DNA of 64,000 nt from Methylomonas subterranea (GTDB taxonomy: Bacteria; Pseudomonadota; Gammaproteobacteria; Methylococcales; Methylomonadaceae), in NCBI RefSeq assembly GCF_024505185.1, contig NZ_JANIBJ010000006.1, positions 62,001 to 126,000 of the forward strand, written 5' to 3'. This document shows, in pieces, positions 1-64,000 of the stretch. The stretch's first letter is position 1. Every line of letters begins with the position of its first letter. The notes below the pieces were generated by a model. It saw nothing but the letters and a program-made list of their open reading frames with translations, did not search any database and was not told the origin of the DNA. Position numbers and translations under genes: made by a program.

Positions 1-1178
1 TTCGCCAGCAGGGCCGCGCGTTTCGCCAAAGCGCTATCCGCGCCCAGTTTTTCGGCAATCAGGCCGGCCAAATGGGCGACGCGCTCGGTCTTGTCGAACA
101 AGGTGCCCAAGTCTTTTTGAAACACGATGGTTTTCAGGCTATCGACGCGGTCGGCCAGCGATTGTTTTCTATCCTGTTTCCAGAAAAATTCGGCATCGAC
201 CAGACGCGGTAATACCACGCGCTCGTTGCCGGCGCGGATTGCAGTTGGGTTGGAGCTTTCGATATTGGCGAAGGTAATGAAATGCGCCAGCAAGCCGCCT
301 TTGGCGTTTTTGACCGGAAAATATTTCTGGTTGGCTTGCATGGTGGTAATAAGCACTTCTTGCGGCAGTTCCAAAAAACGAGCGTCGAAATTGCCGACCA
401 CCGGCACCGGCCATTCGTTCAAGGCCGCGACTTCTTCCAGCAAATCCTCCTCGATATGGGCGATACCACCTAATGCAGTCGCCGCCTGCTGGGCGCCGGT
501 TTCGATTTGCCGCATGCGTTGTTCGAAATCGACCGTGACTTTCGCCGCCAACAATTTTTCGACGTACTCGTTCGGATGGCTCAACTCGATCGGACTTGGT
601 GCGTGCATGCGATGGCCGAAACTATGGCGGCCGGTTTTCAAGCCCAAAATGTCCGCTTCGATAACGTCGTTTCCGTACAGCAACACTGCACTATGAACGG
701 GTCTTACGAATTCGTGATCGTAGTCGCCCCAGCGCATGCGTTTGGCGATCGGCAATTGCGCCAGAGTTTTGCGAATGATGTCCGGCATCAATTCAGTGGT
801 CGGCTGGCCCTTGACAGCTTGCTTGAAGACCAACCAGGAACCTTTATCGGTTTCCAGCTTTTCCAATTGCTCGAAACTGGCGCCACAACTGGACGCGAAG
901 CCTAGGGCCGCCTTGCTCGCCGCACCGTCCGGTCCATAGGCCGCTTGCAAGGCCGGGCCGCGTTTTTCGACGACCTTGTCCGCCTGCTGGCTGTCCAGGT
1001 TACGAATCAGAACGGCCAGGCGGCGCGGCGTCGCATAGGCCTTGGCTTCGCTGAAACTCAGGCCGGCGTCTTGCAATCCGACGACCATGCCGTCCAATAA
1101 CGACTGGCTGAGTTTTTTCAGGGATTTGGGCGGCAGTTCTTCGCCGCCCAGTTCGAATAATAAATCGTTGCTGCTCAT
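1..1178 (-). CDS. glyS: Glycyl-tRNA synthetase beta subunit (N-terminal part, cut by window edge)
   Basis: Beta subunit of the alpha2beta2 glycyl-tRNA synthetase, which charges tRNA-Gly in the cytoplasm. The frame is open from the ATG at 1178 to the window edge, giving about 392 residues; the family usually has about 690, so roughly the last 300 residues lie outside. The N terminus MSSNDLLFELGGEELPPKSL is the usual GlyS start. Further typical segments are TPRRLAVLIRNL, KRMRWGDYDHEFVRPVH and LITTMQANQKYFPV. The start lies 3 bp after the glyQ stop, so the two subunits are co-transcribed and probably translationally coupled. The order glyQ-glyS is standard for gammaproteobacteria. Identification is secure; only the C terminus is missing. 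Confidence 0.96.
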   Translation of the reverse strand, partial: MSSNDLLFELGGEELPPKSLKKLSQSLLDGMVVGLQDAGLSFSEAKAYATPRRLAVLIRNLDSQQADKVVEKRGPALQAAYGPDGAASKAALGFASSCGASFEQLEKLETDKGSWLVFKQAVKGQPTTELMPDIIRKTLAQLPIAKRMRWGDYDHEFVRPVHSAVLLYGNDVIEADILGLKTGRHSFGHRMHAPSPIELSHPNEYVEKLLAAKVTVDFEQRMRQIETGAQQAATALGGIAHIEEDLLEEVAALNEWPVPVVGNFDARFLELPQEVLITTMQANQKYFPVKNAKGGLLAHFITFANIESSNPTAIRAGNERVVLPRLVDAEFFWKQDRKQSLADRVDSLKTIVFQKDLGTLFDKTERVAHLAGLIAEKLGADSALAKRAALLA

Positions 1179-1181
1179 GGA

Positions 1182-2096
1182 TTACGCTCCTTGTCTGGCC
1201 AGAATCGGGAAGCCCAACGCTTCGCGCCGGGCGTAATAGGCTTCGGCGACCGATTTCGCGAGGTTACGTACCCGCAATATATAACGCTGGCGTTCGGTAA
1301 CCGAGATGGCGTGGCGGGCGTCCAGCAGGTTGAATGAGTGGGAGGCTTTCAAGACCATTTCATAGGCCGGCAGCGGCAGGTTTTGTTCCAGCAGTTTCTG
1401 GCATTCGGCTTCGAAGGTATCGAAGCATTGGAACAGGAATTCGACGTTGGCGTGTTCGAAGTTGAAAGCCGACATCTCCACCTCGTTTTGGTGGAACACG
1501 TCACCGTAAGTCACGACACCCTGCGGGCCGCGGGTCCAGACCAAATCGAACACTGATTCCACGCCTTGCAGATACATGGCGATGCGTTCCAGGCCGTAGG
1601 TGATTTCGCCGCTGACCGGTTTGCATTCCAGGCCGCCGACTTGTTGAAAATAAGTAAACTGCGTGACTTCCATGCCGTTCAGCCACACTTCCCAGCCCAA
1701 GCCCCAGGCGCCCAGGGTGGGAGATTCCCAGTTGTCTTCGACAAAGCGGATATCGTGCTCCAGCAGATCCAAGCCCAAATGCCGCAAGGAACCCAGATAC
1801 AGCTCTTGAATATTATCCGGCGACGGCTTCATGATCACCTGGAATTGGTAGTAATGCTGCAAGCGATTTGGATTTTCGCCGTAACGGCCGTCGGTCGGCC
1901 GGCGCGAAGGTTGCACGTAAGCGGAATTCCAGGGCTCCGGACCAATGGCGCGCAGAAAAGTAGCGGGATGAAAAGTCCCAGCGCCGACTTCCTGATCCAA
2001 AGGCTGCAACAACACACAGCCCTGATTCGACCAGTATTCCTGCAAGGTCAAAATCAGGCCCTGAAAAGTAGAAACATCGTTTTTGCTAGTCGACAC
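1182..2096 (-). CDS. glyQ: Glycyl-tRNA synthetase alpha subunit
   Basis: Catalytic alpha subunit of the class II heterotetrameric glycyl-tRNA synthetase. The protein contains the hallmark segments [33 protein letters not shown] and [18 protein letters not shown], and ends near the expected length (304 residues from the chosen start). The frame stays open upstream to 2309, but that extension does not resemble the family. No in-frame ATG sits at the conserved N terminus. GTG at 2096 places the start 10 residues before TFQG, close to E. coli GlyQ; GTG at 2108 is the alternative. Neither has a strong Shine-Dalgarno sequence. Followed immediately by glyS. Confidence 0.95.
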
Positions 2097-2171
2097 GCTG
2101 AGAGCCACTTGAGTAATAAAAATGGCCGGATTATACCTGAAAATGCCCCGCCAAGCAGGCGAGGCAAACGC

Positions 2172-2198
2172 GTTATGCCGGGCTGCCGCCGGCATAAC
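2172..2198. repeat. Perfect 10-bp stem-loop upstream of glyQ
   Basis: GTTATGCCGG (2172-2181) and CCGGCATAAC (2189-2198) are exact inverted copies around a 7-nt loop. No run of T follows on either strand, so it is not a clear intrinsic terminator. It lies between the end of the RND operon and glyQ, where it could act as a transcript-end stabiliser or a glyQS leader element. Confidence 0.6.
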
Positions 2199-2236
2199 GG
2201 TCACGATGGAAAGAGAAGATACCCCGCGCCGAATCT

Positions 2237-2267
2237 CCCGTTTTTTTCGGTAGCCGAAAAAAACGGG
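2237..2267. repeat. Perfect 14-bp palindrome with T7/A7 core
   Basis: CCCGTTTTTTTCGG (2237-2250) and CCGAAAAAAACGGG (2254-2267) are exact inverted copies around the 3-nt loop TAG. The A/T runs lie inside the stem, and on each strand the T run comes before the loop. This is the reverse of the usual bidirectional terminator layout (A run, GC stem, T run). It could be a hairpin at the end of the RND transcript or a protein-binding palindrome. Function unknown. Confidence 0.65.
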
Positions 2268-2374
2268 ACTATTCAAACTACCGGCGGCCGCGATGGTGAT
2301 GGATGCCAAGGGACGGCTTTTCCAGCCGGAAATGGATTAACATTTTTCCGCCGCGGCATGGCCTTGGTTAAACC

Positions 2375-5300
2375 TCACGATTCGACGGCAACGGCGTTAG
2401 GCGAGGTGTAGCGCTTCCACAGCCCCAAACCCCAATGTTTGAAATCGTCCAGATAGGTATAAGCGACCGGAATTACCAGCAGGCTGAGTACGGTGGAAGT
2501 GACCAAGCCGCCGATAACCGCCACCGCCATCGGACTGCGAAAGGATGAATCCGCATTGCCCATCCCTATCGCAATCGGCAACATGCCGGCTCCCATCGCG
2601 ATGGTGGTCATGACAATAGGCCTAGCCCTCTTGTGGCAGGCGTCCAGCAGGGCGGCCATGCGGCTCATGCCGTGTTCGCGGCGGGCGACGATGGCGTATT
2701 CGACCAACAGGATGGAGTTTTTGGTGGCTATTCCCATCAGCATCACCAAGCCGATCAACGACGGCATCGAAAAGGCCTTGCCGGTCAGTAATAACGCGAC
2801 GAAACCGCCGCCGAAGGCCAGCGGCAGTGCCGCCAAAATGGTGATGGGTTGCAGGAAATCCTTGAACAGCAAGACCAGCACGATAAAGATGCACAATAAG
2901 CCGGTCAGCATGGCCAAGCCAAAGCTGGCGAAAAGCTCTCCCATCATTTCGGCGTCGCCGATGTTGATGCGCTTGACGCCGGCCGGCAGGTTTTTGATGC
3001 TGGGTAAATTTTCCACCGCCGCCGCGACGTCGCCAAGCGGTAGGCCGGACAATTCGATTTCGAAATTGATATTGCGCGAACGGTCATAGCGGTCGATTAC
3101 CGCCGGTCCGCTGGATAGTTCGAGCTTGGCCACCTGTCCGACCATGACCGGGCCGATGCCGGGTTTCGCGGACGGTACGGCCAGCCGTTCCAGCACGGCC
3201 AGATCGCGCCGGCCTTCCTCGGCCAATTTGACGACTATCGGCACTTGGCGCTGCGTCAGATTCAACTTGGATAAGGACCAGTCGTAATCGCCCAGGGTGG
3301 CAATGCGCAGGGTTTCCGCCAGTGATTGGGTGGTGACGCCCAAATCGGAGGCGCGAGCAAAATCGGGGCGCACCGCAATTTCCGGCCGCACCAGCGCGGC
3401 GCTGGAGGCTATACTGCCCAGGCCGGGGATACTCCGCAGATCCCGTTCCAGATTGCGGGCCGCGCTACTCAAGGCTTGCGGATCGTCGCCGCTCAGAACC
3501 AGTACGTATTTCTCGCCGGAGGCGCCCAGTCCAACCTTGGTCCGCGCGCCGGGCAGTTGTTGCAGTGCCTGGCGGATATTTTGCTCAATGGCCTGCTTGC
3601 GCACCGGCCTGTCCTGGCGATCGGCCAGAGTGATCGTCAGCGTGGCCTTGCGCACCTCGCCGCTGCCCTGGTTGCCCGCCATCGGATCGGTACCGGCCGA
3701 ACCGCCGCCTATGGTGGTGTAAATGGTTTTTACGTAATCGATATCGGCCACCAGCCGCCGAGCAGCTTCGGCGGACGCTCGAGTTTGCGCCAAACTGGAG
3801 CCGGGCGGCAACTCGACGAAGACCTGGGTTTGCGGGTTGTCGTCCGCCGGCAGAAAGCCGGTGGGCAATAACGGGATCAAAAACAGCGAACCGATAAAAA
3901 ACGCCGCCGCGCCGGAGATCGTTGTCAACCGATGTTGCAAACACCAACGCGCCAACTTCATATATGTGCGCATCAAGATGCCTTCGCTGGCTTCCTGGTG
4001 TTTGCCGTCCTTCAACATATAAGCCGCCATCATGGGCGTCAACATCCTGGCAACCACCAGCGATGCCAGTACCGCCAGTGCCGCCGTCCAGCCGAATTGC
4101 TTGAAAAATCTTCCGGCTACACCGCTCATGAAAGCGGTGGGCAAAAATACCGCCACCAGAGCGAAGGTAGTGGCAACCACAGCCAAGCCGATTTCGTCGG
4201 CGGCCTCCATTGCGGCTTGATAGGGAGTTTTGCCCATCCGCAGATGGCGGACTATGTTTTCCACTTCGACAATGGCATCGTCCACCAGGATGCCGATCAC
4301 CAAGGACAGGGCCAGCAGCGTGATGACGTTCAGCGAGAAACCGAGGTAATCCATGCCCAGAAAGGCTGGAATCACCGAAAGCGGTAATGCCACGGCCGAA
4401 ATAAAAGTGGCCCGCCAGTCGCGTAAAAACAGCCAGACTACCAAGACCGCCAGCAGGGCGCCTTCGTAAAGCATGGTCATCGAACCCTGGAATTCTTCCT
4501 TTACCGGGGTAACGAAGTTAAAGGCCTCGGTAAATTCGATGTCCGGGTTGGCGGCACGCAGTTCCGCCAGGATTGATTGCACACCGGCGCCGACTTCAAC
4601 TTCGCTGGCGCCACGGCTGCGGGTAACTTCGAAACCCACCACCGGCTTGCCGTTCAACAAGGCCAGCGCGCGCGGTTCGGCCACGCTGTCGTCGACCTTG
4701 GCGACCTGATCCAGCCCGATGTGACGGCCATCGGACAAGGCAAGCCGCAAGGGCCGGATTTCCTCGACCGATGCCACGTTGGCCAGGGTACGGACCGGCT
4801 GTTCGCCGCTGCCCAAAGCGATGCGGCCGCCGGTACTTTCGCGCTGCATGTCGCGCAGTTGGCGGGAAATATCGGCCGCCGTGGCGCCCAGGGCCCGCAG
4901 TTTGACCGGGTCCAACGCAATGGTGATCTCCCGGTTGACGCCGCCGACCCGATTGACCGCGCCCACTCCGCGCACCGTCAACAAACGCTTGGCTACCGTA
5001 TCCTCGACAAACCAGGACAGAGCTTCGTCGTCCCGTTGCATGGAGCTGACGGTAAAGGCCAGGATAGGCGAGCCGGCCAAATCCAGTTTGGTGACGATGG
5101 GGTCGCGTAGGTCGCCGGGCAAATCGGCGCGGACTTTGGAAACGGCGGAACGCACGTCGTCCAGGGCTTCCTGAACCGGTTTCTCCAGGCGAAATTCGGC
5201 GGTAATGGTGACATTGCCGTCCTGTACCTTGGAGGTGATATGTTTCAGACCCTGCAAGGTGGCGATGGCATTTTCGATTTTACGCGCCACCTCGGTTTCC

Positions 5301-5476
5301 AGTTGCGACGGCGAAGCGCCGGGCAAGGACGCCGTAACGGTGATGGTGGGGAGATCCAGGTCGGGAAAATTCTGAATCTTCATGGTTTTGAAGCTGAGCA
5401 GTCCGGCAAAACTGAGCAGCACGAACAGCATCAACGCCGGAATCGGGTTGCGGATACACCAGGATGAGAGGTTCAT
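2375..5476 (-). CDS. RND efflux pump inner-membrane transporter (HAE1/AcrB-type)
   Basis: Proton-driven inner-membrane pump of the resistance-nodulation-division superfamily, 1033 residues, the normal size. TM1 follows the short N-terminal helix MNLSSWCIRNP. The first periplasmic loop carries the family pattern PDLDLPTITVTASLPGASP. The proton-relay helix has VDDAIVEVEN near residue 395, with the two aspartates typical of HAE1 pumps. A second set of transmembrane helices near 850-1010 includes GIATKNSILLVEYA. It overlaps the adaptor gene upstream by 4 bp (ATGA), and the outer-membrane factor and a TetR regulator precede that, so the four genes form one operon. Substrate cannot be deduced. Its sequence differs clearly from the second RND pump at 52227-55385. 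Confidence 0.95.
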   Translation of the reverse strand: MNLSSWCIRNPIPALMLFVLLSFAGLLSFKTMKIQNFPDLDLPTITVTASLPGASPSQLETEVARKIENAIATLQGLKHITSKVQDGNVTITAEFRLEKPVQEALDDVRSAVSKVRADLPGDLRDPIVTKLDLAGSPILAFTVSSMQRDDEALSWFVEDTVAKRLLTVRGVGAVNRVGGVNREITIALDPVKLRALGATAADISRQLRDMQRESTGGRIALGSGEQPVRTLANVASVEEIRPLRLALSDGRHIGLDQVAKVDDSVAEPRALALLNGKPVVGFEVTRSRGASEVEVGAGVQSILAELRAANPDIEFTEAFNFVTPVKEEFQGSMTMLYEGALLAVLVVWLFLRDWRATFISAVALPLSVIPAFLGMDYLGFSLNVITLLALSLVIGILVDDAIVEVENIVRHLRMGKTPYQAAMEAADEIGLAVVATTFALVAVFLPTAFMSGVAGRFFKQFGWTAALAVLASLVVARMLTPMMAAYMLKDGKHQEASEGILMRTYMKLARWCLQHRLTTISGAAAFFIGSLFLIPLLPTGFLPADDNPQTQVFVELPPGSSLAQTRASAEAARRLVADIDYVKTIYTTIGGGSAGTDPMAGNQGSGEVRKATLTITLADRQDRPVRKQAIEQNIRQALQQLPGARTKVGLGASGEKYVLVLSGDDPQALSSAARNLERDLRSIPGLGSIASSAALVRPEIAVRPDFARASDLGVTTQSLAETLRIATLGDYDWSLSKLNLTQRQVPIVVKLAEEGRRDLAVLERLAVPSAKPGIGPVMVGQVAKLELSSGPAVIDRYDRSRNINFEIELSGLPLGDVAAAVENLPSIKNLPAGVKRINIGDAEMMGELFASFGLAMLTGLLCIFIVLVLLFKDFLQPITILAALPLAFGGGFVALLLTGKAFSMPSLIGLVMLMGIATKNSILLVEYAIVARREHGMSRMAALLDACHKRARPIVMTTIAMGAGMLPIAIGMGNADSSFRSPMAVAVIGGLVTSTVLSLLVIPVAYTYLDDFKHWGLGLWKRYTSPNAVAVES

Positions 5477-6588
5477 TGCGCTACCACCCTGACGCTGTCG
5501 CCATCGGTCAGGAAAGCGGCTCCACGGGCCACCAGATTATCGTCCGGACCGAGGCCCGACAATACTTCCAGTGAGTCGCCGTGTCTGCGGCCCAGCTCTA
5601 CCTTGATTTGCCGGACGCGAGCCCGGTCGCCAACCGGTTCGGTCAAGCGAAACACATAGCTAAAGCCCTCCCGCAGCGATAGTGCGTCTTGCGGCACGGT
5701 CAAGCCGCGGCTAGCGCCCAAATGGAATTCGCCGCGGGCGAACATGCCGGCGCGCAAGCCCTTGGCGGCGGCCCCCGGCAAATCGACATAAACCAGCCCG
5801 TTACGGCTTTGTTCGTCCAGGGTGGGCGCCAAATAACGCACCGAGCCTTCGATACCGCCGACATTGGGCACTTCGACGCTTACGGCAACCCCGGGCGCGA
5901 GTTGGGTCATTTCGGCGGCGGTGACTTCGCCGCGCCATTCCAGCCGGTTTTGCCGGATCAGGCGAAACAGTTCCTGCCCCTTGGCCGCCACGGCGCCCAG
6001 GGTGGCGGCGCGGGCGGAAATCACGCCGTCGTCGCTGGCTAATACCTTGGTATATTTTAGCCGCAGCAATTGAGCCTCCAACTGGGCCTTGGCCAACTGC
6101 ACTTTGGCGCGGGCGGTTTTTTCGATGGTTAAATATTGATCCACTTGTTGCGCGCTCAGCGCTCCGGCCGGCGAAATCTTGGTGGCCCGGTCGGCGTTGA
6201 CTTTGGCTTCCGTCAGATTGGCCTCCGCTTCCGCCAAGACGGCTCGGCTTTGCGCCACGTCGGCCAGTACGCTTTCATCCGAAAAAGTCGCCAACACCTG
6301 GCCCTTTTTAACCGTTTCGCCGATTTGTACATTGACTGCGTTCAGGCGCAGGTCGCCGACTTCGGCGCCGATCACCGCTTCCTGCCATGCCGCAATTGAA
6401 CCGTTGGCGGTCAGCCCGAGCGGTATTTCGCGCATTTGCGGACGGACCGTGGATACGCTGAGTGCCGGATTATCGGCTAGCGCGGTTTCGGCCGCTGGCT
6501 TGGTTTCGTCGATGGGGCCCATGGTTGCGCCAATGCCGATCGATAGCAGTAAGGCGATGCCTAGCGCCAAAATTTTTCCCTGGGTCAT
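5473..6588 (-). CDS. RND efflux periplasmic adaptor (HlyD/MFP family)
   Basis: Membrane-fusion protein linking the inner-membrane pump to the outer-membrane factor; 371 residues. It starts with an uncleaved-type signal anchor (residues 5-23). A barrel-sandwich half-motif follows (IGAEVGDLRLNAVNVQIGETVKKGQVL, about residues 73-100). The alpha-helical hairpin spans about 110-170, the second lipoyl half has YTKVLASDDGVI, and the beta-barrel region carries LAPTLDEQSRNGLVYVDLP. No lipobox cysteine is present, unlike the adaptor at 51103-52212. Overlaps by 4 bp with the outer-membrane factor upstream and with the pump downstream. Confidence 0.93.
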   Translation of the reverse strand: MTQGKILALGIALLLSIGIGATMGPIDETKPAAETALADNPALSVSTVRPQMREIPLGLTANGSIAAWQEAVIGAEVGDLRLNAVNVQIGETVKKGQVLATFSDESVLADVAQSRAVLAEAEANLTEAKVNADRATKISPAGALSAQQVDQYLTIEKTARAKVQLAKAQLEAQLLRLKYTKVLASDDGVISARAATLGAVAAKGQELFRLIRQNRLEWRGEVTAAEMTQLAPGVAVSVEVPNVGGIEGSVRYLAPTLDEQSRNGLVYVDLPGAAAKGLRAGMFARGEFHLGASRGLTVPQDALSLREGFSYVFRLTEPVGDRARVRQIKVELGRRHGDSLEVLSGLGPDDNLVARGAAFLTDGDSVRVVAQ

Positions 6589-8135
6589 GATTCTCCTCCG
6601 TTGAATGTGTTGTGGTGCTGCGAAAATAAATCCGGATTGTCGTTGTTTGCGGGTTTTTGTGGATTGATGCCAGCCGCATTCGCATTTGGCGAGTGTGCGT
6701 CATCCGACCAGCCGCCGCCCGCCGCGCGATAAAGCGAGATCCAGGCGCCGACCTGTTCCCGTTCCAAGTCCTTGAGAGCCAGGTCGGCGGCAAGCATGTT
6801 GCGGCGTGCCGTTTCCAGGTCGAGCAAATTGCCCAGACCGCTTTGGTAGAGCCTTTGCAGGGCCTGGAAGTTTTCCCGGTAGCCGCTAACCGCCACCTGG
6901 CCTTGCGGCAAGCGTTGGCGAGTGCTGTCGAGGCGCACCAGGGCGTCTTCGACTTCCTTGACCGCCGTGCGCACTTTGGCGCGGAAACGGCTTTCCGCCG
7001 CTTGGTATTGCGCTTTGGCCACTTCCACGTCGGCCGCCCGCTTGCCGGCGTCGAACAGCGGCAGGCTCAGTGTCGGTCCTATCGCCCAGGTCTGAGCCAG
7101 CATTAAGGCCGCGCCGTTGATGTTCTGCAGTGTGGGAGTAATGTTGCCCGACAGGCTCAATTTCGGAAATTGCTTGGCCCGTTGCACGCCGATATTGGCG
7201 CTGGCCTCGGCAAGGTCGCGTTCGGCGGCGGCCAGGTCGGGCCGTTGTAATAAAACCTTGGCCGGCAACGAAGCGATGCCGAAAGCCGGCGGCCGGGGCA
7301 GTCCCTCCGCGTCCTTCAGTAATTGCCTCAACTCGGTTTCGGCGAGGCCGGTCATCGCCACCAGACTTTTGAGTGAGCGTTCGCATTGGGCGTGTTGTTG
7401 CAGCAAGTTTTTGCTGCCTTCGGCGGCACTGGCGTTGGCCAAGGCCACATCACTCGGAGAGCGGAAACCGTTAATTCCGGCAATCGCCGTCAAGCGGGCC
7501 GATTCCTGGCGCGAGTCGCTGTCGGCGCGGAATAGTTGTTCTTGCGCTTGGCAATAGCGATGAGCCAAGTAGGCCTCGGCAACTTCCACGGCAACCGCAA
7601 CCCTAGCGTCGTGCCAAGAGGCATTACGCGAGGCTAGCTGACTTTGGGTCGCTTCCATTTGCCGGGACAAGCCGCCGAACAGGTCTATTTCCCAACTGGA
7701 TTGCAAACCGGCGGAAAATTGGTTCCATATGAACGGGCTGCCGCCAAACGAGGACGATGAGCGTTTGGAAGCGAGTTCGGAGTGCAGATTCGGCAATAGG
7801 GCCGCATCGGCGCCCACCCGATTGGCTCTGGCTTCCACGATGCGCGCCGCGGCATCGGCAACCGAGGTGCTAACCTGCTCGGCGGCGTTTAACAGGCGAG
7901 ATAGCACGGGATCCCGAAAGCCGTCCCACCAGCGCATCAGTTCGGTGGGGTCGCCTCGATGAGCCTGAAAAAGATTGCCTGAATCCGCTTGCGGCGCTTG
8001 CCAACTTGTCGGCGCGGGCAGGGGCTTGGCTTGATAGTCCGGGCCGACGGTGGTCAATAAGCCGCCCGAGCCGCATGCCGAAAGCATTAAGGGAATCAGG
8101 CCGGCGCCGAGCGGTGGTAGGGATTTAGTGCTCAT
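6585..8135 (-). CDS. RND efflux outer-membrane factor lipoprotein (NodT/TolC family)
   Basis: Outer-membrane channel of the tripartite pump, 516 residues from the chosen ATG. The N terminus is a lipoprotein signal with lipobox LSAC at about residues 18-21. It has the duplicated TolC/NodT layout, with SSWEIDLFGGL in the first half and LLQRPDLAAAERDLAEASANIG opening the second. The ATG at 8135 is preceded by GGAGGC, which is also the end of the tetR coding sequence: the two genes overlap by 11 bp (8125-8135). An upstream in-frame codon at 8168 lies inside tetR and lacks a signal-peptide context. Confidence 0.93.
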   Translation of the reverse strand: MSTKSLPPLGAGLIPLMLSACGSGGLLTTVGPDYQAKPLPAPTSWQAPQADSGNLFQAHRGDPTELMRWWDGFRDPVLSRLLNAAEQVSTSVADAAARIVEARANRVGADAALLPNLHSELASKRSSSSFGGSPFIWNQFSAGLQSSWEIDLFGGLSRQMEATQSQLASRNASWHDARVAVAVEVAEAYLAHRYCQAQEQLFRADSDSRQESARLTAIAGINGFRSPSDVALANASAAEGSKNLLQQHAQCERSLKSLVAMTGLAETELRQLLKDAEGLPRPPAFGIASLPAKVLLQRPDLAAAERDLAEASANIGVQRAKQFPKLSLSGNITPTLQNINGAALMLAQTWAIGPTLSLPLFDAGKRAADVEVAKAQYQAAESRFRAKVRTAVKEVEDALVRLDSTRQRLPQGQVAVSGYRENFQALQRLYQSGLGNLLDLETARRNMLAADLALKDLEREQVGAWISLYRAAGGGWSDDAHSPNANAAGINPQKPANNDNPDLFSQHHNTFNGGES

Positions 8136-8793
8136 GAGTGCCTCCCCGAGCGCGCCGCTCTGCTTCACTGTCTATCATGGCCAAGGCATAAGCGGCCAAA
8201 CGTTCGGCCAGTACGTCGATGTTTTGCGGCGTCGCGAGGATTTGCGGCGAGGTGACTGCGATCACTTCCTGGCCGACGTAAAAATGCACCGCCATGCCTA
8301 TCATCGCGAACACCAGCCTGTGCAGGTCATCGTCAATGCGGATCAATCCTAGATGCTGCTTCAGCAGCGAAACCAAGGCTTCATGCTGAGGTTTGATTTC
8401 CGCATCTATTTCCTGCTGCCAGGCGCCGGTCGGTTCTATCATTTCCCGAAAGTGCAGTTTCATGACCAGTCCGAGCTCTTCGCCTTTTTTAAGCGGCTCC
8501 AAAAATTCGCTGAAGAAGCGGGCCAACACTTTGGGCAAGGGTAAATCCGCATAAGCCGCGACATTGGAGCCGCAGGGGGTGTCGCCCATCGGTTCGAAAA
8601 ATGCGGCGCGATAGAGGCCGGCCTTGTCGCCGAAATAGTAGCGGATGGCGGAAATATTGGCGCCCGCCGCTTCGCATATTTCGCGGGTGGAGGCGGCCTT
8701 GTAACCTTTTTCGGCGAACAGTTTTAATGCCGCCATAACCAGGCGGCTGCGGGCGTCGTGAACTTCTATGGCGGGATTTTCGAAAGAGACCAT
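8125..8793 (-). CDS. TetR-family transcriptional regulator of the RND operon
   Basis: DNA-binding repressor, 222 residues. The N-terminal helix-turn-helix is clear: SRLVMAALKLFAEKGYKA, then STREICEAAGANISAIRYYF and the GDKAGLY that ends the TetR domain. The C-terminal ligand domain (about residues 80-210) resembles the CecR/YbiH-type (DUF1956) domain with MKLHFREMIEPT. It is the first gene of the efflux operon, overlapping the outer-membrane factor by 11 bp. Two strong palindromes and a promoter lie 36-83 bp upstream, so autorepression of the whole operon is the natural reading. The inducer is unknown. Confidence 0.93.
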   Translation of the reverse strand: MVSFENPAIEVHDARSRLVMAALKLFAEKGYKAASTREICEAAGANISAIRYYFGDKAGLYRAAFFEPMGDTPCGSNVAAYADLPLPKVLARFFSEFLEPLKKGEELGLVMKLHFREMIEPTGAWQQEIDAEIKPQHEALVSLLKQHLGLIRIDDDLHRLVFAMIGMAVHFYVGQEVIAVTSPQILATPQNIDVLAERLAAYALAMIDSEAERRARGGTHEH

Positions 8794-8828
8794 GGTTCCT
8801 TTGGGAGCGGGGTTGGCTGAAGCGACTA

Positions 8829-8844
8829 AATCAATCGATTGATT
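8829..8844. promoter_or_regulatory. Probable TetR operator 1
   Basis: AATCAATCGATTGATT is a perfect 16-bp palindrome just downstream of the predicted -10 element and about 36 bp before the tetR start. It shares the half-site AATCAATCG with operator 2; the two centres are 27 bp apart. Assignment to the TetR protein is inference from position and symmetry. Confidence 0.7.
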
Positions 8845-8847
8845 AAA

Positions 8848-8876
8848 ACGATATCAATCAATCGTTTGATTGTCAA
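8848..8876 (-). promoter_or_regulatory. Predicted sigma70 promoter of the tetR-RND operon
   Basis: Reading on the minus strand, TTGACA (8871-8876) is a perfect -35 element. After a 17-bp spacer comes TATCGT (8848-8853), matching the -10 consensus in 4 of 6 positions. Operator 2 fills the spacer and operator 1 covers the expected transcription start, an arrangement suited to repression. Confidence 0.65.
8855..8872. promoter_or_regulatory. Probable TetR operator 2
   Basis: CAATCAATCGTTTGATTG is palindromic except for one central T/T mismatch pair. It lies between the -35 and -10 elements and overlaps the -35 by 2 bp. The core half-site matches operator 1. Confidence 0.68.
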
Positions 8877-9164
8877 TTTGAGTGTTGAACTGTATCCTTG
8901 GTCGTTCTGCAAATACGGAAGCGCCGACTGGTTCGCGCGCGGCGCTATCGGCCGATTCAACGGGCTTGGCACTGATAAAACCGCATGGTTTGCACCCAAA
9001 CCGGCCTGCATTCCCGGAGCGTGGCTTCGACTATACGTTGACGTACAGCAGAAAAATGACGCTAAGAAGAACTGAAATGGAGTGCTATAATTCAAAAAGG
9101 ATTTTTAGTTTTAAGCTTTCGGGATCAAATACTGTCCGAATAATATCGAATTGGGAGATTGTGG
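8877..9164. other. Intergenic region before the DUF882 gene
   Basis: No convincing gene is seen between the tetR promoter and the DUF882 start. The last 80 bp are A+T-rich and should hold the promoter for the plus-strand gene. GGGAG at 9153-9157 is its ribosome-binding site. Confidence 0.5.
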
Positions 9165-10196
9165 ATGCTGAAACACAATGCGGAAAATAATGCCAGGGAA
9201 CGGGACGAAGTTGAGCTGTCCAGGCGCGGCTTTTTCGGTCGTTTAGCGGTTGGCGCGGTTTTATCTATCGGAATGCCTGGCGTCGTGTATGCCGCAAAAC
9301 CGGATAAAAATAAACCCGCGCAAACAAGAAGCGCGGTGCGGATACCTAAAAAAAATGCAGTCAAAGCGGTCAAATCCGCCGATAAATCGCATAAGGGTTC
9401 GGCGGTTCGGCCTGTTGGCGAAAACAAAAAAGTGCTATCCGGCGGCACCAAGTCCAATAAAGCCCATATTGCAAAATTAACCAAGGCACAAAAGACCGGT
9501 AAAGCAGCAAGCGACCATCGTCATGCGACTGCTTCAGCGCAGCAAAAGCAACTTCATTCCGCTCGGCAAAATGCTCGGGTGCGTGATGTTTATACGGGTA
9601 AAAATCAGCCGCTGAATGTGGCAAGCCAGTCAAGTAGCCATACTCAGGCCGGTCGGCAGCATTCGATTATTCAGCCGGGACATCGCGAACCGCTGATTCA
9701 GCCTGAAATGCAAAACTCACCTTTTATGGATCATGGTCGTTTTGGAAGTCATCGTTCCTTGGCTTTTCTAAACCCGCATACCGGGGACAAATTGAACGTG
9801 ACCTACTTTGAAAAGGGTCGCTATCTGAGCGACGCCTTAGAGGAAGTCAGTTTTTTGTTGCGCGACTACCGTACCGGCGACGTGCATTCCATCGATCCCG
9901 AATTATTGGATCAGTTACACGATTTGAAGCAAATGCTGGGACTAAGCCAACCGTTCGGGGTGATTTGCGGTTACCGTTCGCCCATGACCAATGCCCGCTT
10001 GCATGCCGAACATAGCGGGGTTGCCAACAACAGTTTCCATATTCATGGCCGAGCGGTGGATATACGCATAGAGCGCTTCGACCTGCGGCGAATCCACAGT
10101 GCCGCAATAGCCATGCATCGCGGCGGGGTGGGATTTTATCCCGAGTCCAATTTCATTCACCTGGATACCGGCACCTTCAGAACCTGGACCTTGTAA
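9165..10196 (+). CDS. Tat-exported DUF882 (YcbK-like, peptidase M15 family) protein
   Basis: Predicted cell-wall-associated protein, 343 residues. The N terminus has a twin-arginine signal, SRRGFFGRLAVG at about residues 19-30, then a hydrophobic stretch and a cleavage-like VYAAK. A long basic, low-complexity linker (about 45-185) is rich in Lys, Ala, Gln and Ser. The C-terminal DUF882/M15-type domain (about 190-343) has VICGYRSPMTNARL, SFHIHGRAVDIRI and NFIHLDTG, the His/Asp zinc pattern of M15 peptidases. Such proteins are thought to act on murein peptides; that role is inferred. Start chosen at the ATG preceded by GGGAG; an in-frame TTG 6 bp upstream is less likely. Confidence 0.88.
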   Translation: MLKHNAENNARERDEVELSRRGFFGRLAVGAVLSIGMPGVVYAAKPDKNKPAQTRSAVRIPKKNAVKAVKSADKSHKGSAVRPVGENKKVLSGGTKSNKAHIAKLTKAQKTGKAASDHRHATASAQQKQLHSARQNARVRDVYTGKNQPLNVASQSSSHTQAGRQHSIIQPGHREPLIQPEMQNSPFMDHGRFGSHRSLAFLNPHTGDKLNVTYFEKGRYLSDALEEVSFLLRDYRTGDVHSIDPELLDQLHDLKQMLGLSQPFGVICGYRSPMTNARLHAEHSGVANNSFHIHGRAVDIRIERFDLRRIHSAAIAMHRGGVGFYPESNFIHLDTGTFRTWTL

Positions 10197-10257
10197 GACA
10201 AGCCGCAAGGTTTGGCGGCCGGCCTGTTCGCCTATCTGAAACATAGAGTCAGCTTTA

Positions 10258-10279
10258 ATCCGGCGGCACAACGCCGGAT
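10258..10279. repeat. 8-bp perfect stem-loop after the DUF882 gene
   Basis: ATCCGGCG (10258-10265) and CGCCGGAT (10272-10279) pair around a 6-nt loop. It sits 61 bp after the DUF882 stop. No T run follows, so it is only a weak terminator candidate. Confidence 0.45.
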
Positions 10280-10381
10280 GTCAACCATCGGGTTTGGCTT
10301 GAATGTCAGCCTGCAATCGGGTCAAGAACATTCCTCGTCCATTCACGTGAAGCAAGCCCCGGCGCAAGCAGGATAATATCA

Positions 10382-11644
10382 ATGCTACAACGTATTCTGT
10401 TATTGGCTGGTCTGGTGTTATCGCTGTTGTTGGTCATGGCATTGCTGGCGGTGGAGAATTCGCCGCGCGTCAATACCAAGGCAAATCTGAATCCCGAGCA
10501 AATTGCCAAGGTAAAAAAGCTGTTGCAGCGCAACGATCCGCGCCGCTTGCGCAAAGGCAGCGCGGCAAGGGCCATTCTGGGTCGGGAAGAGCTGAATTTG
10601 GCCTTGAATTATGCGGCAAATCAATTTGCCGACGGCGCGGCCACGTTGAAGATTTCGCCCGGCAAGGCCGACATCGAAGCCACATTGCCGCTGCCAAGCT
10701 ATTTTGCCGGCCGCTTTTTGAATCTGCGCCTTGAACTGAAGCAAACTTCGGCGCTTCCGGAAATAAGCGCGCTGACGCTGGGCCGCTTGCCGGTGCCGGG
10801 TTTTATAGCAAACGGCTTGCTCAAATACGCTTCCGGCAGTATGCCGTTTGCCGCCGACTGGCAGCCTATCGTCGGCATGGTAAACAGAGTCCAGTTTTTC
10901 AGTGGCGGCGTCAGCGTAAGCTACACATGGCAAGGCAATTTGAAAACCCATCTGGGCAACGCTTTGTTGTCCGATAGCGAGCGCGAGGCGCTTTTGTTTT
11001 ACCAAACCCGTCTAACCGAGTTGACCCGATCAGACCGGTCCGCCATCGACTTGACCACGCTGATGCGGGCCTTATTTCAGGCCGCCGTTCAGCGCGGCGA
11101 GCGGGAAGACCCCGTTCGGGAAAATCAGGCCATCATTCGGGTGCTGGCTTTGTATGTCAACCAGAAGGACTTAGGCCGACTGATGCCCGCAAACCAGCAC
11201 TGGCCGAGCCCGGTTTGGCGCCGGGTGCTGTTGCAAAATCGCGATGACTTTAGCAAGCATTATCTGGTATCCGCTTTATTGGCGGCGGATGCCGGTTCGC
11301 CCTTGGCCAACGCGGTAGGGCTCTATAAGGAGATTCAGGATTCGCGCGGCGGTAGCGGTTTTTCCTTTAACGACTTGGCGGCAGACCGGGCTGGAACAGT
11401 CATGGGTGAACGTGCCGTTGCCGGTCGGCAAAGTGCCAGGGCGCTACAGACTTTCCTGGCATCCGCCGACGAGTCCGGCATCATGCCGCAAACAGCCGAT
11501 CTGCCGGAGTTTATTCCCGAAGCGGAGTTCTTGCTGCGTTATGGCGGCCTGGAAGGCGAAGCTTATCAGGCGATGATGGAAGAAATCGAGCGTCGCATCG
11601 CGGCATTGCCGGTTAACCTAAATCGGAGCCCCTTGCGCAACTGA
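10382..11644 (+). CDS. Membrane-anchored protein of unknown function
   Basis: I do not recognise this family. The 420-residue protein begins with one strongly hydrophobic helix (about residues 3-24, ILLLAGLVLSLLLVMALLAV) and no obvious cleavage site, so it should be anchored with the bulk in the periplasm. Residues 45-180 form a beta-rich region with a LNLALNYAANQF helix, then ISPGKADIEATLPLP and ALTLGRLPVPGFI; this loosely resembles bitopic lipid-binding-like domains. The C-terminal half (about 200-410) is helical with HYLVSALLAADAGSPLANAVGLYKE and SGFSFNDLAADRAG, which look conserved and enzyme-like, but no known catalytic motif can be assigned. The gene stands alone between a stem-loop upstream and convergent wrbA. 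Confidence 0.75.
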   Translation: MLQRILLLAGLVLSLLLVMALLAVENSPRVNTKANLNPEQIAKVKKLLQRNDPRRLRKGSAARAILGREELNLALNYAANQFADGAATLKISPGKADIEATLPLPSYFAGRFLNLRLELKQTSALPEISALTLGRLPVPGFIANGLLKYASGSMPFAADWQPIVGMVNRVQFFSGGVSVSYTWQGNLKTHLGNALLSDSEREALLFYQTRLTELTRSDRSAIDLTTLMRALFQAAVQRGEREDPVRENQAIIRVLALYVNQKDLGRLMPANQHWPSPVWRRVLLQNRDDFSKHYLVSALLAADAGSPLANAVGLYKEIQDSRGGSGFSFNDLAADRAGTVMGERAVAGRQSARALQTFLASADESGIMPQTADLPEFIPEAEFLLRYGGLEGEAYQAMMEEIERRIAALPVNLNRSPLRN

Positions 11645-11695
11645 TGCGCAGAGCAAGGGCGCGCGGTTTTCCCCGTGCCGCGGCTGATATGGGCT

Positions 11696-12313
<618 letters not shown>

Positions 12314-13012
12314 TCAAAAATTGAAATTCATATTGGTCAGCCAGACGTGATTCACCAAGTCCGGGCTGCCGTAATTATGTACATACTGCAATTGATAGCC
12401 GGTGTCGACATTCACGAAAGGCGCCAACTTGTACCCGACCCCCACATAGCTGCGGTTCTGATTGACGCCGCTCTGCACGGAATGGGATAGCCGGCCGGTT
12501 TCGATATCGTTGAAATAAACGAACAACTCGTCCAACGCAATCAAATAGGCCTTGCTGTCCGGAATGGAATAAACCAAGCGGACGCGGTGCCGCATCCTGT
12601 GGCCGACATCGTCTTCGTGGGCGAACAAGCGCTGTTCCAGACGAAAACGATATTGAAAGTTTAACTGCGGCGTCCAGTTGTCTATCCATTGCAACTGTTC
12701 CATGATGTCGTTGGTAGCTAACTCGAAGTCGGTTTGATCGTTGTATTCGCCTTGCCAGGTGTAACCCGCCCAGAGTTGCAGTTTCTTGGTCACCTTGTAG
12801 CCCAGCAACGGGCGGACGATCATTTGATTGAATTTGCTGTTGTCGCTGCGGGTGCGGGGATGCAGTTCCAAAAATGCCAGATAGGGGCTGCCGCCGAAAT
12901 CGGTTTGAAAGGTATTGCTGATCCAAACGCCCATGTCGTCGTTAGCCGGCGTTGCCTGGGCGGACATGGATAAGGCCAGCATCGCGGCCAAGGGTATCAA
13001 GGGTTTCGACAT
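12314..13012 (-). CDS. DUF2490 outer-membrane beta-barrel-like protein
   Basis: Secreted protein of 232 residues with a signal peptide (residues 1-20, ending MSAQATP). The mature part has alternating aromatic beta strands typical of a small outer-membrane barrel: WISNTFQTDFGG, QLWAGYTWQGEY, LNFQYRFRLEQRLF, HRVRLVYSIP, NRSYVGVGYKLAP. It ends in NMNFNF, a terminal aromatic as in barrel proteins. The pattern fits DUF2490, whose function is not established. Located between arsC and wrbA in the same orientation. Confidence 0.85.
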   Translation of the reverse strand: MSKPLIPLAAMLALSMSAQATPANDDMGVWISNTFQTDFGGSPYLAFLELHPRTRSDNSKFNQMIVRPLLGYKVTKKLQLWAGYTWQGEYNDQTDFELATNDIMEQLQWIDNWTPQLNFQYRFRLEQRLFAHEDDVGHRMRHRVRLVYSIPDSKAYLIALDELFVYFNDIETGRLSHSVQSGVNQNRSYVGVGYKLAPFVNVDTGYQLQYVHNYGSPDLVNHVWLTNMNFNF

Positions 13013-13039
13013 AAATTTCGTATCGAGAGAGTGGGGCGG

Positions 13040-13387
13040 TTACAGGATGTTCAAGACGTTTTCCGGCGGCCGACCGACGGCGGCCTTGCCGTTGGTCAGC
13101 ACAATCGGCCGCTCGATCAGTTTGGGGATGCGGATCATGGCCGCAATCAGTTCGGCATCGCTGAGGGATGCGTCGTCCAGACCGTTTTCCTTGTATTCGG
13201 CTTCCTTGGTGCGCATCAGCTCGCGCGGTTTGATGCCCAACTTATGCAAAATATCCTGTAATTCGGCACTTGTCGGCGGATGTTTCAGATATTCGACCAC
13301 ATCGGGCTGCAAGCCCTTTTCTTCCAGCAATTTCAATGTTTCGCGGGATTTTGCGCAACGCGGGTTGTGATAGATTGTGATGCTCAT
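13040..13387 (-). CDS. arsC: Arsenate reductase (glutaredoxin-type ArsC)
   Basis: Thioredoxin-fold arsenate reductase that converts arsenate to arsenite with glutathione/glutaredoxin. 115 residues. The active-site segment HNPRCAKSRET (about residues 7-17) holds the catalytic cysteine. The three arginines of the family are visible in ELMRTKE, IERPIVLTNG and AAVGRPPE. Here it is not next to an arsenite pump or arsR, so it may serve as a stand-alone detoxification enzyme or general ArsC-like reductase. First gene of the arsC-DUF2490-wrbA run; divergent from hldE with a 72-bp shared promoter region. Confidence 0.93.
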   Translation of the reverse strand: MSITIYHNPRCAKSRETLKLLEEKGLQPDVVEYLKHPPTSAELQDILHKLGIKPRELMRTKEAEYKENGLDDASLSDAELIAAMIRIPKLIERPIVLTNGKAAVGRPPENVLNIL

Positions 13388-13459
13388 GGTTTACGCCCCT
13401 GTGTGTCTCGACAAGCCGTTATAATAACATCCCGACTTCAATAGACCGCGTGCAAAGCT

Positions 13460-14890
13460 ATGCAAATACCCAATTATTCCGCCGCCCGGGTACTGGTGGT
13501 CGGCGATCTGATGCTGGACCGCTATTGGCACGGCCCCACTTCCCGCATTTCGCCGGAAGCGCCGGTGCCGGTGGTACATGTCAAACACGACGAACAACGG
13601 GCCGGCGGTGCCGGTAACGTGGCCTTGAATATCGCCGCCCTGGGCGCCAAGGTTTCGCTGTTGGGTTTTACCGGTGAGGACGAAGCCGCCGTCGCCCTGG
13701 AAACCCTGCTGAAAAAAGCCGGGGTGTTGTGCCTGTTTCAGGGCGTGCCGCACCATCCCACCATCACCAAATTGCGGGTGATGAGCCGGCACCAGCAATT
13801 GATCCGGCTGGATTTCGAAGACGGCTTTCACGATGTCGACACCGAACTGCTGCTGCATCAATATCACGCGGAGATGATGCAGTCGCAAGTCGTGGTATTG
13901 TCGGATTACGGTAAAGGCACGTTGAGCAAGGTCGAACAATTCATTCGTTTGGCCCGCCAACTGAAAAAACCGGTGTTGGTCGACCCCAAAGGCAGCGATT
14001 TTTCCATTTACAAGCAAGCGACCCTGATTACGCCCAACTTGAGCGAATTTGAAGCCGTCGTCGGTCGCTGTAGCGATGAAAGACAGATCGTCGAGCGCGG
14101 CATAAACCTGCTAACTGAATTGGAACTGGACGCCTTGCTGGTGACGCGCGGCGAACACGGCATGACCTTACTGAGCAAGGAAGCCGAACCCCTGCACTTA
14201 CCTACCCATGCCCGTGAAGTGTTCGACGTCACCGGCGCCGGCGACACGGTGATTTCGGTATTGGCCGCCAGCCTGGCCGCCAAAAAATCCCTGGCCGAAG
14301 CCACTCAACTGGCCAACATCGGCGCCGGCATCGTGGTCGGCAAGATGGGCACCGCCACCGTCAATACCGAAGAACTGGCCGCAGCCCTGCACGGTCCGCG
14401 CGCCCATCACAAAGGTGTTTGCGGCTTGCCGGAGCTTTTAAAAGAACGCGCCGCCGCCAAACAAAACGGCGAAAAAATCGTCGCCACCAACGGCTGTTTC
14501 GACATTCTGCACCCTGGCCACGTCCGCTACCTGCAACAAGCCAAAACCCTGGGCGACCGCTTGGTGGTGCTGGTCAACAGCGACGCCTCCGTACAGAGAC
14601 TGAAAGGCCCCGAGCGTCCGGTCAACAAACTGGACCACCGCATGGAAATGTTGGCGGCACTGGAATGCGTGGACTGGGTGGTGCCGTTCGAAGAAGACAC
14701 ACCCAAGGAAGTCATCGACCAACTCCTGCCGGACATCCTGGTCAAAGGCGGCGACTACACCGACATCACCAGCATCGCCGGCCACGAAAGCGTGCTGGCC
14801 AACGGTGGCGAGGTAAAGATTTTGTCGTTTATCGAGGGGCATTCGACTACGGGGATTATTCAGACGATTAAGGATAAAACCGGCAACTAG
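13460..14890 (+). CDS. hldE: Bifunctional heptose-7-P kinase / heptose-1-P adenylyltransferase
   Basis: Makes ADP-heptose for the lipopolysaccharide inner core. 476 residues with two fused domains. The PfkB-type kinase (about 1-320) has [14 protein letters not shown] at its start, [15 protein letters not shown], and the catalytic [10 protein letters not shown] near residue 255. The nucleotidyltransferase (about 340-476) has [16 protein letters not shown] with the HxGH motif, and ends [12 protein letters not shown]. Length and architecture equal the E. coli enzyme. The accessory island starts directly after it. Confidence 0.97.
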
Positions 14891-14931
14891 GCCATGCCGC
14901 CAATACAATGTATGTATAAAAGTGGCGTTCT

Positions 14932-15210
14932 ATGATTTCATTTGGTCGCGAGAAAAATGAATTGCTGAAGCAAAGCCGAGGTATCGGCTTTGAGGATATT
15001 ATCGCGGCAATCAATGCAGGGAAGATATTGGATGTGTTAGACCATCCCGATCAAATACAGTATCCGCAGCAAAAAATTTATGTGGTTGAGGCGCTGGATT
15101 ATGTTTATCTGGTGCCGTTTTTACAGAACGAAGACGGCATTTTTCTTAAAACCATCATTCCAAGTCGCAAAGCCAAAAAACGTTACAAAGGGGGAAGCCA
15201 TGTTCGATGA
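14932..15210 (+). CDS. Type II toxin, BrnT-like family
   Basis: Small 92-residue protein. Its core pattern (ISFGREKNELLKQSRGIGFEDI, then a VEALDYVYLVPF strand and FLKTIIPSRKAKKRY at the C terminus) matches the BrnT-like toxins that pair with CopG antitoxins; these act as ribosome-dependent or free RNases. The start is the only reasonable ATG. The gene overlaps its antitoxin by 11 bp (15200-15210). Toxin before antitoxin is usual for this family. First gene of the accessory island after hldE. Confidence 0.82.
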   Translation: MISFGREKNELLKQSRGIGFEDIIAAINAGKILDVLDHPDQIQYPQQKIYVVEALDYVYLVPFLQNEDGIFLKTIIPSRKAKKRYKGGSHVR

Positions 15211-15466
15211 CGAAGAAATGTCGATATTAACCGCATTGGAAAATGACCAGCTGGTACGTAGCGTCAATGCGGATGAAGAAATTGCTTTGGCAAAACAGGC
15301 GGCCAAAGAGTACCTGTCAAAATCCAAAAATGTCACTATTCGCCTGAGTTTGGGGGATGTGACGTTGATTAAAAACCGTGCACAAGATATTGGCATTCCC
15401 TATCAAACGCTAATTTCTTCGCTGGTGCATCAATATGCGACGGGCAAAATTCGTTTGGAAACTTAA
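15200..15466 (+). CDS. CopG-family (ribbon-helix-helix) antitoxin
   Basis: 88-residue antitoxin that should bind the upstream toxin and repress the shared promoter. The C-terminal half carries the RHH motif: a strand in NVTIRLSLGDVTLIKNRA followed by GIPYQTLISSLVHQYATGK, characteristic of CopG_antitoxin proteins paired with BrnT-like toxins. The acidic N terminus probably contacts the toxin. ATG at 15200 is preceded by GGGGAAG inside the toxin gene. The frame is open further upstream to 15080, but that part is toxin sequence read out of frame. Confidence 0.85.
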   Translation: MFDDEEMSILTALENDQLVRSVNADEEIALAKQAAKEYLSKSKNVTIRLSLGDVTLIKNRAQDIGIPYQTLISSLVHQYATGKIRLET

Positions 15467-15481
15467 AATAGTGGAATAAGA

Positions 15482-15733
15482 ATGCTGTTGAATAAGGCTG
15501 AAATGCTGGATGACATCATAGCCTATGACCAAGCCCTGGCCAGCGAAGACGAACTGGTTCCCGCCGAAATCGTAAAACGGCTGTTGAACGGCGAGAATAA
15601 AATCAAAGTATGGCGCGAACATCGCAGCCTGACTCAGTCGGGGCTGGCCGAGAGCTGCAAAATGGCCCAAGCCAGTATTGCCCAAATGGAAAGCGGCAAA
15701 CGAACCGGAACCGTTGCCGCACTGAAAAAATAG
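15482..15733 (+). CDS. XRE-type antitoxin-like protein, truncated by a frameshift
   Basis: 83-residue helix-turn-helix protein like the XRE antitoxins of RelE/HigB-type modules: EDELVPAEIVKRLLNGENKIKVWREH, then LTQSGLAESCKMAQASIAQMESGKRTG. The reading frame stops at TAG 15731-15733, right after six A residues (15725-15730). Adding one A would continue the protein as IAETLNVDLDDLV and stop at 15769-15771, the expected C terminus of the family. So this is a one-base loss, either real or a sequencing error. The N terminus is also shorter than usual and no RelE-type toxin is adjacent. Probably a decaying or phase-switched orphan antitoxin. Confidence 0.75.
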   Translation: MLLNKAEMLDDIIAYDQALASEDELVPAEIVKRLLNGENKIKVWREHRSLTQSGLAESCKMAQASIAQMESGKRTGTVAALKK

Positions 15734-15861
15734 CCGAAACATTGAATGTGGATTTGGATGATTTGGTTTAGTAATCTAGCAAATGAAAGTATTGAACGTA
15801 TAACAAAGCTGTTTGTTATGGTGGCAGACTATTTTTGATGTATTTGAAATTTGAATGGCGT

Positions 15862-17058
15862 ATGACTACAAAAGAACTCTCTGACGATAATGCGAAGGCC
15901 GATAATTCGGTTGAAGAAAGTTCGCTAGAAGACGAGGATAAATCAGGCTCTGATTTGAAGATGAAGCCTTGGAATCCGAACGATATTCGGATTACGACTA
16001 AAAACTTCACTATCCGGGAGATTTATACCCAGATTGAAGATAAGGAACCAGAGCAAGAAAAAGAATTGGATTTAGCGCCCGATTTTCAACGGAGTTTCGT
16101 TTGGAATACCAAACAACAGATACGCCTTATTGAATCCATCCTATTGGGTATCCCTCTTCCTGTTTTTTACTTCAACCAGGATAAAGACGGTGCTCTACAG
16201 GTAATCGACGGTGTTCAGCGACTGACTACGGTCAAGCGGTTTATGTCCAATCAATTGGAGTTGAAGGAAGAATATCTTGAATATCTGAGTCCGCTAAAAG
16301 AGGCGACATTTTCCACGCTCGATCCTGCAACCAAGCGGCGTTTTGCCGTCACCCAGATAGTGGCTCATGTGATCGAGCCGCAAACGCCGGACGACGTTAA
16401 ATTCGATATTTTCAATCGCGTTAATACCGGAGGTAGTCCACTCTCTGCTCAGGAAATTCGCCATTGTATGAGCAAGGAACGCTCTCGAAAATTTTTGCGA
16501 AAGCTGGTTGAAAGCGAAAGCTTCGATCAAGTTATGGGCGACTATTTCTGGCGAAAAGATTCGATAGGGCAGTTGGTTCGCGATAGTAAAAGAATGACAG
16601 ATAGAGAAATGGCATTACGTTTCTGTGCTTTTCATGTCGTGCCACTAGAAAAATATGCCGAGGCATCGAGTTTGGATGCATTTTTGTTGGATTTTTCTCG
16701 CTGGCTAGACCAACAAGCAAAACCTTCGGATTTAAAAAAACTAGAAACTGCATTTCGACAAGCCATGCGAAATTGTTATGAAGTGTTTGGTACCGGTGCA
16801 TTTCGCCGATGGGCTCCACACAACCAATCACCAAGTGGTCGCATCAACCGAGCAATTTTTGAATCACAAGCTTTAGCGCTCGCGGAGCACCCTCCAGAAA
16901 TTGTTAGCACACACAAAGACGCTATTCAAAAAGCCCTAAGAAAGCTTTTTAAAAACCGAGATTACGATACCTCTGTAAGTGCTGGCACAGGTTCCTACAA
17001 AAAGGTCGAAGACAGGTTGCTTAAGCCACGCAAAGCCTTGGAGAAAGTTCTCAAATGA
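15862..17058 (+). CDS. DUF262 domain protein (GmrSD-like N-terminal domain), putative defence gene A
   Basis: 398 residues from the chosen ATG. After a charged N terminus, the DUF262 core has APDFQRSFVWNTKQQIRLIESILLG (about residues 70-95) and VIDGVQRLTTVKRF near 113. VIDGVQRL is the ParB/Srx-like nucleotide-binding signature (usually DGQQR). FNRVNTGGSPLSAQEIRHC (near 177) is the second family motif. The C-terminal half is helical. GmrS-type proteins use this domain for NTP hydrolysis in restriction of modified DNA, but here no DUF1607/HNH domain is fused. It overlaps the next gene by 4 bp (ATGA), so the two are co-translated. The start could also be ATG 15838. Base use is more A+T-rich than the flanking core genes. 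Confidence 0.85.
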   Translation: MTTKELSDDNAKADNSVEESSLEDEDKSGSDLKMKPWNPNDIRITTKNFTIREIYTQIEDKEPEQEKELDLAPDFQRSFVWNTKQQIRLIESILLGIPLPVFYFNQDKDGALQVIDGVQRLTTVKRFMSNQLELKEEYLEYLSPLKEATFSTLDPATKRRFAVTQIVAHVIEPQTPDDVKFDIFNRVNTGGSPLSAQEIRHCMSKERSRKFLRKLVESESFDQVMGDYFWRKDSIGQLVRDSKRMTDREMALRFCAFHVVPLEKYAEASSLDAFLLDFSRWLDQQAKPSDLKKLETAFRQAMRNCYEVFGTGAFRRWAPHNQSPSGRINRAIFESQALALAEHPPEIVSTHKDAIQKALRKLFKNRDYDTSVSAGTGSYKKVEDRLLKPRKALEKVLK

Positions 17059-18143
17059 TCCGTGAATTTAAACTGCGCGGCTTCAAGATGTTTGCTGAGG
17101 CCAGCTTTGAAATGGCGCCGCTGACTATTCTGGCCGGCATGAACGGTGCTGGTAAAACTTCAGTTATCCATGCTTTGCTTCTTTTAAAAGAATCCGTTCG
17201 GCGAGGAGATAATATCGTTCCGCTAAATGGTCCATTCGGTTTGGAATTGGGCTCGTTCGAAGATATCCAAAATTGGAATACGCAGGATTCGGTTAGATTT
17301 GATCTCACGGATGACAATGATGCTGTCTATTCGTGGGAGTTGACTGGCGTTGCCAGTTCGCTCTATGCGGAGATACAAGAACCCGGAGAACTTCCAATGC
17401 TGTTCATCGAGGGAGAAAGAGTCTTTCAGTATCTTTGCGCCGAACGTTACGGTCCACGCAATATACTCGGCTCGGCGGCATTGCCGCCCGACTTGCTGGA
17501 AGTAGGTTTTCGCGGGGAGTACAGCGCCCAGATTCTCTATAGCCTTGATAGTTTATCCATCGCCGAACCTCGCCGTTGTCCAGGATTCGGCGAAGAGGAT
17601 GCCGCGTTATTGAAATTCGAGACGGAGCGGTGGCTATCTAGGATTACTCGTCCTGTACAGATTGATACCGATTCTATTTCGATTAGGACAGTAACAGCAC
17701 TGCGTTTCCGCGTTCCCGATGGCGAGTGGGTTCGGCCGCCGAACATGGGCTTTGGAGTAACTTATGCACTTCCGGTAATCCTTGCTGGCTTGACGGCTGG
17801 AAACGGCGGACTCTTAATTGTGGAAAATCCCGAAGCTCACCTGCACCCTGCCGGTCAATCGCAAATGGGATATTTTCTTGCGGCTATGGCATCTGCCGGT
17901 GTTCAGGTCGTGGTAGAAACCCATTCCGACCATGTCTTAAACGGTATTCGTCGTGCTATTGGCGAGCATAGTATCTTGACCAAAGATCAAGCAATTATCC
18001 ATTTCTTCGATGTTGATGGAACCGACCCACAGACTCTGCGTTTTACCGAGACCGGCAGCATTGCATCTTGGCCTCGCGGATTTTTCGATCAATACCAACT
18101 CGATGTCTCTGCTCTAACCCGCGTAAGGCGTCCAAGGCAATAA
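17055..18143 (+). CDS. AAA/SMC-like ATPase with DUF3696 domain, putative defence gene B
   Basis: 362-residue ATPase of the RecF/OLD-like ABC-ATPase group. The Walker A motif GMNGAGKTS lies near residues 28-36. The signature and Walker B region is LLIVENPEAHLHPAGQSQMG (about 252-271), with ETHSDHVLNGIRRAI after it, as in DUF3696 proteins. There is no TOPRIM nuclease, so it is an ATPase sensor or motor rather than a full OLD protein. It overlaps the DUF262 gene by 4 bp and lies 3 bp before the third gene. Such ATPases are common energy or sensing subunits of multi-gene phage-defence loci. Confidence 0.87.
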   Translation: MIREFKLRGFKMFAEASFEMAPLTILAGMNGAGKTSVIHALLLLKESVRRGDNIVPLNGPFGLELGSFEDIQNWNTQDSVRFDLTDDNDAVYSWELTGVASSLYAEIQEPGELPMLFIEGERVFQYLCAERYGPRNILGSAALPPDLLEVGFRGEYSAQILYSLDSLSIAEPRRCPGFGEEDAALLKFETERWLSRITRPVQIDTDSISIRTVTALRFRVPDGEWVRPPNMGFGVTYALPVILAGLTAGNGGLLIVENPEAHLHPAGQSQMGYFLAAMASAGVQVVVETHSDHVLNGIRRAIGEHSILTKDQAIIHFFDVDGTDPQTLRFTETGSIASWPRGFFDQYQLDVSALTRVRRPRQ

Positions 18144-18146
18144 ATC

Positions 18147-19091
18147 ATGCGCTTTGTCATCGACGAAACAAGCTGGCGTTTCGATGGACTTGAGAACGAT
18201 GCTTGTATCGAGGCATTGGAAGCCTTGTTGGATTTACTGGACGATGCGCATCACCAAGGACAGTTAGCCTGCTATTCGGAAGAGCTGTTTGAAACCGCCG
18301 TTTGGCAGAATAAAACTTTTTATGAATTGTATGAATCGGATTCACCAATGGCGATACCTTGGGAAGTTCAGGAGCGTGTTGCGAGTATTTTTGGAAGACT
18401 ATCCAAGTGGCAGGAACTTGACTCATGTGAGCCCAGAGATTTTGACGTACAAATTAACAATAGAGCTAAAGAATTTGCTCCGTCAATTGCTTGGGCACAC
18501 GCTCAAACCGCCCAAAGCAAAGCCAATGCTGTTGCTTGCCTGATTTTTCCTAGCGTTCGTCGAATTGGGAATCATGCTGTTACGGTCGACAATCAGATAG
18601 AGAATCTATGGTTTGTCGGAGAATTTCAAAGCTATCGTGACTATTTTCGGTGGCTCATTACCGATACCACCAAAAGTCCCGATGAATTGACAAAATTTGC
18701 AGATTCCGCATTCGCTTCACTTGATTTTATTCCCAACTCTTTCGATGGTATCAAGGGTATGAGCAAACCTTATCGAGAGTTGATAGAGCCACTGACCAAG
18801 CATTTAAGTGTTTTGTCTGATCATGGAAAAAGAGTTTTCTCCGAACCATGGAAAGATGCGCCTTCTAAATTCGGTTCGCATGGAATTAACATATCTGACG
18901 AGAACGGAAACACGAAGAGCAATAGCGAAGCGCGGAGAGAACGAACACGTATTTTTAACGGTAAAGAAGTTGTGTTTTGGTGGCATAGCAAACTTGAGCC
19001 AGATAGGGATCGAATCCATTTCTCTCCAGATAAAATTGCCAACGGCGGTCGTTTGTTAGTCGGGATATTTTGTCGTCATCTTCAAACCTGA
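18147..19091 (+). CDS. Unknown protein, third gene of the putative defence operon (possible effector)
   Basis: 314 residues; I do not recognise a named family. It starts MRFVIDETSWRF, a strand followed by acidic residues that recalls PIN-like nucleases, but the full PIN pattern cannot be confirmed by eye. The C terminus has VVFWWHSKLEPDRDRIHFSP followed by GGRLLVGIFCRHLQT, a compact motif with His, Lys, Glu and Arg that could form an active site. There is no signal peptide or membrane helix. It starts 3 bp after the ATPase gene, so it belongs to the same transcript. By position it is the candidate effector; this is inference. A non-coding gap of about 80 bp then separates it from ubiA. Confidence 0.75.
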   Translation: MRFVIDETSWRFDGLENDACIEALEALLDLLDDAHHQGQLACYSEELFETAVWQNKTFYELYESDSPMAIPWEVQERVASIFGRLSKWQELDSCEPRDFDVQINNRAKEFAPSIAWAHAQTAQSKANAVACLIFPSVRRIGNHAVTVDNQIENLWFVGEFQSYRDYFRWLITDTTKSPDELTKFADSAFASLDFIPNSFDGIKGMSKPYRELIEPLTKHLSVLSDHGKRVFSEPWKDAPSKFGSHGINISDENGNTKSNSEARRERTRIFNGKEVVFWWHSKLEPDRDRIHFSPDKIANGGRLLVGIFCRHLQT

Positions 19092-19173
19092 AATCCCCAC
19101 TGAGCAAAGTCGAGTTTGCACAAGCTTCGCATCGGATAAAGCTCAACATAACACATTTAAATAATCACGATTC

Positions 19174-20034
19174 ATGGACACACTCAAAGACCGTCTCCAC
19201 CAATACTGGCTCCTGGCCCGCTTCGATAAACCCATCGGCATTTTCATTTTGCTGTGGCCGACACTGTGGGCCTTGTGGATTGCCGGCGACGGCAGGCCGG
19301 ATGGACTGGTGTTGTTCGTGTTCGTGTCGGGCGTGGTGTTGATGCGCGCTGCGGGTTGCGTGATTAACGATTACGCCGACAAGGATTTCGATCCGCATGT
19401 AGACCGTTGTAAGTTGCGGCCGATCGCCGCCGGCAAGGTGTCGCCGAAGGAAGCGCTGATCGTTTTTGCGGTGTTGTGTCTGACCGCGTTTGGGTTGGTG
19501 TTGCTGATGAATTGGTACACCATCGGCCTATCGTTTATCGGCGCTTTTTTGGCCGCCAGTTACCCGTTCATGAAACGGTACACCCATCTGCCGCAAGCCT
19601 ATCTGGGGGCGGCGTTCGGTTTTGCGGTGCCGATGGCGTTTGCCGCGCAGACCAACGAAATTCCAACAGTCGGCTGGATTTTGTACTTGGCGGTGTTGCT
19701 GTGGGCGCTGGTGTACGACACCATGTACGCGATGGTGGATATCGACGACGATTTGAAGATAGGCGTCAAATCCACAGCGATTTTATTCGGCAAGCGGGTG
19801 CGGGAGATTACCGCCGGCTTGCAGTTGGTTATCCTGGGGCTGTTGATAAGCGTAGGTTTTATGCAGCAATTGAGTTGGCCGTATTATGCCGGCTTGCTGG
19901 TCGCTACCGGTCTGGGGATTTACCAGCAAAAATTGATTTTTCATTTCCATAAACCCGATTGTTTCAAGGCCTTTTTGAATAACAATTGGTTTGGCTTGGC
20001 GGTTTTTGCCGGTTTGCTGGCGGCATATCGATGA
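19174..20034 (+). CDS. ubiA: 4-hydroxybenzoate polyprenyltransferase
   Basis: Integral membrane prenyltransferase that joins the polyprenyl chain to 4-hydroxybenzoate in ubiquinone synthesis. 286 residues with about eight hydrophobic helices. The first aspartate-rich motif is VINDYADKDFDPHVDR (near residue 65) and the second is YDTMYAMVDIDDD (near 185), which bind the prenyl diphosphate through magnesium. LLARFDKPIGIFILLWPT near the N terminus is a UbiA signature. No chorismate lyase gene is adjacent. Core gene that marks the end of the accessory island. Confidence 0.96.
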   Translation: MDTLKDRLHQYWLLARFDKPIGIFILLWPTLWALWIAGDGRPDGLVLFVFVSGVVLMRAAGCVINDYADKDFDPHVDRCKLRPIAAGKVSPKEALIVFAVLCLTAFGLVLLMNWYTIGLSFIGAFLAASYPFMKRYTHLPQAYLGAAFGFAVPMAFAAQTNEIPTVGWILYLAVLLWALVYDTMYAMVDIDDDLKIGVKSTAILFGKRVREITAGLQLVILGLLISVGFMQQLSWPYYAGLLVATGLGIYQQKLIFHFHKPDCFKAFLNNNWFGLAVFAGLLAAYR

Positions 20035-20103
20035 TCGACGCCAACACTTGGCCGGTGTTATGCTGACCGTTGATTACGTAAGCAATAACATTCAGGAGTG
20101 GAT

Positions 20104-20847
20104 ATGCATTATTCAATCAAGCTTTCGGCGCTACTGCTTGCCGTGTTGGCGGCTGGCGGCTTACAGGCGGCGGAACTAACCCGCGCTCAAGTCGAACAAC
20201 TATTGGCCAAGGCCGATAAACAACACCCCGCCCCGCTGCGGCGCAAGGATTTGACCGATCTGGATTTGTCCGGGCTGGACTTTCGCAACGCCGATTTGTG
20301 GGGGGCGGACTTGCGCCGCGCCAATCTGAGTAAGGCCAATCTGGCCGGCCTGAATCTGGATTTGACCGTAATGACCCATATCAAGCTGGTAAATGCCGAT
20401 CTGTCCAACACCAGTATTTTCGGCGTGAGTTTGATGCATGCCGATGCCAGCGGCGCCAATCTGAGCGGTAGCCGGGTTATCGCGGTGATGGAGGGGGCCA
20501 ATTTCAGCCATGCCGATATCAGCAACGCCGATTGGGCCGCGGACATGAAAAATCAGTCCATGGGCCTGATGCGGGCCAATTTGAAAGGCGCCAATCTCAG
20601 CGGTGCCAATCTCAGCAACAGCAAGTTGGGCCGGGCCATGCTGAAGCACGCCAAACTGAACAACGCCAATTTGAAAAATGCCGATTTGTTTTCGGCGGAA
20701 ATGGGTGGCGCCGATCTGACCGGAGCCGATTTGAGCGGCGCCAATCTATCTTCCACCAAGCTGCACGATGCGATTTTTACCGACGCCAAAACCAGCGGAG
20801 CCCGTTTCGACGGCGCCCAGCATGTTCCCGCAGGTGTCGGCCGATAG
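20104..20847 (+). CDS. Exported pentapeptide-repeat protein
   Basis: 247 residues. A signal peptide (about 1-22, ALLLAVLAAGGLQAAE) is followed by a short helical segment. From about residue 55 to 235 there are tandem A(D/N)LXX pentapeptides, for example ADLWGADLRRANLSKANLAG. These should fold into a right-handed quadrilateral beta-helix. The signal peptide points to the periplasm, so a gyrase-protecting (Qnr-like) role is unlikely. Start at ATG 20104 with AGGAG at 20094-20098; the in-frame GTG at 20098 would overlap that site. Function unknown. Confidence 0.88.
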   Translation: MHYSIKLSALLLAVLAAGGLQAAELTRAQVEQLLAKADKQHPAPLRRKDLTDLDLSGLDFRNADLWGADLRRANLSKANLAGLNLDLTVMTHIKLVNADLSNTSIFGVSLMHADASGANLSGSRVIAVMEGANFSHADISNADWAADMKNQSMGLMRANLKGANLSGANLSNSKLGRAMLKHAKLNNANLKNADLFSAEMGGADLTGADLSGANLSSTKLHDAIFTDAKTSGARFDGAQHVPAGVGR

Positions 20848-20997
20848 CGGAAAGGCCCATGGATTACCGCAGCCTGACGAGCATGAAGTTACGCTATCGT
20901 CCCGGCGATTTAAATTCAGAGTAATCCGGTTGATGTCTGGGAATACCTATCCAGCATGAGCCGGTTGGGTCCGGGATCGATCGGCCCCGATTGCTTT

Positions 20998-21387
20998 TTA
21001 TAATGCCTGCCGCAGCAAAGCCATTCCCACCCCGCCAAAGCCGACGGTGGTAATGATGAAGCTGATGGCGGTATAAACTTTCCAATGGGTTTTATGCCAA
21101 AACTCCGGGTCGAAGGCGGCGATGACAAATACCGTGGGATTGGCAAAGCCGCCGATTGCCACGCACCAGCAGGCAAAAACCGGCAAATCGACGCCCGCGC
21201 CGTAAAAGCCCAAATTGAACAAGGCCATCAGGGCATAATCGACGTGGGCCCTGATCATGGTTTTGTAATCGACCAGGAATTTTTCGTCGATACCCTGGAT
21301 GGGAAACCAGCGGGCAAATGTCATCAGCCACGCCGAGATGATCAATGCGGCCATACAAGCAACCGCGCCAATTAACAAAATTTCCAT
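20998..21387 (-). CDS. Small integral membrane protein, unknown function
   Basis: 129 residues with about four hydrophobic segments: ILLIGAVACMAALIISAWLM (3-22), YALMALFNLGFYGAG (about 50-64), VFACWCVAIGGFANPTVFVIAAF (about 69-91) and AISFIITTVGFGGVGMALL (about 106-124). No catalytic or transport motif is recognised. It is convergent with the pentapeptide gene and lies 127 bp beyond the ugd stop on the same strand, so it could be on the ugd transcript or have its own promoter. Confidence 0.75.
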   Translation of the reverse strand: MEILLIGAVACMAALIISAWLMTFARWFPIQGIDEKFLVDYKTMIRAHVDYALMALFNLGFYGAGVDLPVFACWCVAIGGFANPTVFVIAAFDPEFWHKTHWKVYTAISFIITTVGFGGVGMALLRQAL

Positions 21388-21514
21388 GCATTTTCCAAAG
21401 TTAGCGTTATTAAAAGGCGCTGGCCAAGCATAAACCCGCCCGGATGGTTCCGGAATACTGTCTTATACCAAGGTGGAATTGTCTTGCCTTCCAGCGGGTG
21501 GTAGCGGGTGTTTA

Positions 21515-22840
21515 TCAGCGTCCGATGGCGTAATACCGCAAGCCTGCTTGTTTGACGAACTTGGGTTCGTACATGTTGCGGCCGTCGAAAATCACCTTGT
21601 CGCTCAGCGAGCGGCTCAAGGCATCGAAATCCGGGCTGCGGAATTGCTTCCATTCGGTGACGATGATCAAGGCGTCGGCCGTTTGCAGGGTGTCGGCTTG
21701 CTTCTCGCAATACATCAAGCCGGCTTTGTCGCCGAATATGCGCCTTGCTTCATGCAGGGCTTCCGGATCGTAGGCCTGTACCGTGGCGCCGGCGGCGGTC
21801 AGGGCGTCGATCAAGACCCGGCTGGGGGCTTCGCGCATGTCGTCGGTGTTGGGTTTGAAGGCCAGACCCCACAGGGCAAAGGTTTTGCCCTGCACGCCGT
21901 CCGGGTAATGGGCGGAGATTTTCTCGAACAAACGATGTTTCTGTCTATCGTTGACGTTTTCCACCGCGCTCAACAATTCGGCGTGGTAGCCCATTTCCTT
22001 GGCGGTGCGTTCCAGGGCTTTGACGTCTTTCGGAAAGCAGGAGCCACCGTAGCCGCAACCGGGGTAGATGAAGCTGTAACCTATCCGGCTGTCGGAGCCG
22101 ATGCCGTGGCGGACGTGCTCGATGTCCGCGCCCAAGCGTTCGGCCAGATTGGCCAGTTCGTTCATGAAACTGATTTTGGTTGCCAGCATGGCGTTGGCGG
22201 CGTATTTGGTCAGTTCGGCGGAGCGGATGTCCATGGTGATGACCCGCTCGCGGCTGCGATTGAACGGCGCGTACAGGGCTTTCAGCAATTCGGCGGTACG
22301 CGGATTGTCGGTGCCTATGACGATGCGGTCGGGTTTCATGAAGTCGTCCAGCGCCGAGCCTTCCTTCAGAAACTCCGGGTTGGATACTACATCGAATTCC
22401 AGTGTTTCGCCGCGTTTGGCCAATTCATCCAGTACGGTTTGTTTGACTTTGTCGGCGGTACCCACCGGTACGGTGGATTTGTCGACGATGATTTTGTAAT
22501 CGGTCATGTGCTCGGCAACGCTTTTGGCTACCGCCAGCACGTATTTCAAATCGGCCGAGCCGTCTTCGTCCGGCGGGGTGCCGACCGCAACAAACTGGAA
22601 CAAGCCGAAATCCACGGCTTCCTTGACGTCGGTGGTGAATTGCAAGCGACCGGCCAGCATATTGTCCTTGACCATTTCTTCCAGGCCGGGCTCGTAGATC
22701 GGAATGATGCCTTGCTTCAGTTTGTCGATTTTGGCTTGATCCACGTCCATGCACATGACCTGATTGCCGACATCGGCCAGACACGCACCGGTTACCAAGC
22801 CGACATAGCCGCTACCGAATACCGTAATTTTCATCTCCAC
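21515..22840 (-). CDS. ugd: UDP-glucose 6-dehydrogenase
   Basis: Oxidises UDP-glucose to UDP-glucuronate with two NAD, supplying precursors for exopolysaccharide or lipid A modification. 441 residues. The Rossmann motif is [19 protein letters not shown] at residues 6-24. [18 protein letters not shown] (about 256-273) holds the catalytic cysteine. The C-terminal UDP-binding domain has [18 protein letters not shown]. It starts 15 bp after the stop of the upstream dehydrogenase gene, in the same direction, suggesting co-transcription. Confidence 0.96.
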
Positions 22841-22855
22841 TCCTCAATTAATATT

Positions 22856-23713
22856 TTAGTTTGTCCGTTTTAGTCGATACAGGGCGGAAATATCTTCGTC
22901 GCCAAAGCCCTGTTGCATGAGCAATTCATAATCGCCTAGCGTTGCATCGGTCAAGGGGCACTCCAGGCGCGCTTGCTCGGCCATTTGCCGACAAATCAGC
23001 AGATCCTTGTGGTGCAAGGCCAACCTGAAACCCGGTTTGAAAACGCCTTTTGTCATGGTCTTGCCCCGATGCTGTAAAAACCAGTTGCCGGCCGCGCCGC
23101 CGGAAACCACGTCGACGACTTTCTCCATATCCAGGCCCTGCGCTTGCGCAAACGCCAAGGCCTCGGTGACCGCCTGATTGATGCCGGCGCACATGATTTG
23201 ATTCACCGCCTTGCAGGCCTGTCCGGAACCGGTTGGGCCCATGTGCTCGATACGGGCCGTCATGGCTTGCAGTACCGGCCCGACCCGCTCCAACACAAGC
23301 CGGTCGCCACCGACCATCATGGCCAGCGTGCCGTTTTTGGCTCCTTCCACGCCGCCGGATACCGGCGCGTCGAGAAAGTCCGCTTGTTTGTTCGCCAGTA
23401 ACGCCGCCGCTTGTTTGGCGGTATTGCTGCCGACGGTCGACATGTCCACCACAACCGAGCCGGGTTTGATGGTTTCGCACAGCGCCGTAACCACTTCCAG
23501 CACATCCCGGTCGGCCGAAACGCAAAGCAAGATAAGCTCGGATTGCCCGGCCAGCGCCGCTGGGCTGTCCAGCGCCCGAACATTCAGTTCGGCGGCCAGT
23601 GCGTCGGCCTTGCCGGGGGATCGGTTATAAACCGCTTGCAGATGGCCGGCCCTGGCCAGATTGCGGGCCATGCCCTGGCCCATGGCGCCCAAGCCGATCA
23701 AGCCTGTTTGCAT
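22856..23713 (-). CDS. NAD(P)-dependent beta-hydroxyacid dehydrogenase (GarR/HIBADH family)
   Basis: 285 residues with the full family layout. The N-terminal Rossmann motif is GLIGLGAMGQGMARNLARAG. DAPVSGGVEGAKNGTL (about 118-133) is the substrate-binding loop. GSGQACKAVNQ (about 162-172) contains the catalytic lysine. The C-terminal helical domain has FRLALHHKDL. The family includes tartronate semialdehyde reductase, 3-hydroxyisobutyrate dehydrogenase and succinic semialdehyde (glyoxylate) reductases; the exact substrate cannot be told from sequence. Located between the GDSL esterase gene and ugd on the same strand. Confidence 0.9.
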   Translation of the reverse strand: MQTGLIGLGAMGQGMARNLARAGHLQAVYNRSPGKADALAAELNVRALDSPAALAGQSELILLCVSADRDVLEVVTALCETIKPGSVVVDMSTVGSNTAKQAAALLANKQADFLDAPVSGGVEGAKNGTLAMMVGGDRLVLERVGPVLQAMTARIEHMGPTGSGQACKAVNQIMCAGINQAVTEALAFAQAQGLDMEKVVDVVSGGAAGNWFLQHRGKTMTKGVFKPGFRLALHHKDLLICRQMAEQARLECPLTDATLGDYELLMQQGFGDEDISALYRLKRTN

Positions 23714-23762
23714 CGCTGGTTCTCCGGAGTGGTGGGGGACAATGTTGCTTACCGGTCAGAGT

Positions 23763-24371
23763 TTACAAGGCGCCTTGTTCGCGCAGCAAGGCGGCGATAT
23801 TCTCGGCCAGTTTTTGATAGCCTCTGTCGTTCGGATGCACGGTATCGGACTTTAAGTCGTTAGAGGACAGTATGGCCGGTAGGGTTTCCAGATCGGTGGG
23901 TACCTGTTCGGATTGGGCCAACTCGGCATAGACTTCCGCGCTATGTAAAAAAACCAGGCCGAATTTGGGTATGCCCAGCATCACGGTCGGGATGTTGCGC
24001 TGTTTGGCTTCCGCGATCATGGCTTTTAGATTTGCCCGGGTTTCCTCGACGTTGATCTGCCGCAAGATGTCGTTGCCGCCGTGGATCAGGATCAACAAAT
24101 GCGGTTGATATTCGTCCAGCAATTGCGGCAGGCGCTGTCGGCCCTCGCTGCTGATTTCGCCCGGTACGCCTTCGTTGATCACTTCGCGACCGGATAATGC
24201 GCTCAATAGGGCCGGGTAATCGTGTTCCGCCGTGGCCCCGGTGCCGTAAGTCAGACTGTCTCCGAAAGCCAGTATGACTCCGTCATCCGGTAGTTTGCTC
24301 AGTTTGGAGGTTTCCTTGTTGCATGCCATCAAGCCGAGTAAGGCCAAACCAATAATCCATTTCTTTACCAT
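23763..24371 (-). CDS. GDSL/SGNH-family esterase lipoprotein (TesA-like)
   Basis: 202 residues. The N terminus is a lipoprotein signal with lipobox LMAC at about residues 14-17, so it is membrane-anchored. SGNH motifs are in order: block I AFGDSLTYG (catalytic serine, near 36), block II with GVPGEISSEG, block III HGGNDILRQ (near 97) and block V DTVHPNDRGYQ (Asp and His, near 178). It resembles TesA/arylesterase lysophospholipases. It lies 47 bp after speA and 49 bp before the dehydrogenase gene, on the same strand. Confidence 0.92.
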   Translation of the reverse strand: MVKKWIIGLALLGLMACNKETSKLSKLPDDGVILAFGDSLTYGTGATAEHDYPALLSALSGREVINEGVPGEISSEGRQRLPQLLDEYQPHLLILIHGGNDILRQINVEETRANLKAMIAEAKQRNIPTVMLGIPKFGLVFLHSAEVYAELAQSEQVPTDLETLPAILSSNDLKSDTVHPNDRGYQKLAENIAALLREQGAL

Positions 24372-24418
24372 GAGCGCTCCTTGATAATCGAATCTTGCTG
24401 TCGGTTACGGGGTATCGG

Positions 24419-26245
24419 TTATTTTTCCAGATAAGTATAGGCGTTTAATCCGGCCAGTAATTCCTGTTCGAAAGCCTGTTTTTGCGCGGCGCCGAGTGGG
24501 GCAGCGTCCAGCTTTTGCCGATAAGCGCTTTTCAGCGCGGCGGTATCGATGTGGACGTAATCCAGCAATTCGCTGACATCCTCGCCTTCCATGAATTCGC
24601 CGAAACGATAGCCGTCGCCGTCCAGCTCGATGTTTATGGAATGAGTGTCGCCGAACAAATTGTGCATATCGCCCAGAATTTCTTGGTAGGCACCCACCAT
24701 GAAAAAGCCGATCAGGTAATCTTCGCCATCGGCGATACCGTGCAACGGCAGCGTATGGCTGATGTTCTGCTGATCCACGTAGTGGTCGATGCGGCCGTCG
24801 GAGTCGCAGGTCAAATCCTGCAATACCGCGCGGCGGCGGGGTTGTTGATCCAGCCGGTGTATCGGCATGATGGGGAATATCTGCTCTATGCCCCAAATAT
24901 CCGGCATGGATTGAAACAATGAAAAATTGCAGAACACCTTATCGGCCAGCTTTTCGTCCAGCTCCAACAGTATTTCGCGGTGTTGCTGGTTATGCGGGTT
25001 CAGCTGGCTTTGAATCTGCTGGCATAGGCCGACGTAATTTTTTTCGGTTTCCGCCAATTCCGGCAGCGACAAATCACCCTGTACAAAGCGGGCTCTGGCC
25101 TCGGCCATGTCGAATTGAGCGTTATGGTAGGCCTCGCTGATGTTATGGAACGTCGTTGCCGGCAAATTTTCGGCACCTTGCAGGCTTTCCACTTCGGTAA
25201 CGTTGGTAATCAACACGGCATGGTGGGCGGTGATGGCGCGGCCCGATTCGGTGATGATGTTGGGCTGCGGCAGTTTGCGCTCATGGCTGGCTTCCGCGAA
25301 GGCGCGCACGATATTTTCGGCGTATTCGGTCATGCTGTAATTGATCGAGCATTCCCGCCGCGAGCCGCTGCCGTCGTAATCCACGCCCAGGCCGCCGCCG
25401 GCATCCACCGTGTTAATCGGTGCGCCGAGCTTGTGCAACTGCTGGTAAAACCGCCCGGCCTCTTTCAGGGCCAGTTTGATGTCGTGAATATTGGCGATCT
25501 GCGAGCCCATGTGAAAATGCATCAACTGCAGGCAATCCAGCATGGCGTGTTGTTTCAAACGCTCGATCAGCTGCAATATTTCGCTGGCATGCAGACCGAA
25601 TTTGGATTTTTCCCCGCCGCTGTTTTGCCACTTGCCGGCGCTGATGGTGGACAAACGCACTCGTAAACCGATCAGCGGCTTGACATTCAGCTTGGCGGCT
25701 TCTTCGATGATCAGTTCCAGTTCGGAGGGTTTTTCGATGACGATGAACACCGACAAGCCCATCAACTGCCCCATCAAGGCCATGCGGATATACAGCCTGT
25801 CCTTGTAACCGTTGCAAACGATGGTGCCGCCGGTTTTGGCCAAGCCTAATATCGCCAGCAGTTCCGGTTTGCTGCCGGCTTCCAGGCCTATGTGCTCGGC
25901 GGAGACGATGCTTTCGACCACATTGCCCTGTTGATTGACCTTGATAGGGTAAACCGGCGTGTAACGGCCGCGATAATCATGAGCGGCGCGGGCTTGATCG
26001 AAGGCCTGCTGCAGGCGGCGGATACGGTCGGGCAGAATATCGGTAAAGCGCACCAGCACCGGCAGTTGCAAACCTTGGCCGCGCAAAGCCCGCGCGACCT
26101 CAAACAGATCGATCTCCACGGTGCTATCGCCTTGCGGCCTGACGCAGACATGGCCCCGGGCGTTAATCGAAAAGTAACCGTCGCCCCATTGCTGAATGGC
26201 ATAAAGCTGTTTGGCCTGTTCGATCGACCATGGCTGAACTGACAC
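24419..26245 (-). CDS. speA: Biosynthetic arginine decarboxylase
   Basis: PLP-dependent fold-III decarboxylase that converts arginine to agmatine for putrescine and spermidine synthesis. 608 residues from the chosen start. YTPVYPIKVNQQGNVV (near residue 95) contains the PLP lysine. GLEAGSKPELLA, MHFHMGSQIANIHDIK and VDAGGGLGVDYDGS are SpeA signatures, and the C-terminal part has GAYQEILGDMHNLFGDTHS. GTG at 26245 is preceded by GGAGAGG at good spacing, and is preferred to an in-frame TTG at 26266. No speB or speE lies nearby. Confidence 0.95.
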   Translation of the reverse strand: MSVQPWSIEQAKQLYAIQQWGDGYFSINARGHVCVRPQGDSTVEIDLFEVARALRGQGLQLPVLVRFTDILPDRIRRLQQAFDQARAAHDYRGRYTPVYPIKVNQQGNVVESIVSAEHIGLEAGSKPELLAILGLAKTGGTIVCNGYKDRLYIRMALMGQLMGLSVFIVIEKPSELELIIEEAAKLNVKPLIGLRVRLSTISAGKWQNSGGEKSKFGLHASEILQLIERLKQHAMLDCLQLMHFHMGSQIANIHDIKLALKEAGRFYQQLHKLGAPINTVDAGGGLGVDYDGSGSRRECSINYSMTEYAENIVRAFAEASHERKLPQPNIITESGRAITAHHAVLITNVTEVESLQGAENLPATTFHNISEAYHNAQFDMAEARARFVQGDLSLPELAETEKNYVGLCQQIQSQLNPHNQQHREILLELDEKLADKVFCNFSLFQSMPDIWGIEQIFPIMPIHRLDQQPRRRAVLQDLTCDSDGRIDHYVDQQNISHTLPLHGIADGEDYLIGFFMVGAYQEILGDMHNLFGDTHSINIELDGDGYRFGEFMEGEDVSELLDYVHIDTAALKSAYRQKLDAAPLGAAQKQAFEQELLAGLNAYTYLEK

Positions 26246-26602
26246 TGAACCTCTCCGGCTTGGCAAAAATGACTGACATTTTAATGGATAACGTGGCGAC
26301 TATTATGACTTTTTCGGGACATCAATATGCACCGTGTGAATTTGGCATGCCCGGCTGTTTTTCAAGGTAAGGCAGTCGCCGTGGTTTTTTTGCCTTCGGC
26401 GGCAAGTTCTTGGTTTGAAACTTCATGCCGACCCGCGCGGAATTTCTTCCGCTATCCTGGCGTTCGGCATTGCAATGTACCCTCAGCCTATTAACCAGTC
26501 TTCTGGCAATTTGGCGCGACTGCGATATACTGCCAAACTATTCATTTCTAACCCTTCATATCAAATGTTCATGCATTCGGCTCCCCCCGGGATTGCGATT
26601 TT
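26246..26602. other. Divergent intergenic region speA / sensor gene
   Basis: About 360 bp between two divergent genes. No convincing coding sequence or RNA gene is seen. It should contain both promoters. Confidence 0.5.
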
Positions 26603-28675
26603 ATGCTCATGAAAATGCTTGAAAGCTTAGCGCATAAGCTGGGTAGGCTATGTGGTTCCCGGTTCTTCAGGCTGTATGTGGTTCTGGTCATATTGAGCTG
26701 CGCCGGCGGCTATTTTTTTTACGGCAACATCCAATACCACGCATCCCTGCGCTGTCGTTTGTCCGACGGTATTGGTGTCGAAGCGGGCAGAGAAGCCATA
26801 AATCTCGCCTTGGATGAGATAAGGCGTGGCATTCGCCGGATATCCGGGCCGTACGAAGCAAATCCGGCCGCCGATCGGCTTTCGCCAGTTGATTTTGAAC
26901 GGCGGTTGACGCTGTTAGCGGCCACGTCAGTGCTGTTTGAGCGGATACGCTGGCTGGACGAGTTCGGGCGCGAACGTTTGCAGGTAAATTTTAACAGTGG
27001 CAAGCCCCATTTTATGCCATCTGCTGAATCGAGAGATCAAAGTGCCAGTCATTATTTAATGGCCGCCAATAAAATGGCTCCCGAACAGCTTTACATTTCA
27101 CCTCTGGAGTTCAATGACCCATTCGGCGACGAAGACTCTCCGCTTCAGCCGGTATTACGCATTGCGGCGCCGGTTTTTGACGGCGCTGGCGCCCGGCGCG
27201 GCGTGCTGGTTTGCGATTATGCGGCGGTGGAGTTATTGGCTCGTTTCGAGAAAGCCGTCGCGGGGAATGCGGGGCGTACCCTGTTGTTGAGCCCCGAGGG
27301 TTTTTTGCTTACCTCTGCACTGCCCGACAAGGGGCAAGGTCTGGTATTTAAGCCCACAAGCCCGAATTTTTCAGCCTATCGCCCTTTGATATGGGCCAGG
27401 ATCAATCAGGCTGAAGCCGGTCAGTTTGAGGATACTGAAGGGTTGTGGACGTTTAACACTGTATTTCTCGACCGGAACGACGCCGCACTGACCGCCAATG
27501 CCTGGAAAATTGTTGCACTGCTGCCGGCTAAAAAACTCTACGGCAATCCGGAGCTTTTCAATACCTTTCTGTCGGCGCTGTTGGTGCTTTTGGTTTTGCA
27601 AGCCGTCGGTTGTTGGAAATTGGCCGATGTCTGTCAAGGCAGGAAACGGATACAAGAGCAATTGCGGGATTCCGATGAGCAATTGCAAAATCTGATAGTG
27701 GCGCGTACCTCCGAGTGGGTGGGGGATGCGTTATCGCGCGAGAAAACCGCGCGACAATTAAAACTGCTGGATACGGCGCTGAAAGCCGCCGCTCAAGCCA
27801 TTGTTATTGTCGACAGTCAAGCCGTCATTCGCTGGGCCAATCCGGCTTTCTCCGCGCTAACGGGCTTTGCCTTGGAAGATGTTTTGGGCAAGCCGTCAAA
27901 GGAACTGATTCGCCTGGGGGCGCAAAGCGAAACGTTTTATCTGGCGTTGGCAAACAGCATCTTGAATCAACGGGTTTGGCGCGGCGAAATTATTAACAAA
28001 CACAGAGACGGCATTTTTTATAACGAATCGCTGACTATCAGTCCGATTCGTCACCGGGAAAGCGGCAATACCCATTTTATTGCGCTAATAGAGAATATTT
28101 CCGAACGCAAACAAGCTGAAAAGCGGCTGGCCAATTTAAACCGGGTGTATGCGATGACATGCGAGATCATGAAGCTTATTCGGCATGCGCGCGACAGCAA
28201 TGCGCTATGCGATGCCGCGTGTCGTATTGCCGTGCAGGAAGGCGGCTTTGCCATGGCTTGGTTGGGAGTGCCGGACGCCGCCGGAGAGATGTTGCATCCG
28301 GCCGCTTTTGCCGGCATCGACAAGGAAACCCTGGCTCAATTCAACCGTTTGCCGACATCTCCCGAGCAAAACAGCCATCCCGCCCATGCGGCCTATGCCC
28401 AGATGTGTAACGTGGGTAGCAACGACATCGAAAGCGACCCGCGCACCAAAGACTGGCGGCACAAGGCGTTAGCGTTGGGTTACCGCAGCATGCTCTCCTT
28501 GCCTGTTAAAACCAAGGGCAAGGTATTGGGGGTATATTCGCTTTATGCCGGCGCGACAGAGGTATTTACCAACCGGGAGATCAAATTACTGGACGATCTG
28601 GCCAATGAAATTGGGCTTGCCTTGAACGCCATCGATGGCGGCGCTGAACAGTATAGGGCTGCGGCCGAAGCGTGA
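26603..28675 (+). CDS. Cache-PAS-GAF membrane sensor protein lacking an output domain
   Basis: 690 residues. TM1 (about 23-45) and TM2 (about 319-342, LSALLVLLVLQAVGCW) bracket a periplasmic dCache-like sensor of about 270 residues. A short coiled coil (about 345-390) leads to a PAS domain (about 395-515, AIVIVDSQAVIRWANPAFSA) ending ISERKQAEKRL, then a GAF domain (about 525-680) with NDIESDPRTKDWRHKALALG and MLSLPVKTKGKVLGVYSLYA. The stop comes directly after the GAF domain: no histidine kinase, GGDEF or EAL module is present and the next 160 bp do not encode one. It may act through a partner or be C-terminally truncated. The start could be any of three close ATG codons (26603, 26609, 26615). 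Confidence 0.87.
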   Translation: MLMKMLESLAHKLGRLCGSRFFRLYVVLVILSCAGGYFFYGNIQYHASLRCRLSDGIGVEAGREAINLALDEIRRGIRRISGPYEANPAADRLSPVDFERRLTLLAATSVLFERIRWLDEFGRERLQVNFNSGKPHFMPSAESRDQSASHYLMAANKMAPEQLYISPLEFNDPFGDEDSPLQPVLRIAAPVFDGAGARRGVLVCDYAAVELLARFEKAVAGNAGRTLLLSPEGFLLTSALPDKGQGLVFKPTSPNFSAYRPLIWARINQAEAGQFEDTEGLWTFNTVFLDRNDAALTANAWKIVALLPAKKLYGNPELFNTFLSALLVLLVLQAVGCWKLADVCQGRKRIQEQLRDSDEQLQNLIVARTSEWVGDALSREKTARQLKLLDTALKAAAQAIVIVDSQAVIRWANPAFSALTGFALEDVLGKPSKELIRLGAQSETFYLALANSILNQRVWRGEIINKHRDGIFYNESLTISPIRHRESGNTHFIALIENISERKQAEKRLANLNRVYAMTCEIMKLIRHARDSNALCDAACRIAVQEGGFAMAWLGVPDAAGEMLHPAAFAGIDKETLAQFNRLPTSPEQNSHPAHAAYAQMCNVGSNDIESDPRTKDWRHKALALGYRSMLSLPVKTKGKVLGVYSLYAGATEVFTNREIKLLDDLANEIGLALNAIDGGAEQYRAAAEA

Positions 28676-28791
28676 AGGGCTGATGCATATTTCAAGACGC
28701 CTTGCAATTGGATGAATTGTTTGGGCGTGATTCAAGCTGTGACGCAATAAAAAATGAAACGCCGCGCGAAACCGCTTTAAAGTTGGTGTCA

Positions 28792-28812
28792 CGAAACACA
28801 TCCATGTGTTTC
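28792..28812. repeat. Stem-loop between convergent sensor and Do-protease genes
   Basis: CGAAACACA and TGTGTTTCG pair perfectly around TCCA. It is directly followed by the GC-rich hairpin at 28813-28837. Together they separate two convergent genes. Confidence 0.5.
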
Positions 28813-28844
28813 GCCCCGCGGGTGCTTCGCGAGGGGCTCTTATT
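28813..28844 (+). terminator. Probable intrinsic terminator of the sensor gene
   Basis: GCCCC-GCG (28813-28820) pairs with CGC-GA-GGGGC (28828-28837), with two unpaired bases, and is followed by TCTTATT on the plus strand. The T-rich tail overlaps the stop codon of the convergent protease gene. Confidence 0.5.
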
Positions 28845-30189
28845 GCAGCACCACGAAAAAGCCTTCGCCGTTGCGCTGCAGATTGATCAATAAAGCGGAT
28901 CTGGGGTCGGCCACCTGTTTGAATTCATCCAGATTTCTGACCCGGTAGCGATTGGCGCTGACGATGATATCGCCGGGCCGCAAACCTGTTTTCCAGGCAT
29001 AGGATTTGGGTTCGATTTTTTCCAGCAAAACGCCTTCTATCTGGTCCTTGCCGGTTACGCTCAGGGTAACGCCTTTCAGAATCGGGTGTATATTTTCGCC
29101 GGCAATTTCAGGACGCTTGGGTTTGCCTATTACGGCTTGCAGGCTCAGACGTTGATCTCCGCGCATGACTTCAAGATCGGCGGTGTCGCCCACCTGCAAC
29201 AAACCGATTGCGGTACGGATCTGGCTGCTGCCGTTTTTGACTTCCTGGCCGTTGATCGCAACGATGATGTCGCCGGGTTCGATGCCGGCTTTTTCCGCCG
29301 GCGAACCGGCTTCTACCCGGCTGACCGCCGCGCCGTGCTGGCTTTTCAGATTGAAGGCTTTAACCAGTTCCGGCGTCAAATCCTGGGTGGTAACCCCAAG
29401 CAGGCCCCGGCGCACCTCGCCATGTTGAACCAGGGAGTCCATCAGCTTGATGGCCATATTGGACGGAATGGCAAAACCGATTCCTACATTGCCGCCGCTG
29501 GGTGCCAAAATGGCCGTATTCATGCCGACGAATTCGCCGCGCAGGTTCACCAGGGCGCCGCCGGAGTTGCCAGGGTTTATGGAGGCGTCGGTTTGAATGA
29601 AGTCTTCATAGCCTTCAATGCCCAGGCCGGAACGGCCCAAGGCACTGACTATGCCCGAGGTTACGGTTTGACCCAAGCCGAAGGGATTGCCGATAGCCAC
29701 CACAAAATCACCCACCTTCAACTGGCTGGAATCCGCGATGCGCAGGGCGGTCAAGCTATCGGCCGGAATTTGAATCACCGCCACGTCCGCCTCGGGATCG
29801 GTGCCCAGCACTTTGGCGTTCAGTTGCCGGCCGTCGCTTAGCGTGACGGTAATCTTGTCGGCTTTGTCGATCACATGATTGTTGGTCAGTACGTAACCTT
29901 CGTCCTTGTCGATAATTACGCCCGAACCCAAGCTGTTCCTTTGTTGCTGGCGCGGGTTGTTGGGTATGCCGAAAAATCGGCGGAATACCGGGTCGTTCAG
30001 TAGCGGGTTGTCCTGAATCCGGACATTGGTGGAGGTGGAAATATTTACCACCGCCGGCATGCTGCGTTCCAGCATCGGGGCCAGGGTGGGTAACTGTTCG
30101 CCCTCCACTTGTAACGGCAATGCCGCCTCGGCCGAAAAATGCGCGAAAGCGAGCAAAAGAAACAGCCTTATTATGGTCTTATTAAGCAT
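28840..30189 (-). CDS. Do-family periplasmic serine protease (DegP/DegQ)
   Basis: Periplasmic protease-chaperone, 449 residues from ATG 30189, with a signal peptide (about 1-22, ending SAEAAL). The trypsin-like domain has the triad His in VLTNNHVIDKAD (near 105), Asp in DPEADVAVIQI (near 135) and Ser in NPGNSGGALV (near 209). Two PDZ domains follow; the first has GSPAEKAGIEPGDIIVAING (near 302). The short Q-linker loop (RQQQRNSLGSG) is more like DegQ or MucD than the long DegP loop. An in-frame codon at 30252 would add 21 residues before the signal and is not favoured. Confidence 0.93.
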   Translation of the reverse strand: MLNKTIIRLFLLLAFAHFSAEAALPLQVEGEQLPTLAPMLERSMPAVVNISTSTNVRIQDNPLLNDPVFRRFFGIPNNPRQQQRNSLGSGVIIDKDEGYVLTNNHVIDKADKITVTLSDGRQLNAKVLGTDPEADVAVIQIPADSLTALRIADSSQLKVGDFVVAIGNPFGLGQTVTSGIVSALGRSGLGIEGYEDFIQTDASINPGNSGGALVNLRGEFVGMNTAILAPSGGNVGIGFAIPSNMAIKLMDSLVQHGEVRRGLLGVTTQDLTPELVKAFNLKSQHGAAVSRVEAGSPAEKAGIEPGDIIVAINGQEVKNGSSQIRTAIGLLQVGDTADLEVMRGDQRLSLQAVIGKPKRPEIAGENIHPILKGVTLSVTGKDQIEGVLLEKIEPKSYAWKTGLRPGDIIVSANRYRVRNLDEFKQVADPRSALLINLQRNGEGFFVVLQ

Positions 30190-30329
30190 ATATGTATTTC
30201 CAACAGTCGATGAACCGGCATGGACAATCCGGCAACAAAAATGTTTCGCCAAAAAATATTAACTCATTATCGTCTATGATAGGCACCTTGCCCGTAGCAT
30301 TTTAATTTGCATTCATTCCGCATCAAACC

Positions 30330-31658
30330 ATGGCTGTCGATATCCAGTCCGAAGAGGCTCGTCTGATCCGGCAATTGATTCCCTTGTCAACCCTGCCGTC
30401 GCAAGCATTTAACAGCCTGTGCGCGCAATTGCAACCGGAACACGCCGAGCAGGGCACGGTTTTGTTCAGGCGCGGCCAGCGGGACGGCGATCTTTATTAT
30501 TTGCTGGAGGGTTCGGTTAACTTGCGAACCGAGACTTTCACCATCGAAACCATTGCCGCGGGCAGCGATTCGGCGCGCTTTGCCCTCGCCCATCAAGTGC
30601 CTAGAAAAGTTGACGCGGTAGCCAATAGTAGAATTCAGTTTTTGCGATTGAATGCTGATATGATCAAAATGGCAAACGAAATAACTTACGACGAGAATGA
30701 AAGCGCTATGATGGTTGACGATTTGGGGGATAGCGACGACTGGATGACGACTCTGCTGAAGTCGCCCATTTTCCGCTCGCTGCCGCCGGCCAATCTGCAA
30801 AAATTGCTGATGAGTTTACAGGAGGTCAGTTGTGCGCCGGGAGAGGTTGTCATCCGGCAGGGGGAGCCGGGGGATTTTTACTACATCATCAAAAAGGGTC
30901 AGGCATTGATCAGCCGCAAGCCATCGCCCAACGCCAAGGATATCAAACTGTCGAAATTAGTTGACCTGGACACTTTCGGCGAAGACGCCTTGATCTCGGG
31001 CGAGCCAAGAAGTACCTCGATTACGGCCCTCACCGAGATGACCTTGCTCAGACTGGGCAAGGAGCAGTTCATCAATCTGATCAAGCTACCCACGCTCAAA
31101 TACATCGATGTTGACGGTTTGCATGAGCAGATGAGTAAAGGGGCAGAGGTCATCGATGTGCGTGGCCCCGATGAATACAGGATCAGCCATTTGCCAAAAA
31201 GCACCAATGTGCCGTTTTTTTCCCTGCGCATGTATCTAAAAACCCTGCATAGGCATCATCCTATCGTTGTGGTTTGCAAGGATGGTAAAACCAGCGAAAT
31301 GGCAGCCTTTATTCTGCAGCAAAATAAATTCAACGCCTTGATTTTGAAAAACGGCATTGCCGGTCTCAGTCAGGATCAACTGCTGGCGGAGCCGGCCTCG
31401 TTCGCCATAGATGACGGCACCGAAACCGGTAATCTGTTGATGCCGGTCAATGAGTCGTCCATATCGGTCCCGGCGGAGCCGAGGGGTGAGAGATCTGAAG
31501 AGGGGCCGAATGACGATCTCAGGCAGCTGGTTCAGCAGCTCAAGGCAAAATGCAGGGCGCTGGAGGCGGAAAAAATCACTTTGGAATTGAAATGCTCGGC
31601 ATTAGCCAGGCAGCTGGAAAAGGTTAAAAACGAGCAGGACAGAATGGGAGAGAAATGA
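30330..31658 (+). CDS. Double cyclic-nucleotide-binding / rhodanese / coiled-coil protein
   Basis: 442 residues, no signal or membrane helix, so cytoplasmic. A divergent first cNMP-binding-like domain (about 10-120, GTVLFRRGQRDGDLYYLLEGSVNL) is followed by a better conserved one (about 140-260, GEVVIRQGEPGDFYYIIKKGQA, then FGEDALISGEPRSTSI, the phosphate-binding cassette). A rhodanese domain (about 268-350) has EVIDVRGPDEYRISHLPKS and active-site loop VVCKDGKTSE with its cysteine intact. The last 50 residues form a coiled coil. Similar proteins occur in aquatic and sulfur-oxidising gammaproteobacteria; the function is not established, and the layout suggests a ligand-controlled sulfur- or signal-transfer role. 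Confidence 0.88.
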   Translation: MAVDIQSEEARLIRQLIPLSTLPSQAFNSLCAQLQPEHAEQGTVLFRRGQRDGDLYYLLEGSVNLRTETFTIETIAAGSDSARFALAHQVPRKVDAVANSRIQFLRLNADMIKMANEITYDENESAMMVDDLGDSDDWMTTLLKSPIFRSLPPANLQKLLMSLQEVSCAPGEVVIRQGEPGDFYYIIKKGQALISRKPSPNAKDIKLSKLVDLDTFGEDALISGEPRSTSITALTEMTLLRLGKEQFINLIKLPTLKYIDVDGLHEQMSKGAEVIDVRGPDEYRISHLPKSTNVPFFSLRMYLKTLHRHHPIVVVCKDGKTSEMAAFILQQNKFNALILKNGIAGLSQDQLLAEPASFAIDDGTETGNLLMPVNESSISVPAEPRGERSEEGPNDDLRQLVQQLKAKCRALEAEKITLELKCSALARQLEKVKNEQDRMGEK

Positions 31659-31724
31659 TCCGGGCGGCGGCTGGATCAGGTAAGCACCTGTCCGGCCCGC
31701 CGCTATTACGGCAATCAAAGCCCT

Positions 31725-31880
31725 TTATTTGATTTTGGCTTCTTTGTACATCACATGCTTGCGAACCACGGGATCGAATTTTTTGATCTCCATTTTCTCG
31801 GGCATGGTTTTTTTGTTTTTGGTGGTGGTGTAGAAGTGGCCGGTGCCTTCTGTCGAAACCAATTTGATTTTATCGCGCAT
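31725..31880 (-). CDS. rpmG: 50S ribosomal protein L33
   Basis: 51-residue ribosomal protein of the large subunit. It begins [20 protein letters not shown] and contains [20 protein letters not shown], the standard L33 sequence without the zinc-binding cysteines (C-minus form). It starts 12 bp after the rpmB stop, so the two are co-transcribed, as usual in Proteobacteria. Confidence 0.96.
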
Positions 31881-31892
31881 GTTTAATTCTCC

Positions 31893-32129
31893 TTAAACTT
31901 TTTCGCCGCGGGCGCGGATGTCGGCCAAAACGGCGTCGATACCATTCTTGTCAATAATACGCATGCCTTTTGAGGATACTCTCAGGCGAACCCAACGATT
32001 TTCACTTTCCACCCAAAATCTGTGATGATGCAGATTGGGCGTAAAACGTCTTTTGGTTCTGTTCATTGCGTGTGAAACGTTGTGCCCGGTGACGGGGCGT
32101 TTACCTGTTACTTGGCATACTCTGGACAT
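31893..32129 (-). CDS. rpmB: 50S ribosomal protein L28
   Basis: 78-residue large-subunit protein, the normal length. It begins [20 protein letters not shown], then [14 protein letters not shown] and ends DIRARGEKV. The frame is open upstream to 32204, but ATG 32129 is the family start. First gene of the rpmB-rpmG pair, divergent from gshB. Confidence 0.97.
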
Positions 32130-32169
32130 GACTACCTCAATGCGAGCTTTTGATTCAAAATAGCCGAGC

Positions 32170-32198
32170 TTTATACCAAAAATACTTTTGCCGGTAAA
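32170..32198 (-). promoter_or_regulatory. Predicted sigma70 promoter of rpmB-rpmG
   Basis: On the minus strand, TTTACC (32193-32198), a 17-bp spacer and TATAAA (32170-32175) lie 41-69 bp upstream of the rpmB start. The -10 matches 5 of 6 consensus positions and the -35 matches 4 of 6. Confidence 0.45.
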
Positions 32199-32268
32199 CA
32201 ACATTCTTAAAAATAAATTTGTTAGAATTTTGCAATTATCTCCCGATACTTATTAGAACAGGACGCGA

Positions 32269-33225
32269 ATGACGCTTAAATTCGGCATGGTCATGGACCC
32301 CATCGGCCAGATCAACATCAAAAAAGACACCAGTTTCGCCATGCTGCTGGAGGCGCAAGCGCGCGGCTGGGAGTTGCATTACATGGAACTGGGCGACCTG
32401 TTCATGCAAAACGGTCAGGCCCACGCCCGCACCCGGATGCTGCAAGTCGAGCGCAACGGGCAACAATGGCATCGATTTCTCGGCGAGCAAGAGATGCATC
32501 TGGCCGAACTCGATGTGATCTTGATGCGTAAGGACCCGCCCTTCAACCAGGAGTACATCTACGCCACCTACATGCTGGAACAGGCGGAGCGGCAAGGCGC
32601 TTACGTTGTCAACAAACCGCAATCCTTGCGCGATGCCAACGAAAAAATGTATACCGCCTGGTTTCCGCAATGTTGCACCGACACCTTTGTCGCCCGCGAC
32701 CCGCAAAAAATTCGCGGTTTTCTGCGGCAACACCAGGAGATCATCCTGAAGCCGCTGGACGGCATGGGCGGCGCCTCGATATTTCATGTGCGGGAAAACG
32801 ACCCCAACCTCAGCGTGATTCTGGAAACCATGACCGAGCACGCCACCCGCTACATCATGGCGCAAAAATATCTGCCGCAGGTCAAGGACGGCGACAAGCG
32901 CATCCTGATGGTCAACGGCGAACCGGTGCCTTATTGCCTGGCACGAATCCCCGCCAGCGGCGAAACCCGCGGCAATCTGGCCGCCGGCGGCCGCGGCGAG
33001 GGCCGCGAACTCAGCGAGCGCGACCGCTGGATTGCCGAACAGGTAGGCCCCACGCTGCGCGAAAAAGGCCTGGTTTTCGTCGGCCTGGACGTAATCGGCG
33101 ACTATCTGACCGAAGTCAATGTCACTAGCCCCACTTGCGTTCAGGAACTCGACAAACAATTCGGCATCAATATCAGCGCACAACTGATGGACCATATCCA
33201 AAACCGCTTACAAGCGAAACAATAA
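32269..33225 (+). CDS. gshB: Glutathione synthetase
   Basis: ATP-grasp ligase that joins gamma-glutamylcysteine and glycine. 318 residues, typical length. The N terminus FGMVMDPIGQINIKKDTSFAM, the DVILMRKDPPFNQEY segment, the ATP-grasp loop KPLDGMGGASIF (near 160) and the metal-binding VNVTSPTCVQE near the C terminus identify it. It opens the plus-strand block gshB-tonB-yqgE-ruvX, with 6 bp to the next gene. Confidence 0.97.
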   Translation: MTLKFGMVMDPIGQINIKKDTSFAMLLEAQARGWELHYMELGDLFMQNGQAHARTRMLQVERNGQQWHRFLGEQEMHLAELDVILMRKDPPFNQEYIYATYMLEQAERQGAYVVNKPQSLRDANEKMYTAWFPQCCTDTFVARDPQKIRGFLRQHQEIILKPLDGMGGASIFHVRENDPNLSVILETMTEHATRYIMAQKYLPQVKDGDKRILMVNGEPVPYCLARIPASGETRGNLAAGGRGEGRELSERDRWIAEQVGPTLREKGLVFVGLDVIGDYLTEVNVTSPTCVQELDKQFGINISAQLMDHIQNRLQAKQ

Positions 33226-33231
33226 TACCCG

Positions 33232-34125
33232 ATGATGCAGGATCAGCCGCTTACCAGTTCACCGCTGTCCAACGACGACTCGCTGCTGTTGGCGGTTTTC
33301 GTTGCCGCGCTGGTGCACGTCGGCATTTTATTGGGCATCAACTTCAAGGCTCCGCAGGCGCCGAAGGCCAACAAGTCCATCGAGATCACCCTGTCGCACG
33401 CACCCTTGAAGAAAGCCCCGAGTCAGGCTAAATATCTGGCCTCGGAACACCAGCTTGGGGCTGGCGACAGCACCCAAAAGCCCGAACCGGTCAAACAAAG
33501 CCTGCCCACGCCGCCGATCGAGGCCTCCGCGCCCGCCCGGGTCGAGCCGACCAAACAGCCCGCCCGCGAGGCGCAAAATCCGACGCCCCGGAAGCTGCTC
33601 ACCCAAGCCAAGGCTCCGGTAAAAGTCGCCGCTGCCGTGGAAACGGCCGAAGAGCCGGTGGCGGAAACGATTACGGAACACCCCAAACTGACCGCCGAAG
33701 CCTTGCAGCAGCAAATCGCCCAACTGGGCGAACAGATACGCAATACCCGGCAAAGCGCCGAAGACAGTAAAATCAAATTCGTCAGTTCGGTCAGCACCCA
33801 CAAATATTTGGCGGCTCAATACGTCAAGGACTGGGAAGACAAGGTCGAACGCACCGGCAATCTGAATTATCCGGCGGCGGCCAAGAAGCCCGGTGTTTCG
33901 CAATCGCTGACCATGGACGTCGGCATCAATGCCGACGGCAGTATTTACAGCATGCGCGTCGTCAGGACGTCCGGCAACCTCGCGCTCGACGAGGCGGCCA
34001 AACGCATCGTCAAAATGAGCGCGCCGTTCGCGGCCCTGCCGACGGAATTGCTCAAGGAAGTGAACGTTTTGGTCATTACCCGGGTCTGGAAGTTTTCCGA
34101 CGAAACCGGCATGACAGCCCGCTAG
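33232..34125 (+). CDS. TonB-family energy-transducing protein
   Basis: 297 residues. One N-terminal membrane anchor (about 19-37, LLLAVFVAALVHVGILLGI) is followed by a Pro/Ala/Lys-rich periplasmic spacer (about 55-165) and a TonB C-terminal domain (about 205-290) with LNYPAAAKKPGVSQSLTMDV and GSIYSMRVVRTSGNLALDEA. It should pass proton-motive energy from ExbB/ExbD to outer-membrane receptors, but no exbBD genes are near. Its place between gshB and yqgE matches tonB3 of Pseudomonas, which was linked to twitching motility; a similar role here is only inference. Confidence 0.9.
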   Translation: MMQDQPLTSSPLSNDDSLLLAVFVAALVHVGILLGINFKAPQAPKANKSIEITLSHAPLKKAPSQAKYLASEHQLGAGDSTQKPEPVKQSLPTPPIEASAPARVEPTKQPAREAQNPTPRKLLTQAKAPVKVAAAVETAEEPVAETITEHPKLTAEALQQQIAQLGEQIRNTRQSAEDSKIKFVSSVSTHKYLAAQYVKDWEDKVERTGNLNYPAAAKKPGVSQSLTMDVGINADGSIYSMRVVRTSGNLALDEAAKRIVKMSAPFAALPTELLKEVNVLVITRVWKFSDETGMTAR

Positions 34126-34142
34126 CCCAACCACGCATAGAT

Positions 34143-34709
34143 ATGACAGACAGCACTTATCTGAATAATCAATTTTTGATCGCCATGCCCAGCCTGTTCG
34201 ATCCGCACTTCTTTCATACCGTAACCTATTTGTGCCAGCATAATCGGGAAGGCGCATTGGGCATCGTCATCAACCGCCCCACCAACATGAAACTGAAGGA
34301 CATTCTCGAGCAAATGGGCATAGAATCGGATCTGGAAGAGGTGTTGAACACCCCGGTTTTTGCCGGCGGCCCCGTGCAGCAGGAGCGCGGTTTCGTCATA
34401 CACAGTCCTTGCGCGCAAACTTGGGATTCCACCATCCCGACCGCCGATAACATCAACCTGACCAGCTCGCGCGATATTCTGGAGGCCATTGCCAAGGGCC
34501 AGGGGCCGGCGCATTATCTGATTGCGCTGGGTTATGCCGGTTGGGGCAGCGGGCAACTGGAAAAGGAAATCGTCGAGAATGCCTGGCTGAATACGCCTTG
34601 CGGCGAAGCCATTTTGTACGAAACCCCGGTCAACCAACGCTGGAATGCCGCCGCCAGCCAACTGGGCATAGACATCAACCGCCTCACCACGGCCGCCGGG
34701 CATGGCTAA
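34143..34709 (+). CDS. YqgE/AlgH family protein (DUF179)
   Basis: 188 residues, matching the family. It has the typical start NNQFLIAMPSLFDPHFFHTV, then HNREGALGIVINRPTNM, VFAGGPVQQERGFVIH and LGYAGWGSGQLEKEI. In Pseudomonas the homologue AlgH affects alginate expression, but the molecular function is unknown. The gene overlaps ruvX by 8 bp, and this pair is conserved widely in Proteobacteria. Confidence 0.95.
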   Translation: MTDSTYLNNQFLIAMPSLFDPHFFHTVTYLCQHNREGALGIVINRPTNMKLKDILEQMGIESDLEEVLNTPVFAGGPVQQERGFVIHSPCAQTWDSTIPTADNINLTSSRDILEAIAKGQGPAHYLIALGYAGWGSGQLEKEIVENAWLNTPCGEAILYETPVNQRWNAAASQLGIDINRLTTAAGHG

Positions 34710-35187
34710 GCCCGACCCGCTGGCCGCCAAACTCCGTAGCGACGCCTATCTGGGCTTCGATTTCGGTAATAAAAAAATCGGCGTTGCGGTGGGTTACGCC
34801 GATACCGGCATCGCCAGTCCCTTGCAAACCCTACGCTCGCTCAACCAAGTGCCTGATTGGAATGCCATTGGCAAGCTGATCGCCGAATGGCGTCCGCTCG
34901 GCTTGGTGGTGGGCATTTCCCGGCAACAAGACGGCTCGGACAACATCATCACCCCGCGCATGCGGAAATTTTGCCGCCAGCTCAACGGCCGCTACAATCT
35001 GCCGGTACATCAAATCGACGAAGCCTTGACCACCTTTGCCGCCAAGCAACTGTTATTCGATGACCTGAAAGTCAGTGCCGGTAAGCTATGGGCAGTTCAG
35101 GACCAACTGGCCGCGCAACTGATTCTGCAAAGCTGGTTTAACGAATTTGCCGACGACGTAAAGAGGCAAAGCGATGGAGGAAAATGA
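34702..35187 (+). CDS. ruvX: Holliday-junction resolvase-like RNase (YqgF)
   Basis: 161 residues with the RNase H-like fold. LGFDFGNKKIGVAVGY (near residue 12) holds the first catalytic Asp, and VHQIDEALTTFAAKQ carries the later acidic residues. It acts in 16S pre-rRNA 5'-end processing and possibly DNA junction cleavage. It overlaps yqgE by 8 bp. In Pseudomonas pyrR follows directly; here about 2.2 kb of inserted material intervenes, starting with about 250 bp of non-coding sequence in which no gene was seen. Confidence 0.95.
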   Translation: MAKPDPLAAKLRSDAYLGFDFGNKKIGVAVGYADTGIASPLQTLRSLNQVPDWNAIGKLIAEWRPLGLVVGISRQQDGSDNIITPRMRKFCRQLNGRYNLPVHQIDEALTTFAAKQLLFDDLKVSAGKLWAVQDQLAAQLILQSWFNEFADDVKRQSDGGK

Positions 35188-35439
35188 GCGGCTTTTTTTA
35201 CTGGGTTATTTCCGCTAATCGCAACATAAGGTCGGACTGCAGTTTGCCGGGCTTTATCGCCGAGTTCAATCACATGCTTGAAATTCGGTTCTCGTAAAAT
35301 TCACGGCTTGGTTGGGTAAGGCATAATTTGTCTTGTTATGACCCGAAAGAGTCAGACACCAGTTTCTGGTGAACGACTGGTCTAGCCTTTACAGCAGGCA
35401 ATTAATCCCAGTAGTGGGGTCAATATTTCAAGCTGGCTG

Positions 35440-35468
35440 TAGGGCGGATAAGCGTAGCGTCATCCGCC
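35440..35468 (+). repeat. REP-like element upstream of the RAYT gene (inverted partner of 36036-36064)
   Basis: The 29-bp segment starts TAGGGCGGATAAGCG and ends TCATCCGCC. Its ends GGCGGAT/ATCCGCC pair as a 7-bp stem. The reverse complement matches the element at 36036-36064 at 28 of 29 positions. Confidence 0.85.
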
Positions 35469-35488
35469 AAATCGGTCAAACTCCTTTC

Positions 35489-36025
35489 ATGCCAAATTAT
35501 CGACGCAATCGCATTCCTGGTGGCACCTATTTTTTCACCGTTAACTTGCTCGAACGGAAATCGTCGCTGTTGATCGAGCATATTGCAGAGTTACGGGAAG
35601 CGGTGCGAGTGATCCGGGAAAAGCAGCCATTTCATATCGATGCTTGGGTGGCTTTGCCTGATCATATGCATGCGATTTGGACATTACCGGCCGGCGACGA
35701 TCAATATTCCAACCGATGGCGAGCGATAAAAAAAGCCTTCTCGAAAGCGATACCTAAAACCGAATATCGTTCAGCAATCCGAATAAAACGCCACGAGCGT
35801 GGAGTATGGCAACGTCGATTTTGGGAACATACCATTATCGATGATGCCGACTATGTGGCACATATGGATTACATCCATTACAACCCGGTCAAGCATGGTT
35901 GGGCAGTCACAGTTAAGGATTGGCCATATTCAAGTTTTCATCGCTTGGTCAAGATGGATATTTATCCGTTAAATTGGGCGGGGTTGGACTTGCCATTGTT
36001 GGAAGTGGGTGAACCGGAAAATTGA
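35489..36025 (+). CDS. REP-associated tyrosine transposase (RAYT, Y1_Tnp family)
   Basis: 178 residues from the chosen ATG. It has the RAYT start YRRNRIPGGTYFFTVNLLER, the HUH metal motif DHMHAIW (near residue 66) and the catalytic-tyrosine helix HMDYIHYNPVKHG (near 130-142). The C terminus has WPYSSFHR. RAYTs are single-copy HUH-type nucleases that nick and join REP hairpins. REP copies in inverted orientation lie 20 bp upstream of the start and 10 bp downstream of the stop, which defines a unit of about 625 bp. The frame is open upstream to 35369, but that reads through the REP. The gene is intact. Confidence 0.93.
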   Translation: MPNYRRNRIPGGTYFFTVNLLERKSSLLIEHIAELREAVRVIREKQPFHIDAWVALPDHMHAIWTLPAGDDQYSNRWRAIKKAFSKAIPKTEYRSAIRIKRHERGVWQRRFWEHTIIDDADYVAHMDYIHYNPVKHGWAVTVKDWPYSSFHRLVKMDIYPLNWAGLDLPLLEVGEPEN

Positions 36026-36035
36026 CGGTTTTATC

Positions 36036-36064
36036 GGCGGATGACGCTTCGCTTATCCGCCCTA
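36036..36064 (-). repeat. REP-like element downstream of the RAYT gene
   Basis: GGCGGATGACGCT at the left end and TTATCCGCCCTA at the right end form the inverse copy of the element at 35440-35468, with one mismatch. The RAYT gene lies between the two copies. Confidence 0.85.
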
Positions 36065-36519
36065 AGGCCCCAGAAGGTGAATTAAAAAGAGCGGGCTATA
36101 AAATCACTGCTGTTGAGTTAGACGCTCAACGTGAGACCAACAGCGGTTTTGGGTATCTTTTTGACCACAGCGACGCTGCCGCAGAACTGGCGAAAAAAGC
36201 CGGAGCTGAGTATATATTGGTGGGCAGACTGCATAAACCAAGTTTCTTATTCGCTTATATTATGGGACATTTGGTCAGGGTTAATGACGGCCAATTAATC
36301 GGCAATTACATTTCAGAGACAAAAGGCGGTGATAAAAAATTAACCTTAAAGGGCGTCGAAAGTCTTGCCGTTAAAATCGATAAGGATTTAGATAATATCT
36401 ATACACCTCCGCCCCCTTCTACGACAATTGCTTTATCCAACACCTCTGCTGTTGTAGACGTGTCATCCATGAAGCCCCAGAGCCTTAACAACAAAATAGA
36501 AAATGGAGATGCCAGATGA
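36065..36519 (+). pseudogene. 5'-truncated DUF2380/DUF3280-like gene
   Basis: The frame runs out of the REP element with no proper start. From about 36080 it encodes GELKRAGYKITAVEL, then AAELAKKAGAEYILVGRLHKPSFLF and VNDGQLIGNYISETKGG, which resembles the C-terminal part of DUF2380/DUF3280-type exported proteins (the A..GA.Y..VG..HK pattern). The signal peptide and first half are absent and were not found upstream of the RAYT unit. The simplest reading is that the RAYT/REP unit or an accompanying deletion removed the 5' end. It overlaps the cupin gene by 4 bp, showing that the two were once an operon. The family name is a moderate-confidence call. Confidence 0.6.
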
Positions 36520-36998
36520 GAATTTACTTGATCGCTCTAATGCTTATTTCTTTCGCAGGTTCTGCATTATCTCAGGATAAAATTGATCGCATGAGCGCTG
36601 TTACCATGGAATCGTTTATCCCGGATACGGTTAAGTGGAATGACGAACCGATACTTCCTAAAGGTGCCAAAAGCGTCATTCTAGTAGGCGACCCAAAGAA
36701 AGCGGGGGTTTTTATCGCTTTGCTGAAATTTCCATCTAATTATCCAATCCCTCCACACATACACCCATTTGCAGAAGTAATTACAGTCCTGCGGGGCAAA
36801 CTAGGCAATGGCATGGGTGAAAAATTTGACGCAAAAAAAGGCGAGATGCTTAACGTAGGTTCAAGCTTTGTGTTACCTGGTGGACATACTCACTATGTTT
36901 GGACTACTGATGAGGAAACAATCGTCGAACTAATCGCTACTGGGCCATGGGATATTATTTATACGAATCCGACCGATGATCCGCGCAAAAATAAATAA
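36516..36998 (+). CDS. Exported cupin-domain protein
   Basis: 160 residues with a signal peptide (about 1-19, ending SALSQ). A single cupin domain has the first motif PPHIHPFAEVITVLRGKLGNGMG (His, His, Glu) and the second motif FVLPGGHTHYVW with the later histidine. A metal-dependent periplasmic enzyme or binding protein is likely; substrate unknown. It overlaps the end of the truncated DUF2380-like gene by 4 bp (ATGA). More A+T-rich than the neighbouring gsh/pyr genes, in keeping with an acquired segment. Confidence 0.87.
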   Translation: MRIYLIALMLISFAGSALSQDKIDRMSAVTMESFIPDTVKWNDEPILPKGAKSVILVGDPKKAGVFIALLKFPSNYPIPPHIHPFAEVITVLRGKLGNGMGEKFDAKKGEMLNVGSSFVLPGGHTHYVWTTDEETIVELIATGPWDIIYTNPTDDPRKNK

Positions 36999-37004
36999 GG
37001 CCAT

Positions 37005-37099
37005 AAGGTGCGCTTACTATAGGGTGCTGCCGCCAGGCGCACCGTTCGCGATCGTTGCGCCTCGCATGGCTCGGCACAACCTATAGGTGGTCGCACCTT
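37005..37099. repeat. 95-nt multi-stem inverted-repeat element
   Basis: Nested inverted arms: AAGGTGCG (37005-37012) with CGCACCTT (37092-37099), CTATAGG (37017-37023) with CCTATAG (37080-37086), a TGCCG/CGGCA pair further in, and AGGCGCA (37035-37041) with TGCGCCT (37056-37062). The outer right arm continues into TTTTT. It could be a MITE- or REP-like element, or a large terminator for the cupin gene. Confidence 0.65.
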
Positions 37100-37373
37100 T
37101 TTGGGGTTACGGCTGGCGGCTGTAGATCAATCAGCAGACCTTCGTCAGAAAAACCGTCTGTCTGCTCATGGTCGGTAACGAGCATTGCTCCCACCAACTT
37201 TTGCACGCAACCACTTGTTGTGCTCATGAATGATCCAACCCTGTTTTGCATAAAACAGCATGATTTAAACAGTAGAAGTGTTCCGGTTTCCAACCCTGGA
37301 ATGCAAATAGCCGCTTTTTCTTGTATCCTTGATCTTTCATCTGTTTACGTAAAAACAAGCTTACAAACCGATC
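37100..37373. other. Intergenic region upstream of pyrR
   Basis: No convincing gene. A 70-codon minus-strand reading frame (37081-37293) has no recognisable family or ribosome-binding site. The A+T-rich last 100 bp should contain the promoter for pyrR-pyrB-pyrC', possibly with PyrR-linked control, but no clear anti-terminator structure was identified. Confidence 0.4.
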
Positions 37374-37892
37374 ATGCTGACCTCCTCGTTCAATATCGCC
37401 GACCTGCTCGACAGCCTTGAAACCGATATCCGCCAACAAATCGAAAGCCGCAAGCTGAACAATCCCCTGCTGATCGGTATACACAGCGGTGGTGCCTGGA
37501 TAGCCGAACGGATGCACCAACGCCTGCGGATTGCCGAACCCTTGGGACTGATGGACATCACTTTTTACCGCGACGATTTCTCGCAAATCGGCATGCATCC
37601 CAACGTCAAGGCCAGCCAATTGCCGCCGCGGCTTGAGGGCCGGGACATCATTCTGATCGACGACGTGTTCTATACCGGGCGCACCATCCGCGCCGCGCTG
37701 AACGAGATTTTCGATTACGGCCGCCCCAATCAGGTTTTACTGGCGGTGCTCATAGAACGCAACGGTCGGCAAATCCCGCTGCAACCCGATTGCCGGGGCG
37801 TCCGTATCGATTTGCCGGATGGTCAACGCATCAAGCTGACCGGGCCAGACCCCCTGGGCATAGATTTGCAAACCCTGGCTTGCGCGGCCTGA
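37374..37892 (+). CDS. pyrR: Bifunctional pyr operon regulator / uracil phosphoribosyltransferase
   Basis: 172 residues of the type I phosphoribosyltransferase fold. The PRPP-binding loop is [18 protein letters not shown] (near residue 92-109), the PyrR signature. [16 protein letters not shown] lies near the N terminus. The protein can convert uracil plus PRPP to UMP and, in many bacteria, regulates pyr gene expression. It is 2 bp before pyrB, the same arrangement as in Pseudomonas. Confidence 0.94.
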
Positions 37893-37894
37893 TT

Positions 37895-38860
37895 ATGCAT
37901 CGGCACATACAACTTACCGAACAGGGCAAACTCAAGCATTTTCTCAGCACAGAAGGCCTTAACAAGAGCCTGTTGACCGAGATCCTGGATACCGCCGAAT
38001 CCTTTGTCGGCATTTCCGAACATCAGGTGAAAAAAGTGCCGCTATTGCGCGGCAAAACCATCGTCAACCTGTTTTTCGAAAACAGCACCCGCACCCGCAC
38101 CACCTTCGAGCTGGCGGCCACCCGTCTGTCGGCCGACGTGTTGAATATGAACATCGCTACCTCCGCCACCTCCAAGGGCGAAAGCCTGCTGGATACCATC
38201 CGTAACCTGGAAGCCATGCATGTGGACATGTTCGTGGTGCGGCATGCCTTGAGCGGGGCCGCGCACTTCATCGCCCAACACACCGCCCCGCATATCAGCG
38301 TCATCAACGCCGGCGACGGCCAACATGCCCACCCGACCCAGGCCATGCTGGACATGTTCACGATACGCCAGCATAAAAAACAGTTTGAAGGCCTGAAAGT
38401 AGCGATCGTCGGCGATATACTGCACTCTCGGGTAGCTCGCTCGCAGATTCTGGCGCTCAACACTTTAGGGGTAGCCGAAGTACGAGTCATCGCCCCGAAA
38501 ACCCTGTTACCCGCCCATGTCAGAAGCATGGGCGTAATTCCGCTGCATGATATGGACGAAGGGTTGAGCGACGTCGACGTCGTCATCATGCTGCGCTTGC
38601 AAAAGGAACGCATGAATTCGGCCTTTCTGCCCAGCGAAAGCGAGTTTTTCAAATGCTACGGCTTGACCGAAGCCAAGCTGCAACGGGCCAAACCCGATGC
38701 CATCGTCATGCACCCCGGCCCGATCAATCGTGGAGTGGAAATTGCCTCCAGCGTGGCCGACGGCCCGCAATCGGTGATCTTGCAACAAGTCAGCAACGGC
38801 ATTGCCGTGCGCATGGCCGTCATGACCATGACGCTGGGCCACCATGGAGGTATGGCGTGA
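37895..38860 (+). CDS. pyrB: Aspartate carbamoyltransferase catalytic subunit
   Basis: Second step of pyrimidine synthesis, carbamoyl phosphate plus aspartate to carbamoyl aspartate. 321 residues. The carbamoyl-phosphate loop [16 protein letters not shown] (near 56-71), [14 protein letters not shown] (near 148) and [12 protein letters not shown] (near 273) are all intact. The frame is open upstream to 37790 inside pyrR, but ATG 37895 is the family start. It overlaps pyrC' by 4 bp. No pyrI regulatory gene is present, consistent with the class A (PyrB6-PyrC'6) enzyme. Confidence 0.96.
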
Positions 38861-40143
38861 CCAAGATACTGATAGAAAACGGCCGCATCATCGATCCGGC
38901 CAATGCCTTGGATGCCGTGGGTTCGCTGTGCATAGCCGACGGCCAAATTTTGCAGGTGCTGAATCCGCCGGCCGATTTCACCCCCGATCTGACCATTAAC
39001 GCCAAGGGCCGTATCGTCTGCCCCGGCTTCGTGGATTTGAGCGCGCGACTGCGGGAACCGGGCCATGGCCATAAAGGCAGCATCAAAAGCGAAACCCAGG
39101 CGGCGTTGAGCGCCGGCGTTACTTCGCTGTGCCTGCCGCCCGACACCAAGCCCTGCATCGACAGTCCGGCGGTGGTGGAATACATCAAGGACAAGGCGGA
39201 AGCCGCCGATTACCCTGGGGTATACAGCATAGGCGCCTTGACTCAGCGTCTGGACGGCACGGAACTCAGCTCGATGTTCGCCTTGAAACAGGCCGGCTGC
39301 ATCGCCGTCAGCAACGCCCACGCCCCGCTGGGGAATTTGCTGATTCTGCGCCGGGCCATGGAATACGCCGGCACCCACGGCTTGTTGCTAATGTACCGCG
39401 CCAATGAAGCCTCCCTCAGCGGCAAGGGTTGCGCTCACGAAGGCGCCATGGCCAGCCGGTATGGTTTGCCCGGCATCCCGGTCGCCGCCGAATCCATCGC
39501 CCTGGCGCAAGCCCTGGAACTGGCGCAATTGACCGGTTGCCGCATGCACGTCAGTCAAATCAGCTGCAAGCAATCGGTGATCAAAATACAGCAGGCCAAA
39601 AAATACGGCCTCAAGGTCAGCGCCGACGTGGCCGTGCATCAATTGCATTTAAGCGAAACGGATGTGCTGCCCTTCGACAGCCATTATCACGTGCTGCCGC
39701 CCTTTCGTAGCGAAGAAGACAGCCATTATCTGCGCGAAGGTTTGGCCAACGGCACCATAGACGCCATTTGCTCGGATCATCAACCGCACGATTTGGATGC
39801 CAAGCTGGGCGCCTTTCCGGAAACCGAACCCGGCATTGCCTCGCTGGAAACCCTGTTGCCGCTGGCGCTGGAATTGACCAGACTGCATCGCATCGATCTG
39901 CATAAGGTACTGGCCAGTCTGACCGAAAAACCGGCGGCGATTTTGGGCCTGCAAGCCGGCGCGTTGACGCCGGGATTCAGCGCCGATGTCTGCATTTTCG
40001 ACCCCGAGTTGGCGTGGCAAGTCGACGGGCAAAGCTGGCGCAGTGCCGGGCGCAACACGCCTTACTGGCAACAAACCCTGATTGGCAGGGTCACTCATAC
40101 CTTGCAGGGCGGCCGCCTGTTGTATAAATTCCGCAATCGTTGA
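38857..40143 (+). CDS. pyrX: Non-catalytic dihydroorotase homologue of the ATCase complex (PyrC')
   Basis: 428-residue amidohydrolase-fold protein. The metal-binding HxH of active dihydroorotases, expected in VD.H.H.REPG, reads [17 protein letters not shown] here, so both histidines are missing; the carboxylated-lysine region is also altered. This matches the inactive pyrC' subunit that is needed for assembly of the Pseudomonas aspartate carbamoyltransferase. Start is GTG 38857, overlapping the pyrB stop by 4 bp with GGAGG six bases before it. The frame remains open upstream within pyrB, but that part is a shadow. An active PyrC must be encoded elsewhere. Confidence 0.9.
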
Positions 40144-40153
40144 GCAATGTGCC

Positions 40154-40175
40154 ATGCCCCAAAAGGGGCGTTTTT
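40154..40175 (+). terminator. Intrinsic terminator of the pyr operon
   Basis: GCCCC (40156-40160), loop AAAA, GGGGC (40165-40169), followed by GTTTTT. It sits 12 bp after the pyrC' stop. Confidence 0.75.
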
Positions 40176-40222
40176 CGTCAACCGATACAGCCAATTTAAG
40201 CGCGAACATTTAAGGAACCTAC

Positions 40223-40939
40223 ATGGCCTGCATCAATAATCGCACCACCGTCAGCTCGGCCTCGTCCAGCATCATCGACGACTTGAAGGGCGACCAATCC
40301 TGGCGGATATTTCGCATCATCAGTGAATTTACCGAGGGCTTCGACGAATTGTCCGGCCTTTGCGATGCGATTTCGATTTTCGGTTCGGCGCGCTTGCCGG
40401 CGGAGCATTTTTATTATCAAAAAACCGTGGAACTGGCGGAACTGCTCAGCAAGGAGGGGTTTGCCATCATCAGCGGCGGCGGCCCCGGCGTCATGGAAGC
40501 CGCCAACAAGGGCGCGCACCTGCAAAATCAGACCTCCATCGGCTTGAACATCGAATTGCCGATGGAGCAAAAAGCCAATCCCTACCAAAGCCTGTCGCTG
40601 AATTTTCGCTATTTTTTCGTGCGCAAGGTCATGTTCGTGCGTTACTCGATGGGTTATGTCTGCATGCCGGGCGGATTCGGTACCCTGGACGAATTTTTCG
40701 AAGCCTTGACCCTGATGCAGACGCACAAGGCCTATCCCTTGCCGCTGGTGCTGTTCGGCAGCGATTTTTGGGGCGGATTGATGGACTGGCTGCGGCACAA
40801 AATGCTCGAATACGGCACTATTTCCGTGGAGGATTTGAATTTGATTACCGTGACCGACGATCCGCAAGAAGTCGTCAATATCATGTCCGCGCACCGGGAA
40901 TGGAAAAATAAGCAACGCCATCTTCATCCCACGCCATAG
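40223..40939 (+). CDS. LOG-family protein (TIGR00730-type nucleotide phosphoribohydrolase)
   Basis: 238 residues with the LOG signature SGGGPGVMEAANKGA (near residue 86-100) and PGGFGTLDEFFEALTLMQ (near 149-166). Members hydrolyse AMP or cytokinin riboside monophosphates to free base and ribose 5-phosphate. The N-terminal segment of about 50 residues is longer than in the smallest homologues. It stands between the pyr terminator and moxR, 47 bp before the latter. Confidence 0.92.
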   Translation: MACINNRTTVSSASSSIIDDLKGDQSWRIFRIISEFTEGFDELSGLCDAISIFGSARLPAEHFYYQKTVELAELLSKEGFAIISGGGPGVMEAANKGAHLQNQTSIGLNIELPMEQKANPYQSLSLNFRYFFVRKVMFVRYSMGYVCMPGGFGTLDEFFEALTLMQTHKAYPLPLVLFGSDFWGGLMDWLRHKMLEYGTISVEDLNLITVTDDPQEVVNIMSAHREWKNKQRHLHPTP

Positions 40940-40986
40940 GCTTATTCTTGGGCTTCACTCTATATTCGAACGGAATTCAGCAAACC

Positions 40987-41967
40987 ATGACCGATTTGAC
41001 TCCCGCGCAAACCGCGCTACAGCAGCTTAAAGACCACATCAACACTCAAATCATCGGCCAGGACGTTCTGGTCGAACGCATGTTGATCGCCTTGCTGGCC
41101 GACGGCCATTTGCTGGTGGAAGGCGCGCCCGGTTTGGCCAAAACCCGCGCCATCAACGTCTTGAGCCAAGGTTTGGAAGCCGATTTTCACCGGGTGCAGT
41201 TCACCCCGGACCTGTTGCCGGCCGATTTGACCGGTACCGAGATTTACCGCCCGCAACAAGGCAGCTTCGAATTCCAGAAGGGTCCGCTGTTTCATAATCT
41301 GATATTGGCCGACGAAATCAACCGGGCGCCGGCCAAGGTGCAGGCCGCTCTGCTGGAAGCCATGGCCGAGCGGCAAATCACGGTCGGCAAGGCCACCTAT
41401 CCACTGCCGCCCCTGTTCATGGTGATGGCCACGCAAAATCCGATCGAACAGGAAGGCACTTATCCGCTGCCGGAAGCCCAATTGGACCGCTTCCTGATGC
41501 ACCTGAAAATCGATTATCCCAACGCCGCGCATGAAAAAGCCATTCTGCATCTGGCTCGCGTCGAAGCGCGCGGCGCGCGGCAAGATAGCCTCGGCGCGGT
41601 CGAAAAAGTCAGCCAGCAAACTCTGTTCGCGGCCCGCGACGAAGTGCTGGACATTTACATGGCCGAAGCCCTGGAGCAGTATCTGCTGCAACTGGTATTG
41701 GCGACCCGCTCCCCGGCCGCCTACGGCGAAGAGCTGGCCAAGTGGTTGGAATACGGCGCCAGCCCCCGCGCCAGTATCGCCCTGGATCGTTGCGCCCGCG
41801 CCAGGGCCTGGCTGGAACGGCGCGATTTTGTCGATCCGGGCGATATTCAGGCCGTCGCTTACGATGTGCTGCGGCATCGCTTGATCTTATCCTACGAGGC
41901 CGAAGCCGAAGGTATCAGCGCCGATGACGTGATCAAGCAACTGATTTCGCGTATTCCGGTGCCCTGA
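40987..41967 (+). CDS. MoxR-family AAA+ ATPase
   Basis: 326 residues. Walker A GAPGLAKTR (near residue 43), Walker B LILADEINRAPAKVQAAL (near 105) and ATQNPIEQEGTYPLPEAQLDRF (near 140) are typical of MoxR. These ATPases work with VWA-domain proteins to activate or mature exported enzymes or to build envelope complexes. It opens the locus that continues with creA, DUF58, DUF4381 and VWA genes. Start at ATG 40987 is preferred to an in-frame codon at 40948, which gives an unrelated extension. Confidence 0.93.
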   Translation: MTDLTPAQTALQQLKDHINTQIIGQDVLVERMLIALLADGHLLVEGAPGLAKTRAINVLSQGLEADFHRVQFTPDLLPADLTGTEIYRPQQGSFEFQKGPLFHNLILADEINRAPAKVQAALLEAMAERQITVGKATYPLPPLFMVMATQNPIEQEGTYPLPEAQLDRFLMHLKIDYPNAAHEKAILHLARVEARGARQDSLGAVEKVSQQTLFAARDEVLDIYMAEALEQYLLQLVLATRSPAAYGEELAKWLEYGASPRASIALDRCARARAWLERRDFVDPGDIQAVAYDVLRHRLILSYEAEAEGISADDVIKQLISRIPVP

Positions 41968-42043
41968 GCCATATTCCGCGAAACCATGGCCGGCCCGCTT
42001 GCAATGGCCGCTTCCGCTTTCATTCCACCCCAAGGTAGCCCCG

Positions 42044-42610
42044 ATGAAAAAACTCCCGCTTAGGATTCCGCCCACAATAACTTCCGCATTCGGTTCCCTC
42101 CGCCTACGGAATAGGATTAGCTTGAGGGATATCAACAGGGAAGTTATATCGCACGCAATCCTTATCGCCTTGTTGTTGCCGACCGTTTCAGCCGTCAGAG
42201 CGGAAAACGTCGGTTGCGTGACCACCGCCTGGAAACTGCTGGGGGCCAATCACAAGGTTTGCGTGGAAGCCTTCGCCGACCCGAAAATTCCCGGCGTTAC
42301 CTGCCATGTCAGCCAGGCCAAGACCGGCGGCGTTTCCGGAACCCTCGGTTTGGCCGACGATCCGTCGCAATTTTCGTTGGCCTGCCGGCAAACCGGGCCT
42401 ATCCAACTGCCCGCCAATTTACCCAAGGACGAAGAAGTGTTTTCCGAAGGCACATCCTTTCTGTTCAAGGAAACACGGGTGATGCGCTTGTGGGACAACG
42501 CGCATAATACCTTGATCTATCTGGCCGTCAGCCGCAAGTTGATCGACGGCGCGCCGATGAACAGCATCTCCACCGTGCCGGTGATGCCCTGGGGACCCGG
42601 CGCGCCATGA
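42044..42610 (+). CDS. creA: CreA-family periplasmic protein
   Basis: 188 residues. After a rather long N-terminal region with a hydrophobic signal (about 40-56, ending VSAVRAEN), the mature part has the CreA pattern: VGCVTTAWKLLGANHKVCVEAF, DPKIPGVTCHVSQAKTGGVSGTLGLA and SLACRQTGPI, then LMRLWDNAHNTLIYLAVS-like sequence near the C terminus. Function is unknown in E. coli as well. It overlaps the DUF58 gene by 4 bp (ATGA), so it is translated with the MoxR locus, an uncommon placement. The true start may be downstream, because the signal peptide begins unusually late. Confidence 0.87.
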   Translation: MKKLPLRIPPTITSAFGSLRLRNRISLRDINREVISHAILIALLLPTVSAVRAENVGCVTTAWKLLGANHKVCVEAFADPKIPGVTCHVSQAKTGGVSGTLGLADDPSQFSLACRQTGPIQLPANLPKDEEVFSEGTSFLFKETRVMRLWDNAHNTLIYLAVSRKLIDGAPMNSISTVPVMPWGPGAP

Positions 42611-43524
42611 GCCCAAGCGCCGTGCCCGAAAACGATCGCGTCGCGGTCAGCCTGAAAACCCTGGTGGATTTGGCCAAACCGGCCGCCATGCTCAATATGC
42701 GCCCCAGGCAGATCCGGGCCGCGCAAAGTGGCAATTACCTTTCGCATTTCAAGGGCCGCGGCATGGCGTTTGCCGAAACCCGGCTGTACCAGCCCGGCGA
42801 CGATGTGCGGCGCATGGATTGGCGGGTCACCGCGCGTACCGACAAGCCGCACAGCAAGGTGTTTTGCGAGGAGCGCGAGCGGCCGCTGTTCATTTCGGTG
42901 GACTATCGCCCCGGCATGGCTTTTGCCACCCGAGGCGTATTCAAATCCGTGCAGGCCGCCAAATTGGCCGCTTTGCTGGCCTGGGCCGCCCTGCGGCGGG
43001 GCGACCGCATCGGCGGCCAGATATTCAGCGATGCCGGTTGCCTGGAATTGAGGCCGCGTAGCGGCAAAGCGGCTTTATTGCGTTTTTTCGATGCCTTGAC
43101 CCTGCCGGTTTACCCCGACGGCGGCGGCAATGATTTGACATCGGCCCTGGCCAGATTGCAACACCATGCCCATCCCGGTAGCCGGATTTACCTCATCAGC
43201 GATTTTCGCGGCCTGGACCCACTGGCTGAAAACCATTTGGCCCTGATAGCCCGGCATTGCGAGGTGGTTTTGCTGCAGATTTTCGATCCCTTGGAAAGCC
43301 GGCTGCCGGAAAAGGGTCGCTATCGTTTTACCGATAAAATCCGCGACATCCTGCTGGATACCGGCGAAAGCCGGCAAAGCCATGCCTATCAGCGCAGATT
43401 TCAGGAACGCCAGGCGCATTTGAAACAGCTGTGCCGTAAGCTGCGCATGACCTTGCTGACATGCGCTACCAATCAGTCGCCGATCGAAGTGTTAAGCGCC
43501 ACCCACGCGCAATGGACCGCCTGA
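42607..43524 (+). CDS. DUF58 domain protein of the MoxR locus
   Basis: 305 residues with the core DUF58 motif QPGDDVRRMDWRVTARTDKPHSKVF (near residue 60-84). The later part has FISVDYRPGMAF, a degenerate VWA-like strand. The protein is soluble, and these proteins accompany MoxR in nearly all such loci. It overlaps creA by 4 bp. Next comes a 60-bp gap and then the c-di-GMP protein, not the usual DUF4381 gene. Confidence 0.92.
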   Translation: MSPSAVPENDRVAVSLKTLVDLAKPAAMLNMRPRQIRAAQSGNYLSHFKGRGMAFAETRLYQPGDDVRRMDWRVTARTDKPHSKVFCEERERPLFISVDYRPGMAFATRGVFKSVQAAKLAALLAWAALRRGDRIGGQIFSDAGCLELRPRSGKAALLRFFDALTLPVYPDGGGNDLTSALARLQHHAHPGSRIYLISDFRGLDPLAENHLALIARHCEVVLLQIFDPLESRLPEKGRYRFTDKIRDILLDTGESRQSHAYQRRFQERQAHLKQLCRKLRMTLLTCATNQSPIEVLSATHAQWTA

Positions 43525-43584
43525 CGTTTGCCCCTATGTTGATGCTTCAGCCCGGCTGTTTGCCGGGCCGCGAAATACACCAGG

Positions 43585-46500
43585 ATGAATAAAGCCCGTT
43601 ATTGCCTTCGTCTGCTTTGCTTGACAACCTTGATAATCCTGGGCGGCTGGCTGGGGTTCATGACGGTGATTTACCCTGTCTATTCCAGCCCGCTATGGCC
43701 GCCGGCCGGTCTGAGTCTGGCGGCGTTGTTGATTTGGGGCCGCTCCGCCTTGCCGGCCGTTTTGCTGGGAGCCTTCGCCAATAACCTGTTGGTTGCCGGT
43801 CAAATGGTCGGCGACTTGCGTAGCGAATTCGTCGTCGCCGCCTTTTTGATCGGCACCGCCAGCGCCCTGCAAGCCCTGGTTGCCGCTCAGCTGTCGCAAA
43901 AATACCTGGGGCCCGGCGTGCCGGCCCTGGACGGACCGCGCGGCATTCTGCTGTTTTTTCTCTTGACCGGGCCGGTGGCGAATCTGGTTGCCGCCAGTTT
44001 GGGCGTGCTCTGCTTGTGGGGTTTCTCCATGACCCCCACGCATTTGCTGGGAGCCTCCTGGCTGCACTGGTGGATAGGCGACAGCCTGGGGGTATTCATC
44101 ATCAGTCCGTTGATGTTTTGTCAGTTTGCGCAACCCCGCAAGTTGTGGGCCGCCCGACGGCAATGGGTCGGCCTGCCCCTGTCCATCACCTTGCTGGCGC
44201 TGACCAGCATCTTCGTATTCGTCCAGCGGGCGGAACACGACCGCATTCAAATGGATTTCGACGGTCAGGCGCGAATGATCAGCCGGCAACTGATCGAATA
44301 CGGCGAGAACGCCGTAGACAACAGTCTGGCTTTACGCGATCTGTATATGGCCGCCGGCTCGGTAAATCGGCGCCAATTCGCCCGCTTTTCCCGGTCTTTA
44401 CTGACCAGACATCCCGAGCTGCAGGCATTGGAATGGCTGCCCAGGGTCGCGTTGACGGAACTGGCCGACTTCGAACGGCAGATACAAAACGAAGGTTTTG
44501 CCGATTTTAGAGTGGTCGAACGCGATGCCGACGACAAGTTGATTCCGGTTAAGAGACGGGCGGAGTATTTCCCCATTGCCTACGTCGAGCCCATGCGCGG
44601 CAACGAGCCGGCCTTCGGCTTGGATTCGGCCGCGACCGCCATTAGCCGCGCTTCCAAACAACAGGCACTCGCCAGCGGCCGGCCCAGCGTCAGTCAGACC
44701 CTGACGCTGATTCAGCGGCGGGATGCCGAAGCCAGCGTATTGCTGTCCATTCCGGTGTTTGCCGTCGACGGATTGAAGGGCTTCGTGTCGGCGGTGGTGT
44801 TACCGAGACGCTTGGTGGAAACCGCCTTGGCGGGGCTCGATTTAGAGGACTTTGCCGTAACCATAAGCGACGTTGCCGCCGCCGAAGGTCATTCCCTGTT
44901 GTATCGGAAAGATGTTGCCCATCCCGTTAGCGCCTACAGCAATATAAGGCCGTGGCAACAGGATTTTTTGTTCGCCGACCGGGTCTGGCGCATCGGCATC
45001 CTGCCGGATAGCGGTTTTCTCGATCGGCGCGGCTCCTGGCTGCCCTGGTTTACCCTGTTAAGCGGCATGGGTTTGACCAGTTTGTTCAGCATCTTGCTGC
45101 TGACCATCAGCGGTCGTGCCGCGCAAATCCAAACCCTGGTCGACCGCCGCACGCTGGACTTGCAAACCACCAACGCCGAATTGCAAGCCGCCGAACGGCA
45201 GGTGCGGGAATCGGAAGCCTATCTGCGCACTATTCTCAACTCGGTACCGGAATGCATCATGTTGATGACGCGGGACGGCGAATTGCTGAACATCAACCCG
45301 GCCGGACTGTCCATTCTGGGCGCCGACAGCCTGGGGCAGATCCAGGCGCTCAAACCGGTAAATTTACTGTTGCCCGATTACCGGAGCAGCTTTAGCCAGA
45401 CTATCGAACAGGTGTTTGCCGGCCATACCCGCTCGCTGCTGATGCAGATCGGCAATTTGAAGGGCGACATCCGCTGGCTGGAAAGCACCTCGGTGCCGGT
45501 GCGCAATGACGAAGGGCGCATCGTGGCGCTATTGAGCATGGCTAGGGACATCACCGAACGCAAGGCCGCCGACGACAGGCTCAAACTGGCCGCCAGGGTG
45601 TTCGGCGAAGCGCACGAAGGCATTTTGATTACCGATGCGGAAGCCACCATCATCGACGTCAACCCCACGTTTTGCGACATCACGGGATACAGCCGCGACG
45701 AAGCCATCGGCAAAAAGCCCAGCCTGCTGAAATCCGGTCGGCAAGAACCCGCTTTTTACCGGGAAATGTGGCAAACCCTGCTGACCAAGCTGCATTGGCA
45801 GGGCGAAGTCTGGAACCGCAAGAAAAACGGCGAGCTGTATGCGGAGCTGCTCAGTATCTCGGCGCTGTGCGACGACCGTGGGCAAATCATCTATTTCATC
45901 GGCCTGTTTTCCGACATCACCCAGATCAAGCAGCAACAGCAAATGTTGGAGCTAATGGCGCATTATGATCCATTGACGCGCTTGCCCAACCGCACGCTGT
46001 TCAGCGACCGCCTGTTGCAAGCCATCGCCCGCAGCAAGCGTGAAAAGTTGCTGCTGGCGGTTTGCTTTCTGGATCTGGACGGCTTCAAGCCCGTCAACGA
46101 TCAACTGGGGCACGGTGCCGGCGATCAGGTACTGATAGAGGTGGCCAAGCGGATCAAACAAAATTTGCGGGAAGAAGACACCGTTTCCCGCCACGGCGGC
46201 GATGAATTCGCCCTGTTGCTGACCGGTTTGCATAGCGTGGAAGAAATCAGTCAAACGCTGACCCGTATTCATAACGCCATAGCGGAAGCGTTTTTGATTG
46301 ACGGACAAAGTGTCAACATCGGCGCCAGTAGCGGGGTCAGCATATTCCCGCTGGACGATGCCGACGCCGATACCTTGCTGCGCCATGCCGATCAAGCCAT
46401 GTATCATGCCAAACTGACCGGCAAAAACCGTTTCCAGCTGTTCGACGCCAGCCAGGATCAATTGGTGGTCGATCATCACAATCAATTGCAGGAGCTGGAA

Positions 46501-47625
46501 ACAGCCTTTGCCAACCACGAGTTCTGTCTGTTTTATCAGCCCAAAATCAGTCTGAAGACGGGGCGGATCACCGGCGTCGAAGCCCTGATACGCTGGCAAC
46601 ATCCGAAAAAGGGGCTGGTATCGCCCTTGAATTTTCTGCCGGTGTTGGCGGCCACCGAGCTGGAAATAAAGCTGGGCAATTGGGTCATGGAACAGGCTTG
46701 GCTGCAACTGAATCACTGGCACCGGCAAGGTTTGAAAATCGAAGTCAGCGTCAACGTTTCCGCCTACCACCTGCTCTGGCCGGGATTTATCCCCTACTTG
46801 GAAAAGCTGTTGGCAAAACACCCGCGGATGGCCTCGCGCCATTTACAACTGGAAATTCTGGAAAGCACCGCCCTGGACGATCTGGCGGCGGTCAACCGTA
46901 TCGTTAAAACCTGCCATGAAGCATTGGGCATAGGCGCGGCCCTGGACGATTTCGGCACCGGTTATTCGTCATTGACCCATTTGCGCCACCTGCCGGTGGA
47001 TACGGTCAAAATCGACAGGAGCTTTGTGCGGGACATGCTTGACGATCCCGACGATTTTGCTATTGTGGAGACCGTTATCGGCCTGAGTCAGGCTTTCGGC
47101 AATCAGGTGGTCGCCGAAGGCGTGGAAACCGAGGAACAAGGTCTGGCCCTGCTGTTGTTGAACTGTTATGTCGCCCAGGGCTATGCGATTGCCAAACCCA
47201 TGCCGGCGGATGAAATGCTGGGCTGGATCCAACATTACCGGCCCTTTCCCATCTGGGAGACCTACGCAAACAAGGAAATGTCCGCCGATCAAACCCAGAT
47301 CGCCTTGCGCAGGCTTGATCTCCGGCAATGGCTGCGGCGGGTCGAGCAATGTCTGCACGGCAACCGCAACAACATGGCTTGCTGGCCCATCATGCAGCCG
47401 CGTAAAAGCCATTTCGGCCGTTGGCTCAGGCAAGCCCGGCAACAGGAACAATACAACAGGGTCTGGTTGCAACAAGTAACCGCCCTGCACGAACAACTGC
47501 TGCATAAGGGCGATACGTTGATGCAACAATTTTGGCAAGGCGAAGCGCAAACCGCCCGGGCGGGTTTCGCGGAACTGGAAAAGCTCCAACAACAACTAGA
47601 AGACTGTCTGACGGAAAATGCCTGA
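43585..47625 (+). CDS. MASE1-CHASE-PAS-PAS-GGDEF-EAL cyclic-di-GMP enzyme with CZB-like tail
   Basis: 1346 residues. Domains in order: MASE1 membrane sensor (about 1-210, six or more helices, LWPPAGLSLAALLIWG near 30), CHASE-like extracytoplasmic domain (about 215-470), TM (about 485-508), two PAS domains (about 540-660 and 665-785), GGDEF (about 790-950, intact RHGGDEFALLL near 870) and EAL (about 965-1215, EALIRW near 998, DDFGTGYSS and VAEGVET intact). Both catalytic domains appear active, so it could make and degrade c-di-GMP. The last 110 residues (SHFGRWL, then ALHEQLLH) resemble a zinc-binding CZB domain, but with Ser in place of the usual Cys. The final 8 bp overlap the DUF4381 gene, placing this regulator physically inside the MoxR/Bat operon. 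Confidence 0.93.
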   Translation: MNKARYCLRLLCLTTLIILGGWLGFMTVIYPVYSSPLWPPAGLSLAALLIWGRSALPAVLLGAFANNLLVAGQMVGDLRSEFVVAAFLIGTASALQALVAAQLSQKYLGPGVPALDGPRGILLFFLLTGPVANLVAASLGVLCLWGFSMTPTHLLGASWLHWWIGDSLGVFIISPLMFCQFAQPRKLWAARRQWVGLPLSITLLALTSIFVFVQRAEHDRIQMDFDGQARMISRQLIEYGENAVDNSLALRDLYMAAGSVNRRQFARFSRSLLTRHPELQALEWLPRVALTELADFERQIQNEGFADFRVVERDADDKLIPVKRRAEYFPIAYVEPMRGNEPAFGLDSAATAISRASKQQALASGRPSVSQTLTLIQRRDAEASVLLSIPVFAVDGLKGFVSAVVLPRRLVETALAGLDLEDFAVTISDVAAAEGHSLLYRKDVAHPVSAYSNIRPWQQDFLFADRVWRIGILPDSGFLDRRGSWLPWFTLLSGMGLTSLFSILLLTISGRAAQIQTLVDRRTLDLQTTNAELQAAERQVRESEAYLRTILNSVPECIMLMTRDGELLNINPAGLSILGADSLGQIQALKPVNLLLPDYRSSFSQTIEQVFAGHTRSLLMQIGNLKGDIRWLESTSVPVRNDEGRIVALLSMARDITERKAADDRLKLAARVFGEAHEGILITDAEATIIDVNPTFCDITGYSRDEAIGKKPSLLKSGRQEPAFYREMWQTLLTKLHWQGEVWNRKKNGELYAELLSISALCDDRGQIIYFIGLFSDITQIKQQQQMLELMAHYDPLTRLPNRTLFSDRLLQAIARSKREKLLLAVCFLDLDGFKPVNDQLGHGAGDQVLIEVAKRIKQNLREEDTVSRHGGDEFALLLTGLHSVEEISQTLTRIHNAIAEAFLIDGQSVNIGASSGVSIFPLDDADADTLLRHADQAMYHAKLTGKNRFQLFDASQDQLVVDHHNQLQELETAFANHEFCLFYQPKISLKTGRITGVEALIRWQHPKKGLVSPLNFLPVLAATELEIKLGNWVMEQAWLQLNHWHRQGLKIEVSVNVSAYHLLWPGFIPYLEKLLAKHPRMASRHLQLEILESTALDDLAAVNRIVKTCHEALGIGAALDDFGTGYSSLTHLRHLPVDTVKIDRSFVRDMLDDPDDFAIVETVIGLSQAFGNQVVAEGVETEEQGLALLLLNCYVAQGYAIAKPMPADEMLGWIQHYRPFPIWETYANKEMSADQTQIALRRLDLRQWLRRVEQCLHGNRNNMACWPIMQPRKSHFGRWLRQARQQEQYNRVWLQQVTALHEQLLHKGDTLMQQFWQGEAQTARAGFAELEKLQQQLEDCLTENA

Positions 47626-48097
47626 TTCAGCCATGGAACCCTTAGCCTTGAGAGACATCCGCTTGCCCGAGGACATAGGCTGGTGGCCGCCGGCGCCCGC
47701 TTGGTGGTTGCTGCCGTTGTTGCTGATTTTATTGATTTTGGTTGGCCGTTACGCATATCGCCGGCTGACCCGCAAAACCGCCGTCAAGCGCGCCCAAACC
47801 TTGCTGAACCGGATGCGCCGACAACAAAGCGATACCAAGCAGACCTTGACCGAGCTGTCGGCCTTGTTGCGCCGCGTCGCGATCGGCACGGAGCCGCGCG
47901 CCGGCGTGGCGCAATTGCACGGCCAAGCCTGGTTGGAGTATCTGGACCGCAAACTTCCGGACGCCCCGTTCAGCCAGGGTGTGGGCCGTTGTCTGGCCGA
48001 TAGTCATTATCGGCCGGCGCCGGCGGATGACGCCGACCTGGAAGCCTTGTTTGCCTTGTGCGAACGCTGGCTCAAGCAACGAGGTAAGTTGTCATGA
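47618..48097 (+). CDS. DUF4381 membrane protein of the MoxR/Bat locus
   Basis: 159 residues. The N terminus has the family pattern LRDIRLPEDIGWWPPAPAWWLLP, then one transmembrane helix (about 25-44) and a cytoplasmic helical part with LRRVAIGTEPRAGVAQLHGQAW. DUF4381 proteins are found only in MoxR/VWA gene clusters. It overlaps the upstream c-di-GMP gene by 8 bp and the next VWA gene by 4 bp. Confidence 0.9.
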   Translation: MPDSAMEPLALRDIRLPEDIGWWPPAPAWWLLPLLLILLILVGRYAYRRLTRKTAVKRAQTLLNRMRRQQSDTKQTLTELSALLRRVAIGTEPRAGVAQLHGQAWLEYLDRKLPDAPFSQGVGRCLADSHYRPAPADDADLEALFALCERWLKQRGKLS

Positions 48098-49080
48098 TGG
48101 CTTTTCAATGGCCCTGGCTGGGCTTGTTGCTGCCGTTGCCGTTTTTATTGCGCCGGCTGCTGCCCGCCAAACCGCAACCTCGGCAAGCCGCGCTGATCGT
48201 ACCTTTTCTGGACGAACTGCCCGCCGGCCGAGCGGACGGCTTGGGCAGTCAACAGCGCTGGCCGTTGTGGGTGGCCGGACTGGCCTGGATTTTTCTGCTG
48301 TTGGCTTGCTGCCGCCCGCAATGGCTGGGCGACCCCCTGGAACTGGCCGTAAGCGGCCGCGACCTGATGTTGGCGGTGGATGTGTCCGGCAGCATGGTGG
48401 AAAAAGATTTTGTGATTGACGACAAACGCTACGATCGCCTGACCGCCACCAAATATGTGGTGAGCGACTTTGTCAAACGCCGGGTGGGCGACCGGCTGGG
48501 TCTGATATTATTCGGTACCCGAGCCTATTTGCATGTGCCGTTGACTTTCGATCGCCAGACCGTGGAAACCCTGCTTAACGAAGCCTTTATCGGTATTACC
48601 GAGGACGAGCCGCAAACCTCCATCGGCGACGCTATCGGCTTGGCCGTCAAACGTCTGCAACATGAAAAAAGCGCCAGTCGGGTATTGATTTTACTGACCG
48701 ACGGTGCCAATACCGCCGGCGAATTGACGCCGCTAAAGGCCGCCGAGATTGCCGCCGAACACCAATTGAAAATCTACACCATAGGCGTGGGGGCGGACGA
48801 AATGCTGGTGCGCGGACTGTTCGGCACTCGCCGGGTCAACCCCTCCGCCGACCTGGATGAAAAAACCCTGCAAGCCATTGCCGATACCACCGGCGGCCGT
48901 TATTTCCGGGCCCGCAATACCGAAGAACTGGAGCAGATCTATCAAATTCTGGATCAACTGGAGCCGGTGGAAAAGGACAAGCAGTTTTTCCGTCCGCGCG
49001 CCGAGCTTTATGTCTGGCCGCTGGCCGTTGCCATGGCCTTGGTCGCGCTGTTGGCCGTCAGTCGTTTGAGGTTGCGCTGA
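48094..49080 (+). CDS. VWA-domain membrane protein (BatA-like)
   Basis: 328 residues. Two N-terminal hydrophobic segments (about 5-22 and 55-75) are followed by a VWA domain (about 85-285) with an intact MIDAS, DVSGSM near residue 97, and LLTDGANTAGE near 198. A last TM helix (about 306-322) closes the protein. It has the BatA layout. The upstream 4-bp overlap and the 1-bp spacing to the next VWA gene show tight coupling. Confidence 0.92.
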   Translation: MMAFQWPWLGLLLPLPFLLRRLLPAKPQPRQAALIVPFLDELPAGRADGLGSQQRWPLWVAGLAWIFLLLACCRPQWLGDPLELAVSGRDLMLAVDVSGSMVEKDFVIDDKRYDRLTATKYVVSDFVKRRVGDRLGLILFGTRAYLHVPLTFDRQTVETLLNEAFIGITEDEPQTSIGDAIGLAVKRLQHEKSASRVLILLTDGANTAGELTPLKAAEIAAEHQLKIYTIGVGADEMLVRGLFGTRRVNPSADLDEKTLQAIADTTGGRYFRARNTEELEQIYQILDQLEPVEKDKQFFRPRAELYVWPLAVAMALVALLAVSRLRLR

Positions 49081-49081
49081 A

Positions 49082-50890
49082 ATGTCGGCGGATTTTCATT
49101 TCCTCAGGCCATGGTGGTTGCTGAGCGTGGTGCCGGCAGCCATATTGCTGTACGCATTGATGCGCCACAAATACCAGCGCGGCGACTGGGCCGCTGTCTG
49201 CGACGCCGAACTGTTGCCCTTCATCCTGCAGGAAAAACCTCGGTCGATGCAAAGCGGGGGCTGGCTGGCGGCCGCTTTGGCTACTTTGTTGTGCATTCTG
49301 GCCTTGGCCGGCCCCACTTGGGAACGTTTACCGAGCCCGGCCTTTCGCAACGATTCCGCCTTGGTGATAGCGCTGGATTTATCCGAATCCATGAACGCCA
49401 CCGACATCAAACCCAGCCGCATCAGCCGGGCCCGCTACAAAATCAGCGATATTTTGCAACAGCGCAAGGACGGCCAAACCGCCTTGCTGGTATACAGCGG
49501 CGCGGCCTTTACCGTTACCCCTCTGACCACGGATACGGCCACCATCAATAGTCAGATAGAGGCCTTGACCACCGACATCATGCCCAGCACGGGCAGTAAC
49601 ACCGGCCTTGCCATCGAAAAAGCCGTCGAGTTGCTCAGGCAGGCCGGTTTGGCGCAAGGCGATATTCTGCTGGTGACCGACGGCGCCGATGCCGACAGCG
49701 CGAGCCGCGCCGGCCGCTTGTTGGGCGACTATCGCCTGTCTGTATTGGCTTTGGGCAGCCCGGAGGGCGCGCCCATTCCGCTGGCAGGCGGCGGTTTTTT
49801 GAAGGACGGGCGGGGCAATATCGTGGTGGCCGGTCTGGATAGCGCGGAACTGGCACAATTGGCGGCAAACGGGCGGGGGATTTTTCAGGCGGCAACGGCC
49901 GACGACAGCGATATCGAGCGATTGGGCGGGTTGTTTAACCAAGTGCAACAGAAGGCACAAAACCAAAAATCCGCTATGCTGCTGGAGCAATGGCGGGAAA
50001 TGGGGCCGTGGTTGTTGTTGCTGGTTCTGCCGTGGGCGGCATTGCGTTTCAGAAAAGGCTTGTTGACCCTTGCCCTGTTGTGCCTGCTGCCCTTACCCAG
50101 GCCGGCGGCCGCGCTGGATTGGCAAAGCCTGTGGCAAACCCCCGATCAACGCGGCCAACAGGCGTTTCGTCAGCAACAATACCGCCAAGCGGCGGAACAA
50201 TTCGACAACCCCGACTGGCGGGCCGCCGCCCAGTATAAAGCCGGCCAATTTCAGGAAGCGGCCGAGACCCTGAAAGACACGCAAAGCGCGAACGGTCACT
50301 ACAATCGCGGTAACGCCCTGGCCAAGGCCGGTCTTTTGGACGAGGCATTACAGGCTTATGGCGAAGCGCTCAGGCTGGATCCGAATCACGCCGATGCCCG
50401 GTACAACAAAGAATTGCTGGAAAAACAACAGCAAAAACAGCAAGAGCGGCAGCAGCGGGATAGTCAGTCTGCCGCGGAGCCGTCATCCGAACAACAGCAG
50501 GCGGATGAGCAAAAGGATCAAGCCGGCCAGCCCCAGTCCGCCCAAAATCAGCAGCAAGGCGGGCAGGCGGAGCAAGAACAGCAAAAACCCGATCAAAGCC
50601 AAGCCCAATCAGAAGAACAATCCGAACAAAGCCAAGGCAAGCAGCGGCAACCGGAACCGGAGGTCGACAAGCCCGACGACGCCCGCCGCGAGCCTAAAAA
50701 TCCCGAGCCGGAACAGTCCGCCGGCGACCAACCGGCCGCCCTGCCCGCCACCGAACAGGACGAAGCCCGCCGCGCCAGCGAACAGTTGTTAAAACGCATA
50801 CCCGACGAACCCACCGGATTGTTGAAGCGCAAGTTCAAATATCAATACGGCCAACGCGCCCCGCCTCCCCATAACGGTCCGGACTGGTAA
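49082..50890 (+). CDS. VWA-TPR membrane protein (BatB/BatC fusion-like)
   Basis: 602 residues. TM helices at about 12-28, 60-76 and 309-340 bracket a VWA domain (about 85-280) with MIDAS DLSESMN near 99 and VTDGADADS near 197. A TPR-like part follows (about 365-455, GHYNRGNALAKAGLLDEALQ, then AYGEALRLDPNHADARYNKE). After it comes a Gln/Glu/Pro-rich low-complexity segment (about 455-560) and a conserved end RIPDEPTGLLKRKFKYQYG. It joins the BatB and BatC functions in one chain, as in many Gammaproteobacteria. The usual next gene, batD, lies 6 kb further on, beyond an efflux cassette. Confidence 0.92.
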   Translation: MSADFHFLRPWWLLSVVPAAILLYALMRHKYQRGDWAAVCDAELLPFILQEKPRSMQSGGWLAAALATLLCILALAGPTWERLPSPAFRNDSALVIALDLSESMNATDIKPSRISRARYKISDILQQRKDGQTALLVYSGAAFTVTPLTTDTATINSQIEALTTDIMPSTGSNTGLAIEKAVELLRQAGLAQGDILLVTDGADADSASRAGRLLGDYRLSVLALGSPEGAPIPLAGGGFLKDGRGNIVVAGLDSAELAQLAANGRGIFQAATADDSDIERLGGLFNQVQQKAQNQKSAMLLEQWREMGPWLLLLVLPWAALRFRKGLLTLALLCLLPLPRPAAALDWQSLWQTPDQRGQQAFRQQQYRQAAEQFDNPDWRAAAQYKAGQFQEAAETLKDTQSANGHYNRGNALAKAGLLDEALQAYGEALRLDPNHADARYNKELLEKQQQKQQERQQRDSQSAAEPSSEQQQADEQKDQAGQPQSAQNQQQGGQAEQEQQKPDQSQAQSEEQSEQSQGKQRQPEPEVDKPDDARREPKNPEPEQSAGDQPAALPATEQDEARRASEQLLKRIPDEPTGLLKRKFKYQYGQRAPPPHNGPDW

Positions 50891-51102
50891 GCCGGGGCGG
50901 TTTGTTTTGCCGCCCGACAAACCTTCCGGCCGAATCAAGCAAAGCCCGGCTCAGCGCCGCATCGGCCGGCGGCCCATCCGGCAATGGCTGATTTACCCAA
51001 TGGGTTTTATAGCGATTGAGCATGGATAAAAATCGCTGATTATTTATTGGAGCGAAACCGATTTCGGTTTCTAAACAGTAACCAAATACCGATTCCCTAA
51101 CA

Positions 51103-52212
51103 ATGAAAATCAAACAAATTCCCTGGCTTGCCTTGTGTTTAACCATCACAGCCTGCGGGCCGGAACAAACTGCTGAAACCAAACCCGAAAGTTACGAGGT
51201 CATCAGCCCCATCGTCAAAAATACCCCATATACCAGCGAGTACGTGGCTGAAATTCAGTCGGTCAGGTATGTCGAGGTCAGAAGCAAAATCAAGGGCTTT
51301 ATCGAAAAAAACTACGTCGACGAAGGTCAGACGGTCAAGAAGGGCCAGCTTTTGTTCAGCCTGAGTTTCATGGAGCACGAAAAGGAATTGCAAAAAGCCA
51401 ACGCGGACTATAAAGCCGCCATAGCCGATTTAAAGGCTTCGGAAGTTGAATTGGGCAATGTGAAGCGGCTGGTGGAAAAGAATATTGTTTCCAAAACCGA
51501 GCTGGAAGTATTGGAAGCAAAAATCAATGCCTTAAAAGCCAAGGTGGAAGAAGCTCAGGCCAACAAGGAACAGGTGGCTCTGCATCTGGATTTTTCGCAA
51601 ATCAAGGCGCCGTACGACGGCATCATCAACCGCATTCCGCATAAGGTCGGCAGTTTGATCGAGGAAGGCGACATGCTGACGTCCATTTCGGATAACAGCG
51701 AAATATTCGCCTATTTCCACCTGTCGGAAGTCGATTATCTGAATTACATTTCCGGCAACGAAGAAGAAATGAAAGTCGTCAGTTTGCGGCTGGCCAATAA
51801 CGAGCTGTATCCGTATAAAGGCAAAATCGAAATGATAGAAAGCGAGTTTGATCGCGAAACCGGCAATATTGCTTTCAGAGCGCGATTCCCCAACTCGGAC
51901 GGTATTTTGAAACACGGCGCCAACGGTAAAATTGTAATCAATAAAACGTTGAAACAGGCGCTGGTCATTCCGCAAAAATCCACCTTCGAGGTTCAAGATC
52001 AACTATATGTCTTCGTGGTCGACAAAAACAATGTTTTACACCAACGTAATATTGTTCCCAAAATGCGTTTTACCGACTATTACGCTATAGAATCTGGTTT
52101 AACGAAGGACGACAGAATTGTATTTGAAGGCGTGGATAGCGCCAAGGACGGAGAGAATATTGAACCTAAATTCGTCGATTTAGCGGCTTCCATGTCCGAA
52201 GTTCGTCAGTAA
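51103..52212 (+). CDS. RND efflux periplasmic adaptor lipoprotein
   Basis: 369 residues. Lipoprotein signal with lipobox TITAC at about residues 14-18. The barrel-sandwich half has VEVRSKIKGFIEKNYVDEGQTVKKGQLL (about 65-92), then the alpha hairpin (about 95-160), FSQIKAPYDGIINRIPHKVG, and a membrane-proximal domain ending near 350. The sequence is Lys/Glu/Ile-rich and more A+T-rich than the flanking bat genes, somewhat like Bacteroidetes-type adaptors. It is the first gene of the second tripartite cassette, 14 bp before the pump gene, after a 212-bp gap that must hold its promoter. Confidence 0.94.
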   Translation: MKIKQIPWLALCLTITACGPEQTAETKPESYEVISPIVKNTPYTSEYVAEIQSVRYVEVRSKIKGFIEKNYVDEGQTVKKGQLLFSLSFMEHEKELQKANADYKAAIADLKASEVELGNVKRLVEKNIVSKTELEVLEAKINALKAKVEEAQANKEQVALHLDFSQIKAPYDGIINRIPHKVGSLIEEGDMLTSISDNSEIFAYFHLSEVDYLNYISGNEEEMKVVSLRLANNELYPYKGKIEMIESEFDRETGNIAFRARFPNSDGILKHGANGKIVINKTLKQALVIPQKSTFEVQDQLYVFVVDKNNVLHQRNIVPKMRFTDYYAIESGLTKDDRIVFEGVDSAKDGENIEPKFVDLAASMSEVRQ

Positions 52213-52226
52213 GGGAGTACGCCAAT

Positions 52227-55200
52227 ATGACCGCTAAATTTATACACCGTCCGGTGCTGTCCATCGTTATCTCCGTGATCATTACCCTGATGGGGCTGAT
52301 TTCGCTGACACAGCTGCCTGTCACCCAATTTCCGGATATTGCTCCGCCCGAGGTCAGCGTGACCACCAAATTTACAGGAGCCAATGCACAAGTGGTAGTG
52401 AAAGCTGTATTGACGCCTCTGGAACGCGCCATCAACGGTGTTCCCGGTATGGCTTACATGTCGTCGGTTTCCGGCAACGATGGCAGTGGTCTGATCAGCA
52501 TCATTTTCAAACCCGGTACTAATCCGGATGTGGCGGCGGTGAACGTGCAGAACAGGGTTTCTTCCGCCATCGATGAGTTACCCGCTGAAGCGATAAAGGC
52601 GGGGGTAATTGTCGAAAAAGTGCAAAACGCCATGCTGCTTTATATCAATATTCTCAGCGATGATCCGGCGGCTAACGAAAAATTTCTTTACAACTTCACC
52701 GACATCAACATTCTGAAAGAGCTCAAACGAATAGAAGGTGTCGGTTTTGCGGAAATCCTGGGTGCCCGCAAGTATGCGATGCGAGTCTGGCTGAAACCCG
52801 ACAAACTGCTGATGTACAACATTTCGGCAACGGAAGTCATTGACAAGCTAAAGGCCCAAAACGTGGAGGCGGCACCCGGTAAAATCGGTGAAAGTTCCGG
52901 CAAAGAGGTGCAGTCCTTGCAATATGTGCTGCGTTACACCGGCAAGTACAACACTAAGGAAGGCTACGAAAATATCGTGTTATCGGGTAGCGATAATGGA
53001 GAAATCATTCGTCTCAAGGACGTTGCGGATATTGAACTGGATTCGCAAGGCTACGATGTAATTTCCAAAGAAAATGGCCGCCCATCCGCGGCGATTTTAC
53101 TTAAACAGCGGCCGGGGAGTAATGCCAAGCAGGTTATCGAGAACATCAAAACAACGATGGAAAAACTAAAAGGCGACACTTTCCCCCCCGGCATGACTTA
53201 CACCGTCAGTTATGACGTTTCCAAATTTCTGGATGCTTCCATCCACGAAGTGCTGAAAACTTTATTTGAAGCCTTTGTGCTGGTGGCGCTGGTGGTGTTC
53301 ATCTTCCTGCAGGACGTGCGGTCGACTGTGATTCCGATTATCGCCGTACCGGTTTCGCTAATCGGTACCTTCTTCTTCATGCAGTTGTTGGGGTTTTCGC
53401 TAAATCTCATTACATTGTTCGCCCTAGTATTGGCAATCGGTATCGTGGTCGATAACGCCATCGTGGTAGTGGAAGCGGTACATGCCAAAATGGAGCATTC
53501 GCACATGGGCCCCAAACGCGCGACCGAGCATGCCATGCGCGAAATCAGCGGCGCAATTATCGCCATTACCCTTGTGATGTCGGCGGTATTTTTACCGGTA
53601 TCGTTCATGGAGGGCCCGGAAGGCGTGTTTTACCGCCAATTTTCGCTGACCATGGCGATTTCGATTGTGTTATCGGGAGTCACGGCGCTCACATTGACGC
53701 CAGCCCTATGCGCAATGTTTCTGAAAAATCTGCACGACCACAATCATCATCAAGCTTCGAGGACGCAGAAGTTTTTCAGTGGTTTTAACCGCTGGTACGA
53801 CAAGTTGTCCGATCGGTATAAATCTCTTATTGCACTGATCGGCAACCGCAACGTGATCACATTTGCCATCTTGCTGGGCTTTTCGGTCGGCGCCGGCTTG
53901 ATTGGCCATGCCGTGCCTTCCGGATTTATCCCGGAAGAGGACCAAGGCACCATATATGCAAACATTACCACCCCATCTGGGGCGACCTTGGAGCGTACCG
54001 AGAAAGTTTCCGATGAAGTGCAACGCATCGCTTCCGAACTGGATTCCGTTGCCTCTGTCTCCAGTTTGGCTGGCTTTAGCTTGTTGTCGGAAGGTGTCGG
54101 CGCGGTATACGGCATGAACCTGATTAGTCTCAAAAATTGGGACGAACGCGAAGCCTCCGACAAGGACTTGATGAAAGTTTTAGAAGAAAAAACCCGCCAT
54201 ATCAAGGACGCCTCGGTCGAATTCTTTACACCTCCTCCAGTACCCGGTTACGGGAACTCGAGTGGCTTTGAAATGCGTTTGCTGGACAAGACTGGCTCGG
54301 ACGATCTGGAAAAGCTGCAAAAGGTTGCCCACGATTTCATCGATGCGCTTAATGCACGCCCCGAAATTACCAATGCCTTTACTACGTTCAACGCCAGTTT
54401 CCCGCAATTCATGTTGCATATAGACGGAGACAAGGCGGCGCAAAAAGGTGTCACGGCGGATAACGCCATGAGTACGCTGCAAACCCTGATAGGTAGCGAA
54501 TATGCTACAAATTTCATTCGTTTCGGGCAGCTTTACCGCGTCATGGTGCAGGCTTTACCGGAATATCGCGCGGCGCCGGAGGATTTATTAAAACTGTATA
54601 TCAAAAACGATGCCGGCCATATGGTGCCTTTCTCGTCTTTTTTGAGTATCGAGAAGGTTTACGGTCCCGAGCAGGTTACGCGATACAACATGTATACGTC
54701 GGCTTTGGTTAACGGGCAGCCCGCGCCAGGCTACAGTTCCGGTCAGGCCATTAGTGCCATCAAAGACGTTGCCGCGAATACATTACCCAAAGGCTTTGGT
54801 TACGACTGGGCCGGGTCGTCACGCGATCAGGCTAATGCCGGCAATCAAGCCATCTTTATCTTTTTGATCTGTTTAATCTTTGTTTATTTATTGCTTGCCG
54901 CGCAATATGAAAGCTTTTTATTGCCTTTTGCGGTGATTTTTTCCTTGCCTATAGGTATATTCGGCGCCTTGTGCTTCCTGATGCTGATGGGGCTGGAAAA
55001 CAATATCTACGCACAAATCGCCATGATCATGCTGATCGGTATTCTGGGTAAAAATGCCATCTTGATTATCGAGTTCGCCGCCTTGAAACATAAGGAAGGT
55101 AAATCGCCTTTTGAAGCGGCAGTCGAGGGCGGCGTGTTGCGCTTACGGCCGATTTTGATGACCTCGTTCGCCTTCATCGCCGGCTTGATACCGCTGATGT

Positions 55201-55385
55201 TCGCCTCGGGCGCCGGCGAGATCGGCAACAACACCATAGGCGCCGCGGCGGCGGGCGGCATGATTTTCGGCACCATTTTCGGCGTGATCATCATCCCTGG
55301 TTTATACGTGGCTTTTGCTGGCGTTCGGGATAAGCATCGTCACCACGGCAAGAAAGAAGAAGCCCCCTTTACCGAAACCTTTTAA
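52227..55385 (+). CDS. RND efflux pump inner-membrane transporter (HAE1/AcrB-type)
   Basis: 1052 residues. N-terminal TM1 region KFIHRPVLSIVISVIITLMGL, then LPVTQFPDIAPPEVSV, which is close to AcrB. The proton-relay helix has GIVVDNAIVVVEAV near residue 408, with one Asp and Asn in the DD/DN position. FMEGPEGVFYRQFSLTMAISI and the second TM block (LLLAAQYESFLLPFAVI near 890, then GKNAILIIEFA) are intact. It matches the AcrB/MexB group better than the pump at 2375-5476. Substrates unknown; part of an operon with 51103-52212 and 55392-56828. Confidence 0.96.
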   Translation: MTAKFIHRPVLSIVISVIITLMGLISLTQLPVTQFPDIAPPEVSVTTKFTGANAQVVVKAVLTPLERAINGVPGMAYMSSVSGNDGSGLISIIFKPGTNPDVAAVNVQNRVSSAIDELPAEAIKAGVIVEKVQNAMLLYINILSDDPAANEKFLYNFTDINILKELKRIEGVGFAEILGARKYAMRVWLKPDKLLMYNISATEVIDKLKAQNVEAAPGKIGESSGKEVQSLQYVLRYTGKYNTKEGYENIVLSGSDNGEIIRLKDVADIELDSQGYDVISKENGRPSAAILLKQRPGSNAKQVIENIKTTMEKLKGDTFPPGMTYTVSYDVSKFLDASIHEVLKTLFEAFVLVALVVFIFLQDVRSTVIPIIAVPVSLIGTFFFMQLLGFSLNLITLFALVLAIGIVVDNAIVVVEAVHAKMEHSHMGPKRATEHAMREISGAIIAITLVMSAVFLPVSFMEGPEGVFYRQFSLTMAISIVLSGVTALTLTPALCAMFLKNLHDHNHHQASRTQKFFSGFNRWYDKLSDRYKSLIALIGNRNVITFAILLGFSVGAGLIGHAVPSGFIPEEDQGTIYANITTPSGATLERTEKVSDEVQRIASELDSVASVSSLAGFSLLSEGVGAVYGMNLISLKNWDEREASDKDLMKVLEEKTRHIKDASVEFFTPPPVPGYGNSSGFEMRLLDKTGSDDLEKLQKVAHDFIDALNARPEITNAFTTFNASFPQFMLHIDGDKAAQKGVTADNAMSTLQTLIGSEYATNFIRFGQLYRVMVQALPEYRAAPEDLLKLYIKNDAGHMVPFSSFLSIEKVYGPEQVTRYNMYTSALVNGQPAPGYSSGQAISAIKDVAANTLPKGFGYDWAGSSRDQANAGNQAIFIFLICLIFVYLLLAAQYESFLLPFAVIFSLPIGIFGALCFLMLMGLENNIYAQIAMIMLIGILGKNAILIIEFAALKHKEGKSPFEAAVEGGVLRLRPILMTSFAFIAGLIPLMFASGAGEIGNNTIGAAAAGGMIFGTIFGVIIIPGLYVAFAGVRDKHRHHGKKEEAPFTETF

Positions 55386-55391
55386 TTATTC

Positions 55392-56828
55392 ATGAAGCAT
55401 AGCTATTTATCATCCTTGGTTGTTTCCCTGCTGGTGTTTTCCATCCAGGGTTGCGGCCTGAATACGGACCTGTTCATTCGCGAGCAGGCCATCCCGGCGG
55501 CTTTTCCCGCCTCGCAGGATAAGCCGGAGGCCGCAAAGGTGGCCGATATCAACTGGAGGGAATATTTTGCCGACCCCGATTTGCTGGCGTTGATCGATAC
55601 GGCAGTCGGTAATAATCCCGATATGCAGATTGCCTTGCAACGCATAGAAACCGCCCGCTCCAGCGTGAAACTGGCCAACGGCGCCATGTTGCCGAAAGTC
55701 GAGATGCTGGTCGGCGGCAGCATGCGCAAGTTCGGCTTGTATACCATGGATGGGGCCGGTAACGATTCGACCCAAATTACCCCCGGCAATACCGTGCCTG
55801 AGCATTTGCCCGATCTGTTCATCGGCCTGCAGTCTTCCTGGGAAATCGATGTCTGGGGCAAATTGGAAAATCAGCGCAAGGCCGCCGCCGCCGAATATTT
55901 GGCCAGTATCGAAGGCACCCATTTCGTGATATCCAATCTGGTTTCGGATGTGGCGATTCACTATAACGACTTGCTGGCGCTGGACAGTGAACTGGAGTTT
56001 GTCCGCCAGACCATAGGCAAGCAGCGGGAAGCTCTGGAAGTCATCAAGCTGCAAAAGGAAGCCGGCAGGGCGAATGAATTGGCGGTGCAGCAATTTCTGG
56101 CGGAATTGTTGAACATGCAGGTGATGGAGGCCAATGTGCTGCAGCAAATCACCGAAACCGAAAACAGGATCAATTATTTGTTGGGGCGTTTTCCGCAAGC
56201 CATAGCGCGCTCCAAAACCGGGTTTTTCAGGGAAATGCCGCACGGGATGTCGGTGGGCGTGCCTTCGCAATTACTGGAAAACCGTCCCGATATTCGGGCG
56301 GCCGAATTTCAGATCGAAGCCAGCAAATTCGATCTGCAAGCCGCCAAAGCCGCTTTTTATCCGAATTTCAATATTACCGCCACCTTGGGTTTTCAGGCCT
56401 TCGATCCGCAGTTTTTATTTACCTCGCCGGCATCGATTGCCTATTCGGTGATGGGGACATTAATCGCGCCGCTGATCAATATGAAAGCCCTGGAAGCACG
56501 CTTCAATACCGCGCAAGCCAATCAATTGACGGCCATGTACAATTATCAAAAAACCATTTTGAACGCGTATGTGGAAGTCGCCAACCAATTGGCCAATATC
56601 AAAAACCTACAACAAATCAATAGCCTGAAAAAGCAGCAAAGCGAGGTTTTGAAGGATTCCGTCGATGTGTCCAAGGAGTTATACCGCTCCGCCAAGGCCA
56701 GTTATCTGGAAGTCCTGATCGCGCAACAGAGTGCCTTGCAATCGAATATCGATTTAATCAACGTCACCAAGCAACAGCGGATAGCCAGAATCAATTTGTA
56801 CAAGGCACTGGGCGGTGGATGGACATAA
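55392..56828 (+). CDS. RND efflux outer-membrane factor lipoprotein (NodT/TolC family)
   Basis: 478 residues with lipobox SIQGC at about 18-22. LQSSWEIDVWGKL in the first half and LLENRPDIRAAEFQIEASKFDLQAAKAAFYP opening the second (about 294-324) give the duplicated TolC-like fold. Starts 6 bp after the pump gene. Completes the adaptor-pump-channel set, so this efflux system is self-contained. Confidence 0.94.
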   Translation: MKHSYLSSLVVSLLVFSIQGCGLNTDLFIREQAIPAAFPASQDKPEAAKVADINWREYFADPDLLALIDTAVGNNPDMQIALQRIETARSSVKLANGAMLPKVEMLVGGSMRKFGLYTMDGAGNDSTQITPGNTVPEHLPDLFIGLQSSWEIDVWGKLENQRKAAAAEYLASIEGTHFVISNLVSDVAIHYNDLLALDSELEFVRQTIGKQREALEVIKLQKEAGRANELAVQQFLAELLNMQVMEANVLQQITETENRINYLLGRFPQAIARSKTGFFREMPHGMSVGVPSQLLENRPDIRAAEFQIEASKFDLQAAKAAFYPNFNITATLGFQAFDPQFLFTSPASIAYSVMGTLIAPLINMKALEARFNTAQANQLTAMYNYQKTILNAYVEVANQLANIKNLQQINSLKKQQSEVLKDSVDVSKELYRSAKASYLEVLIAQQSALQSNIDLINVTKQQRIARINLYKALGGGWT

Positions 56829-56892
56829 GATACCGCCGCGTTGTTGGCCCCCATAAGCGAAATATCGATCCGTGCGGGAAGAGATACTGAAG

Positions 56893-58572
56893 ATGCACAA
56901 TTTGAAAATACGGTTTTGGCTGGTGTTCGGCTGGCTTTGGATTTCATCGGCATGGGCGGCCGAAATCGAGGTGGAGATCGACCGCAATCCGGTGCGTCTG
57001 CACGAATCCTTGCAGATTACCTTTAGCGCTGCGGAAACTCCGGACGGCAGTCCGGACTTTTCCCCATTGGGGGCCGATTTCGAGATATTGAATCAACAGC
57101 GCAGCAGCAATGTGTCGTGGGTAAACGGCAAAATCAGCCGTAGCGAGCAATGGGTCGTCACTGTGATGCCCAAGCAGGCCGGCGAGATAGCGATACCGGC
57201 TATCGCTTTCGGCAGCGACCTCAGCAAGCCGGCCAAAGTCACGGTAAGCGATGAGCCGCAAACAGACACCGACAACGGCAACGATGAAATATTTTTACGG
57301 GTTGAAGTCTCTCCCGAGACGCCGTACGTGCAATCTCAGGTGCTTTACACCTTGAAACTGTATCGACGGGTGCAGATAACCCAAGCCAGTCTGAACGAGC
57401 CGGAAATCAAGGATGCCCTGGTGGAAAAACTCGGCGAGGACAGCGTTTACAGCACGCGGATCAATGGCATGGATTATTGGGTAACGGAACGCAAATATGC
57501 AATTTTCCCTCAGCAAAGCGGCTTGTTTACCGTCGCGCCGTTGACGCTGACCGCCGAGGTCCTAGGCAGCCAAAGCAGCCAACGTCCGCGTTTCAACGGT
57601 TTCTTCAACCGTCAGATTACCGAGACCCGACGGGTTGTTTCCAATGCCGTTACCTTGAACGTATTGCCGGTACCGGCGAACTTTACCGACCCGGCCTGGT
57701 TAAGCGCGCAGTCTTTGGAGCTCAAGGAAAGCTGGTCGGCCGCCAACTTACAAACCAAGGTCGGCGAACCTTTGACCCGTACCATTACGCTGACCGCGAA
57801 AGGCGCCACTGTGGGCCAATTGCCAGAATTAGCCGGAACCGCAACGCCGGCGGGTATTAAATCCTATCCGGATCAGCCCACGCTGAAAGAAGAAAAACCA
57901 AGCGATGGCGTGACGGCGGTGCGCGAGGAAAAGATTGCCTACATTGCCAGTCAGCCCGGCGAATTTATTTTGCCGGCTCTCAATATCAGCTGGTTTAATA
58001 CCCAAACTCAGACGATTGAAGTAGCGAGTCTGCCGGAAGTCAAATTAACCGCTCTGGCCGCCGGCGGCGCTCAAGCCATTAATCCAGGCGCGCGGCCGCA
58101 ACAGTCGGAGCCGGCGGCGGAAGCCGAGTCGAGCTCGCTTGACTCTCCGCCGGTGTGGCGGGCGCTTTCGGCAATCCTGGCCTTGGGTTGGTTGACGCAT
58201 GTGTTATGGCTTTATCGCCGATCCGGATGTAGGGCTACCCCGGTTTCGCGTCAACCTGGCAAACAAGCCATGCCGGACCATGCACAAAGCTTAAAAGCCG
58301 CCTGTGGGAACAACGATCCGCAAGCGGCCAAACAGGCTTTACTAGCGTGGGGAAAGCTCGATTTCGGCGCGGATAATTTGAGCATGTTGGCGCGGTATTG
58401 CCCGGAACCCTTAAGCGCGGAAATATTGTCATTGAACCGGTATCTGTATACGGGCAACCAAATCGGTTGGGATGGGCGGCCGCTGTTGGAGGCGTTTATC
58501 AAAGCCGATAAGAAAGCAACTGCTTCCAGTTCCGCGGCCGATGACGTTTTACCGCCACTTTACAGGTTGTAA
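56893..58572 (+). CDS. BatD-family exported protein
   Basis: 559 residues. Signal peptide (about 1-25, LVFGWLWISSAWAAEIE), then beta-sandwich repeats with VEIDRNPVRLHESLQITFSA, SEQWVVTVMPKQAGEIAIPAI and a later VTERKYAIFPQQSGLFTVAP, all typical of BatD. A TM helix lies near residues 418-436, followed by a cytoplasmic tail. It normally follows the VWA/TPR gene directly. Here it is 6 kb downstream, 64 bp after the efflux outer-membrane factor. ATG 56893 was chosen because it begins a normal signal peptide; in-frame GTG 56872 is an alternative. Confidence 0.9.
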   Translation: MHNLKIRFWLVFGWLWISSAWAAEIEVEIDRNPVRLHESLQITFSAAETPDGSPDFSPLGADFEILNQQRSSNVSWVNGKISRSEQWVVTVMPKQAGEIAIPAIAFGSDLSKPAKVTVSDEPQTDTDNGNDEIFLRVEVSPETPYVQSQVLYTLKLYRRVQITQASLNEPEIKDALVEKLGEDSVYSTRINGMDYWVTERKYAIFPQQSGLFTVAPLTLTAEVLGSQSSQRPRFNGFFNRQITETRRVVSNAVTLNVLPVPANFTDPAWLSAQSLELKESWSAANLQTKVGEPLTRTITLTAKGATVGQLPELAGTATPAGIKSYPDQPTLKEEKPSDGVTAVREEKIAYIASQPGEFILPALNISWFNTQTQTIEVASLPEVKLTALAAGGAQAINPGARPQQSEPAAEAESSSLDSPPVWRALSAILALGWLTHVLWLYRRSGCRATPVSRQPGKQAMPDHAQSLKAACGNNDPQAAKQALLAWGKLDFGADNLSMLARYCPEPLSAEILSLNRYLYTGNQIGWDGRPLLEAFIKADKKATASSSAADDVLPPLYRL

Positions 58573-58603
58573 ATTCCGGGCCACGAAGCTTATCGACTAG
58601 CAC

Positions 58604-59155
58604 TTACCATTGGGATTCGCCGGTTTCGGGGTCGTACATTTCATGCGATATTTTATAACGGTTGGCAATTAATTCCTCGATGCTGGGGGAATTGCTCATG
58701 GCCCGCTGAATGGCCAGTTTCATGGCTTCATAGTTGGTCCGATAGAGATCTTTTCTATCCGGATTCGGGTTGGCGGCGCAGGAGGGATCTATCCACAGCA
58801 TGGCGATAATGCATAATTCGTTGGCCTGCAGGCGGGGAATCACGCCGTCCGCGACGCAGTCGATCACGGCGTCGGCCACGGCCGATTGTACGGGGCCGCC
58901 GAGTAGATTGACGTAAGCCGATGATTTGATCGTTACCTTGGGAACCATGATGGTGGCCGGCTTCACTTGCTGATTGCAGGCGCGGATGGCGAACATGCGG
59001 GTATGGCCGGCGGTCTGCCCCATCAGATTTGCAAACGCATGTCCCGCGGGGCCCTTGACGTCTCCGATCAGAATTTCCGGCATGGCATCGGTGCCCTGCC
59101 CTTCGCTGGAAAATACGGTGGCTTCGCCGGTTCTGAACCAATATGAATCTGACAT
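58604..59155 (-). CDS. Formaldehyde-activating enzyme homologue lacking the catalytic His
   Basis: 183 residues. Family features: ILIGDVKGPAGHAFANLMG, VKPATIMVPKVTIKSSAYVNLLGGPVQ and AVADAVIDCVADGVIPRLQANEL, colinear with Fae, which condenses formaldehyde with tetrahydromethanopterin. In Fae the catalytic histidine lies in an AHIDLLIG-type segment; the aligned segment here reads AMPEILIG, so His is replaced by Met. The protein is also longer at the N terminus (about 10 residues) and has an altered C terminus. It therefore looks like the Fae2/Fae3-type homologues of methylotrophs, possibly a regulator or carrier rather than the main enzyme. It stands alone, convergent with batD, with its own promoter. 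Confidence 0.87.
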   Translation of the reverse strand: MSDSYWFRTGEATVFSSEGQGTDAMPEILIGDVKGPAGHAFANLMGQTAGHTRMFAIRACNQQVKPATIMVPKVTIKSSAYVNLLGGPVQSAVADAVIDCVADGVIPRLQANELCIIAMLWIDPSCAANPNPDRKDLYRTNYEAMKLAIQRAMSNSPSIEELIANRYKISHEMYDPETGESQW

Positions 59156-59271
59156 GGAATTATCCTTGGGTTAAGTGAATGGAGTGGGCATTCTATGCCT
59201 GTCACACTTGCCCGGCAACAGTCTGCCGGATACCCGTCGGAGAGGAGTTTGTTGGTTTAGGCGCGGAGGGG

Positions 59272-59312
59272 TAAACAAGCACTCCGCAAGCATCGTTGCG
59301 CTTGCGGAGTGC
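59272..59312 (-). terminator. Intrinsic terminator of the ompA-like gene
   Basis: GCACTCCGCAAGC (59279-59291) and GCTTGCGGAGTGC (59300-59312) form a perfect 13-bp stem with an 8-nt loop. On the minus strand it is followed by TTGTTTA. It lies 15 bp after the lipoprotein gene stop. Confidence 0.78.
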
Positions 59313-59326
59313 GGAGGAACGCGGTG

Positions 59327-60022
59327 TTATTTCAGATTGGGGCAGTCAATGTATTCAGGATGAGAGGTGATGACGATGGCGACCCGATGTTCTTGATTCG
59401 GTGTGTTATCGGGGCCGGAGGCCTCGCCGATCGCTTTGACTTCCAATTGATTGGGTCTTGCTCCCTTGCCGATCAAACGGTCGACCACTGCCTTGGCGCG
59501 TCTTTCGGATAAAGACTGATTGGCGGCCGGTTTGCCCACGGTGTCGGTTGACGCTGTAACGGTTGCGGAAGCATCGGGATGATGGTGCAGCCAATGGCCG
59601 ATGTGGTCGATGGCGGTATCCTTCACTTTAAAGGGCACCGCACTGCCTGATTTGAAGTAGGCCACGGTTTCATGCAGCGCTTCTTCCGTGTGGTGGTTTT
59701 GCGCGTGTACTTCGGTCAGCCAAAGGCACATTTCCTTTTCGGATTGTAGTCTGTGTTCCGCGGCGGATTTTGCCGCATCCAAACCTTTTTGTTTCTCGTT
59801 GATGTTCCAGTAATAGCCTTTCTCGATATGACTCAACACAGTGTTGGCATCTTCCAGGTATTCTTCCGACATTTCCTCGTGCAGCATGGCTTGTCCATAG
59901 TGGCCCACTCTGGCCGTATCGATTTCGGCCTTCAGATCGGAAGAATCCATTCTTGGTGTTGAGCAGGCTGTCAGGGCGAGAGCCGCGGCTGCAAGCGGAA
60001 GGTATAAATATTGTTTTTTCAT
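59327..60022 (-). CDS. OmpA-family lipoprotein
   Basis: 231 residues from ATG 60022. Lipoprotein signal with lipobox ALTAC at about residues 15-19. A helical middle part (about 30-105) leads to an OmpA-like peptidoglycan-binding domain (about 115-225) with ATVTASTDTVGKPAANQSLSERRAKAVVDRL; the usual NRRV near the end is here EHRV. It should link the outer membrane to murein. It lies 36 bp after the TIGR04073 gene on the same strand, and is followed by a clear terminator. GAGG is present 8 bp before the start. Confidence 0.88.
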   Translation of the reverse strand: MKKQYLYLPLAAAALALTACSTPRMDSSDLKAEIDTARVGHYGQAMLHEEMSEEYLEDANTVLSHIEKGYYWNINEKQKGLDAAKSAAEHRLQSEKEMCLWLTEVHAQNHHTEEALHETVAYFKSGSAVPFKVKDTAIDHIGHWLHHHPDASATVTASTDTVGKPAANQSLSERRAKAVVDRLIGKGARPNQLEVKAIGEASGPDNTPNQEHRVAIVITSHPEYIDCPNLK

Positions 60023-60058
60023 GATGTTATCCTCGTGATTCAATTAGTCGCAATTCGT

Positions 60059-60460
60059 TTACTCGCCATCATCCAGCGGACCGTAAGTAGTCCAATAACC
60101 CGGATAATGCAGACCGAAATAACGGCTGTCCTCACTGAAACGCTCCCAGACATAGGCGGGCGCGGCAAACTCACTGGTTGGAATCGGCGACGTCACCAAT
60201 TCGGCCGTGCCGACCAGGGTGCGGCCGACGGTATGCCCGACGCCACGTAATAGCCCCCAAGTCATGCCGACAAAAATATTTTGCTCGCTGGAAATGTTGA
60301 CCACGTTTTTAGGGATTTCGACGAAACCGAAGGCGATGTTTGCAAAGCCTTGGCTGATTTTGTTGGAAAACCCCTTTATGTAACTTTCCGCGTGAGCAGA
60401 GGGTGCCGTCATTAATGCGCCGGATAAAACGCAGGCGGCCAAGATTTTATTTTTATTCAT
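60059..60460 (-). CDS. Exosortase-system-associated protein, TIGR04073 family
   Basis: 133 residues. Signal peptide (about 1-24, ending SAHAES). The mature part has the family layout: KISQGFANIAFGFVEIPKNVVN, GMTWGLLRGVGHTVGRTLVG and TSPIPTSEFAAPAYVWE. Proteins of this family occur in genomes with exosortase/PEP-CTERM systems, although no exosortase gene is in this window. Function unknown. GGAG lies 6 bp before the ATG. First gene of the pair with the OmpA-like lipoprotein. Confidence 0.82.
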   Translation of the reverse strand: MNKNKILAACVLSGALMTAPSAHAESYIKGFSNKISQGFANIAFGFVEIPKNVVNISSEQNIFVGMTWGLLRGVGHTVGRTLVGTAELVTSPIPTSEFAAPAYVWERFSEDSRYFGLHYPGYWTTYGPLDDGE

Positions 60461-60743
60461 GAGTAGCTCCTTGTTTTACAGATTTATACCGTCTGAAACA
60501 GCACAGGCCGGCATGAAAAAAACTTGCGTTGTTTGCACCATTCAACCCGAAGCATAGACCTTAACCGCGAGGTTGAAAAGGTTGTTGTTAAACAATGCGC
60601 CCCAAGGTAGGGATTTGTCAAATTTGATTTACGTAATGTTGCGATATTATTGACGCTTGGAACCGTACCCGCATTTGACCGGGTCGTCGATATTTTGCGG
60701 GTCGTTTTTGCAAGCGGTGTAACAAAATAAATTATCCGGCCGG
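60461..60743. other. Intergenic region between apaH and the TIGR04073 gene
   Basis: About 280 bp, A+T-rich at the left where the promoter of the TIGR04073 gene should lie. A minus-strand reading frame beyond apaH, without a start codon, ends at 60647 and includes a Cys-containing segment NLFCYTACKNDPQNI. It is noted under findings but not called a gene. Confidence 0.4.
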
Positions 60744-61574
60744 TCAGGCTGCCGTGGGATTTTGCGCGCAACGGCAGTCGATGCTGATTCGTTGCGGATT
60801 AACGTCGTCCAGTTTTAATGCCGTCAGCTGACCGCCCCACAAACAACCCGTGTCTATCGAATACACGTTGTATCCTTGGAAAAAGCCCAGTGTGGACCAG
60901 TGACCGAAGATAATCCGCATGTCCAGGCTTTTGCGTCCCGGCACGGCGTACCAGGGTAGCAAATCCGCTCCCTGGCTGCCCGGCGGGCCTTTTTGATGAA
61001 AATCCAGTTCACCGGCCGCAGTGCAATAGCGCAAACGGGTAAAGCAATTCACCGCGAAACGCAGTTTTTCGGTTTTGGGGAAGTCGTCGCGCCAAACAGC
61101 CGGTTTGTTGCCGTACATGGAACGGAAAAAACGTTGGTAATCGTCGCCGCCCATGGCTTGCTCGACTTCCGCCGCCATCGCCCTGGTTTGTTGAAAATCC
61201 CATTGCGGCGGCAGACCCGCATGCAGCATGCAAAATTGTTCGTTAAAATAAAACAGGCGCTGTCGGCGCAGCCAGTCGATCAGTTCTTCGCAATCGGCGG
61301 CGCGCAGGATGGGGCCCAGGGTGTCTTTTTTGCCGATTTTGCTTAACGACACCACCGTTGCAATCAAGTGCAGGTCATGGTTGCCCAGGACGCTGACGGC
61401 GGCATCGCCCAGGCCTTTGATAAAACGCAAGGTTTCCAGCGAATGGGGGCCGCGGTTGACCAAGTCGCCCGCCAGCCATAATTGGTCGCGGCCCGGGTCG
61501 AATTTTACAGTGTCCAGCAGGCGGCGCAGTTCGTCGTAGCAACCCTGAATGTCGCCAATTGCATAAATCGCCAT
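60744..61574 (-). CDS. apaH: Symmetrical bis(5'-nucleosyl)-tetraphosphatase
   Basis: Hydrolyses Ap4A to two ADP. 276 residues, usual length. Phosphoesterase motifs: GDIQGCYDELRRLL (near residue 7), GDLVNRGPHSLETL (near 36) and LGNHDLHLIA (near 64), with later IIFGHWSTLGFF and DTGCLWGGQLTAL. The start ATG overlaps the apaG stop TGA by 1 bp, so the apaG-apaH pair is coupled. Confidence 0.96.
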   Translation of the reverse strand: MAIYAIGDIQGCYDELRRLLDTVKFDPGRDQLWLAGDLVNRGPHSLETLRFIKGLGDAAVSVLGNHDLHLIATVVSLSKIGKKDTLGPILRAADCEELIDWLRRQRLFYFNEQFCMLHAGLPPQWDFQQTRAMAAEVEQAMGGDDYQRFFRSMYGNKPAVWRDDFPKTEKLRFAVNCFTRLRYCTAAGELDFHQKGPPGSQGADLLPWYAVPGRKSLDMRIIFGHWSTLGFFQGYNVYSIDTGCLWGGQLTALKLDDVNPQRISIDCRCAQNPTAA

Positions 61575-61951
61575 CAGTGCAGGGTTCTGGGGATCGACAA
61601 GGTAAATTTTGGAATAGCCGCGTTGAAATTTTCGCCGGTATCGGACAGCATTTTATATTTACCCTGCATGACTCCCACCGGGGTTTCGATCATGGCCGCG
61701 CTGGTGTATCGGAACGAATCTCCGGGGTTCAGGTGCGGATTTTCGCCCACAACGCCGTCACCGTTCACTTCCTGCACCTTGCCGTTGGCATCGGTTATCA
61801 ACCAATGTCGGGTCAGCAGGCGCGCGGGTACCGCGCCGACGTTGGTGATGGTGACGGTATAGGCAAACACAAAACGGTTCTGTTCGGGCGCCGACTGGCT
61901 CTCGATGTACTGTGGCTTGGCCTCAACTAATACTTTGTTTTTTTCGCTCAT
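61574..61951 (-). CDS. apaG: ApaG protein
   Basis: 125 residues, fibronectin III-like fold. VEAKPQYIESQSAPEQNRFVFAYTVTI near the N terminus, LTRHWLITDANGKVQEVNGDGVVGE and YTSAAMIETPVGVMQGKYKML are standard ApaG segments. Linked to cobalt/magnesium handling in enterobacteria, but the molecular role is unclear. It is upstream of apaH with a 1-bp overlap, as in E. coli. Confidence 0.95.
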   Translation of the reverse strand: MSEKNKVLVEAKPQYIESQSAPEQNRFVFAYTVTITNVGAVPARLLTRHWLITDANGKVQEVNGDGVVGENPHLNPGDSFRYTSAAMIETPVGVMQGKYKMLSDTGENFNAAIPKFTLSIPRTLH

Positions 61952-62018
61952 TGATAGATCATGTCGTTCCGTATATTTCGTATTTCAACCTAACTGATTT
62001 ACAAACGCAAGCCGCCTC

Positions 62019-62561
62019 ATGAAGATAAGCCGCCTCCAGTTTGCTTTAATGCTGACTCTAGTACCCATGCTATCGGTGGCGGAAGACGGCAAGGACTTGT
62101 TCGCGGCCGCCGCCGGCGGAAAACTGGAACGGGTGCAAACCTTGTTGGCACAAGGCATAGACGTCAACAGTAAAATCGAACAGGACAGAACGGCCTTGAT
62201 GGCCGCCAGTTTCAACGGCAATTTGCGCGTTATCAGGCTGCTGCTGGGCTATGGCGCCGATGTCAATCTGGCCGATAAGTCCGGTGCGACCGCGCTGTCC
62301 GATGCAGTACTGTTCGGTAACGCCGATGCCGTCAAGTTGCTGATAGCGGCCGGCGCCAATGTGAATGCCGTCGACAATCAAAAAGTCGCCGTTCTGGACA
62401 AAGCCAAAAAAATCGGTAGGGCCGACATCGTGAAATTACTGGAAGATGCCGGCGCCAAGGTAGCCGAAGCCCCGACGGAAATTGTGCCCGGGGCCGATGG
62501 CGAAGCCGCGCCGGATAAGCAGCCCGCCCAGGAAGATAAACCCGCAGAATCCAAACCATGA
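62019..62561 (+). CDS. Exported ankyrin-repeat protein
   Basis: 180 residues. A signal peptide (about 1-21, MLSVAEDG at the junction) is followed by three to four ankyrin repeats (about 22-145), e.g. DRTALMAASFNGNLRVIRLL and GATALSDAVLFGNADAVKLL. The C-terminal 35 residues are Pro/Glu/Ala/Lys-rich and disordered. Probably a periplasmic protein-binding module; partner unknown. It overlaps mpl by 4 bp, suggesting a cell-wall-related link, and is divergent from apaG. Confidence 0.9.
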   Translation: MKISRLQFALMLTLVPMLSVAEDGKDLFAAAAGGKLERVQTLLAQGIDVNSKIEQDRTALMAASFNGNLRVIRLLLGYGADVNLADKSGATALSDAVLFGNADAVKLLIAAGANVNAVDNQKVAVLDKAKKIGRADIVKLLEDAGAKVAEAPTEIVPGADGEAAPDKQPAQEDKPAESKP

Positions 62562-63928
62562 CAGCACAACAACCTTTACACATTCACATTCTCGGCATCT
62601 GCGGTACCTTTATGGGCGGCCTGGCGCTGATTGCCCGCGAACTGGGCTATACCGTCAGCGGCTCCGATCAAAATGTCTATCCGCCGATGAGCACTCAGTT
62701 GGAAGAGCAGGGCATACGCCTGATGAACGGTTACAAAGCCGAAAATCTGGATTGCGGGCCCGATCTGGTGGTGATAGGCAACGCCATGTCGCGCGGTAAT
62801 CCGGAAGTGGAAGCCGTGCTGAATCGGAATCTGCCTTATATTTCCGGTCCGCAGTGGTTGGCCGAGCATGTCTTGCAAAAGCGTTGGGTGCTGGCTGTTG
62901 CCGGCACGCACGGCAAAACCACGACCACCAGCATGCTGAGCTGGATATTGGAGTTCAACGGGTTCAAACCCGGTTTTTTGATCGGCGGGATACCCTTGAA
63001 TTTCGGCGTTTCCGCCCGGCTTGGCGAGTCGGATTTTTTTGTGATCGAAGCCGACGAATACGATTGTGCTTTTTTCGATAAGCGCTCCAAGTTCGTACAC
63101 TATCGTCCGCGCACGGCGGTATTGAATAATCTGGAATACGACCATGCCGATATCTTCGAAAATCTGGACGCTATAAAAAAGCAATTCCACCATCTGGTTC
63201 GCACGATACCCGGCGAAGGTCTGATCATTGCGCCATCTTGCGAACAAAATATTGCGGAAGTGCTGGAAATGGGCTGCTGGACGCCCGTGGTGAAAACCAC
63301 CGTTGACTCGGGGGGCGACTGGCAAGCCGAATTGATTAATGCGGACGGCAGTTGTTTTAATGTCCGTTTCGGCGGAGAAGATCATGGCGAGGTGACGTGG
63401 AATCTGACCGGTCAACACAACGTCTACAACGCGCTCGCCGCCATGGCTGCCGCCCGCCATATCGGTATCGTGCCCAAGGATGCCATCGAGGCGCTGCGGC
63501 GGTTTCGAAACGTCAAGCGCCGCATGGAGATCATTGTCAAACATAAGGGGCTGACTATATATGACGATTTTGCCCATCACCCGACGGCGATAGAAACCAC
63601 GCTGGACGGCTTGCGCAAGCAAGTGGGAAAACAAAAAATTCTCGCCATCGTCGAGCCTCGTTCAAACACCATGCGCCTGGGGGTGCATACTCGGGCGCTG
63701 GCCGAGTCTTTGGCGCTTGCCGATAGTGCGATTGTTTACCAGCCGGAAAATTTGGGTTGGGATTTGAGTCAATTGCCGCGATACGCCGATAATATTCAGA
63801 TTTGCGGCGATTTGGAAGAAATCATCCAAACCATCCAGGCGCAAGCGGATGGTATCTGTCACATAGTATTGATGAGTAACGGCAGTTTCGGCGGCATTTA
63901 TCAGCGCCTGAAAACCGAGCTAGGCTAA
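62558..63928 (+). CDS. mpl: UDP-N-acetylmuramate:L-alanyl-gamma-D-glutamyl-meso-diaminopimelate ligase
   Basis: Murein-recycling ligase that attaches recovered tripeptide to UDP-MurNAc. 456 residues. It starts with HIHILGICGTFMGGLALIARELG, has the ATP-binding loop VAGTHGKTTTTSMLSWIL (near residue 112), VIEADEYDCAFFDKRSKFV (near 164), and IYDDFAHHPTAIETTL (near 337). Sequence and length fit Mpl rather than MurC. Starts 4 bp before the end of the ankyrin gene. The window ends 72 bp after its stop, with no further gene visible. Confidence 0.96.
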   Translation: MTAQQPLHIHILGICGTFMGGLALIARELGYTVSGSDQNVYPPMSTQLEEQGIRLMNGYKAENLDCGPDLVVIGNAMSRGNPEVEAVLNRNLPYISGPQWLAEHVLQKRWVLAVAGTHGKTTTTSMLSWILEFNGFKPGFLIGGIPLNFGVSARLGESDFFVIEADEYDCAFFDKRSKFVHYRPRTAVLNNLEYDHADIFENLDAIKKQFHHLVRTIPGEGLIIAPSCEQNIAEVLEMGCWTPVVKTTVDSGGDWQAELINADGSCFNVRFGGEDHGEVTWNLTGQHNVYNALAAMAAARHIGIVPKDAIEALRRFRNVKRRMEIIVKHKGLTIYDDFAHHPTAIETTLDGLRKQVGKQKILAIVEPRSNTMRLGVHTRALAESLALADSAIVYQPENLGWDLSQLPRYADNIQICGDLEEIIQTIQAQADGICHIVLMSNGSFGGIYQRLKTELG

Positions 63929-64000
63929 ATTGACGGAATATTTTCAGCTCGAAATTAAACGATATTGGTCTAAAATTTTGCGTTTAATTTTTGCGAGGCA

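Follow-up and report, generated by a model that had tools for sequence, protein, structure and literature searches.

A predicted c-di-GMP enzyme gene within the MoxR/Bat operon of Methylomonas, encoding a protein with a CZB-derived tail

Introduction

In the loci read here, the genes of the MoxR/Bat (Bacteroides aerotolerance) operon follow the order MoxR, DUF58, DUF4381, a pair of VWA proteins of which one has TPR, and BatD. The role of Bat is unsettled; in Leptospira, its deletion gave no oxidative phenotype (PMC3557215). MoxR/vWA pairs are said to act as a chaperone with its co-chaperone, and the VMAP MoxR-vWA ternary conflict systems rarely include GGDEF domains (PMC7159879). Proteins combining CZB with c-di-GMP enzyme domains include Escherichia coli DgcZ, in which the CZB domain precedes GGDEF, and a known subgroup of "EAL-containing diguanylate cyclases" with CZB (both from PMC8262984). 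No c-di-GMP gene in a Bat operon was reported among the matches listed in a search of the PMC literature.

A sequence-only reading had placed a large c-di-GMP gene with a CZB-like tail, here called GE, in the MoxR/Bat operon of the window, the whole 64,000-nucleotide stretch of Methylomonas subterranea DNA that was analysed. Here we describe the gene, its occurrence at related loci, and how the locus compares with the described systems.

Results

The GE gene was confirmed on the + strand from the ATG at 43585 to the stop at 47625 (1346 aa), based on the ORF, Pfam domains, and orthologues. The Pfam architecture is MASE1-CHASE-PAS-PAS-GGDEF-EAL with a CZB-derived tail behind it. It comprises, all on the + strand, a MASE1 membrane sensor domain (residues 10-211, 43612..44217; PF05231, 57 bits), a CHASE domain expected to be periplasmic (residues 259-440, 44359..44904; PF03924, 134 bits), two PAS domains (PAS_4, PF08448, residues 551-660, and PAS_9, PF13426, residues 678-780; 45235..45924), a GGDEF domain (residues 792-949, 45958..46431; PF00990, 157 bits), an EAL domain (residues 969-1205, 46489..47199; PF00563, 226 bits), and the helical tail (approximately residues 1225-1346, 47257..47622), which was recognised by profile comparisons. 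The GGDEF motif, the metal-site Asp, and the RxxD I-site are all present, and residues D830, R862, D865, and G871-G872-D873-E874-F875 are invariant in 12 aligned orthologues. The same holds for the EAL, Asn, DDFG, Lys, Glu, and Gln site residues of the EAL domain (E999, N1057, E1090, D1121, D1122, K1142, E1178, and Q1198), whose positions follow those of RocR. As neither catalytic domain has lost its site residues, the GE protein is a predicted membrane-anchored c-di-GMP enzyme. Whole-gene dN/dS was 0.05-0.18 in seven pairs, with synonymous sites near saturation in some of them, and purifying selection acts on the gene. No foreign GC content was detected in GE (57.5%, compared to 59-62% in the MoxR, DUF58, DUF4381, and VWA genes).

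The surrounding operon has the order MoxR-DUF58-DUF4381-VWA-VWA/TPR-(RND insert)-BatD, with GE between DUF58 and DUF4381, and the MoxR, DUF58, VWA, VWA-TPR, and BatD genes lie on one strand in the order expected of a MoxR/Bat operon. These are the MoxR AAA+ ATPase (40948..41967, +; AAA_3 212 bits, AAA_lid_2 77 bits), the DUF58 protein (42607..43524, +; PF01882, 142 bits), the DUF4381 protein (47633..48097, with 47633 as its probable start, +; PF14316, 150 bits), a BatA-type VWA protein (48094..49080, +; VWA 73 bits, and VWA_BatA_Lepto 156 bits, under the cut-off of 380), a VWA-TPR protein of the BatB/BatC type (49082..50890, +; VWA_2 and TPR_1), and BatD (56872..58572, +; PF13584, 90.5 bits). 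An extra gene between MoxR and DUF58 encodes a CreA family protein (41999..42610, +; PF05981, 178 bits); among the loci of one survey, CreA was otherwise found at this junction only in L027. Genes for an HlyD-type adaptor, an AcrB-type RND pump, and an OEP outer-membrane protein (51103..56828, +) lie between BatB and BatD, and this trio has a lower GC content.

The survey of MoxR loci found GE directly upstream of DUF4381, on the same strand, in 25 of the 35 Methylomonas genomes with DUF4381; the remaining 10 genomes lacked it at the locus. The outcome named beforehand as refuting, absence of the gene from the locus in every relative, thus did not arise, and we also rejected the idea of a gene confined to this genome. 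For the ten taxa present in both, the GE tree and the operon tree show the same branching. The linkage of the c-di-GMP and MoxR/Bat genes is genuine, as first proposed, and has been passed down in the majority of the genus genomes searched. One genus member without GE (G126) is placed in the operon tree with a support of 0.30; either a gain after its divergence or a loss in G126 would fit.

An 8-bp overlap between GE and DUF4381 had been taken as a sign that GE is translated with a MoxR-VWA complex. The overlap requires a DUF4381 start at ATG 47618, and the relatives favour ATG 47633. In the closest relative read (L009), the 47618 frame runs into a TAA stop two codons ahead of the ATG matching 47633, and an ATG is found at the place of 47633 in all 11 other GE-bearing loci compared, several of which have possible starts further upstream. 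A start at 47633 leaves a gap of 7 nt after GE. On this comparison the overlap was rejected as evidence; it is probably a start-codon artefact. Overlapping or not, such spacing would speak for co-transcription or translational coupling and not for the proposed translation with a complex. The gap between DUF58 and GE, if GE starts at the first ATG that follows the stop of DUF58, is 5-24 nt in nine relatives and 60 nt in the window, and the gap between GE and DUF4381, with the DUF4381 start picked by homology, is 2-27 nt in twelve loci. A scan limited to sigma-70-like sites revealed no promoter-like site in the DUF58-GE gap and no excess overall (4 sites, compared to 3.6 in shuffles); one + strand site lies within GE, upstream of DUF4381 (47039-47066). 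Co-expression of GE with the MoxR/Bat genes is likely.

We place about half of our confidence in the following explanation: GE joined the MoxR/Bat operon in a Methylomonas ancestor, has been inherited and co-expressed with it, and sets c-di-GMP in step with the making of the envelope machine. The gene would have entered the DUF58/DUF4381 junction in the ancestor of most Methylomonas and then been passed on with the operon. GE would be read from the operon mRNA, so that its amount would follow the amount of the MoxR/Bat proteins. The protein would most likely use MASE1-CHASE and its two PAS domains to detect a signal from the envelope or from respiration, and would set c-di-GMP, by making or breaking it, each time the envelope machine is produced. 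The functional tie between GE and MoxR/Bat would then lie in co-expression and not in a stable complex.

Loci outside the genus were surveyed in a family sample (80 loci picked from 144 of 151 matched genomes) and a class sample (80 loci from 75 genomes, including one genome of the same order, which headed a list with 118 of 232 genomes matched). Both sets were chosen by rank and not randomly; some loci near contig ends were skipped, and contig ends cut some others. No GGDEF/EAL gene was present at the DUF58/DUF4381 junction in 66 family loci outside the genus or in 76 class loci, and a GE-type enzyme as a general MoxR/Bat partner was rejected on these 142 loci. In another genus (G076), a GE orthologue with 70% identity in GGDEF lies away from the MoxR locus, beside ANTAR and GAF genes, and in G142 the 3' part of an orthologue is located elsewhere; the enzyme can therefore exist without adjacent MoxR/Bat genes. 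Other genera carry unrelated genes at the DUF58/DUF4381 junction, namely a patatin-like gene (L066), a PIN-domain gene (L074), and a Bro-N gene on the opposite strand (L105), so the junction tolerates insertion. In G388, DUF58 and DUF4381 are separated by 342 kb. The source genome has 102 matches to the GE protein, and such enzymes are thus plentiful.

The unrelated inserts, the split in G388, the orthologues away from MoxR, and the abundance of such enzymes would also fit a chance landing of GE at a tolerant junction, where the gene gained a promoter but no functional tie to its neighbours and was kept for its own usefulness. We regard this as a substantial possibility, though not one we would favour, since GE has been retained in closely spaced form among proteins of 53-60% identity, and since two further lineages, one of which spans six genera, carry genes of this kind at the BatD end. 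In those two families, REC-PAS-GGDEF-EAL genes (14 of 23 genomes) and REC-PAS-GGDEF genes (2 of 2 genomes) lie directly after BatD. These genes look like separate recruitments, with REC in front of the enzyme domains instead of MASE1-CHASE. A GGDEF/EAL gene directly after BatD was found in 4 of the 62 class loci offering 1 kb or more of space, for which flank density gives an expectation of 0.36, and in none of the 36 family loci outside the genus. The excess has a P of 0.0005 counting four loci, 0.05 counting two families, and 0.11 when these two are set against all 98 loci. A significant excess is not claimed, as P is about 0.05 to 0.11 by families and not by loci, a point in favour of the chance-landing account. 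A further candidate is Vibrio cholerae, in which a GGDEF gene would lie within a few genes of VCA0168. The name BatD for VCA0168 comes from PMC10127744.

The different domains in front of the BatD-side enzymes also bear on a direct complex, in which the MoxR/VWA chaperone pair would assemble or remodel the GE protein as its client or partner, or the c-di-GMP of GE would act on a Bat component. We consider this rather improbable: the embedding of GE between two operon genes, the described chaperone pairs, and the rare GGDEF domains of VMAP MoxR-vWA systems (PMC7159879) point to it, but the G076 orthologue is not beside MoxR, and the enzymes of the other families carry REC and not MASE1-CHASE.

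The last 110 residues had been likened to a zinc-sensing CZB domain with Ser for Cys. The likeness holds as ancestry. Searching the PDB with the single tail sequence gave nothing relevant, and a profile was needed; with this profile, which includes CZB-scoring paralogues, the best PDB match was DgcZ 3t9o (E 1.5e-4). The DgcZ model PRK09894 matched the tail alone with an E of 1.1e-5, far under the model cut-off. In Pfam CZB, the isolated tail scored 18.9 bits, below the cut-off of 29.4; among the orthologues at the locus, L036 scored highest with 27.7 bits. The paralogues form a graded series of CZB scores up to 49 bits, and some family paralogues (e.g., L122 and L046) have CZB above the cut-off. 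Structural comparison of the tail with 3t9o_B gave a Z of 11.2 (rank 10, behind nine other chains; rmsd 3.0, 110 aligned, 18% identity). Foldseek returned no matches at E 0.001 and 343 at E 10 or less, with a CZB match at rank 45 (E 2.2); therefore, the fold was not taken as proof of CZB ancestry. Shared ancestry of the tail with known CZB domains is supported by the profile comparisons.

The zinc-sensing part of the claim is doubtful. The four ligand places are occupied by L1246, S1275, H1302, and L1306; S1275 does stand for the Cys, but it is not the sole loss, as three of four ligands are gone, and with one kept the tail was not classed as a zinc sensor. It would be a CZB relic without DgcZ-type zinc binding, a helical bundle that now may act in dimerisation or as a relay. 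That the tail still works in zinc or redox sensing, with S1275, H1302, and H1307 as altered ligands, seems very improbable, even though H1302 is kept, H1307 lies one residue from the expected ligand place, and L036/L037 and L107 retain the Cys and the two later His residues. None of the 12 orthologues has the first His, and in 10 of them Ser or Thr takes the place of the Cys, a residue given as approximately 100% conserved among CZB domains in PMC8262984.

Discussion

c-di-GMP genes occur at the MoxR/Bat operon in Methylomonas and in two other families, so the two systems may cooperate, and a functional coupling is plausible from the gene arrangements. A broader joint reading, which we offer tentatively and do not expect to hold in every part, is that MoxR/Bat operons took up c-di-GMP enzymes on three or more occasions within the class (at DUF58/DUF4381 in Methylomonas, and as REC-PAS-GGDEF-EAL and REC-PAS-GGDEF after BatD), owing to a functional coupling between the level of c-di-GMP and the envelope assembly that depends on Bat. 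It also holds that the CZB zinc site in Methylomonas may have been lost at least two times under selection, so that CZB bundles could signal without metal. The operon's function being unsettled, GE and the two apparently separate BatD-side recruitments provide a testable handle on it and raise the question of whether c-di-GMP controls, or reports on, Bat-dependent envelope work. The loss of the zinc site in a tail under selection is a natural experiment on metal-free CZB helical bundles.

Among known c-di-GMP enzymes, the GE protein has its PAS-GGDEF-EAL core in common with the phosphodiesterases DibA, PRK10060, and DosP. Its best NCBIfam score was with DibA (576 bits), under the cut-offs of DibA (980), PRK10060 (782), and DosP (857), and it differs from all three in adding MASE1-CHASE in front and the CZB-derived tail behind. 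The middle domain of DosC, CZB-like by its Pfam name, is likewise a helical bundle of a c-di-GMP enzyme, and the tail aligned with DosC 4zvc_B with a Z of 10.7 (rmsd 2.6, 108 aligned); neither the tail nor the whole GE protein matched PF21118 (DosC middle domain) at E 0.1. This domain presumably sits at a different position in its protein than the GE tail. In contrast to the CZB of E. coli DgcZ, the GE tail is C-terminal, after EAL, and has only one of the four zinc ligands. Compared with the GGDEF-EAL proteins that carry CZB, the zinc site of GE is eroded and its gene lies within a MoxR/Bat operon. VMAP-type systems likewise pair MoxR with vWA, but in a different MoxR/vWA setting. Against the typical MoxR/Bat operon, whose gene order it shares, the locus described here adds GE between DUF58 and DUF4381, the RND trio before BatD, and CreA after MoxR.

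Organization and spacing of the operon

The GE gene (43585-47625, + strand) is an open reading frame with an ATG start encoding 1346 amino acids, and Pfam placed MASE1, CHASE, two PAS, GGDEF, and EAL domains in that order, bearing out the reading frame and architecture described in the sequence-only reading. MoxR (start 40948), CreA (41999-42610), and DUF58 (start 42607) precede it on the same strand, and DUF4381 (probable start 47633; previously 47618), a VWA protein (start 48094), and a VWA-TPR protein (start 49082) follow on that strand, DUF4381 directly. An HlyD-type adaptor, AcrB-type RND pump, and outer-membrane (OEP) trio (51103-56828) separates the VWA-TPR gene from BatD (start 56872). 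The GC content of this trio (46-52%) is below that of the Bat genes; GC and GC3 of the GE gene resemble those of the operon genes and differ from those of the adaptor and RND genes. At 10 of the 12 genus loci read (L009, L027-L037), all except L027 and L035, an adaptor or RND match likewise precedes BatD. The CreA and DUF58 genes overlap by 4 nt in the window, and a CreA match between MoxR and DUF58 was otherwise seen only in L027 among the family loci read. The closest named relative found was Methylomonas sp. WSC-6 (L009), with 80% identity to the GE protein, and "the genus" is accordingly Methylomonas throughout.

The 8-bp overlap with DUF4381 claimed from the sequence alone presupposes a start at ATG 47618; the following ATG in that frame is 47633. 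Thirty-three of 34 other DUF4381 matches in the genus begin between query residues 2 and 6, the latter corresponding to 47633, a TAA lies inside the match in two genomes (G386 and G389) and, in L009, two codons 5' of the ATG equivalent to 47633, and an ATG occupies this place in 12/12 GE-bearing loci, window included. For these reasons ATG 47633 appears to be the better start, some relatives offering other possible starts upstream of its equivalent, and with it the overlap would give way to a gap of 7 nt (2-27 nt in the 12 loci). On the other side, nine relatives have 5-24 nt between the DUF58 stop and the nearest ATG of the GE gene that follows it; the window has 60 nt. This 60-nt gap contains an inverted repeat (43550-43568; 7 bp, 5-base loop), which was not among the terminators called by a terminator scan. 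The DUF58-GE-DUF4381 spacing fits one mRNA; it carries no information on a protein complex, and does not bear out the claim that the protein is translated with a MoxR-VWA complex.

Distribution and inheritance of the GE gene

Absence of the gene from this locus in all relatives, which would have told against the earlier reading, was not observed. In a sample of 37 genus genomes, 35 have a DUF4381 match, and in 25 of these 35 the portion of the GE gene encoding EAL and the tail immediately precedes DUF4381 on the same strand; in G397, which has no DUF4381 match, the GE part adjoins DUF58 at a contig end. The ten genomes without GE at the locus comprise four in which DUF58 adjoins DUF4381 (G126, G398, G400, and G404), five in which the two are on different contigs (G383, G393, G394, G402, and G403), and G388, in which DUF58 (C1:966945-967829) and DUF4381 (C1:1309428-1309880) are 342 kb apart and the Bat operon is therefore split. 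Outside the genus, counting loci whose stretch read contains DUF58 as well as DUF4381, no GGDEF/EAL gene lay between them in 66 family loci (69 read) or 76 class loci (80 read). The GE tree, rooted on L107, and a concatenated operon tree branch identically for ten shared taxa. Given this spread and the matching trees, the gene would most simply have been gained once, in an ancestor shared by most genus members, and then inherited with the operon; the placement of G126 (support 0.30) is compatible with gain after its split or with loss.

A DUF58-DUF4381 gap above 400 nt occurs in 12/76 family loci, nine of them due to the GE gene, and in 0/76 class loci. The unrelated inserts at the other three, a patatin-like gene (L066:6571-9717), a PIN-domain gene accompanied by a small partner (L074:9005-9492), and an opposite-strand Bro-N gene (L105:8942-9592), favour a junction that tolerates insertion. 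This is the main argument for the second-ranked reading, that the GE gene sits in the operon with no functional tie to MoxR/Bat, which we consider possible but rather doubtful. Also on its side, G076 carries a full-length orthologue away from the MoxR locus, beside ANTAR and GAF genes, and the 3' part of an orthologue is located elsewhere in G142.

GGDEF genes after BatD and conservation of the enzyme domains

Across 12 orthologues, two of which lack part of the front, none departs from the GGDEF, RxxD, and EAL-site residues checked, the last at positions taken from RocR. Whole-gene dN/dS was 0.05-0.18 in seven pairs, with synonymous sites near saturation in the more distant ones; tail values were 0.10-0.20 in five pairs, 0.32 in one with few changes, and undefined in one. 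Since the site residues are intact and dN/dS is low, both activities would be expected.

A GGDEF gene directly follows BatD on the same strand in four of 80 class loci read, from two families: REC-PAS-GGDEF-EAL in f80 (L179:13123-15498; L191:13410-15674) and REC-PAS-GGDEF in f54 (L188:11642-12934; L189:13309-14595). Three other class loci (L140, L203, and L204) have opposite-strand GGDEF or EAL genes nearby. In f80 (36 genomes), the enzyme follows BatD in 14 of the 23 genomes in which BatD was matched, across six genera, with match gaps of 5-252 nt, or 697 nt in G439, where the BatD match stops 199 residues early; the enzyme match runs through stops in G406 and G408, and several matches in the other nine BatD-bearing genomes end near contig ends. 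In f54, the arrangement holds in 2/2 genomes. The f80 enzyme shares 29% identity with that of f54 (449 columns) and 30% with that of the window (475 columns). Differing sensory parts indicate that the window enzyme was recruited separately from both, and the f54 and f80 recruitments were probably separate too, as the f54 enzyme lacks EAL. With families as the unit and the flank density of GGDEF/EAL genes as the expectation, the surplus after BatD is suggestive but falls short of proof (P 0.05-0.11).

The CZB-derived tail and comparison with known systems

The isolated window tail scored 18.9 bits for CZB, below the Pfam cut-off of 29.4, and orthologue tails reached at most 27.7 bits (L036), with no match for that of L031; against an E. 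coli DgcZ model, the window tail matched over the CZB part (E 1.1e-5). A 31-tail profile found DgcZ 3t9o as its best PDB match (E 1.5e-4); because its 19 members beyond 12 operon-gene orthologues include paralogues with full CZB (e.g. 49 bits), the ancestry shown is that of the whole series, not that of the window tail taken singly. The CZB likeness proposed earlier thus stands as ancestry, but not as a domain above the cut-off. The helical tail model (mean pLDDT 86) superimposed on 3t9o_B with Z 11.2 and rmsd 3.0 over 110 residues (18% identity), nine other chains scoring higher; Foldseek with this model gave no significant match.

DgcZ H22, C52, H79, and H83, which we take to be the zinc-site positions, align to L1246, S1275, H1302, and L1306. 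The proposed Ser for Cys is therefore present, but the change is not confined to Cys, two His being replaced by Leu. The first His is missing in 12/12 orthologues. At the Cys position, three orthologues (window, L009, L027) have Ser and seven (L028-L034) have Thr; the remaining two (L036, L037) retain Cys together with both later His, as does L107. By parsimony on the GE tree rooted on L107, Cys would have been lost twice separately. A second GGDEF-EAL type of the genus, of ~1552 aa at other loci (L111:794-5449; L124:1666-6324; L119:1737-6389), also has Ser at this position. In genus g15, four loci have a same-strand GGDEF-EAL gene located 4-5 kb upstream of MoxR (L046:1454-4159; L079:15135-17849; L091:14644-17355; L096:14667-17411), that of L046 being PAS-GGDEF-EAL with CZB above the cut-off (48 bits).

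The reading judged most likely, with about even confidence, is that of a c-di-GMP enzyme carried in the operon and co-expressed with it, its tail a CZB relic without metal; the earlier observation was confirmed in part and its interpretation partly supported. The PMC literature searched for MoxR/Bat and c-di-GMP yielded no description of a c-di-GMP gene within a Bat operon, in agreement with the supposition that such a link is undescribed; against it, PMC7159879 reports that VMAP MoxR-vWA systems occasionally, though rarely, contain GGDEF domains, so a c-di-GMP/MoxR-vWA link has precedent there. Bat function is unsettled, a Leptospira biflexa Bat deletion having no oxidative phenotype (PMC3557215). 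PMC8262984 gives H22 and C52 of DgcZ as ligand positions. It also recognizes a subgroup of EAL-containing cyclases that carry CZB, and puts conservation of the Cys in CZB domains at approximately 100%. The GGDEF-EAL plus CZB architecture is therefore already known, and what is unusual is that the zinc site has been lost: compared with the CZB domain of DgcZ, the window tail keeps H1302 alone of the four aligned ligand places.
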